DNA of 64,000 bases, from contig NC_135219.1 of assembly GCF_052324685.1 (NCBI RefSeq), forward strand, positions 19,910,985 to 19,974,984, read 5' to 3'. The stretch is from Brachyhypopomus gauderio (Eukaryota > Chordata > Actinopteri > Gymnotiformes > Hypopomidae). The notes under the pieces are model-generated. The model was not told the DNA's origin. It did not search any database and saw nothing but the letters and a program-made list of their open reading frames with translations. Below are positions 1 to 64,000 of this stretch, piece by piece. The position numbers and the translations under genes are program-made. The stretch's first letter is position 1, and each line of letters begins with the position of its first letter.

Positions 1-2763
1 TCACTCGTGAACAAGATCCCGAGATACTTAAACTCCTCCACTTGAGGCAGGACTTCTCCACCCACCTGAAGGGAACAAGCTACCCTTTTCCGGTCGAGAA
101 CCATGGCCACGGACTTAGAGGTGCTGATTCTCATCCCAGCTGCTTCACACTCGGCTGCAAACCGCCCCAATGCATGCTGAAGGTCCTGGCCCGAAGCTGC
201 CAACAGAACAACATCATCTGCAAATAGCAGAGATGAGATCCTGTGGCCTCCAAACAGGACTCCCTCCGGCCCTTGGCTGCGCCTTGAGATCCTGTCCATA
301 AAAATTATGAACAGGACCGGTGACAAGGGGCAGCCCTGACGGAGTCCAACATGCACCGGAAACAGGTCTGACTTACTGCCAGCCATGCGAACCAAACTCC
401 TGCTCCGATCATACAGAGACCGGACAGCCCTTAGTAGAGGACCCCCGATTCCATACTCCTGGAGCACTCCCCACAGAATACCATGAGGAACACGATCGAA
501 TGCCTTCTCCAGATCCACAAAACACATGTGGACTGGTTGGGCATACTCCCATGAACCCTCGAGCACCCTATGAAGGGTATAAAGCTGGTCCAGTGTTCCA
601 CGGCCAGGACAAAAACCGCATTGTTCCTCTTGGATCCGAGGTTCGACTATCAGCCGAACTCTCCTTTCCAGTACCCTAGAGTAGACCTTACCAGGAAGGC
701 TAAGAAGTGTGATACCCCGATAATTGGGGCACACTCTCCGGTCCCCTTTTTAAAAAAGCGGAACCACCACCCCAGTCTGCCACTCCAGGGGAACTGTCCC
801 AGATTGCCATGCGATGTTGCAGAGGCGTGTCAGCCAAGACAACCCCACCACATCCAGAGACTTAAGATACTCAGGACGAATCTCATCCACTCCCGCTGCC
901 TTGCCACTGGGGAGTTTGCGAACCACCTCAGTGACTTCGGCTTGGGTAATGGACGGGTCCACCACTGAGTCGTCAGTCTCCGCTTCCTCCATGGAAGACA
1001 TGACAGAGGGATTTAGGAGATCCTCAAAGTATTCCTTCCACCGTGCGACAATATCCTCAGTCGAGGTCAACAGCTCCCCACCCGCACTGTAAACAGTGTT
1101 GACAGAGTACTGGTTATCCCTTCTGAGGTGCCGGACGGTTTGCCAGAATTTCTTTGAGGCCGACCGATAGTCCTCCTCCATGGCCTCACCAAACTCTTCC
1201 CAGCTCCGAGTTTTTGCTTCTACCACTGCCTGAGCCGCCGCATGCCTGGCCTGCCGATACCTATCAGCTGCCTCGGGAGTCCCAGTGGCCAACATGGCCC
1301 GATAGGACTCCTTCTTCAGCTTGACGGCATCCCGTACTTCCGGTGTCCACCATCTGGTACGAGGATTGCCGCTGCGACAGGCACCAGTGATCTTTCGGCC
1401 ACAACTCAGTACAGCAGCTTCAACAATAGAGTCGGAGAACATGGTCTACTCAGACTCCATGTCCCCCGACTCCCTCGAAAGCTGGGAAAAGCTTTCCCGG
1501 AGGTGGCAGTTGTAGACCTCCCTGACAGAGTGCTCAGCCAGACGTTCCCAGCAGACCCTCACCATGCGTTTGGGTCTTCCAGGTCTGTCCAGCCTCCTCC
1601 TCCGCCAGCAGATCCAACTTACCACCAGGTAGTGATCAGTTGACAGCTCAGCCCCTCTCTTTACCCGAGTGTCCAAAACATAGGGCCGGAGATCAGATGA
1701 AGTTGATCATCGACCTCCGACCTAAGGTGTCCTGGTGCCAGGTGCACTTGTGGACATCCCTATGTTCGAACATGGTGTTCGTTATGGACAAACCATGACT
1801 AGCACAGAAGTCCAATAACAAAACACCACTCTGGTTCAGATCGGGGAGGCCGTTCCTCCCAATCACGCCCCTCCAGGTGTCACTGTCATTGCCCACGTGG
1901 GCGTTGAAGTCCCCCAGTAGAACAATGGAGTCCCCCATTGGAGCACTTTTCAGTACCCCTCCCAGGGACTCCAAGAAGGCTGAATACTCTGTGCTGCTAT
2001 TTGGTCCATAGGCACAAACAACAGCCAGAGCCCTGCTCCCAACCCGAAGGCGAAGACAGGCAACCCTCCCGTTCACCGGGGTGAACTCCAACACATAACG
2101 ACTAAGCTGGGGAGCTATGAGAACGCCCACCCCAGCCCGCCGCCGTTCACCATGAGCAACTTCAGAGAAATGAAGAGTCCAGCCCCTCTCAAGGAGCTGG
2201 GTTTCAGAGCCCATGCTGTGCGTAGCGGTGAGCCCAACTATCTCTAGCTGGTATCGCTCAGCCACCCGCACAAGCTCGGGCTCTTTTCCCCCTAGTGTGG
2301 TGACATTCCATGTCCCAACAGCTAGCTGCCCTGTCCAAGGATCAGGCCGCCGATGTCCCCGCCTTCGGCTGCCACCTAATCCACACTGCACCGGCCCCCT
2401 ACGATAGCCTCTGTGGGTGGTGAACCCACAGGAGGTTGAGCCCACGTCACCAGTTCGGGCTGAGCCCGGCCGGACCTCGTGGGCAAAGGCCCGGCCACCA
2501 GGCGCTCGCTTACGAGCCCCAACCCTGGGCCTGGCTCCAGGGTGGGGCCCCGGCTGCGCCATACCGGGCGACGTCACTGGTCTTTTATTGATGTCGTTCA
2601 TAGTGGGTCTTTGTGAACTGCTCTTAGTCTGGCTTGTCACCTAGGACCTGTTTGCCATGGGAGACCCTACCAGGGGACGCAATGCCCCAGGCAACATAGC
2701 CCCCAGGATCATTCAAGCACGCAAACCCCTCCACCACTGTAAGGTGGCAGTTCAAGGAGGGGT
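1..2763 (-). mobile_element. Non-LTR retrotransposon (LINE), broken, truncated by the window edge
   Basis: On the minus strand an apurinic-type endonuclease is encoded at 2640-1693, with the motifs [10 protein letters not shown] and [10 protein letters not shown] linker and RT N-terminal block lies at 1442-750, and the rest of the reverse transcriptase continues to the left edge with the catalytic motif FADD at 224-213. The reading frame is broken near 1690-1440. It breaks again near 750, where an extra T in a T-run puts a stop inside the otherwise continuous RT, so the copy is a pseudogene. The element codes for target-primed retrotransposition. Its 5' end abuts kringle-gene intron sequence at 2763/2764. 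The clade looks RTE- or R4-like but I cannot fix it by eye. Confidence 0.85.
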
Positions 2764-2801
2764 AGTTTTGTGCACGTAAGCTAAATTTGTGTCTATTTCA
2801 G

Positions 2802-5800
2802 AGGCCTTGAGAAAAATTACTGCCGAAACCCTGACAATGAGAGGAGACTATGGTGTTACACGACTGACCCAGAGACCCGCTGGGAGTACTGTGCCATACC
2901 CAGCTGTGACACTGCCCCACACACTGGTCAGCTTCTCCTTAAATCAGACTAAACTGTCTTGGCCAATCCTTTCTCTTCATGTATATACTTGTCTCTTCAC
3001 TTTCAGATTTGTCATGTATGTCACAGGAGTGCTATAGAGCTGATATAATATAACCACTGTGATTTTAGAAGAGCAAGTGATGGCTCCAACTGAGGACTGC
3101 TATGAAGGAGATGGGAGCTCGTATCGTGGAGGCATGTCAGAGACCATCAGTGGGAAGAAATGTCAAAATTGGGCCTCCATGGAACCTCATTCACATTACA
3201 ACACACCTCAGAATGTTCCCAAGGCGTAAGCACATGGCAAATCTTCACAGACATTATGGCTAGAATAGAAAGACTGTTGTTCATTACAGTTAGAAATAAG
3301 TTCCATTAATTAATCTTGGGGGAAATTACTGCATTAAGGAGATCTGAAGTGAAAAGGCTTAACATTCTGGTGATTCCTGATTTAAATCCACATGTGTGTA
3401 TATATACATATTCTTTCAGAGATTTACAAGAAAACCTATGCAGGAACCCTGATGGAGATCGTGCTCCCTGGTGCTATACCACAGATCCCTCCGTGCGCTG
3501 GGAGTACTGTAAGATCGAGCGCTGCAGCGGCCAGGTCTCCCCAGTTGCCCCAATGCCCACCCAGTCTGGGCATAAACCCCTGGCCCCCTTGCCAACTCCC
3601 TCTCGCTCCATCACCACTCCCTCTCCAGTCAAAGGTTTGCCATCATCACATGCTGCTCACTACGATATTGACCAGGAGACGTTTTGCTGCCAGCTGTCGT
3701 CTCTACGGGGCCTTGATTTATCATTCTGCTCATGTTCTGATTTGAAGATTGTAAAGTGGGAAATGGAGCCGACTACAGAGGTCGGACGTCAATGACTGTA
3801 ACGGGCATAACGTGTCAAGCCTGGAGTTCCATGATCCCTCACCAGCATTCTAGTTTCACTCCTGACACACATCCAGACAAGGGTCTGGAGTCCAATGTAG
3901 GTCAACTCATACAAATATTGTATATCAGACTAGGGTAGTTATCAGACTCTAAAGCATTTCTTTTTTGTAATGGCTAGAACTGCAGAAATCCTGACAGTGA
4001 TGAAAATGGACCTTGGTGTTTCACTACAGATCCTAACAAGAAGTGGGATTACTGTCAGATTCCAGACTGTGGTATAAATGTCTGCTCATCTAAATACTTT
4101 ACTAAAATGAATTTGGCTTGTTGTAAATATTGTGCTTACACATTTCTTTGTGAACAGATGCCCCAAAGTGTGGACAACCAGTGACAAAACCAAAACAGTG
4201 CCTTGCCCGTATTGTTGGAGGATGTGTTTCTAAACATCATTCCTGGCCGTGGCAAGTCAGTTTAAGAACCAGGTACTGCAACCCTCCTTATCAGGGCTCT
4301 CAAGTTTTGGATTCATGTCAGAGTGTGAGAGTTGTTGAGAGTTGTTGACGGGGGGGGTGGCGAACGTTAATTGTTGAGCGGGGGGGGGGAGGGGGTGGTG
4401 GCGAACGTAAGTTGTTGAGCGGGGGGGGGGGGCGAACGTAAGTTGTTGAGCGGGGTGGGGTTGTTTGTATTTCGCGATCGATCGCCAGTGGAGGGCGACA
4501 TAGATATGGATCGGAGGTAAATAAACTAGATTTTTTTTTCTCGCCGTGTGAAATCGGAAGTGTGGCGTGTGAGCGTGTGAAGACGGTCAAATGCGTGTGT
4601 CACACGCTCAATGCGTGAGACTTGAGAGCCCTGCTCCTTATGTCTCGGTATTGTTATATGTAAGATTACAAATTAACTACATTCCTGTCTGCACAATATT
4701 TCAGTGCCTTGCTGTGTTTCATATAGTTCTGATATTCATTTCTGTGGAGGAACGTTAATCGATGCACAGTGGGTCCTGACAGCAGCACACTGCCTTGAGA
4801 GGTGCGTGACAGATTCTTAATAAACGTCTATAAACGTTAAACGTACTATAAACTTAACCTCATCTTCAAAGTGACATCCATAGAAAACTTTCTACAGATC
4901 TAAGAGTCCGTCCGCCTACAAAGTGTACCTAGGAGTTCACTCGGAGGGTGCAGATGAGGTGTCCAAGCAGGTCCGTGACCTGGAGAAAATTATCATGGGC
5001 CCAACACATATTGCACTTCTCAAGCTCGACAGGTGAGGAAGCGTTGGTCCATAGATTTTTGTTTCAACACCGTGTTAAACAGCAGATATCACCTCTTTTT
5101 GCATAAATTGTTTACAAGGCTGAGTTGCACTGGATTATTCACTGGATTTTTTTTAACAAAACTTTGGTGACTGCAACTTTACAGTTATGTTCTGGCTCTC
5201 TTAGCCTCACTTCTTACAGGTAGGTTAGCTGCAGCCTTGCTCAGGGTATATATATATATATATAATAATATATATATATTTATATATAATATATATATAA
5301 AACTTAAGTAACCTATTATTGTAATTTTAGTCAACCACATCTGTCTAGACTTCAGAATAATGCATTGTATCTTCATGAAAAATTAGAAAACATAGTTTAA
5401 TACACCTCAAAATAAGACTTCTCCCCTTTCAGGCCAGTTGTTATAAATGATAAGGTGTTGCCTGCATGCTTACCGGAGAAAAACTACATTGTTCCAGGTG
5501 GCACAGAATGCTACGTTACAGGATGGGGCAATACAGACGGTATGGAACTAGCATGACAAATAATGTTATTGGAACTTATTATTTGCTGTGAGCTGTTTTT
5601 TTGACACCTCTCCCATTGAATCTGGTTTCATGTATAAAAGCAAAACTAACTCTCTCCATGCTGACCTGTTTTCTATGAACTGGTGAAAAAGGTATTTTGA
5701 AGGAGACTGGCTTTCCTGTCATTGAGAACAAAATATGCAACAGCAGAACATACTTGAACAACCAGGTGAAAGAAAATGAGATGTGTGCAGGTGACACCGA

Positions 5801-6233
5801 TGGGGGAACTTATAGTTGTCAGGTACCAACAATCACACAACACCTCTAACATCTGTTATCATAACATGCTTTCTAATTGATATCAAGATCAATTACATGA
5901 TCAATTAAAGAATGCATCAGCTTATAAAGACTTAATGAGATTAACTGAAAAAATATTTTCTCAATTACATATGGTGATTGTGTTATGTGATATTTTTAAT
6001 TACATGCCCCTGTATTCGTTATTACGTTATTACGAGATCTTACATGCCCCATTCTTTCTCATTCTCAGATTGAGAGCGGTGGTCCCTTAGTGTGTGCCTC
6101 AGACAATAAGTTCATCCTTCAGGGAATAACCTCACTGAAGCTTGATTGTACCAACGCCAGGAAGCCCGGCATATATACCCGTGTGTCCAAGTTTGTGGAC
6201 TGGATTGACAGAGAGATGAAAGCAAATGCTTGA
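2802..6233 (+). CDS. Plasminogen-like protein, 3' part: half K3, K4, K5 and an inactive-looking trypsin-fold domain
   Basis: Eleven exons with consensus splice sites and matching phases: 2802-2926, 3069-3225, 3420-3634, 3748-3896, 3978-4071, 4158-4272, 4727-4801, 4898-5032, 5433-5539, 5692-5822, 6069-6233. They encode the second half of a K3-type kringle, a K4-type kringle ([22 protein letters not shown]), a Pro/Ser/Thr linker, a K5-type kringle ([19 protein letters not shown]) and a serine-protease domain. The activation site LAR-IVGG and the catalytic His (LTAAHC) are present, and the Ser is in SGGPLVC. The catalytic Asp is His (PTHIALLKL instead of DIALL). The S1-pocket Asp is Tyr (GGTYSCQ), and the two residues before the Ser are Ile-Glu instead of Gly-Asp. 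A secreted plasma pseudoprotease related to plasminogen is therefore inferred. The 5' part lies beyond the inserted LINE. K5's internal intron sits five codons later than in the other kringles. Confidence 0.88.
4292..4633. mobile_element. hAT-type MITE with perfect 8-bp target-site duplication
   Basis: The element begins CAGGGCTCTCAAGT and ends with its exact reverse complement. It is flanked by CTCCTTAT on both sides (4284-4291 and 4634-4641). An 8-bp duplication and CAG-type inverted ends are hallmarks of hAT elements. No coding capacity is seen, so it is non-autonomous. It sits in the intron between the protease-linker exon and the exon carrying the catalytic His. Confidence 0.9.
4339..4462 (+). 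repeat. G-run minisatellite inside the hAT MITE
   Basis: Four imperfect units of the form GTTGTTGA(G/C) followed by 4-13 G's; in three of them a GCGAACGT motif follows. The long G-runs could form G-quadruplex structure on the plus strand. Confidence 0.8.
5249..5302. repeat. (TA)n microsatellite in a plasminogen-like intron
   Basis: Imperfect alternating TA tract between protease exons 4898-5032 and 5433-5539. Confidence 0.85.
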
Positions 6234-6301
6234 ACACAATTGCGTCACAGACATGATAATGAATTTGGTGTGTATGGTAATGGTAAACGATAGCTCTTGT
6301 C

Positions 6302-6320
6302 ATTAAACATTGTTATTAAA
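6302..6320 (+). promoter_or_regulatory. Candidate polyadenylation signals of the plasminogen-like gene
   Basis: Two ATTAAA hexamers at 6302-6307 and 6315-6320, about 70-85 bases after the stop codon. ATTAAA is the commonest variant of the AATAAA signal. A cleavage site shortly downstream is inferred. Confidence 0.5.
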
Positions 6321-7190
6321 CATTTTTGTCTCTGTTTGTTTCATAACCCAAGTAGAATTCATTTTACCTATATATTGTATAACAATACAATAGCAATGTT
6401 AGAATTTTAGGGGAATTTTACCACCACAGACATGGGTTCAACTCCCAAGTAGCACATATACTGTCATACTGGTAAATTTGTAAGTCTTTCTGGATTTGAG
6501 CGTATGTAAAATGCTGAACATGTAAATGCTCAATGTGGCTTTGGGTTTCTCATTAGGGCTCTATTTTGTCATTAGGCCTAGTTCCTGTAAAGCTGCATTG
6601 AGACTGTTTCTGTTAGCATAAGTTCTACATGAATAAAATTGAACTGAACTAGAACATTAGTACTCTAATACCTGTTGTATAAAACCTGAGCCTTCTCATG
6701 TAGTATATTGTATTTAAAAATCATTTGTATAGCTTCATCAAAGTGTATAAATATAATGCTTCTAGAGCTACAAAGTTTTAATTGAAGGACTTTTATATGA
6801 ATTATAGTTTATATTGCAATACTATTTTAAAACTATATCTAAGTCTGTTCCAAATTGAGGCAACACTTCAGGTTGACATTTTTTAATTTTTATCTATGCT
6901 TTGTTAATGATAATGTAATGTTGTTAAGGTGTAGCACTTGATACCTACAGAGAGCCACGGTCACACTCAGTGGCTCTACTTTCTAAATCCATAGTGAAAC
7001 AGGTTTAATAGTTGCTAAGGCTAATAATGGCCTTCTAGGTCAAGTGTCTCCAAGTGTCTCCAGACTGCTGAGATACACAGAATTTTACACTAAAGTGTAA
7101 TTACATTGTAATAGCAATGTAACAACAAATTTACTTACATAGCAATCACATAATACACCGTAGTCACATAATTACATGGTAATCAAAAAA
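6321..7190. other. Intergenic, AT-rich, no gene recognised
   Basis: No exon-like open frame, RNA gene or recognisable transposon end was seen between the plasminogen-like 3' end and the next repeat block. Confidence 0.5.
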
Positions 7191-7204
7191 TTACATAGTA
7201 ATAA

Positions 7205-8438
7205 AAATTCAAATGCAGTCCCGCCCCCCGAGGATGTCGGCTTGGCGGTCCCGCCCCCCGAGGACGTCGGCTTGGCGGCTCCGCCCCCTGAGGACGTCAG
7301 TATGGCGGTCCCGCCCCCCGAGGACGTCGGCTTGGCGATTCTGCCCTTCGAGGACATTGGCCCTCCGAGGACGTTGGCTTGGCGGTCCCGCCCCCCGAGG
7401 ATGTCGGCTTGGCGGTCCCGCCCCCCAAACGCATCTCCTCGCCTCAGCGGCCTGCTCCCGCAACCCGGAGGAGGTCATCCACGCCTCCTGTTCCCGTGAC
7501 CCGGAAGGGGTCAACCACGCCTCCTGTTCCTGCAACCCTGAAGGGGTCAACCACGCCTCCTGTTCCCACGACCCGGAAAGGGTCAACCACGCCTCCTGTC
7601 CCCGCGACCCGGATGGGGTCGCCGCCTGTTCATGTCCCCGCTGCCCGTCTGCCAGCTGCGCCTGTTCCTGTCCCCTCTGCCCGTCTGCCAGCCGCACCTG
7701 TTCCTGTCCCCGCTGCCCATCTGCCGGCCGCACGTGTTCCTGTTCCTGCTGCCCGTCTGCCGGGCCCGCCTGCTCCCGCTGCCCGTCTGCCGGCCCCGCC
7801 TGTTTCCCCTGTGACTGTGCTGCCCACATGTGGGCATGGACTAAATGTACTGTCTGCTCCGCCCTGTGGTCCTGCCCCTGTGCCCATGTTCCCCTTGCTC
7901 CCCAGTCCTGTCCCTGGTTTTGTTTTGGTTCCGGCCCCCGTGATTGTGTCTGCCCTTGTCTGTTTACCTGTTCCTGTGTCAGTGTCTAGTGGTGTCGTCT
8001 CTGTCCCGGTCCCAATGTCGGTCCCCCAAGTTATCACCCACTTTGTGCCTGTGCCTGTCTCTGTTGTCCTTGGTGTCTTTGCCTCCGTGTTTGCCTCTGC
8101 CCTGTCCCCTGGCCCCACTCCCGTGTCTGTTCCCGGTCCTGTCCTGTCCAGCCCTGCTCCTGTGCCTCGCCCTAGTCCTCTCCGGTCTCCCCTTGTCCCT
8201 GGTCCTGTTTGTACTGCTATGCCCCAGCCCACTGCTTGGCCAGTCTCCCTGTCTCCGGTCCCTGCCATGCCCCAGGTCCTACGTCCTGTTTTGCCTGGTC
8301 CTGTCCCTCTGGTCTGTCCTGTGTCCGCTGTCCCTGTCCCTCGCCGTGTACCGTGGTTCCCTGTCTTGTCCTAGTCTGGTTCCCTGTCCTGTCTGCCCTT
8401 GTGTGCCCCGGAGTGGCACACTTTGAGGGGGGGGGGTT
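7205..8438 (+). mobile_element. Internal 3' part of an LTR retrotransposon with a Pro-rich repetitive ORF
   Basis: A low-complexity coding-like stretch ends in a polypurine tract (8422-8435) directly before an LTR. It opens with about seven copies of a 30-base unit encoding (A/V)PPPEDVGL, one of them indel-damaged near 7345-7365. Then come 36-base units encoding TRKGSTTPPVPA-like repeats, and then 30-base units encoding PVPAARLPAA. The longest open frame runs 7379-8374 (331 codons) and begins after the frame break. I do not recognise a gag or pol domain. It is probably the tail ORF of the element and intrinsically disordered. The 5' part of the element is absent. Confidence 0.6.
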
Positions 8439-8923
8439 CTGTCACGTAGAGCTACGCCCCCTCTCCTAGCTGTCACTCCGGGTTCCCTCATGTCTGTGTT
8501 CCTTGCCCGTTGATCCTGCCCTGCTCGTCTGTCTCCATGGTTTTCCATTGTCTTCCACGCCCATGTCATCAATGTTGTCACCTGGTTTCATGTATATTAA
8601 TGTATATTAATGTATATTATATATGTATATTATACTCCCATGTCTGTATCAGTCATTTTGTGCATTCACTCGTGCTTTCATGTTCATTGTATTCCTGCTT
8701 CAAGCCTCGTTGTTTTCCCCGTGACTACTGTGTGTTCCTGCCTTGTCCGTGAGTCCTCCTGGTTTTGTTTCGTCATGTCTGTTCGTATTTCATGTCTGGA
8801 TTGCCTGCCCTTTACGACCCCTGCCTGCTATTACGACTCTGCCTTTGCAATTTCCTTGAATAAAACTCGCTCTCCTCAGCGTTTGTGTCCGCCTCCCTGT
8901 TCTGCCCCACGCAGAACGTTACA
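8439..8923 (+). mobile_element. LTR (3' LTR), 485 bp
   Basis: It begins TGTCACGTAG right after a G-rich polypurine tract and ends CAGAACGTTACA, giving TG...CA ends. An AATAAA signal sits at 8859-8864, as expected for the R region. The ends resemble the other TGT(C/A)ACG...CGTTACA LTRs in this window. Confidence 0.75.
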
Positions 8924-9299
8924 TTATGCCTTCCAAAGTCATACTCTTTCCCACGCTGTTCCCATACTGAGGTCACCTGAAGAAGAGCTGCTCAATGTAC
9001 AACATTTTTGGCATTTGTTTGTCCATTTACCGCATAAAAAAATACTGAAAGATCCTGTGGTAATTTATGACTTAATTTTTATTGAAACTAGGTTTACATG
9101 ATGATAATATTGTCTTTTAATTCAATAAATTAGGTGTGTTGCCAACATTGTGCAACAATGGAACAATATAGTCAGTGGAGCTAGACAGACACATAGATAG
9201 ATAAATGGTGCAGGACTAGACAGATATGTTTACAGATATGCTTATATGCTTACAGATATTTATGTTTTGAAAGCACATGTTTATTCTTTTGTGTAGAAA

Positions 9300-10785
9300 A
9301 TGAACCCATCAATGTTCTATGGCAAGGCAAAGAATAGGACTGAGAATAGGGCAGAGGTGGCTATTCCTCCTGATGAAAGTGAGGATGAGTTATGGTTCAG
9401 TGATGCGGAGTATGAGGGAGGGTCAGATTTAACTGATACAGAGGAAGATGTGACAGGTATGTACCATTTCACTCACATTACATTCAGGTGTCTTTCTCGC
9501 ATTTTTAAGTAAAAGGGGTGGTACAAAACGTTTGCAAAATTTTTATATTTAGATGAGGAGGAAGTAGAGAAAACTCCAATTGTAGAGAAGACAAAAAAGC
9601 TGAAATGGCAAAGGAGGAAAACAATCTTACCAGTTCCCAAATGGAAAGGCACCTTACCTAGTGCAACAGTGGTCCTTGAGCCAATCACATACTTCCAGGG
9701 TCTTCTTGGTAGATAAGTATTTAACAGTATCACAAAGCAGACCAACCTCTACTCAGTTCAACATGATCCCAGCAAGCCACTGAATGCTACACTTGAAGAA
9801 ATCGAACAGTTCTTTGGCATAGCACTGTATATGTCTGTGTATGGCTTACCAAACACTCGCATGTATTGGGGCACCAACACCAGAATTGGCTGTGTGGCAA
9901 GTGTCATGTCCCTGGACCGTTGGGAGACAATCAAACGATTCTTCCACTTTGCTGATAATAATGACCAAGTTGCCATGGGCCAACTTGGATATGATAAACT
10001 CTTCAAGGTGAGGCCTCTGTTGTCCTGGCTCCTGAAGAGCATTAAAACTGTCCCCATTGATGAGATGCTCTGTGTGGATAAACAAATAATCCCTTTCAAG
10101 GGAAAAAGTGCACTGAAACATGTACAACCCCAAGAAGCCCAAGAAATGGGGTTACAAGCTAATTGTGCTGGCAGACCAACATGGATTTGTAATTTTGAGT
10201 TTTAAACAGGTTGTATTCCTGCAGAACATGGCGTTCTAGACAATGGTGCAAGTGGGAACACTGTGCTGAAGCTGACCTTTGTCATTCCTCCTCAGATGTC
10301 ATACAAGCTTTTTTATGACAACTGGTTTTGTGGAATTGACCTCCAAGTGATTTTGGACAAATCTAAAATCCACAGTGTGGGAACTGTGCGGCAGAACCGA
10401 CTTGCTGGATGTACTTTCATGGAAGACAAGGAAATGAGGGACAAAGGACGGGGTACATATGATAAGATGGAGGCCACAAACAAGGGTGTCATACTCAAAG
10501 CTGTGAAGTGGTACGATAATTGAGCAGGCACCCTACTCAGCACCTTTGCAGCAGTGAACCCCACTACCACAGTTGAGAGATGGAATAAGAAAAGTAAACA
10601 GGTCACATCTGTTGTGTGTCCCACCATTGTGGTGCTCTACAATAAGAGCATGGGTGGTGTGGACCTGTTAGACTCACTGATTGCTCTGTAACGTACCAAA
10701 ATAAGATCCAAAAAATGGTACCACAGAATTGCTTTTCACATGTTTGACCTCACAGTTGTACAGGGATGGCTACATTACCAATGAA
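9300..10785 (+). pseudogene. piggyBac-type transposase pseudogene
   Basis: An acidic N-terminal exon (9300-9460) is followed by transposase blocks in shifting frames. The block at 9800-10200 holds motifs like GLPNTRMYWGT, SLDRWETIKRFFHFAD and DEMLCVDKQIIPFKG; the block at 10260-10520 holds FYDNWFCGIDL; the block at 10560-10790 holds NKSMGGVDLLDSLIAL. These are the blocks that carry the catalytic Asp residues of piggyBac transposases. Frame breaks near 10140 and stops near 10521 and 10688 make the copy inactive. No clear TTAA-flanked ends were found. Confidence 0.85.
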
Positions 10786-10825
10786 ACACATTTACACCCA
10801 CAGTAGTTATAGTGACATGTTGGTC

Positions 10826-12280
10826 TTATAATCCATGGAGACACAGGGGAACAGACAAACATATAGGGACAGACAGCCATGGGACCGCTCCTCCCGCTAG
10901 CAAGCTTGCAGCCAGCGGCTCAAATCCCCCTGGGGCAGCGGGATAGACCGGAGGCGTGATCCCTCCGGTCGGGACAGTTCCCCCAGCGCACGCAGCGCTG
11001 GGTGTTGCTCCGTGCGCACTTGCGCCCTCCTGCGGTGATCGCGACATTTCTGCCGCTCCTCCAGGCACCACCGGAGGAGCCCTCTTTTGCCGCACGCTGG
11101 CGGTCCTACGAGGCGGCAGTCTTGCAGCTTTTCTGGGCACCACCGGAGGTCTTCCCCGTCGCCCTGTGTTGGCTGCTGTACGAGGCGGCGTTTTAGCCGC
11201 TCCACTGGGCATCACTGGAGGTCGTGTCTTTTGCCGCGAACCGGTGGCGGTTCGAGGAGTCCCTGTCGGAGCCCTCGACCTCCACTCCTGGCCGCTGGCA
11301 AAGCCAGTCTCCCCTCGTACCTCTCGGGGTAGCGGCTTCTCGTCCCCTGCTGTCTCCATCTCCTCTTCTTCGGAGAGCTCCTGGTCCACAGCCATCGGCT
11401 CCTCGGAGTCAGGATAGCGCAACCAGCTCATCTCGCTCCCCTCCAAGGGAGCACAAGGGACCTTCTCTCTGTCTGGGCACCCCTTCTCCGACCTAACGGT
11501 CTCTTCGGAGCAGACAGAGAGGCTGTCTTCCTCCTCACCGTAGGGGGCGGTGGGCACCGACCACTCTGACGGCGTTGGGCTGACGCCTTCTTTCCCACCG
11601 TAGCAGACGGTGGGAATGGAGTACTCAGACGGCGGAGGGCTGATGTCATCCTCTCTCCCGTCGTAGCAGACGGTGGGAACGGAGTACTCAGACGGCGGAG
11701 GGCTGACGTCATCCTCTCTCCCGTCGTAGCAGACGGTGGGAGCAGAATACACAGACGATGGAGGGCTGACGTCTTCCTCTCTCCCGCCGTAGCAGACAGT
11801 AGGAGTGGAGTACATGGACGGCGTGTAGCAGGCTCTGTCGCCTGTCTCCTCTTCTCCCGACTCTTCACTCTCTGTGTCGAGCTCGGGAGGAGTCGCCGCT
11901 ACCATACCCGCGTACACCACCAGAGGGCCCTCTTCGCCCTCATCACCGCTTGCCGGGGGTGAGGACTCCCTTCTCAATGCGCGGAGACCCTCGCGCCATG
12001 CAGCTTCAAAGAAGGGGTCCTCTCTCAAATCCTCCTCAGGGTACGCCTGGGGTGGAGAGCAGTGATTCCCCTCCCACACCCTCTGTGCGGCCAGCCGGAA
12101 AACTTCGGCCCCTTCCTCACTTTCGGCCGCCAGAGCCTGACGCAGCAGGTACGCACAAACAGGCTCCTGCTGCTTCACCCCTACTGGGATGGGGGTGTTG
12201 TGGTGGCGTGCAGGGGAAGAAGAGTGGTGGTGTTTCGCCTTCTTCTTCCCTTTCTTACGTGCAGATGTGTAACCCGGCAT
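10826..12280 (-). CDS. LTR-element ORF of unknown function (copy 2), acidic and repetitive
   Basis: The open frame starts MPGY just inside an LTR and runs about 484 codons on the minus strand; the same frame is open upstream through the LTR end. Visible parts are a basic N-terminus (KKGKKK), the motif EPVCAYLLRQ, five tandem copies of a ~21-residue unit resembling YSxPTVCYDGREDDVSPPPS (11540-11830), and an Arg/Pro-rich segment. The N-terminus matches the ORF at 13519, so this is a family. It lacks recognisable nucleocapsid, protease or reverse transcriptase motifs. It could be a gag-like ORF of a non-autonomous LTR element. Confidence 0.5.
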   Translation of the reverse strand: MPGYTSARKKGKKKAKHHHSSSPARHHNTPIPVGVKQQEPVCAYLLRQALAAESEEGAEVFRLAAQRVWEGNHCSPPQAYPEEDLREDPFFEAAWREGLRALRRESSPPASGDEGEEGPLVVYAGMVAATPPELDTESEESGEEETGDRACYTPSMYSTPTVCYGGREEDVSPPSSVYSAPTVCYDGREDDVSPPPSEYSVPTVCYDGREDDISPPPSEYSIPTVCYGGKEGVSPTPSEWSVPTAPYGEEEDSLSVCSEETVRSEKGCPDREKVPCAPLEGSEMSWLRYPDSEEPMAVDQELSEEEEMETAGDEKPLPREVRGETGFASGQEWRSRAPTGTPRTATGSRQKTRPPVMPSGAAKTPPRTAANTGRRGRPPVVPRKAARLPPRRTASVRQKRAPPVVPGGAAEMSRSPQEGASAHGATPSAACAGGTVPTGGITPPVYPAAPGGFEPLAASLLAGGAVPWLSVPICLSVPLCLHGL

Positions 12281-12298
12281 CCTTACGGCTCGTCTTTC

Positions 12299-12510
12299 TG
12301 TGACGCTGGCGTGCCGGAGGAAGGAGGAGACACGACAAGCGTCTTGGAGTGATACACAGAACATTTATTAACAAAAACACGCAAAGCCCAGCACAGATGG
12401 TGCAAGCACGCTGACGCGGATGCTTGCACGGGCATGAACTTTAGACAAAGACGAGCACAAGACACTGCGTATTAACGTATAAACATGTAACAGGCGCCAA
12501 GCTAAGCGCC
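12299..12510 (-). mobile_element. Partial LTR (R-U5 side) between the two ORF copies
   Basis: On the minus strand it holds a segment also found in the 13546-13893 LTR (CGCAGTGTCTTGTGCT), an AATAAA, and an end resembling CCAGCGTCACA. It directly precedes the second MPGY ORF. The upstream U3 part was not delimited. Confidence 0.5.
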
Positions 12511-13519
12511 AGGAGTAGGGCGATGAGAGGAGAGAGCACGGGAGCTGCAGGCGCTGCAGCGAACGGGACCCCTCCCACATTCGCCGTGAAGCCTCCGCCC
12601 GGTGCCGCGCGGCTGGCGGACGCGCCTGGTGCAGCACGGCTGGCGGACGTGCCTGGTGTAGCGTGGCTGGCGGACTTTCCCCCCAGCTGACCGTATGACC
12701 AGCCCACCTCGCCTCGCGACTGCCCTCTGGAGTCGACAGTGGGCACGTCCACCTCCATCTCGGTCGCCGCCTCGCTGCCCTGGCTCCAGCTCATGGGCCG
12801 CTCCGGGCTGCCACCCCGGGAGCAGTCCATCCGCTCTCCTCCGGAGCGATCGGAGGACGGGGTCCTTCTCCCTTTCTCCCTCCCAACCGACAGTTCCGAG
12901 GGGGTAGGGCTCTCCTCTTCTTCTCCGCTACAAGAGCCCTCGGACGAACGATAATCCCCGTTCACCCCCTCCTCCTCGCCGTTGTCAGCGAGGCCGGTGG
13001 AGTACTCCGACGAAGGGTAGTCCTCTCCACCGTAGTCCACGGTGGAGGCGTCATCCAGCGACGGAGGGTAGTCCCCTCCACCGTAGTCCACGGTGGAGGC
13101 GTCATCCAGCGACGGAGGGTAGTCCCCTCCACCGTAGTCCACGGTGGAGGCGTCATCCTGCTCCGTCTCCTCACCTTGGAGGCGTCATCCTGCTCCGTCT
13201 CCTCACTCTCCTCCAGCTCGCTCTCGGGGTCTCTCACCATCCCGCAGAGCTCGACGGTGCCTACCCGCAGGGGTGACAGGTCCCTGGAGGACGTGGGGTG
13301 ATACACCCGCCACAACCGTACTGCTTCCCGGTGGAGCTCCTCTGCCGACTCGGGGTTAGGGTGCCCCCGATCTTGACGCAGCAGGGACGCACATACCGGG
13401 TCCTCCATGAGCTGCGCCTGTGTCGGCGGAGTTGTGCGGCGCGGGGGGGAGGACGATGCGCGGCGAAGCCGATTGCAGGGCTTCTTGCCCTTCCTCGGTT
13501 TGGGCCGGTAGCCTGGCAT
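12480..13519 (-). pseudogene. LTR-element ORF of unknown function (copy 1), frameshifted
   Basis: Starts MPGY 26 bases inside the LTR at 13546-13893. A basic stretch (KPRKGKK) and EDPVCASLLRQ match the copy at 12280. Three copies of a 17-residue unit (TVDYGGGDYPPSLDDAS) follow at 13000-13145. The frame shifts near 13140, after which the rest reads in another frame. The C-terminal stretch is Ala/Pro-rich with a hydrophobic end that runs into LTR sequence. Function unknown. Confidence 0.5.
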
Positions 13520-13545
13520 TGTGGCTCGTTGTCGGCTTGTCGTTC

Positions 13546-13893
13546 TGTAACGCTGGGCTCCGCACGAAGGACGAGACACGAATCCTTGGCTTTGAATACA
13601 ACGTCACTGCTTTATTCATGTGTTGCGCAATGCAACGCAACACGGAAATACATCAACACTAACACACACACGTAACGTGCAGACTAAAGACAACGACAAG
13701 CACAAGACACTGCGCGAACGCACATTAAATAGACAGACCACATGAGCCCCGAGTGATTACGAGACGAGCCACAGGTGGGACGGATGAACACACACAAACA
13801 ACCACACCCACGAGGATCCACCGACGCAGACAGCAAGACGCAGACGACGTAGACACACGCCCACAGGGAAGGGTCTGGAGCTGTACCGTAACA
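13546..13893 (-). mobile_element. LTR, 348 bp, 5' LTR of the minus-strand element
   Basis: On the minus strand it starts TGTTACGG and ends CAGCGTTACA, with AATAAA near the 3' end. It shares long stretches with the solo LTR at 40842-41182 (341 bp), including the start-proximal CAGCTCC(A/G)GACCCTTC and the CGTTCGCGCAGTGTCT segment, so both belong to one family. Confidence 0.7.
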
Positions 13894-14389
13894 ACAACGA
13901 AACACTTTTAGGCTAGGCCTCAGTGCAATTACATACTATAAAATATCACAGCAGCAATTACATACAACATAGTGCAGGAAAACATAGTGCAAGACGGTCA
14001 TGGTGCAAGCCAAGCAATAGACATTATATAAGCAAGGTAAAAAAATGTAAAATAGATAACAGTATAAGGTATGAAATATAAAAATATAAGTACAGTATGT
14101 ACAGTGTGTGTGAGTGGGTGTGAGGTAGGTAAATGGGACAGGGATAAAGTGCATGGTACATGGTGCCAAAGGGCTGGTGGACTGGTCTCTGGACTGGTGG
14201 CAAATCTGAGATATAGTCAGGGGGAAGTAAGTCTATATATGTCCAGTTTGAGGGAAAGTGGCTGGTGACAATAGCTACGTTATTTTTGTTACCATTAAAG
14301 ATAAGTACATTATTCATTAAGTATTATAAAGGTTAGTACCTGTACATTAATGCTATGGATGGATTTTCTGTTTATGTAATCGCCTTCAT
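13894..14389. other. AT-rich spacer, nothing recognised
   Basis: No coding or RNA feature was recognised between the LTR and the Harbinger remnant. Confidence 0.4.
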
Positions 14390-15160
14390 GTTCTAATGGT
14401 GCTGGAATAGGTAGCATATGTAGGTTCCATCAATGCAGCCAACCACTCTAGGAAATCCTTAAAATGTAAATGGAATGAAGTTCGTTATATATTGCCTCTC
14501 CTTTGCTTAATTTCTTTATTGTCCGTGTGAATTAAAGACAAACCAAAGATGCTGTGGAATTCCTCTTTGATGTCCATAACTGGCTTATGCCCAGGAAAAC
14601 CACAAAACTGGGCCCTAGTCAATTTAATGCCAGACATAGTTTTCGGACAGACCGACATACAGTAGCTTTGCTGACAGATCCTGCATCTCCTGCACTATAA
14701 AAAAAAACTTCCAATAGCAAAAAACGAAGAGCGATGTATAACAATCTGGAGAGAATTTAGGGCTGATCCGCGATGTGTAATATTTTAAATGTGACGCTTA
14801 ATACTTTTATTGATGTAAGTAATGGATTGTGCTGAAAAACGATAACGTTCATTAAAAAATAATCCTATGTCTATTCCGGGTTTTATAAGGCGTTCCCGAC
14901 GAAGAGCTCGGCGAATAAACTGAGCTTCAATATCCACATGATCCTCGAGGAAAGGACACGTCATGGTGACGTGTTTGTAACTCTGGTTCAGGTCCAAGTT
15001 AACCTGCCAGCGAGCAGGTTAGCTTCAGAGCACAAGTTGCTATAGTAACTGACTCAGGTTCTCTTTAAGCTTGGTTTCTGGAACGGAAAACCTCGAGTTT
15101 CCGTGAGTTCTGAGTTAACTTGCCCGGTTTTCTCGCTTAACCCGCTTCTTGGAATACCCC
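14390..15160 (-). mobile_element. PIF/Harbinger transposase pseudogene and element end
   Basis: On the minus strand the N-terminus of a HARBI1-type transposase is visible at 14997-14785 (MTCPFLEDHVD, RRALRRERLIKP, NERYRFSAQSI). A later block near 14455-14400 reads GFPRVVGCIDG-like in shifted frames. The sequence is interrupted by frameshifts. The outer end at about 15160 reads GGGGTATTCCAAGAAGCG on the minus strand, like Harbinger termini. The other terminus was not found. Confidence 0.7.
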
Positions 15161-15305
15161 CCTGCTCTGTGGTAAACACCTCATGACCTCTGCTCTATGT
15201 CCATGTTAGGACAATGACTGGCTGATGACTAAGATCTATTGCTTTTGTTGACATGGCCTAAAAGACATGAAACCTGCAGTAAAAGCAGCGTGTCAGTGCA
15301 GGAAC

Positions 15306-15354
15306 ATGGACATGCACAACACTCTCCTTTGGTTCTGCTTCATTCTTTATGCAG
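15306..15354 (+). other. Signal-peptide exon of the multi-kringle gene
   Basis: The ATG at 15306 (or in-frame 15312) is followed by a hydrophobic run ([11 protein letters not shown]) and a consensus GTGAGC donor after a phase-1 base. The following 30-base exon (15478-15507) adds [10 protein letters not shown], with signal cleavage probably near its start. The splice phases link it directly to the K2 exon at 16302. I could not identify a TATA box; the Harbinger end lies only about 145 bases upstream. Confidence 0.7.
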
Positions 15355-18300
15355 GTGAGCTGCTTCATTAGCATAATTAAATTAGCATAATATATTTAAA
15401 TGAGCAATAGAACTGCACAACATAAGGACCGGAGAACAATAATGAGATGATCTAACAGTGACTGTTTTGATAAACAGGTGTTTTTGGAAGGCAGGCAGAG
15501 AGCACAGGTAAAGTACTTCTGACAATAACAACAACTTGTTAATATCAATTGTCAATGATAATAACAAGAACTCTAGCAGTAATAAAAATAAACAATGCTA
15601 ACCTTTTGTATATTACAATAAATAAATAAACATAACTTACCATGTTATTGATGCTTTATACATAAGATATTTACCAAATATTTTCTCCCAGGCAAATAAA
15701 CTGTCCATCTAATTTAATAAGCTTTGCTTTAAATATTGATTTTGATATGGTGTTGGAAGCTAGCATGCTTTAGGGCACAGGGTTAGTCACCGAGTTAGTT
15801 TACATTGTCTTCCCTGCATAGTCAACAGAATTTACAGGATTTGATAAAAGGGCAAATTGACACAGGGCGCGGCTCCTCTCCTGAGGAGGCAGTGTACTCT
15901 GACATGGTGGAGCCATGCTAAGGTGCTTGAGTATGTCTGAGTATTTCAGTTTGATTTGCTCAAAGAAGCTCAAATTTGAAAGACATTGAATATTTTCGCA
16001 TCTTGTTGTTTAGTACTTAAAACTAAATATGAAAATGATAGCCTACTTTTTGAGTCAATATGATGGGTTTCAGTAAATGTATTATTTTAGGAAACACACA
16101 TAACTTTCAGCTACAAGTAACATAGCAATAAAATTCTATATTGGTTTGTTTATAATCAAAACAATATTTTTGGTTTATCTGAGCTACCAAGCTGCTTATT
16201 AAACCCATAGGCTGTAGATATGTATGTTGACAGAATATGGAACTCAGATTATCTGCTGAAATGGATGCCATCTCATGTAATAATCTCTTGCACATCTGTA
16301 GAGGAATGCATACACTGCAGTGGGGAGAACTACAGGGGCAAGATCTCTACCACCGAGGGTGGACACGCCTGCCAGCGATGGGACTCACAGAAACCCCATA
16401 ACCATGGATACATTCCCTCCATGTAGGTGCTCAAAGCTTTGTACTATTCCCTGTGTATCATCTCATGTGTCCACTTTACTAAATACTAACACAAACATTT
16501 TACAAATACTTTCGTGTTTATGCTCACGCTGCATGAATGTGCATACACATTTGCATGGCTGTGAGCAGGATTCCTGATAAGTACCTGGAGGAGAACTACT
16601 GCAGGAATCCTGATGGAGAATCGAGACCTTGGTGTTTCACCACCAGTCCATCCAAACGCTGGGACTTCTGCTCCATCCCTCGCTGCAGTGAGCTCTATTC
16701 TTCTCCTACTCACTCATCACAGTGTGTGAGTGTACAGGGCTGCAAAGACATAAAAGCATAAATGGGTTGTTGAGGACTTGAGAAAATTTGAAAAAAATTA
16801 CTGCCAAAACCCTGACAATGAGAGGAGACTATGGTGTTACACGACTGACCCAGAGACCCGCTGGGAGTACTATGCCATACCCAGCTGTGACACTGCCCCA
16901 CGCACTGGTCAGCTTCTCCTTAAATCAGACTAAACTGTCTTGGCCAATCCTTTCTCTTCATGTATATACTTGTCTCTTCACTTTCAGATTTGTCATGTAT
17001 GTCACAGGAGTGCTATAGAGCTGATATAATATAACCACTGTGATTTTAGAAGAGCAAGTGATCGCTCCAACTGAGGATTGCTATGAAGGAGATGGGAGCT
17101 CGTATCGTGGAGGCATGTCAGAGACCATCAGTGGGAAGAAATGTCAAAATTGGGCCTCCATGGAACCTCATTCACATTCCAACACACCTCAGAAGGTTCC
17201 CAAGGCGTAAGCACATGGCAAATCCTCACAGACATTATGGCTAGAATAGAAAGACCGTTGTTCATTACAGTTAGAAATAAGTTCCATTAATTCATCTTGG
17301 GGGAAATTACTGCATTAAGGAGATCTGAAGTGAAAAGGCTTTACATTCTGGTGATTTCTGATTTAAATCCACATAAATATGGCTTTAATGTGTGTGTATA
17401 TATACATATTCTTTCAGAGATCTACAAGAAAACCTATGCAGGAACCCTGATGGAGAACGTGCTCCCTGGTGCTACACCACAGATCCCTCCGTGCGCTGGG
17501 AGTTCTGTAAGATCGAGCGCTGCAGCAGCCAGGTCTCCCCAGTTGCCCCAATGCCCACCCAGTCTGGGCATAAACCCCTGGCCCCCTCGCCAGCTCCCTC
17601 TCCAATCAAAGGTTTGCCATCATCACATGCTGCTCACTACGATATTCACCAGGAGATGTCAATCTTTAAATCTGTAAGGGTTCACTCGTCCTCACCTTAG
17701 TTGTGAAGTCAGCACAGAGACGGTGTGTGTCAGCTTTATATTCAGCAGAACACAAAACACTCAGCATGATTTGGATACTGTAAATGTGCCTATTGTGTAT
17801 TTTGTTTTGTAGCATCTGTGCCATCAAGCATTGTGCCAGAGCTGACCTGTGCTACAGGAGATGGTAGCTCCTACAGAGGAACCGTTGCTGTGACAGAGTC
17901 TGGGAAAACCTGCCAGACCTGGGCATCTCAATACCCTCATGAGCATTCTAGAACACCAGAGAAGTTCCCATGCAGGTGAGCAATGATGCAGGATATGCAG
18001 CATAAGATGAAGGAATATGCAGTGAGGTCTTTGCTTTTATTTTTTGCCCATGCATGTCTTCAATTAACCTTTTTAAAACACAGATTTAATTTTACAGATA
18101 ATTTTAGTTTAGAATACAAATTCATATTGTAGTTTTGTGCACGTAAGCTAAATTTGTGTCTATTTCAGAGGCCTTGAGAAAAATTACTGCCGAAACCCTG
18201 ACAATGAGAGGAGACTATGGTGTTACACGACTGACCCAGAGACCCGCTGGGAGTACTGTGCCATACCCAGCTGTGACACTGCCCCACGCACTGGTCAGCT

Positions 18301-21300
18301 TCTCCTTAAATCAGACTAAACTGGCTTGGCCAATCCTTTCTCTTCATGTATATACTTGTCTCTTCACTTTCAGATTTGTCATGTATGTCACAGGAGTGCT
18401 ATAGAGCTGATATAATATAACCCCTGTGATTTTAGAAGAGCAAGTGATGGCTCCAACTGAGGATTGCTATGAAGGAGATGGGAGCTCGTATCGTGGAGGC
18501 ATGTCAGAGACCATCAGTGGGAAGAAATGTCAAAATTGGGCCTCCATGGAACCTCATTCACATTCCAACACACCTCAGAAGGTTCCCAAGGCGTAAGCAC
18601 ATGGCAATTCCTCACAGACATTATGGCTAGAATAGAAAGACCGTTGTTCATTACAGTTAGAAATAAGTTCCATTAATTCATCTTGGGGGAAATTACTGCA
18701 TTAAGGAGATCTGAAGTGAAAAGGCTTTACATTCTGGTGATTTCTGATTTAAATCCACATAAATATGGCTTTAATGTGTGTGTATATATACATATTCTTT
18801 CAGAGATCTACAAGAAAACCTATGCAGGAACCCTGATGGAGAACGTGCTCCCTGGTGCTACACCACAGATCCCTCCGTGCGCTGGGAGTTCTGTAAGATC
18901 GAGCGCTGCAGCAGCCAGGTCTCCCCAGTTGCCCCAATGCCCACCCAGTCTGGGCATAAACCCCTGGCCCCCTCGCCAGCTCCCTCTCCAATCAAAGGTT
19001 TGCCATCATCACATGCTGCTCACTACGATATTCACCAGGAGATGTCAATCTTTAAATCTGTAAGGGTTCACTCGTCCTCACCTTAGTTGTGAAGTCAGCA
19101 CAGAGACGGTGTGTGTCAGCTTTATATTCAGCAGAACACAAAACACTCAGCATGATTTGGATACTGTAAATGTGCCTATTGTGTATTTTGTTTTGTAGCA
19201 TCTGTGCCATCAAGCATTGTGCCAGAGCTGACCTGTGCTACAGGAGATGGTAGCTCCTACAGAGGAACCGTTGCTGTGACAGAGTCTGGGAAAACCTGCC
19301 AGACCTGGGCATCTCAATACCCTCATGAGCATTCTAGAACACCAGAGAAGTTCCCATGCAGGTGAGCAATGATGCAGGATATGCAGCATAAGATGAAGGA
19401 ATATGCAGTGAGGTCTTTGCTTTTATTTTTTGCCCATGCATGTCTTCAATTAACCTTTTTAAAACACAGATTTAATTTTACAGATAATTTTAGTTTAGAA
19501 TACAAATTCATATTGTAGTTTTGTGCACGTAAGCTAAATTTGTGTCTATTTCAGAGGCCTTGAGAAAAATTACTGCCGAAACCCTGACAATGAGAGGAGA
19601 CTATGGTGTTACACGACTGACCCAGAGACCCGCTGGGAGTACTGTGCCATACCCAGCTGTGACACTGCCCCACGCACTGGTCAGCTTCTCCTTAAATCAG
19701 ACTAAACTGGCTTGGCCAATCCTTTCTCTTCATGTATATACTTGTCTCTTCACTTTCAGATTTGTCATGTATGTCACAGGAGTGCTATAGAGCTGATATA
19801 ATATAACCCCTGTGATTTTAGAAGAGCAAGTGATGGCTCCAACTGAGGATTGCTATGAAGGAGATGGGAGCTCGTATCGTGGAGGCATGTCAGAGACCAT
19901 CAGTGGGAAGAAATGTCAAAATTGGGCCTCCATGGAACCTCATTCACATTCCAACACACCTCAGAAGGTTCCCAAGGCGTAAGCACATGGCAATTCCTCA
20001 CAGACATTATGGCTAGAATAGAAAGACCGTTGTTCATTACAGTTAGAAATAAGTTCCATTAATTCATCTTGGGGGAAATTACTGCATTAAGGAGATCTGA
20101 AGTGAAAAGGCTTTACATTCTGGTGATTTCTGATTTAAATCCACATAAATATGGCTTTAATGTGTGTGTATATATACATATTCTTTCAGAGATCTACAAG
20201 AAAACCTATGCAGGAACCCTGATGGAGAACGTGCTCCCTGGTGCTACACCACAGATCCCTCCGTGCGCTGGGAGTTCTGTAAGATCGAGCGCTGCAGCAG
20301 CCAGGTCTCCCCAGTTGCCCCAATGCCCACCCAGTCTGGGCATAAACCCCTGGCCCCCTCGCCAGCTCCCTCTCCAATCAAAGGTTTGCCATCATCACAT
20401 GCTGCTCACTACGATATTCACCAGGAGATGTCAATCTTTAAATCTGTAAGGGTTCACTCGTCCTCACTTTAGTTCTGAAGTCAGCACAGAGACGGTGTGT
20501 GTCAGCTTTATATTCAGCAGAACACAAAACACTCAGCATGATTTGGATACTGTAAATGTGCCTATTGTGTATTTTGTTTTGTAGCATCTGTGCCACCAAG
20601 CATTGTGCCAGAGCTGACCTGTGCTACAGGAGATGGTAGCTCCTACAGAGGAACCGTTGCTGTGACAGAGTCTGGGAAAACCTGCCAGACCTGGGCATCT
20701 CAATACCCTCATGAGCATTCTAGAACACCAGAGAAGTTCCCATGCAGGTGAGCAATGATGCAGGATATGCAGCATAAGATGAAGGAATATGCAGTGAGGT
20801 CTTTGCTTTTATTTTTTGCCCATGCATGTCTTCAATTAACCTTTTTAAAACACAGATTTAATTTTACAGATAATTTTAGTTTAGAATACAAATTCATATT
20901 GTAGTTTTGTGCACGTAAGCTAAATTTGTGTCTATTTCAGAGGCCTTGAGAAAAATTACTGCCGAAACCCTGACAATGAGAGGAGACTATGGTGTTACAC
21001 GACTGACCCAGAGACCCGCTGGGAGTACTGTGCCATACCCAGCTGTGACACTGCCCCACGCACTGGTCAGCTTCTCCTTAAATCAGACTAAACTGGCTTG
21101 GCCAATCCTTTCTCTTCATGTATATACTTGTCTCTTCACTTTCAGATTTGTCATGTATGTCACAGGAGTGCTATAGAGCTGATATAATATAACCCCTGTG
21201 ATTTTAGAAGAGCAAGTGATGGCTCCAACTGAGGATTGCTATGAAGGAGATGGGAGCTCGTATCGTGGAGGCATGTCAGAGACCATCAGTGGGAAGAAAT

Positions 21301-24300
21301 GTCAAAATTGGGCCTCCATGGAACCTCATTCACATTCCAACACACCTCAGAAGGTTCCCAAGGCGTAAGCACATGGCAATTCCTCACAGACATTATGGCT
21401 AGAATAGAAAGACCATTGTTCATTACAGTTAGAAATAAGTTCCATTAATTCATCTTGGGGGAAATTACTGCATTAAGGAGATCTGAAGTGAAAAGGCTTT
21501 ACATTCTGGTGATTTCTGATTTAAATCCACATAAATATGGCTTTAATGTGTGTGTATATATACATATTCTTTCAGAGATCTACAAGAAAACCTATGCAGG
21601 AACCCTGATGGAGAACGTGCTCCCTGGTGCTACACCACAGATCCCTCCGTGCGCTGGGAGTTCTGTAAGATCGAGCGCTGCAGCAGCCAGGTCTCCCCAG
21701 TTGCCCCAATGCCCACCCAGTCTGGGCATAAACCCCTGGCCCCCTCGCCAGCTCCCTCTCCAATCAAAGGTTTGCCATCATCACATGCTGCTCACTACGA
21801 TATTCACCAGGAGATGTCAATCTTTAAATCTGTAAGGGTTCACTCGTCCTCACTTTAGTTCTGAAGTCAGCACAGAGACGGTGTGTGTCAGCTTTATATT
21901 CAGCAGAACACAAAACACTCAGCATGATTTGGATACTGTAAATGTGCCTATTGTGTATTTTGTTTTGTAGCATCTGTGCCACCAAGCATTGTGCCAGAGC
22001 TGACCTGTGCTACAGGAGATGGTAGCTCCTACAGAGGAACCGTTGCTGTGACAGAGTCTGGGAAAACCTGCCAGACCTGGGCATCTCAATACCCTCATGA
22101 GCATTCTAGAACACCAGAGAAGTTCCCATGCAGGTGAGCAATGATGCAGGATATGCAGCATAAGATGAAGGAATATGCAGTGAGGTCTTTGCTTTTATTT
22201 TTTGCCCATGCATGTCTTCAATTAACCTTTTTAAAACACAGATTTAATTTTACAGATAATTTTAGTTTAGAATACAAATTCATATTGTAGTTTTGTGCAC
22301 GTAAGCTAAATTTGTGTCTATTTCAGAGGCCTTGAGAAAAATTACTGCCGAAACCCTGACAATGAGAGGAGACTATGGTGTTACACGACTGACCCAGAGA
22401 CCCGCTGGGAGTACTGTGCCATACCCAGCTGTGACACTGCCCCACGCACTGGTCAGCTTCTCCTTAAATCAGACTAAACTGGCTTGGCCAATCCTTTCTC
22501 TTCATGTATATACTTGTCTCTTCACTTTCAGATTTGTCATGTATGTCACAGGAGTGCTATAGAGCTGATATAATATAACCCCTGTGATTTTAGAAGAGCA
22601 AGTGATGGCTCCAACTGAGGATTGCTATGAAGGAGATGGGAGCTCGTATCGTGGAGGCATGTCAGAGACCATCAGTGGGAAGAAATGTCAAAATTGGGCC
22701 TCCATGGAACCTCATTCACATTCCAACACACCTCAGAAGGTTCCCAAGGCGTAAGCACATGGCAATTCCTCACAGACATTATGGCTAGAATAGAAAGACC
22801 GTTGTTCATTACAGTTAGAAATAAGTTCCATTAATTCATCTTGGGGGAAATTACTGCATTAAGGAGATCTGAAGTGAAAAGGCTTTACATTCTGGTGATT
22901 TCTGATTTAAATCCACATAAATATGGCTTTAATGTGTGTGTATATATACATATTCTTTCAGAGATCTACAAGAAAACCTATGCAGGAACCCTGATGGAGA
23001 ACGTGCTCCCTGGTGCTACACCACAGATCCCTCCGTGCGCTGGGAGTTCTGTAAGATCGAGCGCTGCAGCAGCCAGGTCTCCCCAGTTGCCCCAATGCCC
23101 ACCCAGTCTGGGCATAAACCCCTGGCCCCCTCGCCAGCTCCCTCTCCAATCAAAGGTTTGCCATCATCACATGCTGCTCACTACGATATTCACCAGGAGA
23201 TGTCAATCTTTAAATCTGTAAGGGTTCACTCGTCCTCACCTTAGTTCTGAAGTCAGCACAGAGACGGTGTGTGTCAGCTTTATATTCAGCAGAACACAAA
23301 ACACTCAGCATGATTTGGATACTGTAAATGTGCCTATTGTGTATTTTGTTTTGTAGCATCTGTGCCACCAAGCATTGTGCCAGAGCTGACCTGTGCTACA
23401 GGAGATGGTAGCTCCTACAGAGGAACCGTTGCTGTGACAGAGTCTGGGAAAACCTGCCAGACCTGGGCATCTCAATACCCTCATGAGCATTCTAGAACAC
23501 CAGAGAAGTTCCCATGCAGGTGAGCAATGATGCAGGATATGCAGCATAAGATGAAGGAATATGCAGTGAGGTCTTTGCTTTTATTTTTTGCCCATGCATG
23601 TCTTCAATTAACCTTTTTAAAACACAGATTTAATTTTACAGATAATTTTAGTTTAGAATACAAATTCATATTGTAGTTTTGTGCACGTAAGCTAAATTTG
23701 TGTCTATTTCAGAGGCCTTGAGAAAAATTACTGCCGAAACCCTGACAATGAGAGGAGACTATGGTGTTACACGACTGACCCAGAGACCCGCTGGGAGTAC
23801 TGTGCCATACCCAGCTGTGACACTGCCCCACGCACTGGTCAGCTTCTCCTTAAATCAGACTAAACTGGCTTGGCCAATCCTTTCTCTTCATGTATATACT
23901 TGTCTCTTCACTTTCAGATTTGTCATGTATGTCACAGGAGTGCTATAGAGCTGATATAATATAACCACTGTGATTTTAGAAGAGCAAGTGATCGCTCCAA
24001 CTGAGGATTGCTATGAAGGAGATGGGAGCTCGTATCGTGGAGGCATGTCAGAGACCATCAGTGGGAAGAAATGTCAAAATTGGGCCTCCATGGAACCTCA
24101 TTCACATTCCAACACACCTCAGAAGGTTCCCAAGGCGTAAGCACATGGCAATTCCTCACAGACATTATGGCTAGAATAGAAAGACCGTTGTTCATTACAG
24201 TTAGAAATAAGTTCTATTAATTCATCTTGGGGGAAATTACTGCATTAAGGAGATCTGAAGTGAAAAGGCTTTACATTCTGGTGATTTCTGATTTAAATCC

Positions 24301-27300
24301 ACATAAATATGGCTTTAATGTGTGTGTATATATACATATTCTTTCAGAGATCTACAAGAAAACCTATGCAGGAACCCTGATGGAGAACGTGCTCCCTGGT
24401 GCTACACCACAGATCCCTCCGTGCGCTGGGAGTTCTGTAAGATCGAGCGCTGCAGCAGCCAGGTCTCCCCAGTTGCCCCAATGCCCACCCAGTCTGGGCA
24501 TAAACCCCTGGCCCCCTCGCCAGCTCCCTCTCCAATCAAAGGTTTGCCATCATCACATGCTGCTCACTACGATATTCACCAGGAGATGTCAATCTTTAAA
24601 TCTGTAAGGGTTCACTCGTCCTCACCTTAGTTCTGAAGTCAGCACAGAGACGGTGTGTGTCAGCTTTATATTCAGCAGAACACAAAACACTCAGCATGAT
24701 TTGGATACTGTAAATGTGCCTATTGTGTATTTTGTTTTGTAGCATCTGTGCCACCAAGCATTGTGCCAGAGCTGACCTGTGCTACAGGAGATGGTAGCTC
24801 CTACAGAGGAACCGTTGCTGTGACAGAGTCTGGGAAAACCTGCCAGACCTGGGCATCTCAATACCCTCATGAGCATTCTAGAACACCAGAGAAGTTCCCA
24901 TGCAGGTGAGCAATGATGCAGGATATGCAGCATAAGATGAAGGAATATGCAGTGAGGTCTTTGCTTTTATTTTTTGCCCATGCATGTCTTCAATTAACCT
25001 TTTTAAAACACAGATTTAATTTTACAGATAATTTTAGTTTAGAATACAAATTCATATTGTAGTTTTGTGCACGTAAGCTAAATTTGTGTCTATTTCAGAG
25101 GCCTTGAGAAAAATTACTGCCGAAACCCTGACAATGAGAGGAGACTATGGTGTTACACGACTGACCCAGAGACCCGCTGGGAGTACTGTGCCATACCCAG
25201 CTGTGACACTGCCCCACGCACTGGTCAGCTTCTCCTTAAATCAGACTAAACTGGCTTGGCCAATCCTTTCTCTTCATGTATATACTTGTCTCTTCACTTT
25301 CAGATTTGTCATGTATGTCACAGGAGTGCTATAGAGCTGATATAATATAACCCCTGTGATTTTAGAAGAGCAAGTGATGGCTCCAACTGAGGATTGCTAT
25401 GAAGGAGATGGGAGCTCGTATCGTGGAGGCATGTCAGAGACCATCAGTGGGAAGAAATGTCAAAATTGGGCCTCCATGGAACCTCATTCACATTCCAACA
25501 CACCTCAGAAGGTTCCCAAGGCGTAAGCACATGGCAATTCCTCACAGACATTATGGCTAGAATAGAAAGACCGTTGTTCATTACAGTTAGAAATAAGTTC
25601 CATTAATTCATCTTGGGGGAAATTACTGCATTAAGGAGATCTGAAGTGAAAAGGCTTTACATTCTGGTGATTTCTGATTTAAATCCACATAAATATGGCT
25701 TTAATGTGTGTGTATATATACATATTCTTTCAGAGATCTACAAGAAAACCTATGCAGGAACCCTGATGGAGAACGTGCTCCCTGGTGCTACACCACAGAT
25801 CCCTCCGTGCGCTGGGAGTTCTGTAAGATCGAGCGCTGCAGCAGCCAGGTCTCCCCAGTTGCCCCAATGCCCACCCAGTCTGGGCATAAACCCCTGGCCC
25901 CCTCGCCAGCTCCCTCTCCAATCAAAGGTTTGCCATCATCACATGCTGCTCACTACGATATTCACCAGGAGATGTCAATCTTTAAATCTGTAAGGGTTCA
26001 CTCGTCCTCACTTTAGTTCTGAAGTCAGCACAGAGACGGTGTGTGTCAGCTTTATATTCAGCAGAACACAAAACACTCAGCATGATTTGGATACTGTAAA
26101 TGTGCCTATTGTGTATTTTGTTTTGTAGCATCTGTGCCACCAAGCATTGTGCCAGAGCTGACCTGTGCTACAGGAGATGGTAGCTCCTACAGAGGAACCG
26201 TTGCTGTGACAGAGTCTGGGAAAACCTGCCAGACCTGGGCATCTCAATACCCTCATGAGCATTCTAGAACACCAGAGAAGTTCCCATGCAGGTGAGCAAT
26301 GATGCAGGATATGCAGCATAAGATGAAGGAATATGCAGTGAGGTCTTTGCTTTTATTTTTTGCCCATGCATGTCTTCAATTAACCTTTTTAAAACACAGA
26401 TTTAATTTTACAGATAATTTTAGTTTAGAATACAAATTCATATTGTAGTTTTGTGCACGTAAGCTAAATTTGTGTCTATTTCAGAGGCCTTGAGAAAAAT
26501 TACTGCCGAAACCCTGACAATGAGAGGAGACTATGGTGTTACACGACTGACCCAGAGACCCGCTGGGAGTACTGTGCCATACCCAGCTGTGACACTGCCC
26601 CACGCACTGGTCAGCTTCTCCTTAAATCAGACTAAACTGGCTTGGCCAATCCTTTCTCTTCATGTATATACTTGTCTCTTCACTTTCAGATTTGTCATGT
26701 ATGTCACAGGAGTGCTATAGAGCTGATATAATATAACCCCTGTGATTTTAGAAGAGCAAGTGATGGCTCCAACTGAGGATTGCTATGAAGGAGATGGGAG
26801 CTCGTATCGTGGAGGCATGTCAGAGACCATCAGTGGGAAGAAATGTCAAAATTGGGCCTCTATGGAACCTCATTCACATTCCAACACACCTCAGAAGGTT
26901 CCCAAGGCGTAAGCACATGGCAATTCCTCACAGACATTATGGCTAGAATAGAAAGACCGTTGTTCATTACAGTTAGAAATAAGTTCCATTAATTCATCTT
27001 GGGGGAAATTACTGCATTAAGGAGATCTGAAGTGAAAAGGCTTTACATTCTGGTGATTTCTGATTTAAATCCACATAAATATGGCTTTAATGTGTGTGTA
27101 TATATACATATTCTTTCAGAGATCTACAAGAAAACCTATGCAGGAACCCTGATGGAGAACGTGCTCCCTGGTGCTACACCACAGATCCCTCCGTGCGCTG
27201 GGAGTTCTGTAAGATCGAGCGCTGCAGCAGCCAGGTCTCCCCAGTTGCCCCAATGCCCACCCAGTCTGGGCATAAACCCCTGGCCCCCTCGCCAGCTCCC

Positions 27301-30300
27301 TCTCCAATCAAAGGTTTGCCATCATCACATGCTGCTCACTACGATATTCACCAGGAGATGTCAATCTTTAAATCTGTAAGGGTTCACTCGTCCTCACCTT
27401 AGTTCTGAAGTCAGCACAGAGACGGTGTGTGTCAGCTTTATATTCAGCAGAACACAAAACACTCAGCATGATTTGGATACTGTAAATGTGCCTATTGTGT
27501 ATTTTGTTTTGTAGCATCTGTGCCACCAAGCATTGTGCCAGAGCTGACCTGTGCTACAGGAGATGGTAGCTCCTACAGAGGAACCGTTGCTGTGACAGAG
27601 TCTGGGAAAACCTGCCAGACCTGGGCATCTCAATACCCTCATGAGCATTCTAGAACACCAGAGAAGTTCCCATGCAGGTGAGCAATGATGCAGGATATGC
27701 AGCATAAGATGAAGGAATATGCAGTGAGGTCTTTGCTTTTATTTTTTGCCCATGCATGTCTTCAATTAACCTTTTTAAAACACAGATTTAATTTTACAGA
27801 TAATTTTAGTTTAGAATACAAATTCATATTGTAGTTTTGTGCACGTAAGCTAAATTTGTGTCTATTTCAGAGGCCTTGAGAAAAATTACTGCCGAAACCC
27901 TGACAATGAGAGGAGACTATGGTGTTACACGACTGACCCAGAGACCCGCTGGGAGTACTGTGCCATACCCAGCTGTGACACTGCCCCACGCACTGGTCAG
28001 CTTCTCCTTAAATCAGACTAAACTGGCTTGGCCAATCCTTTCTCTTCATGTATATACTTGTCTCTTCACTTTCAGATTTGTCATGTATGTCACAGGAGTG
28101 CTATAGAGCTGATATAATATAACCACTGTGATTTTAGAAGAGCAAGTGATCGCTCCAACTGAGGATTGCTATGAAGGAGATGGGAGCTCGTATCGTGGAG
28201 GCATGTCAGAGACCATCAGTGGGAAGAAATGTCAAAATTGGGCCTCCATGGAACCTCATTCACATTCCAACACACCTCAGAAGGTTCCCAAGGCGTAAGC
28301 ACATGGCAATTCCTCACAGACATTATGGCTAGAATAGAAAGACCGTTGTTCATTACAGTTAGAAATAAGTTCTATTAATTCATCTTGGGGGAAATTACTG
28401 CATTAAGGAGATCTGAAGTGAAAAGGCTTTACATTCTGGTGATTTCTGATTTAAATCCACATAAATATGGCTTTAATGTGTGTGTATATATACATATTCT
28501 TTCAGAGATCTACAAGAAAACCTATGCAGGAACCCTGATGGAGAACGTGCTCCCTGGTGCTACACCACAGATCCCTCCGTGCGCTGGGAGTTCTGTAAGA
28601 TCGAGCGCTGCAGCAGCCAGGTCTCCCCAGTTGCCCCAATGCCCACCCAGTCTGGGCATAAACCCCTGGCCCCCTCGCCAGCTCCCTCTCCAATCAAAGG
28701 TTTGCCATCATCACATGCTGCTCACTACGATATTCACCAGGAGATGTCAATCTTTAAATCTGTAAGGGTTCACTCGTCCTCACCTTAGTTCTGAAGTCAG
28801 CACAGAGACGGTGTGTGTCAGCTTTATATTCAGCAGAACACAAAACACTCAGCATGATTTGGATACTGTAAATGTGCCTATTGTGTATTTTGTTTTGTAG
28901 CATCTGTGCCACCAAGCATTGTGCCAGAGCTGACCTGTGCTACAGGAGATGGTAGCTCCTACAGAGGAACCGTTGCTGTGACAGAGTCTGGGAAAACCTG
29001 CCAGACCTGGGCATCTCAATACCCTCATGAGCATTCTAGAACACCAGAGAAGTTCCCATGCAGGTGAGCAATGATGCAGGATATGCAGCATAAGATGAAG
29101 GAATATGCAGTGAGGTCTTTGCTTTTATTTTTTGCCCATGCATGTCTTCAATTAACCTTTTTAAAACACAGATTTAATTTTACAGATAATTTTAGTTTAG
29201 AATACAAATTCATATTGTAGTTTTGTGCACGTAAGCTAAATTTGTGTCTATTTCAGAGGCCTTGAGAAAAATTACTGCCGAAACCCTGACAATGAGAGGA
29301 GACTATGGTGTTACACGACTGACCCAGAGACCCGCTGGGAGTACTGTGCCATACCCAGCTGTGACACTGCCCCACGCACTGGTCAGCTTCTCCTTAAATC
29401 AGACTAAACTGGCTTGGCCAATCCTTTCTCTTCATGTATATACTTGTCTCTTCACTTTCAGATTTGTCATGTATGTCACAGGAGTGCTATAGAGCTGATA
29501 TAATATAACCCCTGTGATTTTAGAAGAGCAAGTGATCGCTCCAACTGAGGATTGCTATGAAGGAGATGGGAGCTCGTATCGTGGAGGCATGTCAGAGACC
29601 ATCAGTGGGAAGAAATGTCAAAATTGGGCCTCCATGGAACCTCATTCACATTCCAACACACCTCAGAAGGTTCCCAAGGCGTAAGCACATGGCAATTCCT
29701 CACAGACATTATGGCTAGAATAGAAAGACCGTTGTTCATTACAGTTAGAAATAAGTTCCATTAATTCATCTTGGGGGAAATTACTGCATTAAGGAGATCT
29801 GAAGTGAAAAGGCTTTACATTCTGGTGATTTCTGATTTAAATCCACATAAATATGGCTTTAATGTGTGTGTATATATACATATTCTTTCAGAGATCTACA
29901 AGAAAACCTATGCAGGAACCCTGATGGAGAACGTGCTCCCTGGTGCTACACCACAGATCCCTCCGTGCGCTGGGAGTTCTGTAAGATCGAGCGCTGCAGC
30001 AGCCAGGTCTCCCCAGTTGCCCCAATGCCCACCCAGTCTGGGCATAAACCCCTGGCCCCCTCGCCAGCTCCCTCTCCAATCAAAGGTTTGCCATCATCAC
30101 ATGCTGCTCACTACGATATTCACCAGGAGATGTCAATCTTTAAATCTGTAAGGGTTCACTCGTCCTCACCTTAGTTCTGAAGTCAGCACAGAGACGGTGT
30201 GTGTCAGCTTTATATTCAGCAGAACACAAAACACTCAGCATGATTTGGATACTGTAAATGTGCCTATTGTGTATTTTGTTTTGTAGCATCTGTGCCACCA

Positions 30301-33300
30301 AGCATTGTGCCAGAGCTGACCTGTGCTACAGGAGATGGTAGCTCCTACAGAGGAACCGTTGCTGTGACAGAGTCTGGGAAAACCTGCCAGACCTGGGCAT
30401 CTCAATACCCTCATGAGCATTCTAGAACACCAGAGAAGTTCCCATGCAGGTGAGCAATGATGCAGGATATGCAGCATAAGATGAAGGAATATGCAGTGAG
30501 GTCTTTGCTTTTATTTTTTGCCCATGCATGTCTTCAATTAACCTTTTTAAAACACAGATTTAATTTTACAGATAATTTTAGTTTAGAATACAAATTCATA
30601 TTGTAGTTTTGTGCACGTAAGCTAAATTTGTGTCTATTTCAGAGGCCTTGAGAAAAATTACTGCCGAAACCCTGACAATGAGAGGAGACTATGGTGTTAC
30701 ACGACTGACCCAGAGACCCGCTGGGAGTACTGTGCCATACCCAGCTGTGACACTGCCCCACGCACTGGTCAGCTTCTCCTTAAATCAGACTAAACTGGCT
30801 TGGCCAATCCTTTCTCTTCATGTATATACTTGTCTCTTCACTTTCAGATTTGTCATGTATGTCACAGGAGTGCTATAGAGCTGATATAATATAACCACTG
30901 TGATTTTAGAAGAGCAAGTGATCGCTCCAACTGAGGATTGCTATGAAGGAGATGGGAGCTCGTATCGTGGAGGCATGTCAGAGACCATCAGTGGGAAGAA
31001 ATGTCAAAATTGGGCCTCCATGGAACCTCATTCACATTCCAACACACCTCAGAAGGTTCCCAAGGCGTAAGCACATGGCAATTCCTCACAGACATTATGG
31101 CTAGAATAGAAAGACCGTTGTTCATTACAGTTAGAAATAAGTTCTATTAATTCATCTTGGGGGAAATTACTGCATTAAGGAGATCTGAAGTGAAAAGGCT
31201 TTACATTCTGGTGATTTCTGATTTAAATCCACATAAATATGGCTTTAATGTGTGTGTATATATACATATTCTTTCAGAGATCTACAAGAAAACCTATGCA
31301 GGAACCCTGATGGAGAACGTGCTCCCTGGTGCTACACCACAGATCCCTCCGTGCGCTGGGAGTTCTGTAAGATCGAGCGCTGCAGCAGCCAGGTCTCCCC
31401 AGTTGCCCCAATGCCCACCCAGTCTGGGCATAAACCCCTGGCCCCCTCGCCAGCTCCCTCTCCAATCAAAGGTTTGCCATCATCACATGCTGCTCACTAC
31501 GATATTCACCAGGAGATGTCAATCTTTAAATCTGTAAGGGTTCACTCGTCCTCACCTTAGTTCTGAAGTCAGCACAGAGACGGTGTGTGTCAGCTTTATA
31601 TTCAGCAGAACACAAAACACTCAGCATGATTTGGATACTGTAAATGTGCCTATTGTGTATTTTGTTTTGTAGCATCTGTGCCACCAAGCATTGTGCCAGA
31701 GCTGACCTGTGCTACAGGAGATGGTAGCTCCTACAGAGGAACCGTTGCTGTGACAGAGTCTGGGAAAACCTGCCAGACCTGGGCATCTCAATACCCTCAT
31801 GAGCATTCTCGAACACCAGAGAAGTTCCCATGCAGGTGAGCAATGATGCAGGATATGCAGCATAAGATAAAGGAATATGCAGTGAGGTCTTTGCTTTTAT
31901 TTTTTGCCCATGCATGTCTTCAATTAACCTTTTTAAAACACAGATTTAATTTTACAGATAATTTTAGTTTAGAATACAAATTCATATTGTAGTTTTGTGC
32001 ACGTAAGCTAAATTTGTGTCTATTTCAGAGGCCTTGAGAAAAATTACTGCCGAAACCCTGACAATGAGAGGAGACTATGGTGTTACACGACTGACCCAGA
32101 GACCCGCTGGGAGTACTGTGCCATACCCAGCTGTGACACTGCCCCACACACTGGTCAGCTTCTCCTTAAATCAGACTAAACTGTCTTGGCCAATCCTTTC
32201 TCTTCATGTATATACTTGTCTCTTCACTTTCAGATTTGTCATGTATGTCACAGGAGTGCTATAGAGCTGATATAATATAACCACTGTGATTTTAGAAGAG
32301 CAAGTGATCGCTCCAACTGAGGATTGCTATGAAGGAGATGGGAGCTCGTATCGTGGAGGCATGTCAGAGACCATCAGTGGGAAGAAATGTCAAAATTGGG
32401 CCTCCATGGAACCTCATTCACATTCCAACACACCTCAGAAGGTTCCCAAGGCGTAAGCACATGGCAATTCCTCACAGACATTATGGCTAGAATAGAAAGA
32501 CTGTTGTTCATTACAGTTAGAAATAAGTTCTATTAATTCATCTTGGGGGAAATTACTGCATTAAGGAGATCTGAAGTGAAAAGGCTTTACATTCTGGTGA
32601 TTTCTGATTTAAATCCACATAAATATGGCTTTAATGTGTGTGTATGTATACGTATTCTTTCAGAGATCTACAAGAAAACCTATGCAGGAACCCTGATGGA
32701 GAACGTGCTCCCTGGTGTTACACCACAGATCCCTCCGTGCGCTGGGAGTTCTGTAAGATCGAGCGCTGCAGCAGCCAGGTCTCCCCAGTTGCCCCAATGC
32801 CCACCCAGTCTGGGCATAAACCCCTGGCCCCCTCGCCAGCTCTCTCTCCAATCAAAGGTTTGCCATCATCACATGCTGCTCACTACGATATTCACCAGGA
32901 GATGTTAATCTTTAAATCTGTAAGGGTTCACTCGTCCTCACTTTAGTTCTGAAGTCAGCACAGAGACGGTGTGTGTCAGCTTTATATTCAGCAGAACACA
33001 AAACACTCAGCATGATTTGGATACTGTAAATGTGCCTATTGTGTATTTTGTTTTGTAGCATCTGTGCCACCAAGCATTGTGCCAGAGCTGACCTGTGCTA
33101 CAGGAGATGGTAGCTCCTACAGAGGAACCGTTGCTGTGACAGAGTCTGGGAAAACCTGCCAGACCTGGGCATCTCAATACCCTCATGAGCATTCTAGAAC
33201 ACCAGAGAAGTTCCCATGCAGGTGAGCAATGATGCAGGATATGCAGCATAAGATAAAGGAATATGCAGTGAGGTCTTTGCTTTTATTTTTTGCCCATGCA

Positions 33301-33565
33301 TATCTTCAATTAACCTTTTTAAAACACAGATTTAATTTTACAGATAATTTTAGTTTAGAATACAAATTCATATTGTAGTTTTGTGCACGTAAGCTAAATT
33401 TGTGTCTATTTCAGAGGCCTTGAGAAAAATTACTGCCGAAACCCTGACAATGAGAGGAGACTATGGTGTTACACAACTGACCCAGAGACCCGCTGGGAGT
33501 ACTGTGCCATACCCAGCTGTGACACTGCCCCACACACTGGTCAGCTTCTCCTTAAATCAGACTAA
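15306..33565 (+). CDS. Apolipoprotein(a)-like multi-kringle protein, 25 kringles, no protease
   Basis: The signal exon is 15306-15354 ([16 protein letters not shown]). A 30-base exon follows (15478-15507), then K2 exons 16302-16422 and 16569-16687, then 12 units of four exons. In unit 1 these are 17050-17206, 17418-17611, 17813-17975 and 18169-18293, repeating every 1386 bases; the last exon starts at 33415. All phases match (1/2/1/2). If the last exon is read past its usual donor, translation stops at 33565, giving about 2670 residues. The order is K2 then (K4-type, linker, K3-type) x12. No PAN domain, K1, K5 or protease exon was found. Both repeated kringle types keep D-x-E and R-W positions used for lysine binding in plasminogen kringles. 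A secreted, lysine-binding plasma-type protein is inferred. The true 3' end is uncertain because sequence homology stops at 33667. Confidence 0.8.
16302..16687 (+). other. K2-type kringle (two exons)
   Basis: Exons 16302-16422 and 16569-16687 encode [16 protein letters not shown] ... [13 protein letters not shown]. The CIHCSGENY start, with an extra Cys two residues after the first kringle Cys, is the signature of plasminogen K2, where that Cys bonds to K3. The exon ends in phase 1 and can splice in frame to the K4-type exon at 17050. Confidence 0.85.
16769..16909 (+). pseudogene. Relic second half of a K3-type kringle
   Basis: It is closely similar to the K3 second-half exon of the array, but the 5' end is scrambled and the acceptor is lost. 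The NYCRNP Arg is Gln, and a kringle Cys is Tyr (WEYYAIPSC). The matching first-half exon is absent. Its phase cannot follow K2, so it is probably skipped. Confidence 0.8.
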
Positions 33566-33667
33566 ACTGTCTTGGCCAATCCTTTCTCTTCATGTATATA
33601 CTTGTCTCTTCACTTTCAGATTTGTCATGTATGTCACAGGAGTGCTATAGAGCTGATATAATATAAC
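17050..33667 (+). repeat. Twelve 1386-bp tandem units, each with a K4-type and a K3-type kringle
   Basis: Unit starts (K4 first-half exon) are 17050, 18436, 19822, 21208, 22594, 23980, 25366, 26752, 28138, 29524, 30910 and 32296, an exact period with no net indels. Each unit has exons of 157, 194, 163 and 125 bases (639 coding, 213 codons), so copy-number change keeps the frame. Introns are as conserved as exons, with only scattered single-base differences. The units at the right end (from about 32016) carry more private variants than the interior. Homology ends at 33667, inside the intron before the next K4 exon. Confidence 0.97.
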
Positions 33668-33775
33668 CCAGTGGTTCCCAAACTTTTTCTGCCGTTCCCC
33701 CCTTTAGTAGATAAGAATATTTTTGCGACCCCCCTACACACACACCCCCATATTGACACATGTGCACATGTTTTA
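33668..33775 (+). mobile_element. hAT-family terminal fragment
   Basis: Starts CAGTGGTTCCCAAACTTTTT (from about 33669), a common hAT terminus in vertebrates. It abuts the array breakpoint; the opposite terminus was not found. Confidence 0.6.
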
Positions 33776-34899
33776 AGCCTGGTTTATACTTGACACGTCG
33801 CAAGTGTCCGCGCGGCGAAAATGACGTAATCGCGGTGGCTCAGCACGTGCGCTAGGCCTCGCGAGCTGTCGATTCGCGAGGTCGTGCACCTCTCGAATTT
33901 TGTAACTTCACGCGCGCCGCGCCTCAGCGCAATGAACAAAGTCATGTTTGCAGTGTTCATACACCTTTATAAGGTGGAATTCAAGCACTTGTACGTCACT
34001 TTCAAGGTCCATTTCAATATTTCCCAGCATGTTAAATTTAAGTAAGTTAAATATTTATACATATACTCGAAATGATTCGAAATAATTCGCTTTTTAATCA
34101 CATTATTTAATGGTTATTTATTTTCAAAATGCCCATTGTTAATGTCTTCACGTACTCTGGAATTACAAGAGACTCGTATTTGTTAACGTAATACAAGAGA
34201 ACTATTCAGTCAGACAGATATTTGTTGTGAAACGAAGTAGTTACAATTTCAAGCCTTTTCAAGTACTTTAGCCTAAATTCCAGCACTTTTCAAACCTGAA
34301 ACACAAAGCAACATTAAAATTGGTCAGGTAAATGTTCCTTCCATTGTTTTTGAGGGGTGTTTCTTTATACTACCACATATCATTTCGGACAAAACTACAA
34401 AGAATGTGATGCGGCTAGTATAAACGCCTCCACCATTCGTGCAGATTCATATATGTATATTTCTATCTATATATATATATATATACATAGACATACAGAG
34501 AGGAGCGTCCAGTCTTGGCTTGTAGCCTGCGCTGTAGCCTGCGCAGTCTGTGCTCCGCTGTGCGCAGCCTTTGGGCTGCTGACCCACTGTGTCGAAGTTT
34601 CAGGAAGCAGTGGTGTTGGGGTCTCCATGATGCGTGATGTCGTTGGTCTAACTTCCACCAGACACGGCGGTGTCGAAGTCTTGGGAACTGCATGTGGTGG
34701 GGGTGGGAGGAGCCTGGGTCGCTGCCGTCGCTGCAGTCTGGGTGTGTCGTTGACGCGTCGGGGCCGTCTGGGACGTCCGTCCAGGTCGGGACCTGTAAGA
34801 CACTGGACCTGTAAGACACTGGAGAGTTTGAAGTTCCTGCTGAACTTCATTTTTAGTTTTCAATTGCCACCAAAAAAAAAAAAAGTTTTCAATTGCCAC
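33776..34899. other. Transposon-derived sequence without a recognised gene
   Basis: CpG-rich sequence at 33780-33940 (GCCTGGTTTATACTTGACAC start) looks like another DNA-transposon terminus. A (TA)n tract lies at 34467-34487. No coding similarity was recognised in 34500-34850. Confidence 0.4.
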
Positions 34900-35555
34900 T
34901 TATATTCCCATCTTTTTTGCCTCCCCCTCCCACATGTCAAATGCTTCCCAGTTTACTTTAAACCCGTTATCTTGTTCCCTTATCAAATTTCGTTTTAATG
35001 CTGCCATGCAGTTCATGTTAAAACTCCCTTCCCCTGGAAAATCACACTTTGAGACCCATACTTGAAATTGGCTCAAACTCTCAGGCCCATAACGTTCTCC
35101 CATGTATTTTACCATAGGTTGGCTGCGCTGTGCATTTACCGGCCTCTTGCTCTTCACTTTTACTTTGTCACCTGCCCATTATACTGCTTCTGAGGAGAGA
35201 AACAGTTACTCACCTACACTCTCTCATGCAACACTCACGCAGAGCGCAACTCTCACTCTCGCTGGTTTTCTGCGAACTATGTGTTCGTCAGCCCACAGTT
35301 ATGCGCGGCCACCTGGTGCTCGACTCCCAGCCGAGGGTGAAACTACCAATCACTCAGTTACCCTGCCTGGTAACCCCCAATGGTGCCACCTGTATACTCC
35401 CCCGTGGAGTTCGACCGCCAAACCTCTCGATTCTCATCGAGTTAGATCCCCTGATCTTGACAGTGGATGAAGTAAGTCCTTCAGGAGCTAACCGCTTAGA
35501 TCTCCCCCTCAGGTGTGCCATCTTCAGTCGCGGAGTCCCATCTGGGGTGCCAAAC
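34900..35555 (-). mobile_element. Endogenous retrovirus leader and gag-like fragment
   Basis: On the minus strand, immediately after the LTR at 35556-36190, comes a primer-binding-like segment (TTTGGCACCCCAGATGGGAC) and then an interrupted leader. An open stretch of 85 codons at 35157-34900 resembles retroviral gag in composition but has no motif I can name securely. It stops at an A/T-rich junction near 34890. Broken and non-functional. Confidence 0.5.
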
Positions 35556-36190
35556 TGTGGTTGAAATTCTGTAAACCTCAAATGGTGAGCATAATAAGTC
35601 AGAAGCAGTTGGTTAAGGTAATGAAGTAAAATGAATTTACTTTATGAATAAGCAAGTATGGATTAATCCAGAGTTCTCAGTTAACAGACACACAAGGCAC
35701 CTGCAAAAGAGAGCTAATTCCCCTCTGAACTCTCTTCTTATATACTAATAATTCATAAGCACACAAGGTGTTTACGAGGTGAACATGAGGTGATTAAATG
35801 AATATGATTGGATAAACATGGCATAATTCACACATAATTTGACAAATGTATATTGGCCCCTCCCCTCTCATGCTCCATCCACGCTTGTCGAGCCCATGAT
35901 GGTCTGGGAGCTGACGTGGTCACTTTCACGTTAGAGACTAAGAGACCAGCTGGTGTCTCCAGTATGGATAAGAGCGAGGTCAGTCTAGGAACCCGGGGAA
36001 CCCGGGGAAAGACAATACAATTCTAAGGCCTACTGAGCCATACGAGAAACTGAATGGCCTCAGTGCCCTACTTACATGATTACTATATATAGGTAAGGAA
36101 CACTAGTGTATACATTCATCATATGACTATTGTGATTAACATATACAAATAAAGCATAGCAAAAAGGAAAATGTTAGATTTTCCACCACA
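35556..36190 (-). mobile_element. Endogenous retrovirus LTR, 635 bp
   Basis: The ends are inverted TGTGGT...ACCACA. Orientation is set by the primer-binding-like sequence adjoining its left side. The right side abuts a pol RNase H fragment in the opposite orientation. Confidence 0.6.
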
Positions 36191-36510
36191 CAGCTGAACT
36201 GATAGCCCTTACCAGAGCGTGTCAGATAGTTGAAGAGCAAACTGCCAACATCTGGACCGATTCCAGATATGCATGGAGAGTAGTACATGATTTTGGAGCA
36301 ATTTGGAAGCACAGGCAGTTCCTCACCAGCTCAGGGTCAAAGATAAAAAAAAACACCAAATAGTCTCACAACTTTTGGAGGCCATGCTACTGCCGTCACA
36401 AATTGCAATCATCAAATGTGCCGCACACACCAGAACAGGCGACACAGTAGCAAAAGGCAATGCCTTCACAGACGCCACAGCCCAACACACAGCCTTGCAG
36501 ACTCCACACA
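36191..36510 (+). pseudogene. Retroviral pol RNase H fragment
   Basis: Plus-strand reading shows TAELIALTRAC, an RNase H block with WTDSRYA and VVHDFGAIW, then the family's next segments in shifted frames (near 36370-36480). Stops and an A-run frameshift show it is dead. It belongs to an old endogenous retrovirus. Confidence 0.75.
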
Positions 36511-37079
36511 CACAAATGATGCTAACGCATCACAGCAACAGAGAATACACACCCCTAACACCCCCAAGGTGTAAATACGCAGTTGTATATCCAAACTTTC
36601 AAAGTTCAACTTTAAATGTGAATGAAAAAAATGGGTCTGAATACACACAAACACAAAAATTTTATTTCAAAATACAGTATTCCAAAAAGAAAATAATACA
36701 AAATGTATAAATATCCCATGTGCTAAAAAAGTGTATAATCAAATATGAAGGTTAAAATAAAAGAAATTCTGTGACAGCGTATGCTAATAAGAACAGTGCT
36801 TGCGCAGTTTCTTCTCAGAATGTCAACATGAGTTACAGAAAGTTTAAGAAAGCAGTCATTGTGTTGCTTGCTGTGACATTTATGTTTATTAATAATATTA
36901 CATCAACTTCATGAGCTTCTGAAATAGTAACTTTCAACATGTTCGAGTGGGTACATTGTTACAGTACAATGAAAAATGGCCATTTCTGATTGGAGCTGCT
37001 TTACAAGATTTAACAGCACCGTACCCTCCTAAAAAATAAGAAAACTGTTACTTCCCTCTGTAAACTAATTCTACTACAC
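36511..37079. other. Presumed SLC22 3' UTR and downstream spacer
   Basis: No gene is seen. On the minus strand an AATAAA lies at 36890-36885, about 190 bases after the SLC22 stop codon, a plausible polyadenylation signal. Confidence 0.4.
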
Positions 37080-40000
37080 TCAGACAATCACATGCTCTTT
37101 GTTTATTGTCACATCTGAGTGCAGTAGCGTCTCTGTCTGGTGGCTCTTCACTGTGTCATCTTTGTTTCTGGAGCAAGAAAGGGCAACAATTGCAACATTT
37201 TATTCTAAGTGTTACACAAAAAGAGCAGCAGTCTTTTAACCTACAAGTGGTTGAAGATTTACCTGTTTGGGTGTTCGATGTCATCGATGGTTTCGGGAAG
37301 AGGTACACCTCTGGTTTCAGGCAGCAGCAGTACCAGTGCCCCAGCCACAAATGCCAGAGCTCCTGTTAGAGTCACCAATAACACCACCACTTAGTGTTCC
37401 ATCACACTGTACTACATTGTTCCATAACACCACCAGTGCTCCATCACACTGTAACACGGCGAGTACGAGAACGTACACACCGCATGAAAACAGAGAGAGA
37501 GGTGGACCCAAGTGCCGGCTCGTGCTGACGAAACCTATGAGAGGGTTTACCAGTCAGCGAGAGAGACCCTGACCCTGAAGTTCTCTTAGTACTTCATTAA
37601 TGAAACGCTGGAATACCCCCAGAGCATTCATGAGGCCAAACAGCATAACCACGTACTCGTAGTGACCCGAAGGTTTGATGAAGGTGGTTTTCCACTCTTC
37701 ACTCTCACGGACTCTGACCAGGTTGTAGGCACTCCGGAGGTCTAGCTTGGTGAAAATAGTGGCTTGTTGGAGTGCCTCAAATACAGTGCTCATGAGGGGT
37801 AGTGGATGACGGTCCTTTATGGTTCTTATTGAGCCTCCGGTAATTTACACATGGCCTTAACCCCCCGTCCTTCTTCCCAACAACAAAGAAACCTGCTCCG
37901 GCAGGGAACGTGGAGGGCCGGATAAAACCAGCGGCCAGAGCCTCACGGATATACTCCTCCATAGCCCTACATTTCGGAGCGGCCAAAGAAAGAGACGGCC
38001 CCTAAGGGGGCTGGAACCGGGAAGCAGGTCAATGGCTATGTCATAAGATCTGTGAGGTGGAAGGAAGCTAGCATTTTCTTTACTAAATCCCTCGCTAGGT
38101 TTGCCTAGCCACTTTTCCTGAAGTTAAAGCGTGTCCATGCACAGCGGCCACAGTGAGGTTTATCTAGACTGACCAGCTGTATATCTAACTCTTTAACCAG
38201 CGAGGCATCAATAAAACTGGCAGGGGCGCTTGAATCAATAAAAGCCAGCAGACGTTTTTCTTCAGAACCCCGCCAGATTACCGACACGTGGACGTAAAGT
38301 CCATTGTTAGGAGGACTTGAAACAGGGCCCGCCAGAGCCTCCTTATTTAAAAGGGTCCTTTTCCCTGTAACTCAGGGCACCAAGTGCACTGATGCTCTTC
38401 ACCACCACAGTAAAGGCATCTGCCCTCTTGGAGACGTGACTGTCTTTCCTGTCGAGACAGGCGAGTGTGAGCTAGCTGCATTGGCTGCGGATCGTTATCA
38501 GTTTCTCGCGGTTCGGTAGTACGCTTAGTTTCTACCGCAAGTGTAACATCACGCTGGAGCAGCCTTCTAGCATGTTTGCGCTCACAACGGCGATTGTCTA
38601 GGCGTACTGTGAGCGCAATTAAGGTGTCTAGGTGTTGCGGAGCGCTAATTTGTCCTTCAGTTCTTCCGAGAGCCCCTCTTGGTATATAGCCATGAGCGCA
38701 CCTGAAGCTAGTGTTCTGAATTCCAGGGAATATTCTGCCACAGACATTTTACCCTGGTGTAGGTGTACAACAGGTGAGGACCCACTACCCCCCTTGATGA
38801 CGGGTGGTAAAATGCATGTCTCATAGCAGCAGAGAAACGCTCGTATGTAGAGCATACGTCTACCTGTGACTCTTATAGAGGAGTAGCCCAAGCTAACGCT
38901 CTGTCAGTCAGCAATGCCATCACATAGGCTATTTTGGTATGTTCAGTGGGGAAACATGAGGGTTACTGTTCAAACTAGTTCAAACTAGTAAACACTGTAA
39001 TAGAAAACCCCTACACCCTTGAGGGTTTCCTGAGTAATGAGCTGGAAACGGGAGAGCGGGTTCAAGACGAGCCGCAGCAGCTGGTGTTTCAACAGGTCTT
39101 GCGGCAGGTGGTGAATTGGCTATAGCTTGTATAGCTGCAGCAACCTTAGTCAGTTGCTCCATGATCTGGCAGAGGACCTGCTCGTAGCTGTCCAGCACTT
39201 GTCTCTGTTTGGCTAACGTAGCCCTCAGCTCTGCTGCCTCGCGAGACACGGCTGGGTCCATGTGCTGGGCTGAATCGTTCTGTAACGCGGGGAGTACGAG
39301 AACGTACACACCGTGTGAAAACAGAGAGAAAGGTGGACCCAAGTGCCAGCTCGAGCTGACGAAACCTATGACAGGGTTTACTAGCCAGCAAGAGAGAGAG
39401 GCAAGCAGAAACCATAGGTAAAGAAACCAAACACAAAATGACGTGGGAAAACTCAATACATAAAACAAAACTCGACCGTAAAAACACGGGAGAAAAGAGA
39501 ACACAAAACAACGCAGAAAACTCAACACGTGCAAAGCAAAACTTGACCGCAAGAGAGACGGGAGAAAAATAATAAAGGCAACTCAAGACACGGAAAAGCT
39601 CTACACGTGAAAACTAAACCAAAGACTCCAGGGGAAGTAATTGGCAGCAGGCAAACGCTGTAACAAACATAAAACCTTCCCAAAACAAAAGTATAATATA
39701 TAGAAAATGTAACAGGTGGAGGAAAACTTGAGATGGGCCAGGGAGCAGGAGATAGAGACTCTAATAAGTAACAGAATAACAAGAGAGAGATAGAGAGAGA
39801 AAGGTGGCGAGACACCTTGCAATGTAGCGCAACGACAAAGAAAGCAGAAAAGGGCTCAAAGCGTACCGACATGACCAAAACGATTCAGCAGTGATCCGTC
39901 ACAACAAACTTCCTTAAGTAACCAGGACAACAGGTGTGACGGATCACCGCTGATTACGTCCGCTCCGCCTGGTGCTGACTCTTTAGCCCCCTCCGGTGGT

Positions 40001-43000
40001 AGCCGGAGGAGCCGCATCCGAGCCAGCCCTGACACACACTGTAATACACTGTTGGAGTCACCCGTAACACCACCACCTAGTGCTCCATCATTATTCAAAC
40101 TGACCAAAAATGATGAGCGGCAGCTCCAACCAGACGACAGCCAGCCTGTAAAGCATGAACGGAGCTACGATCCCTCCAACGTCACACAGTGAGGAGCACA
40201 CTGACACTCCCAAATTCCTGTAGGAGCACAGCAGACAGCAGTATTACTTTATTTATATATTACATATTTATATATGTAACATGAGATGGGCCATTTTAGA
40301 ATGGCAAATCTCATGGATTTTAGGGTGCAGTTACCTAATGAAGGTAGGATACAACTCAGTGTTTACAAACACCACCATTTCAAAGGCCAAGGTGATACCG
40401 AGTCTACCAATACAGGCCACTGCTGTTTTGAACCAGAACATATCTGCATGGAAAATGTGAACATTAAAATTGGGGAATGAAAACATACACAGAACGGTAC
40501 ACAGATATATTTTCCGTATTATATTTTCTTGGAACCTTTAGTAATTTGTCAGGAGAGAAACACAGCTTTAGAAACACCCAGAAAAAAAAACATCATGGTC
40601 TGTCACAAAACACTTCCAATTGATTTGCACTGACCTTTGCAACGTATTTTAACCATAGCTCTACAACGCAAAAAAAATCAGTTTCAAGTTCAAGGTTAAA
40701 GGATCAATAATCTGTGTTGTGTCAAGGCAGTCCAGTTAAAGCAACATATCATTCTTACAGTTTAACCCTCTGTGTTTAACAGGTTCACTCTTGTTGAACT
40801 CTCTCTCTTGTGTCAAGGCAGTCCAGTTAAAGCAACATATCTGTCACGGTGACAGCTCCGGACCCTTCTCTGTGGGCGTGCCGTTACGTTGTCTGCGTGT
40901 TGTTATGTCCATGTATGTACTTCCGTGGGTGTGGGTTGTTTGTGAGCGTGTTCGTTTGTTACACCTGTGCCTTGTCTCGAGGTCACGTGGGTCTGTGTAA
41001 CTCACCTATTTATTGTGCGTTCGCGCAGTGTCTAGTGCTCGTCTTTGTCAAAAGCTGCGTGTCTGTATGAGTGTATGCTTGCAACTCCTGCTACGCACGG
41101 AGCTTACTCGTGTCGTTTCAATAAATGTTCTGTGTTACACCGTAATCGTCTGGGTGCCTGCCTCCTCAGTCCGGACGTTACAATATCATTCTTACAGTTT
41201 AACCCTCTGTGTTTAACAGGTTCACTCTTGTTGAACTTCTTCCAACTTACTCTCAGGAATGAAAGCTACCACGAGACACGCAACTCCAGACACTAAATTG
41301 GCTGCTGCAAATGGAAGCCGCCGGCCGATGCGTTCGATGGTGAAGAGGATGAGGAAGGCAGCAGGGAACTCCACTATTCCGGAGATCAGGAAGTCGATGT
41401 AGATGTTTCCTCCCAGGATCCCCAGACGCATAACCAGACCCTGGTATACCACAGAACTAGTGAACCTGCAGGAAAAGAAACATCTGATGAAGAGGTCTAT
41501 GCATTGGCCATCACACGTGTACTGTAGGGATGAGACTTGCCAGTTGAAACTGAGGATGAGTGTATGTTTTCTCATTTTGGGAGTCCTAATTAAGTCCATG
41601 AAAGAGGCGGCGACGTAGTCTGTATCATCTTTCAGTGTCTGTGAGATAGAGTTTCAATGTCAGTAAAGGTTTCAGGCACAATACAGTTTGAATATAAGTG
41701 CTTATACTAAAAGGTCAGTATAGCTCAGAACATAGACTTTTTCAAACTATCTCTGCTGGAGAGGTAGATTTTGTCTACCTAAAAAATCTCAATATTTTCT
41801 GACAATATTTTTCACTGGTAATATAATTTCATATTTTATTTTACTTTTACTTTCTAGGAACCATTCAGCTTTTGGAAAGAATGCTCCGTTGTGCAGATTA
41901 ATTTAAAAAAGTTAATAAATAAAAATCTAAATATTAATGCACAGCTGCAATATGAATGCACCTCTATATTTTTGGAGAGTGTCTTCTTATTCTCTTTGGC
42001 CATTGTCTTAGTGATCTCTGTAGCTCTGATGGAATTTCTCTGGGACAAAAGCCACCTTGGCGACTCAGGGATAAACCTGAGATGCATAAAAAAAATGTAA
42101 AAACAAAAAAACCTTTAAAAAGTTGTACAATTAGTGACAATTAATGAAACGCTGTAAGACTGCACCGAGCATCGGGCCTCACCAGAGGTATGACAGGAAG
42201 AAGAAGTAGGGCAGTGTGATGGCCACCTGCAGCCAGCGCCAGTCGGAGATGAGGTAGGCGATGAGAGGCAGGATGAGAATGCCTGAGCTGAACGCCATCT
42301 GATAGATCACACCCACAATCCTCCTGTACTCCACTCCGACCAGCTCTGTGACTGGGTGGGGGGGCAGGCGGCGTCAGGTCAAGAAACCATGAAACATGTG
42401 AAAATGTGTTTTGTATACAGTACTATTTGTAACAAATGCCAGCTGCTACGTATTATATACACATAGAAATTCAAACCAAATACAAACTATACACATACAA
42501 AAACATCTGCAATGCATTTAATAATTTAATAATTCTCAAATGTAAGTAAATAAAATACATTTTAGCTTTAAATAGGGAGACTCAAGAGCCAAGAATAAAA
42601 AAAATTATAAGATTTATCATGAATTATCATAAGAAAATCTGAATTCTCATAAGCATAAAACACCAGGGTTAATGAATCTAGCAAAAAGCGACTTCAGTGA
42701 TGTTTCTTGTATGAGTGGTGTTAAAGGAAGGGTACCATGGTTGCTTACTCAGTACATACGCTACCATCCAACCTCCCTTGGTCCCAAAGCCATAAAGGGC
42801 TCTGAACACCAGCAGTGCAATGTAGTTAGGGGATATCGCCACTAGAATCCCTGCAATTCCATTTAGAAGACAGGACATCAGGAAACTCATTTTTCTACCA
42901 AACCTAGATGAACAGAACAGTGAAACAGCATGCATTACACATGCAAGTTTTTAAATAAGAAAGTATGCTTTATATGTTGTATTTTATTCTGTAAACCCAT

Positions 43001-44014
43001 CTATTTGTTTCTTGATAGATTTATTCTAGTTATAACACATTTTGCTAAACGTAATAACATACAATCTACTTTATGTCAAAGACTGAATTAAGGCAGCAGT
43101 TAAAAATAGCAAGAGCATTCATGTAATGGGTAGTGGAATTCATTTTCTTTATGGGTTTTTTTTATTTTAATGTTCATGTACTGCAAACTGCCATACAATT
43201 CAGCAAAATAGTCAGCAGGATTCAGTGACAGTGTTAGAGGTCAGTCATACTTATCAGCCAGGTATCCGATTGTAATGCTGCCGATCAAGAAGCCAACACC
43301 AAGTGTGGCTTGGAACATGTCTGCCAACCAGGCATCTGTGCACACCAGGTCAAACTGAAACACATCGTTGGCCCCACATTACAGAGCAAGGATTAGCTTT
43401 TCTCCCTGTCACCTCTGCATTTACTTACTGCTATGCTAGAATGGAATAGTTCTTCCCTTGATGAAAGCAAATGATTTCAGATGTTTTTAAGCCTCTGGGT
43501 TCTACATTTTACAGGAGCAGGATCAGGTGTGTTGGGGAAAGCGAAACAGGGCAACGGGTCCCCACAAGTAGAGCTGGAAAGTTCACATGCATGAAGGCTC
43601 CTTCCTTACCTCCGTTACAAAAGACTCCCTTCCTTCATAATCGTACTCCCAGCCATCCTTGCAGACGGTCTTGGGCAGTGCACGATGCTGCTCGTCGCCC
43701 AGGTGGTCACAGGTGAGGTCAGTGGTGTTCCAGTCTACTTCATACCTCTCACACTGGCTGTGTACGACGCCAGCTGAGGTGTTGAGCACGGGCGCGGTGA
43801 CCCAGCGCAGCTCACGCGGGCCCCAGCCACAGCGCTCCTGAAGCCGCTTTGCGCCTGGGTCATGGCACCAGTGCTCCGGGGTGAAGCCCTGGAACACAAT
43901 GCCTACGTAGATGCAAGGGAAAGGGATAGACACCAGACACAGCAGACAGAAGATCCGCTTCTGGAACCTGCCGAATTCGCCGGCTTCTTCTAGGATTTCG
44001 TCAAACGTGGTCAT
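37080..44014 (-). CDS. Organic cation transporter, SLC22A1/2/3 group
   Basis: Eleven exons in transcription order: 44014-43610, 43354-43251, 42903-42749, 42351-42183, 42076-41962, 41638-41541, 41465-41251, 40443-40335, 40217-40105, 37362-37263, 37167-37080. They sum to 1671 bases, 556 residues, with all phases consistent. Family features are the start [15 protein letters not shown], a large extracellular loop with N-glycosylation sites (NTS, NTT), the MFS motif [28 protein letters not shown], the TM11 segment SSLCDVGGI with the conserved Asp of polyspecific OCTs, and LLLPETRG. It is a plasma-membrane, 12-TM facilitator of organic cations. Intron 6 has a GC donor. Intron 9 holds a Gypsy element and intron 7 a solo LTR. 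I cannot say whether it is orthologous to A1, A2 or A3. Confidence 0.93.
37450..40034 (-). mobile_element. Gypsy-type LTR retrotransposon in SLC22 intron 9, internally deleted
   Basis: A 5-bp duplication CACAC flanks it (37445-37449, 40035-40039). The 5' LTR is 40034-39281 (TGTCAGGGC...GCGTTACA on the minus strand). Next come gag-like frames (39262-38628) and a CCHC zinc knuckle near 38424-38374 ([14 protein letters not shown]). A retropepsin remnant (AFIDSSAP) lies at 38287-38105, and reverse transcriptase N-terminal blocks ([30 protein letters not shown]) at 37986-37554. The rest of RT, RNase H, integrase and most of the 3' LTR are missing; only about 120 bases of the 3' LTR end remain (37571-37450). 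Confidence 0.85.
40715..41236. repeat. ~90-bp tandem duplication split by the solo LTR
   Basis: The block containing CAGTCCAGTTAAAGCAACAT through GGTTCACTCTTGTTGAAC occurs at about 40715-40799. It recurs from about 40807, where the solo LTR interrupts it after ATATC and the remainder follows to about 41236. Confidence 0.85.
40842..41182 (+). mobile_element. Solo LTR in SLC22 intron 7
   Basis: TGTCACGG...GACGTTACA, 341 bp, with AATAAA at 41120-41125. It is flanked by ATATC on both sides (40837-40841, 41183-41187). A complete duplication around a single LTR indicates LTR-LTR recombination. Same family as 13546-13893. Confidence 0.85.
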
Positions 44015-44689
44015 GATGGCAGTCGTGCGTGCGGTGGTGCCGGGTCTGGTTGTCCTTCAGCAGGAGGGTATTTACACACATGTGAGTGCAGAGTCCAGAA
44101 CAGAGGTTAACCCTCAAACTAGCTGAACAGAGACTGACTAATGATACAGTGAAACAACGCAGAAGGCATTGTGTTATTCTTTAATAGATTGTTCCTCCTC
44201 GAGTCTTCCAGTAGTTGCTGAAGAGATAACATTTTAAATCAAATGAAATGTAGCTGTTATGTCCAAAATTCTTACAGGTCATAAAACCATCGTTCAGTCT
44301 CACAGCTGAGTTAGGTTTTTAGGTTTTCTTCTTTTAGGTTTTTAAGTTTTAAAAGCATGTCTCCAAGAAAATCTTGTAAAAACATTGTAGATTCAACTGT
44401 AAAAAAGAACAAGGTTTCCACTTGAGGAAACAGCCCTTATATTTGAACTTACAGGCATATTCTGTAGCAATGCTGTGATGATGAAGAAGTCGTCTCCATC
44501 GACACCGCCTTAGTTGTAAATAATAAGTTAATTAAAAACAGGCTTTTACAAAAATAAAACCAGACCCCTGGCTTAATGATACCACCCGGGTCTACAGTCC
44601 ACGCTGCAGGAAGGTAAAACGCAGATAGAAAAAGGACAGGCTTTGTGTGTCCCAGAGTATGTTAAGAGACTGTCTTAGTGAATATCAAG

Positions 44690-46375
44690 ATGCAGTTAAA
44701 CATGCCAATTCTCAGTATCTTCCAGTATTTAATTTCTTCCAGTAGTGACCGGCCGAGAATTTTATTCAGTATCATTCATGTCTGTCCACTCATTACTAGG
44801 ATTATCAATGCTTCTCTTACCTCAGGCTTGGTTCCCTCTCACCATAAGTTGGCTGCTATTATGCCGGTCCTAAAGAAGTGTGGCCTACCCATTGACCTGA
44901 ATAATTATCGTCCCATATCGAAACACCCCTTTCTGAGCAAAATTCTGGAGCGCTGTGTGTCCTTACAATTACAGGAACACCTTCTGAGGAACGACCTATT
45001 TGAACATTTTCAATCTGGTTTTAGATCTAATCACAGCACTGAGACACCCCTGGTTAGGTTACTGCTGGCAGCAGATTCAGGTCAGGTGAGCATTCTTGTT
45101 CTCCTTGACCTTACCGCTGCTTTTGATACAGTCTGTCATGACGTACTACTTGATCGGCTGGAATCGTGGATTGGTCTTACTGGCTTGGCCTTACAGTGGT
45201 TCAGGTCTTACTTAGCAGGTAGGCGGCAGTTCGTTTCTCTGGGTAGTTTCGGATCCAACACTGTCTCTTTAGTTTGCGGTGTCCCACAGGGTTCGGTTTT
45301 GGGCCCTATTCTTTTTAACATTTACATGCTCCCTCTTGGCAATATTATCCGTCAACATGACCTTCAGTTTCATTGTTATGCTGATGATACTTAAATCTAC
45401 ATTAGCACTCAGCCTTCAACTGTATTGGCGCCTAACGCTCTGCTAGACTGTAATTTTTTTAATTTGAACAATAATAAGTCAGAAGCCATGCTCGTTGCTA
45501 CATCATCTACCCTCAATAAGATTGGTCAGACCAGTTTTTCCATACCTGGTTTTATTTACTCTGCTGTGGCACAGGTTCGCAATCTTGGTGTCATACTTGA
45601 TTCCACCCTCTCTCTTGAGGCACACGTTAACAACATTACCAAAATAGCGTTCTTCCACCTCAAAAACATAGCTCGCCTACGCCCTTCCCTGTCTGACTCT
45701 GTTGCTGAGACCCTTTTTCATGCCTTTATTACATCTCGGCTTGACTACTGCAATTCTTTGCTTATTGGGCTCCCTGCCAGTAGCCTTAAGAAGCTGCAAT
45801 ATGTCCAAAACTCTGCAGCAAGAGTTCTCACCCGCTTCAGGAAGTGGGATCACAGCACCCCAATCTTAAAAGATCTGCACTGGCTTCCTGTTCTTGACCG
45901 GATTAAATTTAAGATTGTATTGTTGGTTTTTAAATCCATTCATGGGTTGGCACCGTCTTATCTTTCTGACATTGTGTCCCCCTATGCTCCGTCACGTGCA
46001 CTGGAGTGCTGATGCCAACCGGTTGGTTGTGCCGCACACAAAACTCTGTAAATACGGGGATCCAGCCTTTAGTGCTGTGGGCCCTAAGTTATGGAAATCT
46101 CTCCCTTTATCTCTCCTCTCCTGTACATCATTGTCTGTTTTTAAAAAGCTCTTAAAAACACACCTTTTTGAATGTGCTTTTTAGAAGGTTTACATTGTTT
46201 CTTTTATTTTACTGATGTTAACTGTTTTATCTATTGTTGTTATTTTTATTTATTTTTTTATTGTTTTTAAATTGATCTTCCGTTTGTCTCTTATTTTTAT
46301 TCTGTAAGCGCCTTGGGTGACTTGAAAGGCATCTTAAATAAAATTCTATTATTATTATTATTATTATTCAGTCTG
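44690..46375 (+). mobile_element. L2-clade LINE, 5'-truncated and mutated
   Basis: The reverse transcriptase blocks are [43 protein letters not shown] and the catalytic YADD. The thumb and C-terminal blocks LDYCNSLL and LKDLHWLPV follow. A stop after YADDT and a frameshift near 46010 inactivate it. The 3' end carries GCGCCTTGGGTGACTTG followed by (ATT)n, typical of this clade. Confidence 0.88.
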
Positions 46376-47625
46376 TAATTAATCCTTTCATTGACGTTCT
46401 GAAAACTGCTACACAGTCTACCTGTGATGATTTTCTTAAACGTTTTGTTAACAAAATAGACTCCATTAAGCAGAACATTGTTAATACATATAATGCTGTT
46501 CAAGTGCATCAAAATGCTTTTCCAATAACATCTGCTGTTTTTAACCAGTTTGAGTTGATACCGTTACCCCATCTCGTTGAAGTGGTTCAACAGATGAAAT
46601 CCAAACTGTCCTCTGGACATCACTCCTTCTAAGATGTGCAAGCAGTCCTTTGACACTATCTGTCCCTGTCTTTTGACATTCATTAATAGCTGTCTAAGTT
46701 CAGGTTTTGTCCTGTCCGTCTTTAAGCACGTTGTGGTCAGGTCACTCCTTAAAAAAACATGTCTAGATCCTACAGTTCTTTTTAACTTCAGGCCAATCTC
46801 TCATCTGTCATTCCTATCTAAAGTTGTGGAAAGGGTTGTTATTCAATTGCAGTCTTTTGTAGAATCTCATAACTTGTTTGAAAAAATCCAGTCTGGTTTT
46901 ATATCGCGTCATAGTGTAGAATCTGCTGTAGCCAACTTAAAGTACAAAATTATGTTCTTTTTGATGTCAAAAATCCAGTTCTGCTGGTCATGCTAAACCT
47001 TTCAATTACACCTGTTCTTTCATCTTTACACTGGCTCCCGGTTCAGTTTAGAATACAGTTTAAACTGCTACTCTTTATTTTTAAAGCTTTGAATGACCTT
47101 GCACCACCATACATCACAGAACTTGTACAAATCCATCAGCCCAGCAGAGTGTTACAGTCAGCTGGTCTTACCTACATAAAGTGCCAAAATCTAGACACAA
47201 GCACTGGGGGGATCGTTCTGTTTCTGTTGCTAGTCCAATGGCCTAGAATTGTCTTCCCTTAGAGTTACGTTCCATCTCTGACCTGGTTCTGTTTAAGGCC
47301 AAACTTAAGACTTACTTATTCAAAAAGACATTTGACGTATAATTCCCGACACTTTAAATTACGTCTACTTTCATTTTAAATGGTTTTATTTGTTTTGTTT
47401 GATTAAACACTTAATTTCTGACATTGTAAACTTCTACTTTTATTTAAAATGGGTTTGTGATATTGTTTTACTTGTTTTGTTTGATTAAGCACTTAATTTC
47501 TGACATTCTAAATTTCTACTTTTACTTTAAATGGTTTTATGATAGTTTTATTTGTTTGTTAATACACTTTGGTCAATGCAAGGCATGTTGGAAGGTGCTA
47601 TATAAATAAAGTTTGATTTGATTTT
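46376..47625 (+). mobile_element. Second L2-clade LINE fragment with internal deletion
   Basis: The N-terminal RT block (FNFRPISHLSFLSKVVE, IQSGFISRHSVES) is joined near 46985 to a C-terminal block (SLHWLPVQFRIQFKLL, LNDLAPPYI). The catalytic centre is therefore deleted. The tail reads GGTGCTATATAAATAAAG. Confidence 0.82.
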
Positions 47626-47730
47626 GAATGACAAAAAAGATCACCCTCAGAACAAGCACCATGGATTTCTGGGCGAATATGAATCTCCTCTCTCATATAG
47701 TTGAATCGGTCTCACTTAGATATGCTACTA

Positions 47731-48378
47731 TGTTGGGGCTCCACATTCCAGCATAATATCTTTTTCCAAATGGAACAGAGATATACACACATGTGAAGTC
47801 TCCCGTTTTGGCCGCGAAAGCACCGTATTTGACCCCTCTTTCTCGTCGTCCTCCCGTATTAATATTTTCCCGTAAAATTCCCGTATATAATACTTTTATA
47901 AAAGCATTCAAGTGCCTCTCCAAAATGAATTATGTCGCTAGTCTCGCGAGAATGGCAACCTGCAGTAGCCCGAGTGTCAGTTCTCGCGAGATTAGCGCTG
48001 ACAGCGGGAACAACAAATCCGAAAAACTAATCAGAGATGGATGAATGTAACGAGAGAGAAGGTGTTCCTACCAAAAATGAAGACTTCGTGTAAAATATAA
48101 GGGGTCCTGGACCTTGATTGGGCTGGTGGGAATGGCGCAGCAACCAGCGGAAAATATCCCTTATTTTAAATAAAAAAACTTGACAGGTATGGATATATGA
48201 AATGGAGAGAGGTATTGCACCTTACTGAAACTAAGGGAGACAGGAGAGGTTGGGGAAATGGGGTTTTCACAATACTGAGACTAAGAGAGAAGGGAAAAGG
48301 GGAGAGGCTACAAACTTGGACCTTTGCCTTTTAAAATAAAGCCCCCTTCCTTGATGATTACCATATGGAGCCCCAACA
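47731..48378. mobile_element. Unclassified 648-bp element with inverted ends
   Basis: It starts TGTTGGGGCTCCACAT and ends ATATGGAGCCCCAACA, inverted with one mismatch. The TG...CA ends and an AATAAAG at about 48336 would suit an LTR, but no flanking duplication was recognised. It contains two TCTCGCGAGA motifs. Confidence 0.5.
47942..47991. promoter_or_regulatory. Pair of TCTCGCGAGA (CGCG) elements
   Basis: Perfect 10-base palindromes at 47942-47951 and 47982-47991, 40 bases apart. This motif is the binding site of BANP and a strong CpG-promoter element in vertebrates. Promoter activity here is inferred only. Confidence 0.5.
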
Positions 48379-48709
48379 TTCCTATCTACATACATAAGGC
48401 ACTGCCTCAACTGTAGACATTACATCTCACAGTAGTAGTGGAGCCACTATATGTTTACACTCTTGGTAAATTTTTGTGGTTTGGTTTGTTGCTTACCTTA
48501 TATTCTATGCTTTTTTTTTTTACTCAAGTCAAACTGACAATAGGATTTTTTATATTAAATACTGAGGAGCTGAACAGCCAGCTTTGAATTAAGCTACAAA
48601 ATATGAACCGTCATTTGCTAGGAAGAACTTTGAAACACATTACATAATATTACAGAAATTTCATGACCTGTAGGGATCTTGTCCATGTCTTTAATTATGT
48701 AAGGACAGA

Positions 48710-48775
48710 GGTCCTTCATCAGCTGTGTAAGCAAAGTGCACTTTAGCACTTTGCTTACACAGCTGATGAAGGACC
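48710..48775. repeat. Perfect 30-bp inverted repeat with 6-base loop
   Basis: Arms at 48710-48739 and 48746-48775 are exact reverse complements around ACTTTA. Pairing continues outward (GGACAG/CTGTCC) after one mismatch. Confidence 0.95.
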
Positions 48776-48841
48776 GCTGTCCAAAACATCCTCTGGAAAT
48801 TTTGTGTACATTACTACAGTTTTTTACTTTCCTATGTACAC

Positions 48842-48869
<28 letters not shown>

Positions 48870-48872
<3 letters not shown>

Positions 48873-49780
48873 ATTCCTTTGCCTCTAAAACAGCACCAGT
48901 TCTTCTAGGTATACTTTATACCTAGATTATAGTCAGGCATATGATTAACCAATTATACGAAACAGGTGATAATGGTCATGGTTTTCTTATGCAAACTGAA
49001 ACACACATTAACAGAAACCGCTGTGCAAGGGTTTCAAGATGTGCCATACAAGCTCTTTAGAAGAGGCACAAAGAAACAGAAAACGTTATGGACTGTACAC
49101 GCAGTGGTTGGCCAAGGAAACTTTGTGCAGCTGCAACAGAAGGCAGTTTGTTTGCAGAAGGGCTGGAGTGCGGTAGAAAACAAGTGTTTCCAGGCAACAG
49201 TGAATCGTGGTGAAGGATTAATGGTGTTCTCAATGCTGAGAAATACAGGCAGTGGCGGAGCCAAAGGGGGGGCAGGGGGGGCAATTGCCACCCCCAACAG
49301 AGCCCTTGCCACCCCTAGTGCCACCCCACTGGAAATTTTAAGAGAAAATATGTGTTTCCTTTCGTTCATCATTTGTATATGGACCTCTCTGATAAAGCCT
49401 TGGTCACACCTTGGCCAGCCCTTGAAAAAAAAGTCTAGCTCTGCCACTGAATACAGGCAGATATGCAATAGCACCAGGGAGGCATCGGATTGGCTTAAAA
49501 TTTCTGCAGGAGGACAACGACCACAAAAATACAGAAAACATCATTAAGAATCGTCTTATCATAAAGAAGAGCAAGGAGTCCTGGAAGTGATGATGTAGCC
49601 CCACAGAGTCCTGGTCTCAACACCACAGTCTCTCTGGGATTACATGAAGAGACAAAGATCTGAACAAGCCTACATCCACTGATCTGTGGTTAGTTCTCAA
49701 AGGTGCCTGGAAAAGCCTCCCTGCTGAGATCCTTCAAGAATTGTGCAAGTACACCTAAAATAACTGATGCCGTTTTGAAG
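48870..49780 (+). mobile_element. Tc1/mariner-like remnant
   Basis: Coding-like blocks in shifted frames include one near 49620-49670 reading SLWDYMKRQRSEQ, as in the C-terminal part of Tc1-type transposases. The block at 48960-49200 is consistent with the N-terminal region. It is heavily decayed and interrupted by a hAT MITE. Confidence 0.55.
49250..49449. mobile_element. 200-bp hAT MITE nested in the Tc1 remnant
   Basis: The ends CAGTGGCGGAGCC and, inverted, CAGTGGCAGAGCT are flanked by the 8-bp duplication AATACAGG (49242-49249, 49450-49457). Confidence 0.9.
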
Positions 49781-49815
49781 TCAAATGGTTCGTATCGCGC
49801 AGCCATGGTTACAAG

Positions 49816-49892
49816 AGCTGTCTGGAATCACAAACAGCTCCCAATGTGAGGGGCCCAAGATCTGCCAGAAGAGGAACGCCACCTACTGCAGG
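49816..49892 (+). pseudogene. Inverted fragment of an IGF2R exon
   Basis: It matches the reverse complement of 53222-53406 over about 77 bases, starting AGCTGTCTGGAATCACAAAC and ending ACGCCACCTACTGCAG, with small deletions. It lies in opposite orientation to IGF2R, outside the gene. An open frame continues to 50118 but shows nothing recognisable. Confidence 0.85.
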
Positions 49893-50267
49893 AGGGGGAT
49901 GGTTTGAACCCCTGTGTGAACCCCTGGATGAAGGGCGGATGCATGAAGACATGGAACGGGTGAAGCGCAGGGTTGAGCTCCATGAAGGAGCATGGCGAGA
50001 ACCACCACTACCCAAAGGAGAGGGAAGTGAGACGGAGATAGTCATTCAGGAAGGTTCAAAGTGTGTTCTGGGAGCTGTGCCAGTGAACTTGTGGTCAGGT
50101 TTCATGTGGGTCACCTGAAGACCCACATTTGAGGCCAGGTTTGGCAGTCGCGTTCACTCCAGGTGCGTGTACATCAAACAAGTCCTTCTCTTGTTGCCAA
50201 TACTTCAAAAAGCATTCTCTGAAGACACAAAATGCTTTCTCTGAAGACAAAATGCTTTAACAGCCAT

Positions 50268-52001
50268 TTTATTGAAATAATGCAATAAAGTGTCAGCATT
50301 AACATTTTAAATACAAAAACAACACGAAAAGCAATAAAGCATCCAACAAAACAATCCGGACCCAAAATTCGTCGCAGAACTCGAGCCTCAGTTACATCAG
50401 TACCCCAGGAAGAGCATCAGGATCTTCCACTCAGGTGATTAAAAAGAAAACGACAGACAGATGTACCTAGCTTACATGCATACAGAGTGGCAGCTATATT
50501 CTTAAGAGCACAGAAAGGAGTCAGTGATGCCAACAACCAATGCCTTCTACCATTGCCCAGAGAACAATGAGCACAATCAACTCCCTCTACATACAGGAAG
50601 TACCATCATTAGAGCATCTTCTAGTGTAGACACCAAAAGAGATGTCATGAACACATCCTCACACAGTATGATACCGTATCTGTGAGGACTGCATGGATAC
50701 ATGTCAAAATCAGCTATGGAAGTAAAGAATGAATCAACAGAACTCAATACTGGAGGGTCACTGTGGAAATACTAATGTCTTTGATTTTCATGAATCTACC
50801 AAGTCTTACTTGAAGCATTACAGATCAAAACGATTTTGCATGACTTCTTTTTATGAGAGCAGAATATCGACAAGTCAGAATGTACTATTGTGCCTAAAAC
50901 CAAAGACAAGTAACAGCTGGAAAAAAAACATGCATCACAGTCTGAAGTCTTTAAATTAGAGGTAAGGCATGTGATATTCTCTCAGGTGAGGTCCGTTCCA
51001 TTAGAGTTCCAAAAAACAAAAATCGAACATTTGGAACAGAGCCATCACCGTTTAAATATCAGCCATCCAGTGGAAAAAAAGATCAAAGTGCATCATAACC
51101 AACTGTGTGCCGTAAGCTTGCGTGTATGCATCTACAACTACCACGTCTGTGTGCAAGAAGAAGAAAAAAAAAAAGTATCCTACAATTAAAAATAAATCCC
51201 TGAAATAAATCATCACACTGTGATTGTAATATATTCAAATAAAGAGTCGCTGTTATTTGCGGGGACATCAACCCAAGACAGGCAAGCAGTACCATGCCTC
51301 TAATGGCACAAAAATGAATACACACTGCACATGTTCTTTCTAAGGGACACATGGGATACATTTGGCAAATGGGAAGGTAAAGTAATAAAGGGAGCGTCTT
51401 GGTACTCAGCAAATAAGTTTCTGTATGCTTTACATTCCACGTTACCCGTAGCAACTGCAAAATCGGCTTGGCGTGAGGCGAGTATCGTAGAAGCATGTGA
51501 ACATGTGAATATTTCCAACTGAATGAAAAGAAATCTGAAATGTTAAGTACAAGTTTCCTTCATGGCCCTCTGTGACTACAAGACATGTAAAATACTATTT
51601 CAGGACACTGTTTCAAGCCTGTTTGTTACTGGTTACTCGATCCTTCAGCCAATAGAGATCTAGAGTTGGTAAAACAGAAATAACAATATACCCAAATCAT
51701 TAAATAACAAAACAGAAATAATCCCAGATGACTTTGAGAACTTGACATAGCAACTTTACACAGAATACCAACTCTGGAATTTAAATCAACCGAACCCACA
51801 GAAAGCAGACAGAAACAATAAACAATTCAATGATGCAAAAACATTTTCGTCGCAAAAGGTGGTGTTGACCGTCGACGTATAAATCTGCTCTTCAACACTG
51901 TACAGTAAACAGCAGACAGATAAATAGATTTCCCTTTAGAAACAAAACGTCTGGGTCTGCGTGGGAGAGACGTTCAGGAGTCCGACATTAGTGGCGCGCT
52001 C
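50268..52001 (-). other. Probable IGF2R 3' UTR
   Basis: No other gene is seen. On the minus strand the first clear AATAAA after the IGF2R stop that I noticed is at 50273-50268. A UTR of about 1.7 kb is plausible for this gene but is inferred. Confidence 0.4.
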
Positions 52002-52810
52002 TTAGACCTTGAGGAGGTCCTCGTCACTATCGTCAGGATCCGACTGCGTTTTCCTCTGACGTTTGCTGCCAAACCCGGACGTGTTCCTGCTCGTCGGGTC
52101 GTCGAGCAGTCCCACGAGATCCTCGTCGCTCTCGCCGTGGCGATGGGCGGCCCGGGGCCGGGAGGAGGACGGCCCAGAGCGGACGTGCACACCCGGCACG
52201 GTGAGCACCTCGTCCTCGCTGTCCTGCTCGTCCAGGGAGAAGGAGCGCAGGGCGTCGGCGCGCACCGGCTTGGTGGTGACGTGTCCGTTCTCCCGTGGCA
52301 TCTGAGCCGGAGTCTCGATCTCCTCCATCAGCCACTCCATCTCGTCCTCACAGCCGTCCTCGTCCGTGTTGACCTGACACACAGGTCACATGGCCTGAGC
52401 CTCAACTGGTCCTATACAAATACTGGTATGCTCTTATTGTGTCCGTAATATGAAGTTGAGATGTTACCTTAGAGTACTTATATGACACGGAGTTTCCTCT
52501 CTTGCAGCAGCCTGTGACTTTCTGCATAAGAAGCCCCCTAAAATACAATCAAGAACAAATTACCACATAACTCAGTGGCTAAAATAAAACATTTCTGTGG
52601 TGGTAAAAGGTCAAAGAATTGGTTCTATAATGTCAAATAAATGAAAACGCTTTTATTTTGTACCTTCTCTCCCGCTTGTATAGAAGCAGAATAAGCAGAC
52701 AGGCAGTAAGGACAACTAGCAGCAGACTCAACACTGCCCCTAGTGCCTGACTCCGGCCCGACAACCCCGCACTGTCCTTATTCTGCTCGTCAGGCCCCTG
52801 AATCACAGAA
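52002..52810 (-). other. igf2r: IGF2R transmembrane and cytoplasmic-tail exons
   Basis: Exon 52810-52664 holds a hydrophobic segment ([20 protein letters not shown]) followed by the basic stop-transfer KRERR. Exon 52537-52468 ends in YKYSK, and with the next exon gives YSKV, the AP-2 internalisation motif. The last exon contains EMEWLMEEI and ends [10 protein letters not shown], an acidic-cluster dileucine of the kind bound by GGA adaptors. The endocytic and Golgi sorting signals are therefore conserved. Confidence 0.93.
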
Positions 52811-55800
52811 CTACGACAAACAAGAGGGAAGCGCATGAACTCACGAGTCAATAAAAGCACAGGAGAAGGAATCTGAGGCGGTGCTGTGACGTACTTCAGC
52901 TTGCAGACTGTGGAGGTGTGCCATACGAACAGGTACTGGCAGCCGTCCGACTCCAGCAGGAATTCCGGGATGCCTTCCCCGGCCGCGGGGCTGCAGTGGA
53001 ACAGGATGACGGAGGAGACCTTCTTCGACTGGTCGCGGCCGCACTTGGACTCGGACGGCACCAGCACGTCCAGGCTGTCCCCTAAAAACACCACATCGCT
53101 TGAACAAAAAGCAATCGACAAGGCAAGTCGCCCCTGTGAACACGGACGCGAGAGGAGTGCCCGGCTGTGCCTTTTGGATCAGCTGGCTCTGCCCGGATCC
53201 CTTACAGGGCCCGGATCTTACCTTTAATGTAGTACTTGGCCTTGCTGGACAAGCCAATCCTTCTGCAGTAGGTGGCGTTCCTCTTCTCCTGGCAGATGTT
53301 GGCCCCCTCGCATTGGGCCAAGGAGCTGTTTGTGATTCCAGACAGCTGGATGTGGTAGATGTAGCGGTCCCCGTTGGCCCGAATGTCTCCAGTGGCTTTA
53401 TGGAGGCTGGAAGTTTAAAGAATCCTCAGTGAACTCTAAAGAACTGCAGAATGTGTGTTGGAAAGGTATTCAAGCTCCATTTATTTACATTTTTTATTTG
53501 AACCGGCCAGACATAAAAACAGCACGGCCCTGTACGTGTGCCTTAAGACTATATAAGAAGTTACAAGACCTGTAGTACAGGGCCCCCAGACTGAAGGTGG
53601 CCCCCGTCTCTGGAACTTTAATGGTGCCGTTAACCATCTCCACCTCCTCCCTCTTCATAGCACACGCCGTCCTTGTCTCCCACTCCACCCAGAACTCACA
53701 TGCCGACATGTCCTCCCTACACACAAGTTCAACTCGTTTTCTTAAACAAACATTAACATTGCCAACATGCGAGTGTGTAAGCATCATTAAGTAAATGAAC
53801 TGTAAAATGGTACTTGCAGGGTTATTTATTTCCAAGGTTAATCCCATACAAGAATGAATGAAATAATGACTAAGGGCTTTCTCCATTAAAAATGCTTGGG
53901 AGTCCCGGGGCAGGTTTGCTGCACCACCCTGCCCCCGACCGCGCGACTTCACTCACCGCAAAAGCTTGGGGTGTCCCACCGTACTCCCACACGTCAGCTG
54001 TACGACGGTTTTAGCTCGGCGAGAGTTCCCACACACCGCCTCTCCCATGCTGTAATTCACCTGAATTTTTCCATCTGGGAGAGGAAACAGTGAGATGTTG
54101 TTTTCAGTATTTGTCCCTGCGAGTGCGCTACGGCGCAGGTGCGTAGAGCGGGGTGACAGGACGGCTAACCGGCTAGGCGCATGGTCTGTGTGTGCACCAG
54201 TCCCAACATCTCCGTCTTCCCGCCCGAGCGCTTGCGGCACACGGCGGCTCCTTCCGGACAGTCGGTCAGGCCGCCGTGGATCCCCTGGCACAGGTTGATG
54301 TAATACCTGCGAGAGGATGGACACGAAAGCAGGTATTTGCTTTACGAAGGATGGCGTGATACTGGCTAAACACACACACATATATATCACAGCTGAAAGT
54401 TGTGGCCAAACCCACTGATGTAAGAAATTGAACGTGATTTAGAAGCGCATCAAAGCAGGCACGCACGCATCACTCTTGTCCGAGCTGGTGAATTTCCAGG
54501 GCTCGGTGAGGGAGGAGAGGGTGCGCAGGTCGTAGGTCTGGTGCTGGCTGGTCAGCTTACACTCCATCTTCTTAGGGGGACAGACCACGCTGGTGTGCCA
54601 CTGGAAGGTGCTGGAGCACCCCTGGGTCTCGCTCAGCAGCTGGGGCTGGCCCTGGCCCGCCGAGCGCTCACACGTAAACAAGATGGATGACTGCCTCTTG
54701 GCGGTCACTGAAAAATGCAAATCATTTATTTACACGCATGGCATGCTGCAGTACGACTGGTCTTCAATCTACCCAAGTTCTCACATGTGACTCCTCTGCT
54801 ACGCTCTCTTCACTGGCTTCCAGTAGCAGCACGCATCAGATATAAAACCTTGATGCTTGCTTACAAAGCCAAAAATGGACTGGCCCCTCCCTATATGATG
54901 TCCATGGTAAAAAGCCGACCTGTACAGCGAACACTTAGAACCTCAAGCTTGGCTCGACTTGAAATTCCATGGTTAAAGTCTCATGGAAGACAAAGCTCCA
55001 GACTATTCTCCGTCCTGGCTCCAAGATGGTGGAACAATCTTCCATTAGCTGCTAGGACTGCAGAGTCTATTGCTATCTTCAAGCGTAGACTGAAGACCCA
55101 CCTGTTTGTTGAGTTCTTACCAGAGCACTAATTCAGCTGATACCACTTGCCATTGTTCTTAAATTGTATGTCTGTTTATGGTTATTTGTGCTTCTTGGCA
55201 AACGTCTAACTTGCAAAACACTAGGTAATGATACTGACTCCTGTAGTTTAGTAGTAGTCTGACTCAATGGTGTCTTGAATTCTGGCCTATCTGTACTATT
55301 TCCTAGGATGTATTCTGTGATCAGAAGCAAAGCACTTTGTAAGTCGCTCTGGATAAGAGCGTCTGCTAAATGCCCTAAATGTAAATGGCATGAAGTGGCT
55401 CAAAACATCTCAAAAACATAGAAAGTGAAGCTTTGCAGATGTCGAAGGTGCCAAGTTGACTACGGGAAGACGGCAGACGAGAAGGTGTCTCACCATTGGA
55501 GCAGGCACCCCACTTCTTGTCCTTGTCATAGTTGGCCGTCGTGGCACACCACTTCTTGCCGTCCTGCTTCCCCTCAGTCGTGCACTCGGAGTAGGACTGG
55601 CCCATGTAGGAGAAGGGAAACACGCACACGTCTCCTTCCTCCGTCACTGCAAAGAGGAAGTGAGGAACTTTTATCGACCCAAATCTACCCAAGAACACGT
55701 GCGATAAGACAACAGAAAACCAAAAAGACTTTACAGCCCGATCGAAATGCCTGCGTCACTCCTCTATGAGATTGACTCCGTTAATGAGACGGACGTCTGG

Positions 55801-58800
55801 GCGTGTGAGGACACGCGTGCACACCCGGCTCTGGGACCGACCTGAAGGACAAGAGTCTCCGCCTCCGAACTGCATGATGATGGCCTGCTCCTCCCTCTTG
55901 TAACTCAGACTCATGGCCTTAGTGATGCCAAAGGAGGAGTTGGAGGAGGCGGAGACCAGACACACTGGACTGCCCTTACACGTCTCGTCCGTCACAGGTC
56001 CACACACGCTGATCTTATACTGGCCGGTGGGAGCAAGGACCTGGAGAACACGACAGGGTGATCTTAAAGACCGCGGCACGGATTGTGAGGTTAAGATTTT
56101 AATGGCTTAAAAATGACAGTTAAAGGCACATTCCTTAAATGAGTCAAGACGGGATTCGGGCGTGGTGGTGGGAAGCTACCTGATTGACCCCAGAGAGAGA
56201 TGAGAGGTCAAAGGTGTATTGCAGCTGGGAGACGCTCAGCTTGCAGCCCTGCGTGCTGACCGTCTCCGCGCACACCAAGGGAGTGGCCCACTCGAACATG
56301 TACGTGCAGCCCTGCTGACGAATCATCACTGGAGCACCCTGCATGCACAACAGAACGCCTCGTGTTAATCGGCTCCACGATGTAGAAGGGTTTGCATAGA
56401 TCAGACTCCTGCTGGAGTCGGAAAAGCTCTCACCAGTTCTGTGCCTCTCTGGCAAGTGAAGAAGATTTTGGAGGTGTAGTTGAAGCTGGGATCAGCAACA
56501 CAAGGCGTTTTGCTGGCAAAAGAGATCTCCACCTAGCATTAAAACAGATTATTCAGTGGTTACGGAACTCGCCTGGTAATCAGAAGGTTGCCGGTTCAAG
56601 CCCCACCACAATCACACTGCCACAACTGGGCCTCTAAACAAAGGCCTCAGCCAGTTATTCAGAAATTTAAATCCCTTTGGATAAATGCCATAAATGTAAA
56701 TACAATCATATAAATCTTTGAGTAAAAAAAGTGTCTACCTCATCCTTAGCATCAATATACAGGGGAGCGCTAGTGACACGTCCAATGTCCTGTACAGAGA
56801 ATATAAGTATCGTTACCCAGAGAGAAAGAGGAGATTCTTTACAATCACACTGCAGTTATGCTGGAGCAATCAAGCCCTCAGCATCAAAGATCTGACACCA
56901 AACCTGTGAAGCTCACCTCGTCAACTGGACAAACCCATTACACACAGGGGAAAAGACATCAACCATCCCACTAAAACCGCCCAGCAAAAGTAAAGACCCT
57001 CTGCATATCCTGACTATGCTGTCCCGATCCAAAAGAACTCACTATTGGGTCACCGTCGACGGGGTCCATACACACGGCAGCTCCGGGAGGACACGTGACC
57101 CCTGGGATGGGGTTGAGGGGCTGGCAGATGTTGATGTAGAAGTCAGGGGAGGTGTCTCTGTCCACGTCCTCGTTCACTGCAGTGTAGTACCCGCTCAGGT
57201 GGATCAGGGGACTCAGATCCAGCAAGCTGGTTCCGTTCCAGACCGAGCACTTCACCTAAAAACATAGGGCGCGTGTCCGTGTGAGACAGCACAGAACCAG
57301 TACCAAAGCAGAACCAAAACCATCGCTTAGTGAATGTGGTTGGACTGGTCATTAGTGGAGTAAACTGATTCTGAAACCATTAAACCATCGCTGATTTAAA
57401 ATTATAATAATAAGCAAACTTACCCTTTGGGTGACTAAACTGGGTGACTAAACGAATGTATAGTTTAAAAAGTTATAAATAAATCAGTAGTGATCTAAGA
57501 ATGTTACAGGTACATCAAGATATGCTTATATATGTATAAACTACTCTTTTTTTGCAAGTAAAAAATTCAGATGTCATCAATCTCATTTATTTCATTTGGT
57601 AGTTTGTAAGGAGTCAAACTTCTACATTAACCAAATGCCCCAAAGCATAAGGTCTCACACAACTAAACCGTATTACATTTCCCTCTGTGTGGGCGTGGGC
57701 GTGTGTGTGTGTGTGTGTGTCTAAGCCTCTGTACTGCGCAATGTGACGACAGCAGTTTGGGACTCATCAGTTATCATATGTAATCAGTAACAGATCCACC
57801 AAGTTCCTGAAGCAGCACAGGATACTGGAGTGAACTGGGAGAAAACCAATATCCCCCTCAAACCTAGTCGACACCATCGCTCTGAATATTTATTTATCTT
57901 GACCACTGTAACATACCTGCATCAACTCATTAGCTAATTTGGAGTTCCTTGCTAGGCAAGTCAGTTGCTTTAGAGAACTGGGGAAATGTGAAAATGGACT
58001 ACATTTCCCATGTGCCCTTGATACCTGCTCTTCGCAGACCAGAGGGGTGTGCCAGGAGAAGAAGTGGGTGCAGGTGTCCTTGTCCGAGGCGACCAGCACA
58101 GGTTCTCCGGTAACTCCACCCTCAGACTTGCATATGAAGCTGATGATGCTCTTGTGCTTCAGGGCGGGGTTGGCTGCACACGTGTCTCCGCCTTCGTAGG
58201 TGAGCTCCACGACCTGGTCCTTGTAGACCAACTTCCTGCTGGCCATTCCACCATTCAGAGCGGTCTTGTGATCCTTCACACACACACCTGGAGCGCAAAC
58301 AACAATAACAACAACGTCAGCATTGCCTTGTCATGTCGTGACGCAGTGTTCATTTTTTATGGCGGTAATAAACTAAAACTTAAATAAATAGATAATAAAA
58401 CCAAGCAGTCACCTGTTCCGGGAGCACAGCCTGTGTTGTTAATTGACCCGCACGGGTTGAGCCGATACATCTTGGTGCTGTCGTACACAGTGTATCCACC
58501 ATCACGATGAAGGCTATTCAGGTCAAAGAGATGCCCTATGGAATAAAGTAACACAGGCAATGGACACATGACCTTTCATTGGCCGGGCGGGTGAGAAGCA
58601 GGTGTGCAGGCAGCGGCCTGACCTGTGGCCGGGTTGGTAACGCGACAGTCTCCATGCTGCGTCCTGTTGAGAGGGCAGGCGGCGGCTGTGAACCACACGA
58701 AGGTGTAGACGCAGTCTTCCAGTGCGCTGATGAGAGTGGGCGTGGAGTCCTGCGGAGACACCAGAGGGCGCCGCTGAGCAAAAACGTTCAGCTTTACGTG

Positions 58801-61800
58801 TTTTTGCGCTTTCATGGAAAAGCAGCAGAGCGCAGGTTAGGGGCCTCACCACTTTGTCGCGGTGGCATTTGAAGCGGACAATGGTGGTCCTGTTGCGGTC
58901 GCCCCCGGGACAGGTGTCCCCGTGCGTGTATTTCAACACCAGGACGTCCCCTTCCCCCTGCAGCCCTGCCTGCGTCTCACCCAGACTCACGTACTGCTCG
59001 CCGTCCTTCAGACAGGCAGCGGCACTGCTGGGACAGCCCCATAAACCTGATTCATGTGGACACACACACACACACACACACGTACTCGCATGCTAGCAGA
59101 CTACCAGTCAAAAGGACAGGACTATATTGTAAACATAAGGTCTAACTTTCCAAATATTAACCCCAGTTTTGAAGCAACACACACTATTCATTTATAATTG
59201 AATCAGAACTCAACATTATAAGTAAGCAGTTCAGAGAAGCAGTCTAGACTAGGCTTAAACCACACTGTGAACTGGCAATCAGTTCTAGTTCGGTACACAC
59301 CATTCATTGGCACCAAGGACTTGCACACGTTGATATAGTAGCGCCGATCTTTCTGTGTCCCAACCACCCAGTTACTGGTGTGCTGAGTTAGGGAGGAGAG
59401 GTCATACGAGTGACCGGCGCCGTCACTGCAAGAATAAGAGTCAGTCATAACCTGCGGTCATGCACCATTCAGACGAGTCAAGATGGACGACGTGGGCGTC
59501 CTCACTTGTAGGAGCAGCTGATGGTCTTGAAAGGAGGGCAGGCCAAGGTGGTGTGCCATTCGAACAGGTAGGTGCAGTCTGCCGTCTCACGAATAAACGC
59601 AGGTTTCCCCTGTGGTTAGTACACAGACAGAAAAATCACGCTTTCATCATAGCATCTACTATACCAGGGGCCTCATATACAAAGATTTGCGTGGATTTCT
59701 TACTAAAAATTGGCGTACGTACAAATCCAGAAAATGTACATCAAATCGTGCGTACGCCGGAATCCACGTACATCCCAATCAACGTGGAATTGAGCGCACA
59801 AGGTGACACGCCCCCTTATAAATATGCAAATTCATTTAAATTTGCCCTGTACCGGAGAAGTTTCCTCTCTGATCTATCACAAACCATGTCTAAACGGGAA
59901 AAGAAGAGGAACTTCACTGAATGTGAAAGTGGAGACGCTCCTGAATGAGGTAGAGGTGCGGAAAAAATGTTTGTTTGGCACGTTGTGGCATTACGGCAAA
60001 GCGCAAAAGGTCTGAGTGGGACAGCGTGTGTGAAGCTTTAAATGTTGTGGGGTCAAAACAATGCACACTGGCAGAATAATATAATGCACCTAAAAAATAT
60101 CAGCGATGCCCTCACTAACATCAGCGACTCAATAAAAGAATTGGTTAAAATTTGAATGCTGTCTCTTACCTTTTTATATTTTAGCTATGATTTGTCGCCT
60201 TGCTTGTATAGAACCTGGGTTAGACTACACATAAATTTGTCCTGGCTCTGGGTCCACTGGTTGCTCCACCACTAACAATGGCACGGCATACCTGTGCGCA
60301 ACATTGTGCAGGACCCCACACGCCCTCACAATACGACACACATTCTCTGGCCAATACATGAGCATCCCCCGGTCCTGTCCAGCCAGCACCACCGGCTTTT
60401 CAGCTGCCCAATCGCCCTCTCCACGACTGACCAGGTGCGAGAATGGAGAGAATTGTATCTACGCTCCCGGTCAGTCTGTGGATTACAAAGGGTCATCAGC
60501 CAAGTCTTGAGCGTGTAGCCACTGTTTCCTAAGTAATTTAACAATTACCCATGTTTTAAATGAATTATTCTATGCTGGAAATGTCAAATGCTTTTATTAA
60601 AATGCTTAAAATTTGTTGCTTACCAAGAAGCCACCCATCACGCACTCTGCTAGCTTGTAATCTTATCCCAACCATGCTGTTTGTAAGGATGTACGAATCA
60701 TGGGTTGATCCAGGCCAACGTGCCACTACATTAGTAAGGCACATTTTTGCATCACAGATTATTTGCATGTTTATGGAATTAAAGTGAATTAAAGTGCTTT
60801 CTATTCACATAAGCAAATTCCTCCTCAGATGGTGCCTTTATAGAAATGTGTGTGCAGCTCAGATTATCTTAGGGAAACCGGCAATCGCTGCAAATTGCGC
60901 TTTAATGTTTGCCTGGTCAACCGCTTCATATGGGAACTTTATATACCTAGCTGACATGCAGATGATCCCAGAACAGCTGGCATGGCTCAAAGATGACTGG
61001 GATATCCCCGACCGGTCTGCCAGTTCTCTTTGAAACGAGTAAGTCGCCAGGAAGCCGAGACCCAACTCAGCACAAGAGGACAGTTCTTGGAAGTCTGAAA
61101 CGGCTTATAAGCCAGTCATCCTCATGGGCCAAAATATCATAATGGTTACGGAAAACGTGCTCTCGGCAAATTCGGCCTTTAGCAATATCTTCTAGTAATG
61201 CCAACGCTGCCATCTCCCAAGAACTCAAATTTTAATGCATGTTTATATAATCTAGGCTAAGTCGAAACACGTAGAATGATTATTTCATTAAGGCAGTGAA
61301 ATTGTCTGATTAATTTACTGTTTAATTTTCTGATTACTTTACTTTATTTTACACAATACGGGCTTTATTACAATGTGGGCGTAAATGGTATCTTAATGGT
61401 TGTAATTTCAATGCATCACCTCCAAGTGTCGCTAATTGACAAAAACACATTAGAAACATGAGTACACCTGAAGTGAAAGTGTCGTGGGTGTACGCACTCT
61501 CACGTTCAAATCACATTTCGTACATCTGACCGTTTGCGTGAAACATAGCGTACGCAATGTTTTTGTGTGTACCCACCTTTTGTACATGAGGCCCCAGGAA
61601 GTTGTTGACCCATGAGCCCACATAGTTTGAGGATTAAAAATTACCAAACAACCAACCAAATAACAAAAAAAAAAAAAAAACAACAAAATATACCGGATTC
61701 TTGCTGTGGTCACAGGAGAAGAGAATGGCTGTTGAACGCTCATAAATCTTGTGGCAGGCCTCTCCGTTAGTATAGTTGATCATGATGACTCCATCATCAA

Positions 61801-63863
61801 ACGTCAGGTTCCGAGTAACCATCCCTGTCACGAGATAACGAAGCATGAAGCCGGGCCTCTAACAAAACGACACCTGCTTTGCAAAACATGCAGGACAATC
61901 TTAGGTTCCACAACAAAACCTACTGACCGGCTATCCTGTGGGTGGTGCCCTCTACTTGACAGGAGGACACGGCCTCTCCGGGTCCGTGTGGACAGACTGA
62001 GGTCTTAATGGGGCTGCACACCGCAAAGTGATATACATACTGGTCGATTTTCACCTCGTGGTCCCTTCCAGACAGCGGCGTCAAGTCGTACTCAAAGCCG
62101 CTCCTTGGGTCTTTTACCATACAGTTCTGTCCTGGAGGGAGCAAACATGGGCGTGTTCAGACACGCGCTCGCTAATTTTAAACACACATTTCAGTAACAG
62201 ATTAAGAAACGTTTAAAACTGAAAAGTAAACGAGACACCTGCATCACAAATTTTCCATTTAAAAATCATAATAGCAAAAGTTATATTATAGTTAATAAAA
62301 GTCATACACTTCACATATTTACTGATAGGACAAGCTTATTTTTCTTCAGCCAAGCAAAGTGCATCTGTATGAAATTAACATGATTTAAGAACATATGTAC
62401 GTAGTCGTGTGTAGCACAACACACTGCCCTCCCTCTTACCTTGTACTCTCTTAACAGGACAAGCCTCCGAGGTCCTCCAGATGAACACATACTCACAGCC
62501 ATCTTGGCGATCGAATATGGGCGAGCCCTTGAAACGGAGGGACAACGCATTTCAATTTTTAAATTCTGTTTAATAGGATAAAACCTTGGCGAGAAACGAA
62601 TGTCTATTTCAAACACATATGGCGGAGATGAGGGGTGCTGCAGACTTACAGGGCTGTCGTCACACTGGAAGATCACCCGTGTGGAGTATCGAGCTCCAGA
62701 GCCACACTTATCTCCATTCAGATACACAATGCTGATGGACCCATCGGAGGCGGCCTGCAGGTTGGACTGCACGTAGCCCAGATTCACACCTCTGCCATTA
62801 ATCTGGCCACACGATCCTATGACTCCGACTGGCAAAGATGAAATCGGTTACCGCTCCCATCTCTCCTACGGTTTTAACTCAGTCCTTTTAGTATACAAAA
62901 AATAAAATTTAAAAATCTAAAAAGTCAACTTACTGGGGCAGCCGCTGATATATGGCAGGGGTTTGCACACGTTGATGAAGAACCTCTGGGAGCTGGCTTG
63001 GTCTGAGGTGTCCAGGGGAATATAGGGTTCATTGTCTAGACTCAGGTCACTGAGGTCGTATTCGTTCCCTTGAGAGTCTGCAAGTACAAATCACAAAGAG
63101 GTCAGTAAAGAACACCATATCTGCATCTTCAAAAAACGAACTAATAACTAACTAACCTAAACAAGAACCTTATGACCTTAAATATTTCTCATTAGCATTG
63201 AACATTAGTCATTAAAACTGAGTATTATTAAAAAATACAATAAAAATCAATAGATGCAGAGTACAGAAGATACAATAAGGATGGAAATTCAATCTAGTGG
63301 AGATGCATTGGGATGTTAGGTTAGTAAATATTTACTAACAAAATTTACATTGGAATAAACGTAAGGAAAATATATATATATATTCGCTTACCAGTGACCC
63401 GACAATCCACAGGTGCAGGCTTGCAAGCCAGAGCTGTGGAGAACTCGAAGAGCACGTCGTGTTGAACGTGCGTGGTGGTGGTGTTGGTGCCTAGCTCCTC
63501 GTGAATGAACTTGAGGGAGCCCGTAGTGGCGTTCTGGTCACACACAAAATTAATGGTGAAGGTGGCTTTGGTGCCTGCAGCATAAGAGGGACAGTTCATT
63601 GGGGAATATTAGTGAGAATGAACAGGGATCAGACGACACACTCCGCATTACACGACTCCGCAGGGCATTATGTGAAGCTTGAACCCACCCAGGGATCCGT
63701 CCATCTCTCCTTTGTATGTGAGGGTGAGGAGGCCATCTGTGGACAGCTTCAGAGACTGTTCCACTCCTACAGGGTTCTGCGGCTTGCCCTGCTCCAGCAG
63801 GCAGCCTGATATGTTCTTCTGGGCAGTCGATCCACACTCAGGTGCCCCAGCACAGATGTTCAC
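52002..63863 (-). CDS. igf2r: Cation-independent mannose-6-phosphate/IGF2 receptor, 3' 28 exons (about repeats 7-15, TM, tail)
   Basis: Exons in transcription order: 63863-63689, 63574-63392, 63077-62934, 62828-62650, 62527-62440, 62131-61928, 61824-61694, 59609-59506, 59425-59301, 59046-58850, 58749-58623, 58535-58413, 58287-58025, 57255-57043, 56789-56739, 56532-56434, 56338-56180, 56040-55842, 55646-55494, 54707-54467, 54306-54170, 54074-53957, 53716-53570, 53406-53222, 53081-52895, 52810-52664, 52537-52468, 52373-52002. They total about 1507 codons. The repeats show the receptor's recurring motifs (FxWxTxxAC, YxINVCxPL, LxYxxGxxC). The protein sorts mannose-6-phosphate-tagged lysosomal enzymes from Golgi and surface to endosomes and, in mammals, clears IGF2 through repeat 11. 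The 5' half lies past the right edge. Confidence 0.95.
54738..55388 (+). mobile_element. L2-clade LINE 3' fragment in an IGF2R intron
   Basis: The C-terminal RT region ([34 protein letters not shown]) is followed by the tail GTAAGTCGCTCTGGATAAG and AAATGTAAATG. The ORF end lies at about 55131. Confidence 0.88.
55494..55646 (-). other. igf2r: Fibronectin type II exon of IGF2R (repeat 13)
   Basis: It encodes [16 protein letters not shown] and [19 protein letters not shown], a complete FNII module with its four Cys. In mammalian IGF2R this module is inserted in repeat 13, so it anchors the repeat numbering: repeats 14-15 follow in transcription and repeat 11 lies upstream. Confidence 0.93.
56545..56705 (+). 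mobile_element. tRNA-derived SINE with L2-like tail
   Basis: A pol III A-box-like start (GTGGTTACGGAACTCGCC) and B box (GGTTCAAGCCC) are followed by a tail with TTTGGATAAATGCC and AAATGTAAAT. The tail matches the nearby L2 end, suggesting mobilisation by that LINE. Confidence 0.75.
57256..58024. other. IGF2R intron with (GT)n tract, no other feature
   Basis: A (GT)n run lies at about 57700-57720. No exon or transposon was recognised in this interval. Confidence 0.5.
59062..59083. repeat. (CA)n microsatellite in an IGF2R intron
   Basis: Alternating CA run beside exon 59046-58850. Confidence 0.85.
59668..61594 (-). mobile_element. PIF/Harbinger element, 1.93 kb, with transposase and Myb-like gene relics
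   Basis: The terminal inverted repeats are GGGCCTCATATACAAA and, inverted, GGGCCTCATGTACAAA. The target duplication CAG (59665-59667, 61595-61597) fits the CWG preference of this group. On the minus strand a HARBI1-type transposase is readable from about 61215 to 60326 in pieces ([67 protein letters not shown]), with frameshifts and a deletion near 60860. On the plus strand at 59886 a Myb/SANT-like partner starts [11 protein letters not shown] and is frameshifted. It sits in an IGF2R intron. Confidence 0.88.
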
Positions 63864-64000
63864 CTGGTCCATGTTACAAGTAACCTCAATAAACAACGTC
63901 TTCGAATACATCGAAATTATTTTGAGACGTGAAGTACCTCATGACCCTTGTAATTCAGAGATACCCTGAGGAGGCCAATAATTTGTTTGAAGCTATTAGT

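Follow-up and report, generated by a model that had tools for sequence, protein, structure and literature searches.

A Plasminogen-Derived Array of Alternating K4 and K3 Kringles in the Electric Fish Brachyhypopomus gauderio

Architecture of the Kringle Array

A tandem array of plasminogen-derived kringles with a period of exactly 1386 bp was found at positions 16785..33668 (plus strand) of the analysed stretch of the B. gauderio genome. This stretch, referred to below as the window, comprises 64,000 nucleotides of contig NC_135219.1. The limits of the array were determined by self-comparison and unit alignment. At a shift of 1386 bp, near-identity extends from 16785 to about 32286, which carries the array copies to 33668. 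Kringle typing was performed with HMMs trained on 12 full-length plasminogens, and it revealed the order K2-(K4-K3)x12, which gives 25 kringles in the gene model. After splicing of the signal exon, K2, and the 12 units, the model has a length of 2660 aa. It consists of 51 exons, with GT-AG borders in 50 of 50 introns and no stop inside the exons. A previous sequence-only reading of this DNA had proposed an array derived from plasminogen, with a signal exon, K2, and 24 further kringles in frame. The derivation was confirmed by the HMM typing together with the K2, K3, and K4 trees described below, and the reading frame by the gene model.

The gene starts with a signal-peptide exon of 49 nt (15306..15354; 16 residues, phase 1, GT donor), and the same peptide starts the public protein P0008. 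Kringle 2 is encoded by two exons, at 16302..16422 and 16569..16687, which were assigned by the exon model and HMM typing. A possible in-phase mini-exon of 30 nt (10 residues), with AG/GT at its edges, was observed 3′ of the signal exon at 15478-15507; it is perhaps a remnant of a PAN exon. The left edge of the array is formed by a relic K3b exon (~16788..16907), which is truncated at its 5′ end, has one Cys replaced by Tyr, and lies outside the model. Because the first K3 survives merely as this relic between K2 and the first K4, the unit order was set as K4-K3.

The complete K4 + K3 units 1 to 12 are located at 17050..18293, 18436..19679, 19822..21065, 21208..22451, 22594..23837, 23980..25223, 25366..26609, 26752..27995, 28138..29381, 29524..30767, 30910..32153, and 32296..33539, respectively. 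All of the features listed so far are on the plus strand. Each of the 12 units contains four exons (K4a, K4b, K3a, and K3b). Their joins alternate in phase: those within a kringle are in phase 2, and those from one kringle to the next are in phase 1. Neither stops nor frameshifts were present in the 12 units, and the mean identity among them is 99.6%.

In agreement with the sequence-only reading, the array gene model has no PAN, K1, K5, or protease exon. A tblastn search of the window downstream of the array with PAN+K1, K5, and protease of the electric eel gave chance-level matches alone (best E 0.69, limit E 10). The plasminogen layout of PAN, five kringles, and a trypsin domain with His-Asp-Ser is therefore not that of the array model.

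Sequence Divergence among the Repeat Units

The alignment of the 12 units contains 21 variable sites, 13 of which are intronic, and pairwise differences range from 0 to 17. At the protein level, four positions differ between the array copies. Unit 12 is the most divergent (10-17 differences), followed by unit 11 (4-10), and the interior units are homogenised; unit 3 is identical to unit 7, and unit 6 to unit 9. Divergent edge units with a homogenised interior are the pattern expected from unequal exchange in a tandem array.

Very high identity, including the two pairs of identical units, is also what would be seen if the assembly had produced 12 copies from one or two true units. This explanation is contradicted by the 21 variable sites and by the ordering of divergence towards the edges. 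It is also contradicted by the public B. gauderio protein P0002 (‘plasminogen-like, partial’; 415 aa), which was typed as K3-K4-K3-K4, though this protein possibly rests on the same assembly. The pieces of P0002 match the array at 98-100% identity in a comparison that printed only pieces above 98%, and the N-terminal residues of P0002 differ from the model. A query with the first 1581 of the 2660 residues gave 773 matches, and the best 120 of these included no long array protein of B. gauderio. We consider an assembly artefact very improbable and are nearly certain that the amplified array is real. An assembly product of one ordinary plasminogen gene is likewise contradicted by the variable sites and the divergent edge units.

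The Adjacent Paralog and the Genomic Neighbourhood

The plasminogen-like paralog that had been proposed next to the array was identified upstream of it. The window contains the 3′ part of this gene, here called gene A (2802..6233, plus strand), which matches P0008. It is composed of K3b (2802-2926), K4a (3069-3225), K4b (3420-3634), K5 (about 3747-4070), and protease pieces (4157-6230), followed by a stop (to 6233), all on the plus strand. P0008 (‘plasminogen-like [Brachyhypopomus gauderio]’) matches gene A piecewise, with three printed pieces at 100% in a comparison limited to pieces above 55% identity. Its signal and K2 peptides are identical to those of the array gene, and the K4 and K3 sequences are close. 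Gene A/P0008 differs from the array gene in having a single K3-K4-K5, a protease without the catalytic Asp, and a DxD motif in K4, where the array K4 has DxE.

The loss of the catalytic Asp is seen in the motif GKDIALL of the eel and Chanos, which reads --HIALL in gene A. In addition, TDSCQGDSGG is changed to TYSCQIESGG and TSWG to TSLK; we take the altered positions to be Asp189-type and Gly193-type residues. With the catalytic Asp missing and the active-site motifs altered, gene A has the appearance of a pseudo-protease whose reading frame is open, and it is not an ordinary plasminogen. In PMC11231438, the plasmin triad is given as His603-Asp646-Ser741. Eel plasminogen gave 2069 matches, and no canonical plasminogen of B. 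gauderio was present in the best 120. Such a protein may sit in the eel cluster of 7 formed at 90% clustering, and therefore its loss is not claimed.

The IGF2R-SLC22 neighbourhood noted in the sequence-only reading was found on the minus strand. It includes an SLC22A1/2-like exon at about 43.6-44.06 kb, which was recognised by a match to PDB sequences and had no Pfam match, an FnII domain at 55.4-55.8 kb, and an IGF2R-type repeat at 62.3-62.8 kb. LPA lies in an IGF2R-SLC22-PLG neighbourhood, and the locus of the array is of the same type.

Several mobile and repetitive sequences were observed in the window. A LINE-type reverse transcriptase with further ORFs occupies 1-2760 on the minus strand (extent estimated from the ORFs) and adjoins gene A within the K3a-K3b intron. 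Transposase pieces, presumably of a piggyBac element, lie between gene A and the array gene at 9717-10520, with a Pfam DDE_Tnp_1_7 match in 9717-10202. The interval from the SLC22 gene to IGF2R contains a second reverse transcriptase (44666-46009, plus strand). Minisatellite-like GC-rich repeats with periods of 27 to 72 bp are present between the two kringle genes, at 7218-7804 and 11548-13206.

The 3′ End of the Array Gene

The last K3b exon is followed by a read-through tail, GQLLLKSD and a stop, at 33540..33565 (plus strand). The TAA at 33563-33565 is reached only by reading past the last 5′ splice site, that is, with the last intron retained. Of the polyadenylation motifs 3′ of 33565, AATAAA is first met at 36148, and ATTAAA occurs at 34313 and 35793. 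The K3b-K4a intron is interrupted by a transposon-like sequence, CAGTGGTTCCCAAACTT, whose start is at 33669..33700 (plus strand). We take this element to be hAT-like; its far terminal repeat or far end was sought in the window and was not found. As the transposon cuts the array, the true 3′ end of the array gene may be lost, and the gene may not truly end at 33565.

An alternative that bears on this end is that the array is the middle of a larger gene, signal-K2-(K4-K3)n-K4-K5-dead protease. Its 3′ end would have been displaced to 2802-6233 by a real rearrangement or by a mis-join at the transposons. The terminal 294 bp of the array (33375-33668) correspond, apart from one mismatch, to 2762-3055, the segment with which gene A begins in the window. 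The equivalent segment of unit 11 is a perfect match, and units 1-10 show two mismatches. Such a match reflects either a recent exchange or an array that was once continuous with K4-K5-protease and whose order was altered, really or artificially. The displacement would also fit the presence of transposons at both ends (the LINE upstream and the hAT-like element from 33669, with no far end found in the window), and K5 and the trypsin domain are retained in the grouper and chimpanzee arrays. It is opposed by the public model P0008, in which gene A has its own signal and K2, and by the lack of any N in the window. Moreover, K3a of P0008 carries a Glu that is found in 0 of 12 array copies, which speaks for two separate genes. 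We regard a displaced 3′ end as unlikely.

Lysine-Binding Sites and the Interkringle Cysteine

The acid pair of the lysine site is Asp-x-Glu in 25 of 25 model kringles. In gene A and in eel plasminogen, K4 has Asp-x-Asp. K2 and K3 of eel plasminogen have Asp-x-Glu too, so only K4 changed in the array. According to PMC10110952, K2 of human plasminogen (Asp219/Glu221) is the weakest lysine binder, and K3 is inactive for lysine due to Lys311 in place of the acid. For apo(a), PMC11555715 describes weak lysine sites that dock on apoB-100 before disulfide formation. The motif observed here suggests that all array kringles would have lysine sites of a weak, K2-like type.

Both K2 and K3 of the model contain an extra Cys, and these align with residues 169 and 297 of human plasminogen. 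In plasminogen, Cys169 (K2) and Cys297 (K3) form an interkringle disulfide. The extra Cys of K3 is retained in 12/12 array copies and K2 is present once, and therefore about 11 cysteines are predicted to be unpaired. The model kringles contain 163 Cys in total, an odd number, and one further Cys is in the signal.

The interkringle Cys was surveyed in 33 chosen proteins. Most arrays of K2-K3 pairs retain both partners, as in Misgurnus P0121 (13/13 and 13/13) and in both Cheilinus models (3/3 and 3/3); Betta (1/2 and 1/3) and Poecilia (2/3 and 2/3) keep them in part. Among the K3-only arrays, the Cys was lost in three of the five sampled lineages. It is present in 0/10 and 0/4 copies in char, in 0/6 in the hedgehog K3-type array, and in groupers in 1/15 (Epinephelus moara, the one in the canonical tail) and 1/7 (E. 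lanceolatus). The exceptions are icefish, which keeps it in 15/17, and conger, with 4/6 and 2/6 (one of these six truncated). The retention of Cys in the B. gauderio array may reflect its youth alone.

Related Arrays and Phylogeny

To place the array among its relatives, all kringles were typed in 239 proteins, the best 120 of each of two protein searches. The arrays of relatives are automated predictions and cluster representatives. Misgurnus has 26 kringles as K2-K3 x13, and K2-K3 arrays occur also in Paramisgurnus and two Triplophysa; the wrasse Cheilinus has K2-K3 x3 followed by K4. K3 is repeated in Epinephelus (x14 in one model), the icefish Pseudochaenichthys (x17, with K5), Salvelinus (x10), and Conger (x6). 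The array of Erinaceus is K3-type and the primate arrays are K4, as is that of Acipenser (x4), and Tamandua has K1 x5. The trypsin domain is retained in some of these arrays.

Other layouts were observed during typing: K1 x5-K2-K3 in P0066 (anteater), K2-K3 x2 ahead of K1-K5 in P0137 (house finch), (K1-K4)x3-K5 in P0129 (Chinese sucker), and K4 x4 in P0138 (sturgeon). The electric eel model P0010 reads K4-K5-K2-K3-K4-K5, which suggests that tandem PAN-less, K1-less plasminogen-like copies were already present in the eel lineage.

The sequence-only reading had presented the locus as a third, independent case of kringle amplification, after primates and hedgehog, using a two-kringle unit. The count could not be maintained, as automated models already show arrays in loaches, groupers, icefish, char, conger, wrasse, sturgeon, and others. 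Given the K2-K3 arrays of other fish, the use of two kringles as a repeat unit is not new either; the K4-K3 unit, however, had no counterpart in another species within the 239 typed proteins. What is new at the level of sequence is this K4-K3 unit, the uniform Asp-x-Glu motif, and the predicted surplus of cysteines.

The K2, K3, and K4 trees each pair the array with gene A. The K3 tree had 67 rows, to which 33 chosen proteins contributed at most four distinct K3 each. The K3 copies of the B. gauderio array do not differ over the domain and entered the tree as a single row. Array and gene A were joined with an SH-aLRT of 97 and grouped with eel plasminogen and an eel plasminogen-like protein at 95. 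Conger arrays were placed with conger plasminogen (94) and char arrays with salmon plasminogen (100). In the K4 tree, the pair of array and gene A (98) stands beside characin plasminogens (78) and not beside the eel; the array is apart from chimpanzee LPA, which joins a rodent plasminogen. The K2 tree unites the array and gene A with K2 of the eel plasminogen-like protein (85). By placing the array with gene A, the kringle trees bear out the proposal that it arose independently of the primate and hedgehog genes.

That all sampled arrays bearing K3 go back to one origin was rejected by the AU test, which was post hoc, as the groups were named after the tree was seen, and which used 79 columns that resolve few deep forks. 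One clade of all 49 non-canonical rows, gene A and the eel paralog excepted, gave p-AU 3e-22. For the five fish K3-type arrays together the value was 5e-5, and for the B. gauderio array with conger 0.039; both groupings were rejected. These data suggest that fish made plasminogen-derived kringle arrays several times.

Among the matches listed in the open-licence literature, none dealt with apo(a)-like arrays of fish. PMC6337849 left LPA out of its survey, and PMC11555715 names Old World primates, humans, and hedgehog as the only Lp(a)-like species.

Comparison with Known Apo(a)-Like Genes

The array gene is a candidate member of the class of plasminogen-derived, apo(a)-like genes: its sequence has a signal exon and a kringle array with no active protease, and a secreted product is predicted. 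As with LPA of humans and Old World primates, the array is derived from plasminogen by kringle amplification, as indicated by the typing and trees. It has near-identical tandem kringles and would share the theme of weak lysine sites with free thiols. According to PMC11555715, the LPA repeats are of K4 only and occur together with K5 and an inactive protease domain, and KIV-9 has one free Cys. In contrast, the B. gauderio model has K2 first, then alternating K4 and K3 (12 each), and about 11 predicted free Cys. At its C end, which is cut by the transposon, K5 and an inactive protease have only chance-level matches downstream of the array in the window. LPA also forms a covalent complex with apoB by way of a free Cys; on the side of the array, unpaired cysteines are predicted. 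Orthology to LPA was not recovered: the array kringles group with gene A, and in the K3 tree they fall inside a gymnotiform group (SH-aLRT 95). The array gene thus resembles apo(a) on paper, but several defining features of LPA fail, and the name ‘LPA orthologue’ is unwarranted.

Hedgehog apo(a) is similar in having K3-type repeats without a protease, and a free Cys is reported for it in PMC11555715. The hedgehog model P0015, however, is K3-type only and has the interkringle Cys in 0/6 K3-typed copies, compared with 12/12 in the array; all seven of its kringles have six Cys. The ‘apolipoprotein(a)-like’ arrays of loach, wrasse, and related fish (P0121, P0126, P0006, and P0003) are, like the B. 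gauderio array, plasminogen-derived and built of a two-kringle unit. Their unit is K2-K3, which keeps the disulfide partners together, whereas that of B. gauderio is K4-K3.

Selection and Proposed Function

Purifying selection was looked for between gene A and the array and within the array, and it was not detected. Between gene A and the array consensus, 10 changes were counted at 374 nonsynonymous sites and 3 at 103 synonymous sites (Fisher p=1.0), and the introns differ by 8 substitutions in 336 aligned sites, gaps uncounted. Within the array, 4 nonsynonymous changes in 495 sites and 4 synonymous in 144 were counted (p=0.08). Because the copies are recent, the 12 intact copies are not 12 independent observations.

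The lack of detectable constraint is what would be expected of a dying paralog, in which neutral unequal exchange enlarged the array of a transposon-cut gene that yields no stable protein. Such a fate would also account for the truncated relic K3b, the missing K4/K5/protease end, and the transposon at the 3′ edge. The protease of the adjoining paralog is dead, and the sole B. gauderio array model among the public protein matches listed is a 415-aa partial. The intact reading frame and splice sites, which extend throughout the gene and include the signal and K2, argue against decay. We consider a dying paralog possible but rather improbable.

The reading that we favour is an amplified PAN-less, K1-less paralog yielding a secreted, lysine-binding, and thiol-bearing decoy, and as a whole we give it an even chance of being correct. 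A PAN-less, K1-less plasminogen paralog of a gymnotiform electric fish would have lost the 5′ half of K3. The K4-K3 stretch would then have been amplified, most simply via unequal exchange, to the 12 near-identical units present in the sequence. With the usual splicing of kringle exons, the gene would give rise to a secreted, protease-less protein of 25 kringles; that such a protein is expressed and secreted seems to us about as probable as the opposite. Its 25 predicted weak lysine sites would bind lysine-rich surfaces by avidity in competition with plasminogen. The protein would in this way counteract fibrinolysis as a decoy, as has been proposed for apo(a). If the protein is expressed, the chances for and against such a polyvalent lysine decoy are evenly balanced. 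The roughly 11 predicted free thiols might link the chains covalently to one another or to a different plasma protein, which, again assuming expression, we judge slightly less probable than not.

More tentatively, and with considerable doubt, we propose that the K2-K3 disulfide shapes which unit can amplify, a rule that the K4-K3 unit of Brachyhypopomus would break. The chain would then combine weak lysine sites in every kringle with about 11 thiols that are exposed, and both of the chemical features behind Lp(a) assembly would have evolved anew in a fish. As part of the same doubtful reading, vertebrates would repeatedly convert plasminogen into protease-less or protease-dead kringle arrays. 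The B. gauderio locus and the fish models indicate that apo(a)-like arrays arose repeatedly, and in experimentally tractable species. Their differing units and cysteine states may serve as natural experiments on the features that make an apo(a)-like protein, such as weak lysine sites, a free thiol, and array length, and these experiments may also bear on why apo(a)-like genes keep arising.
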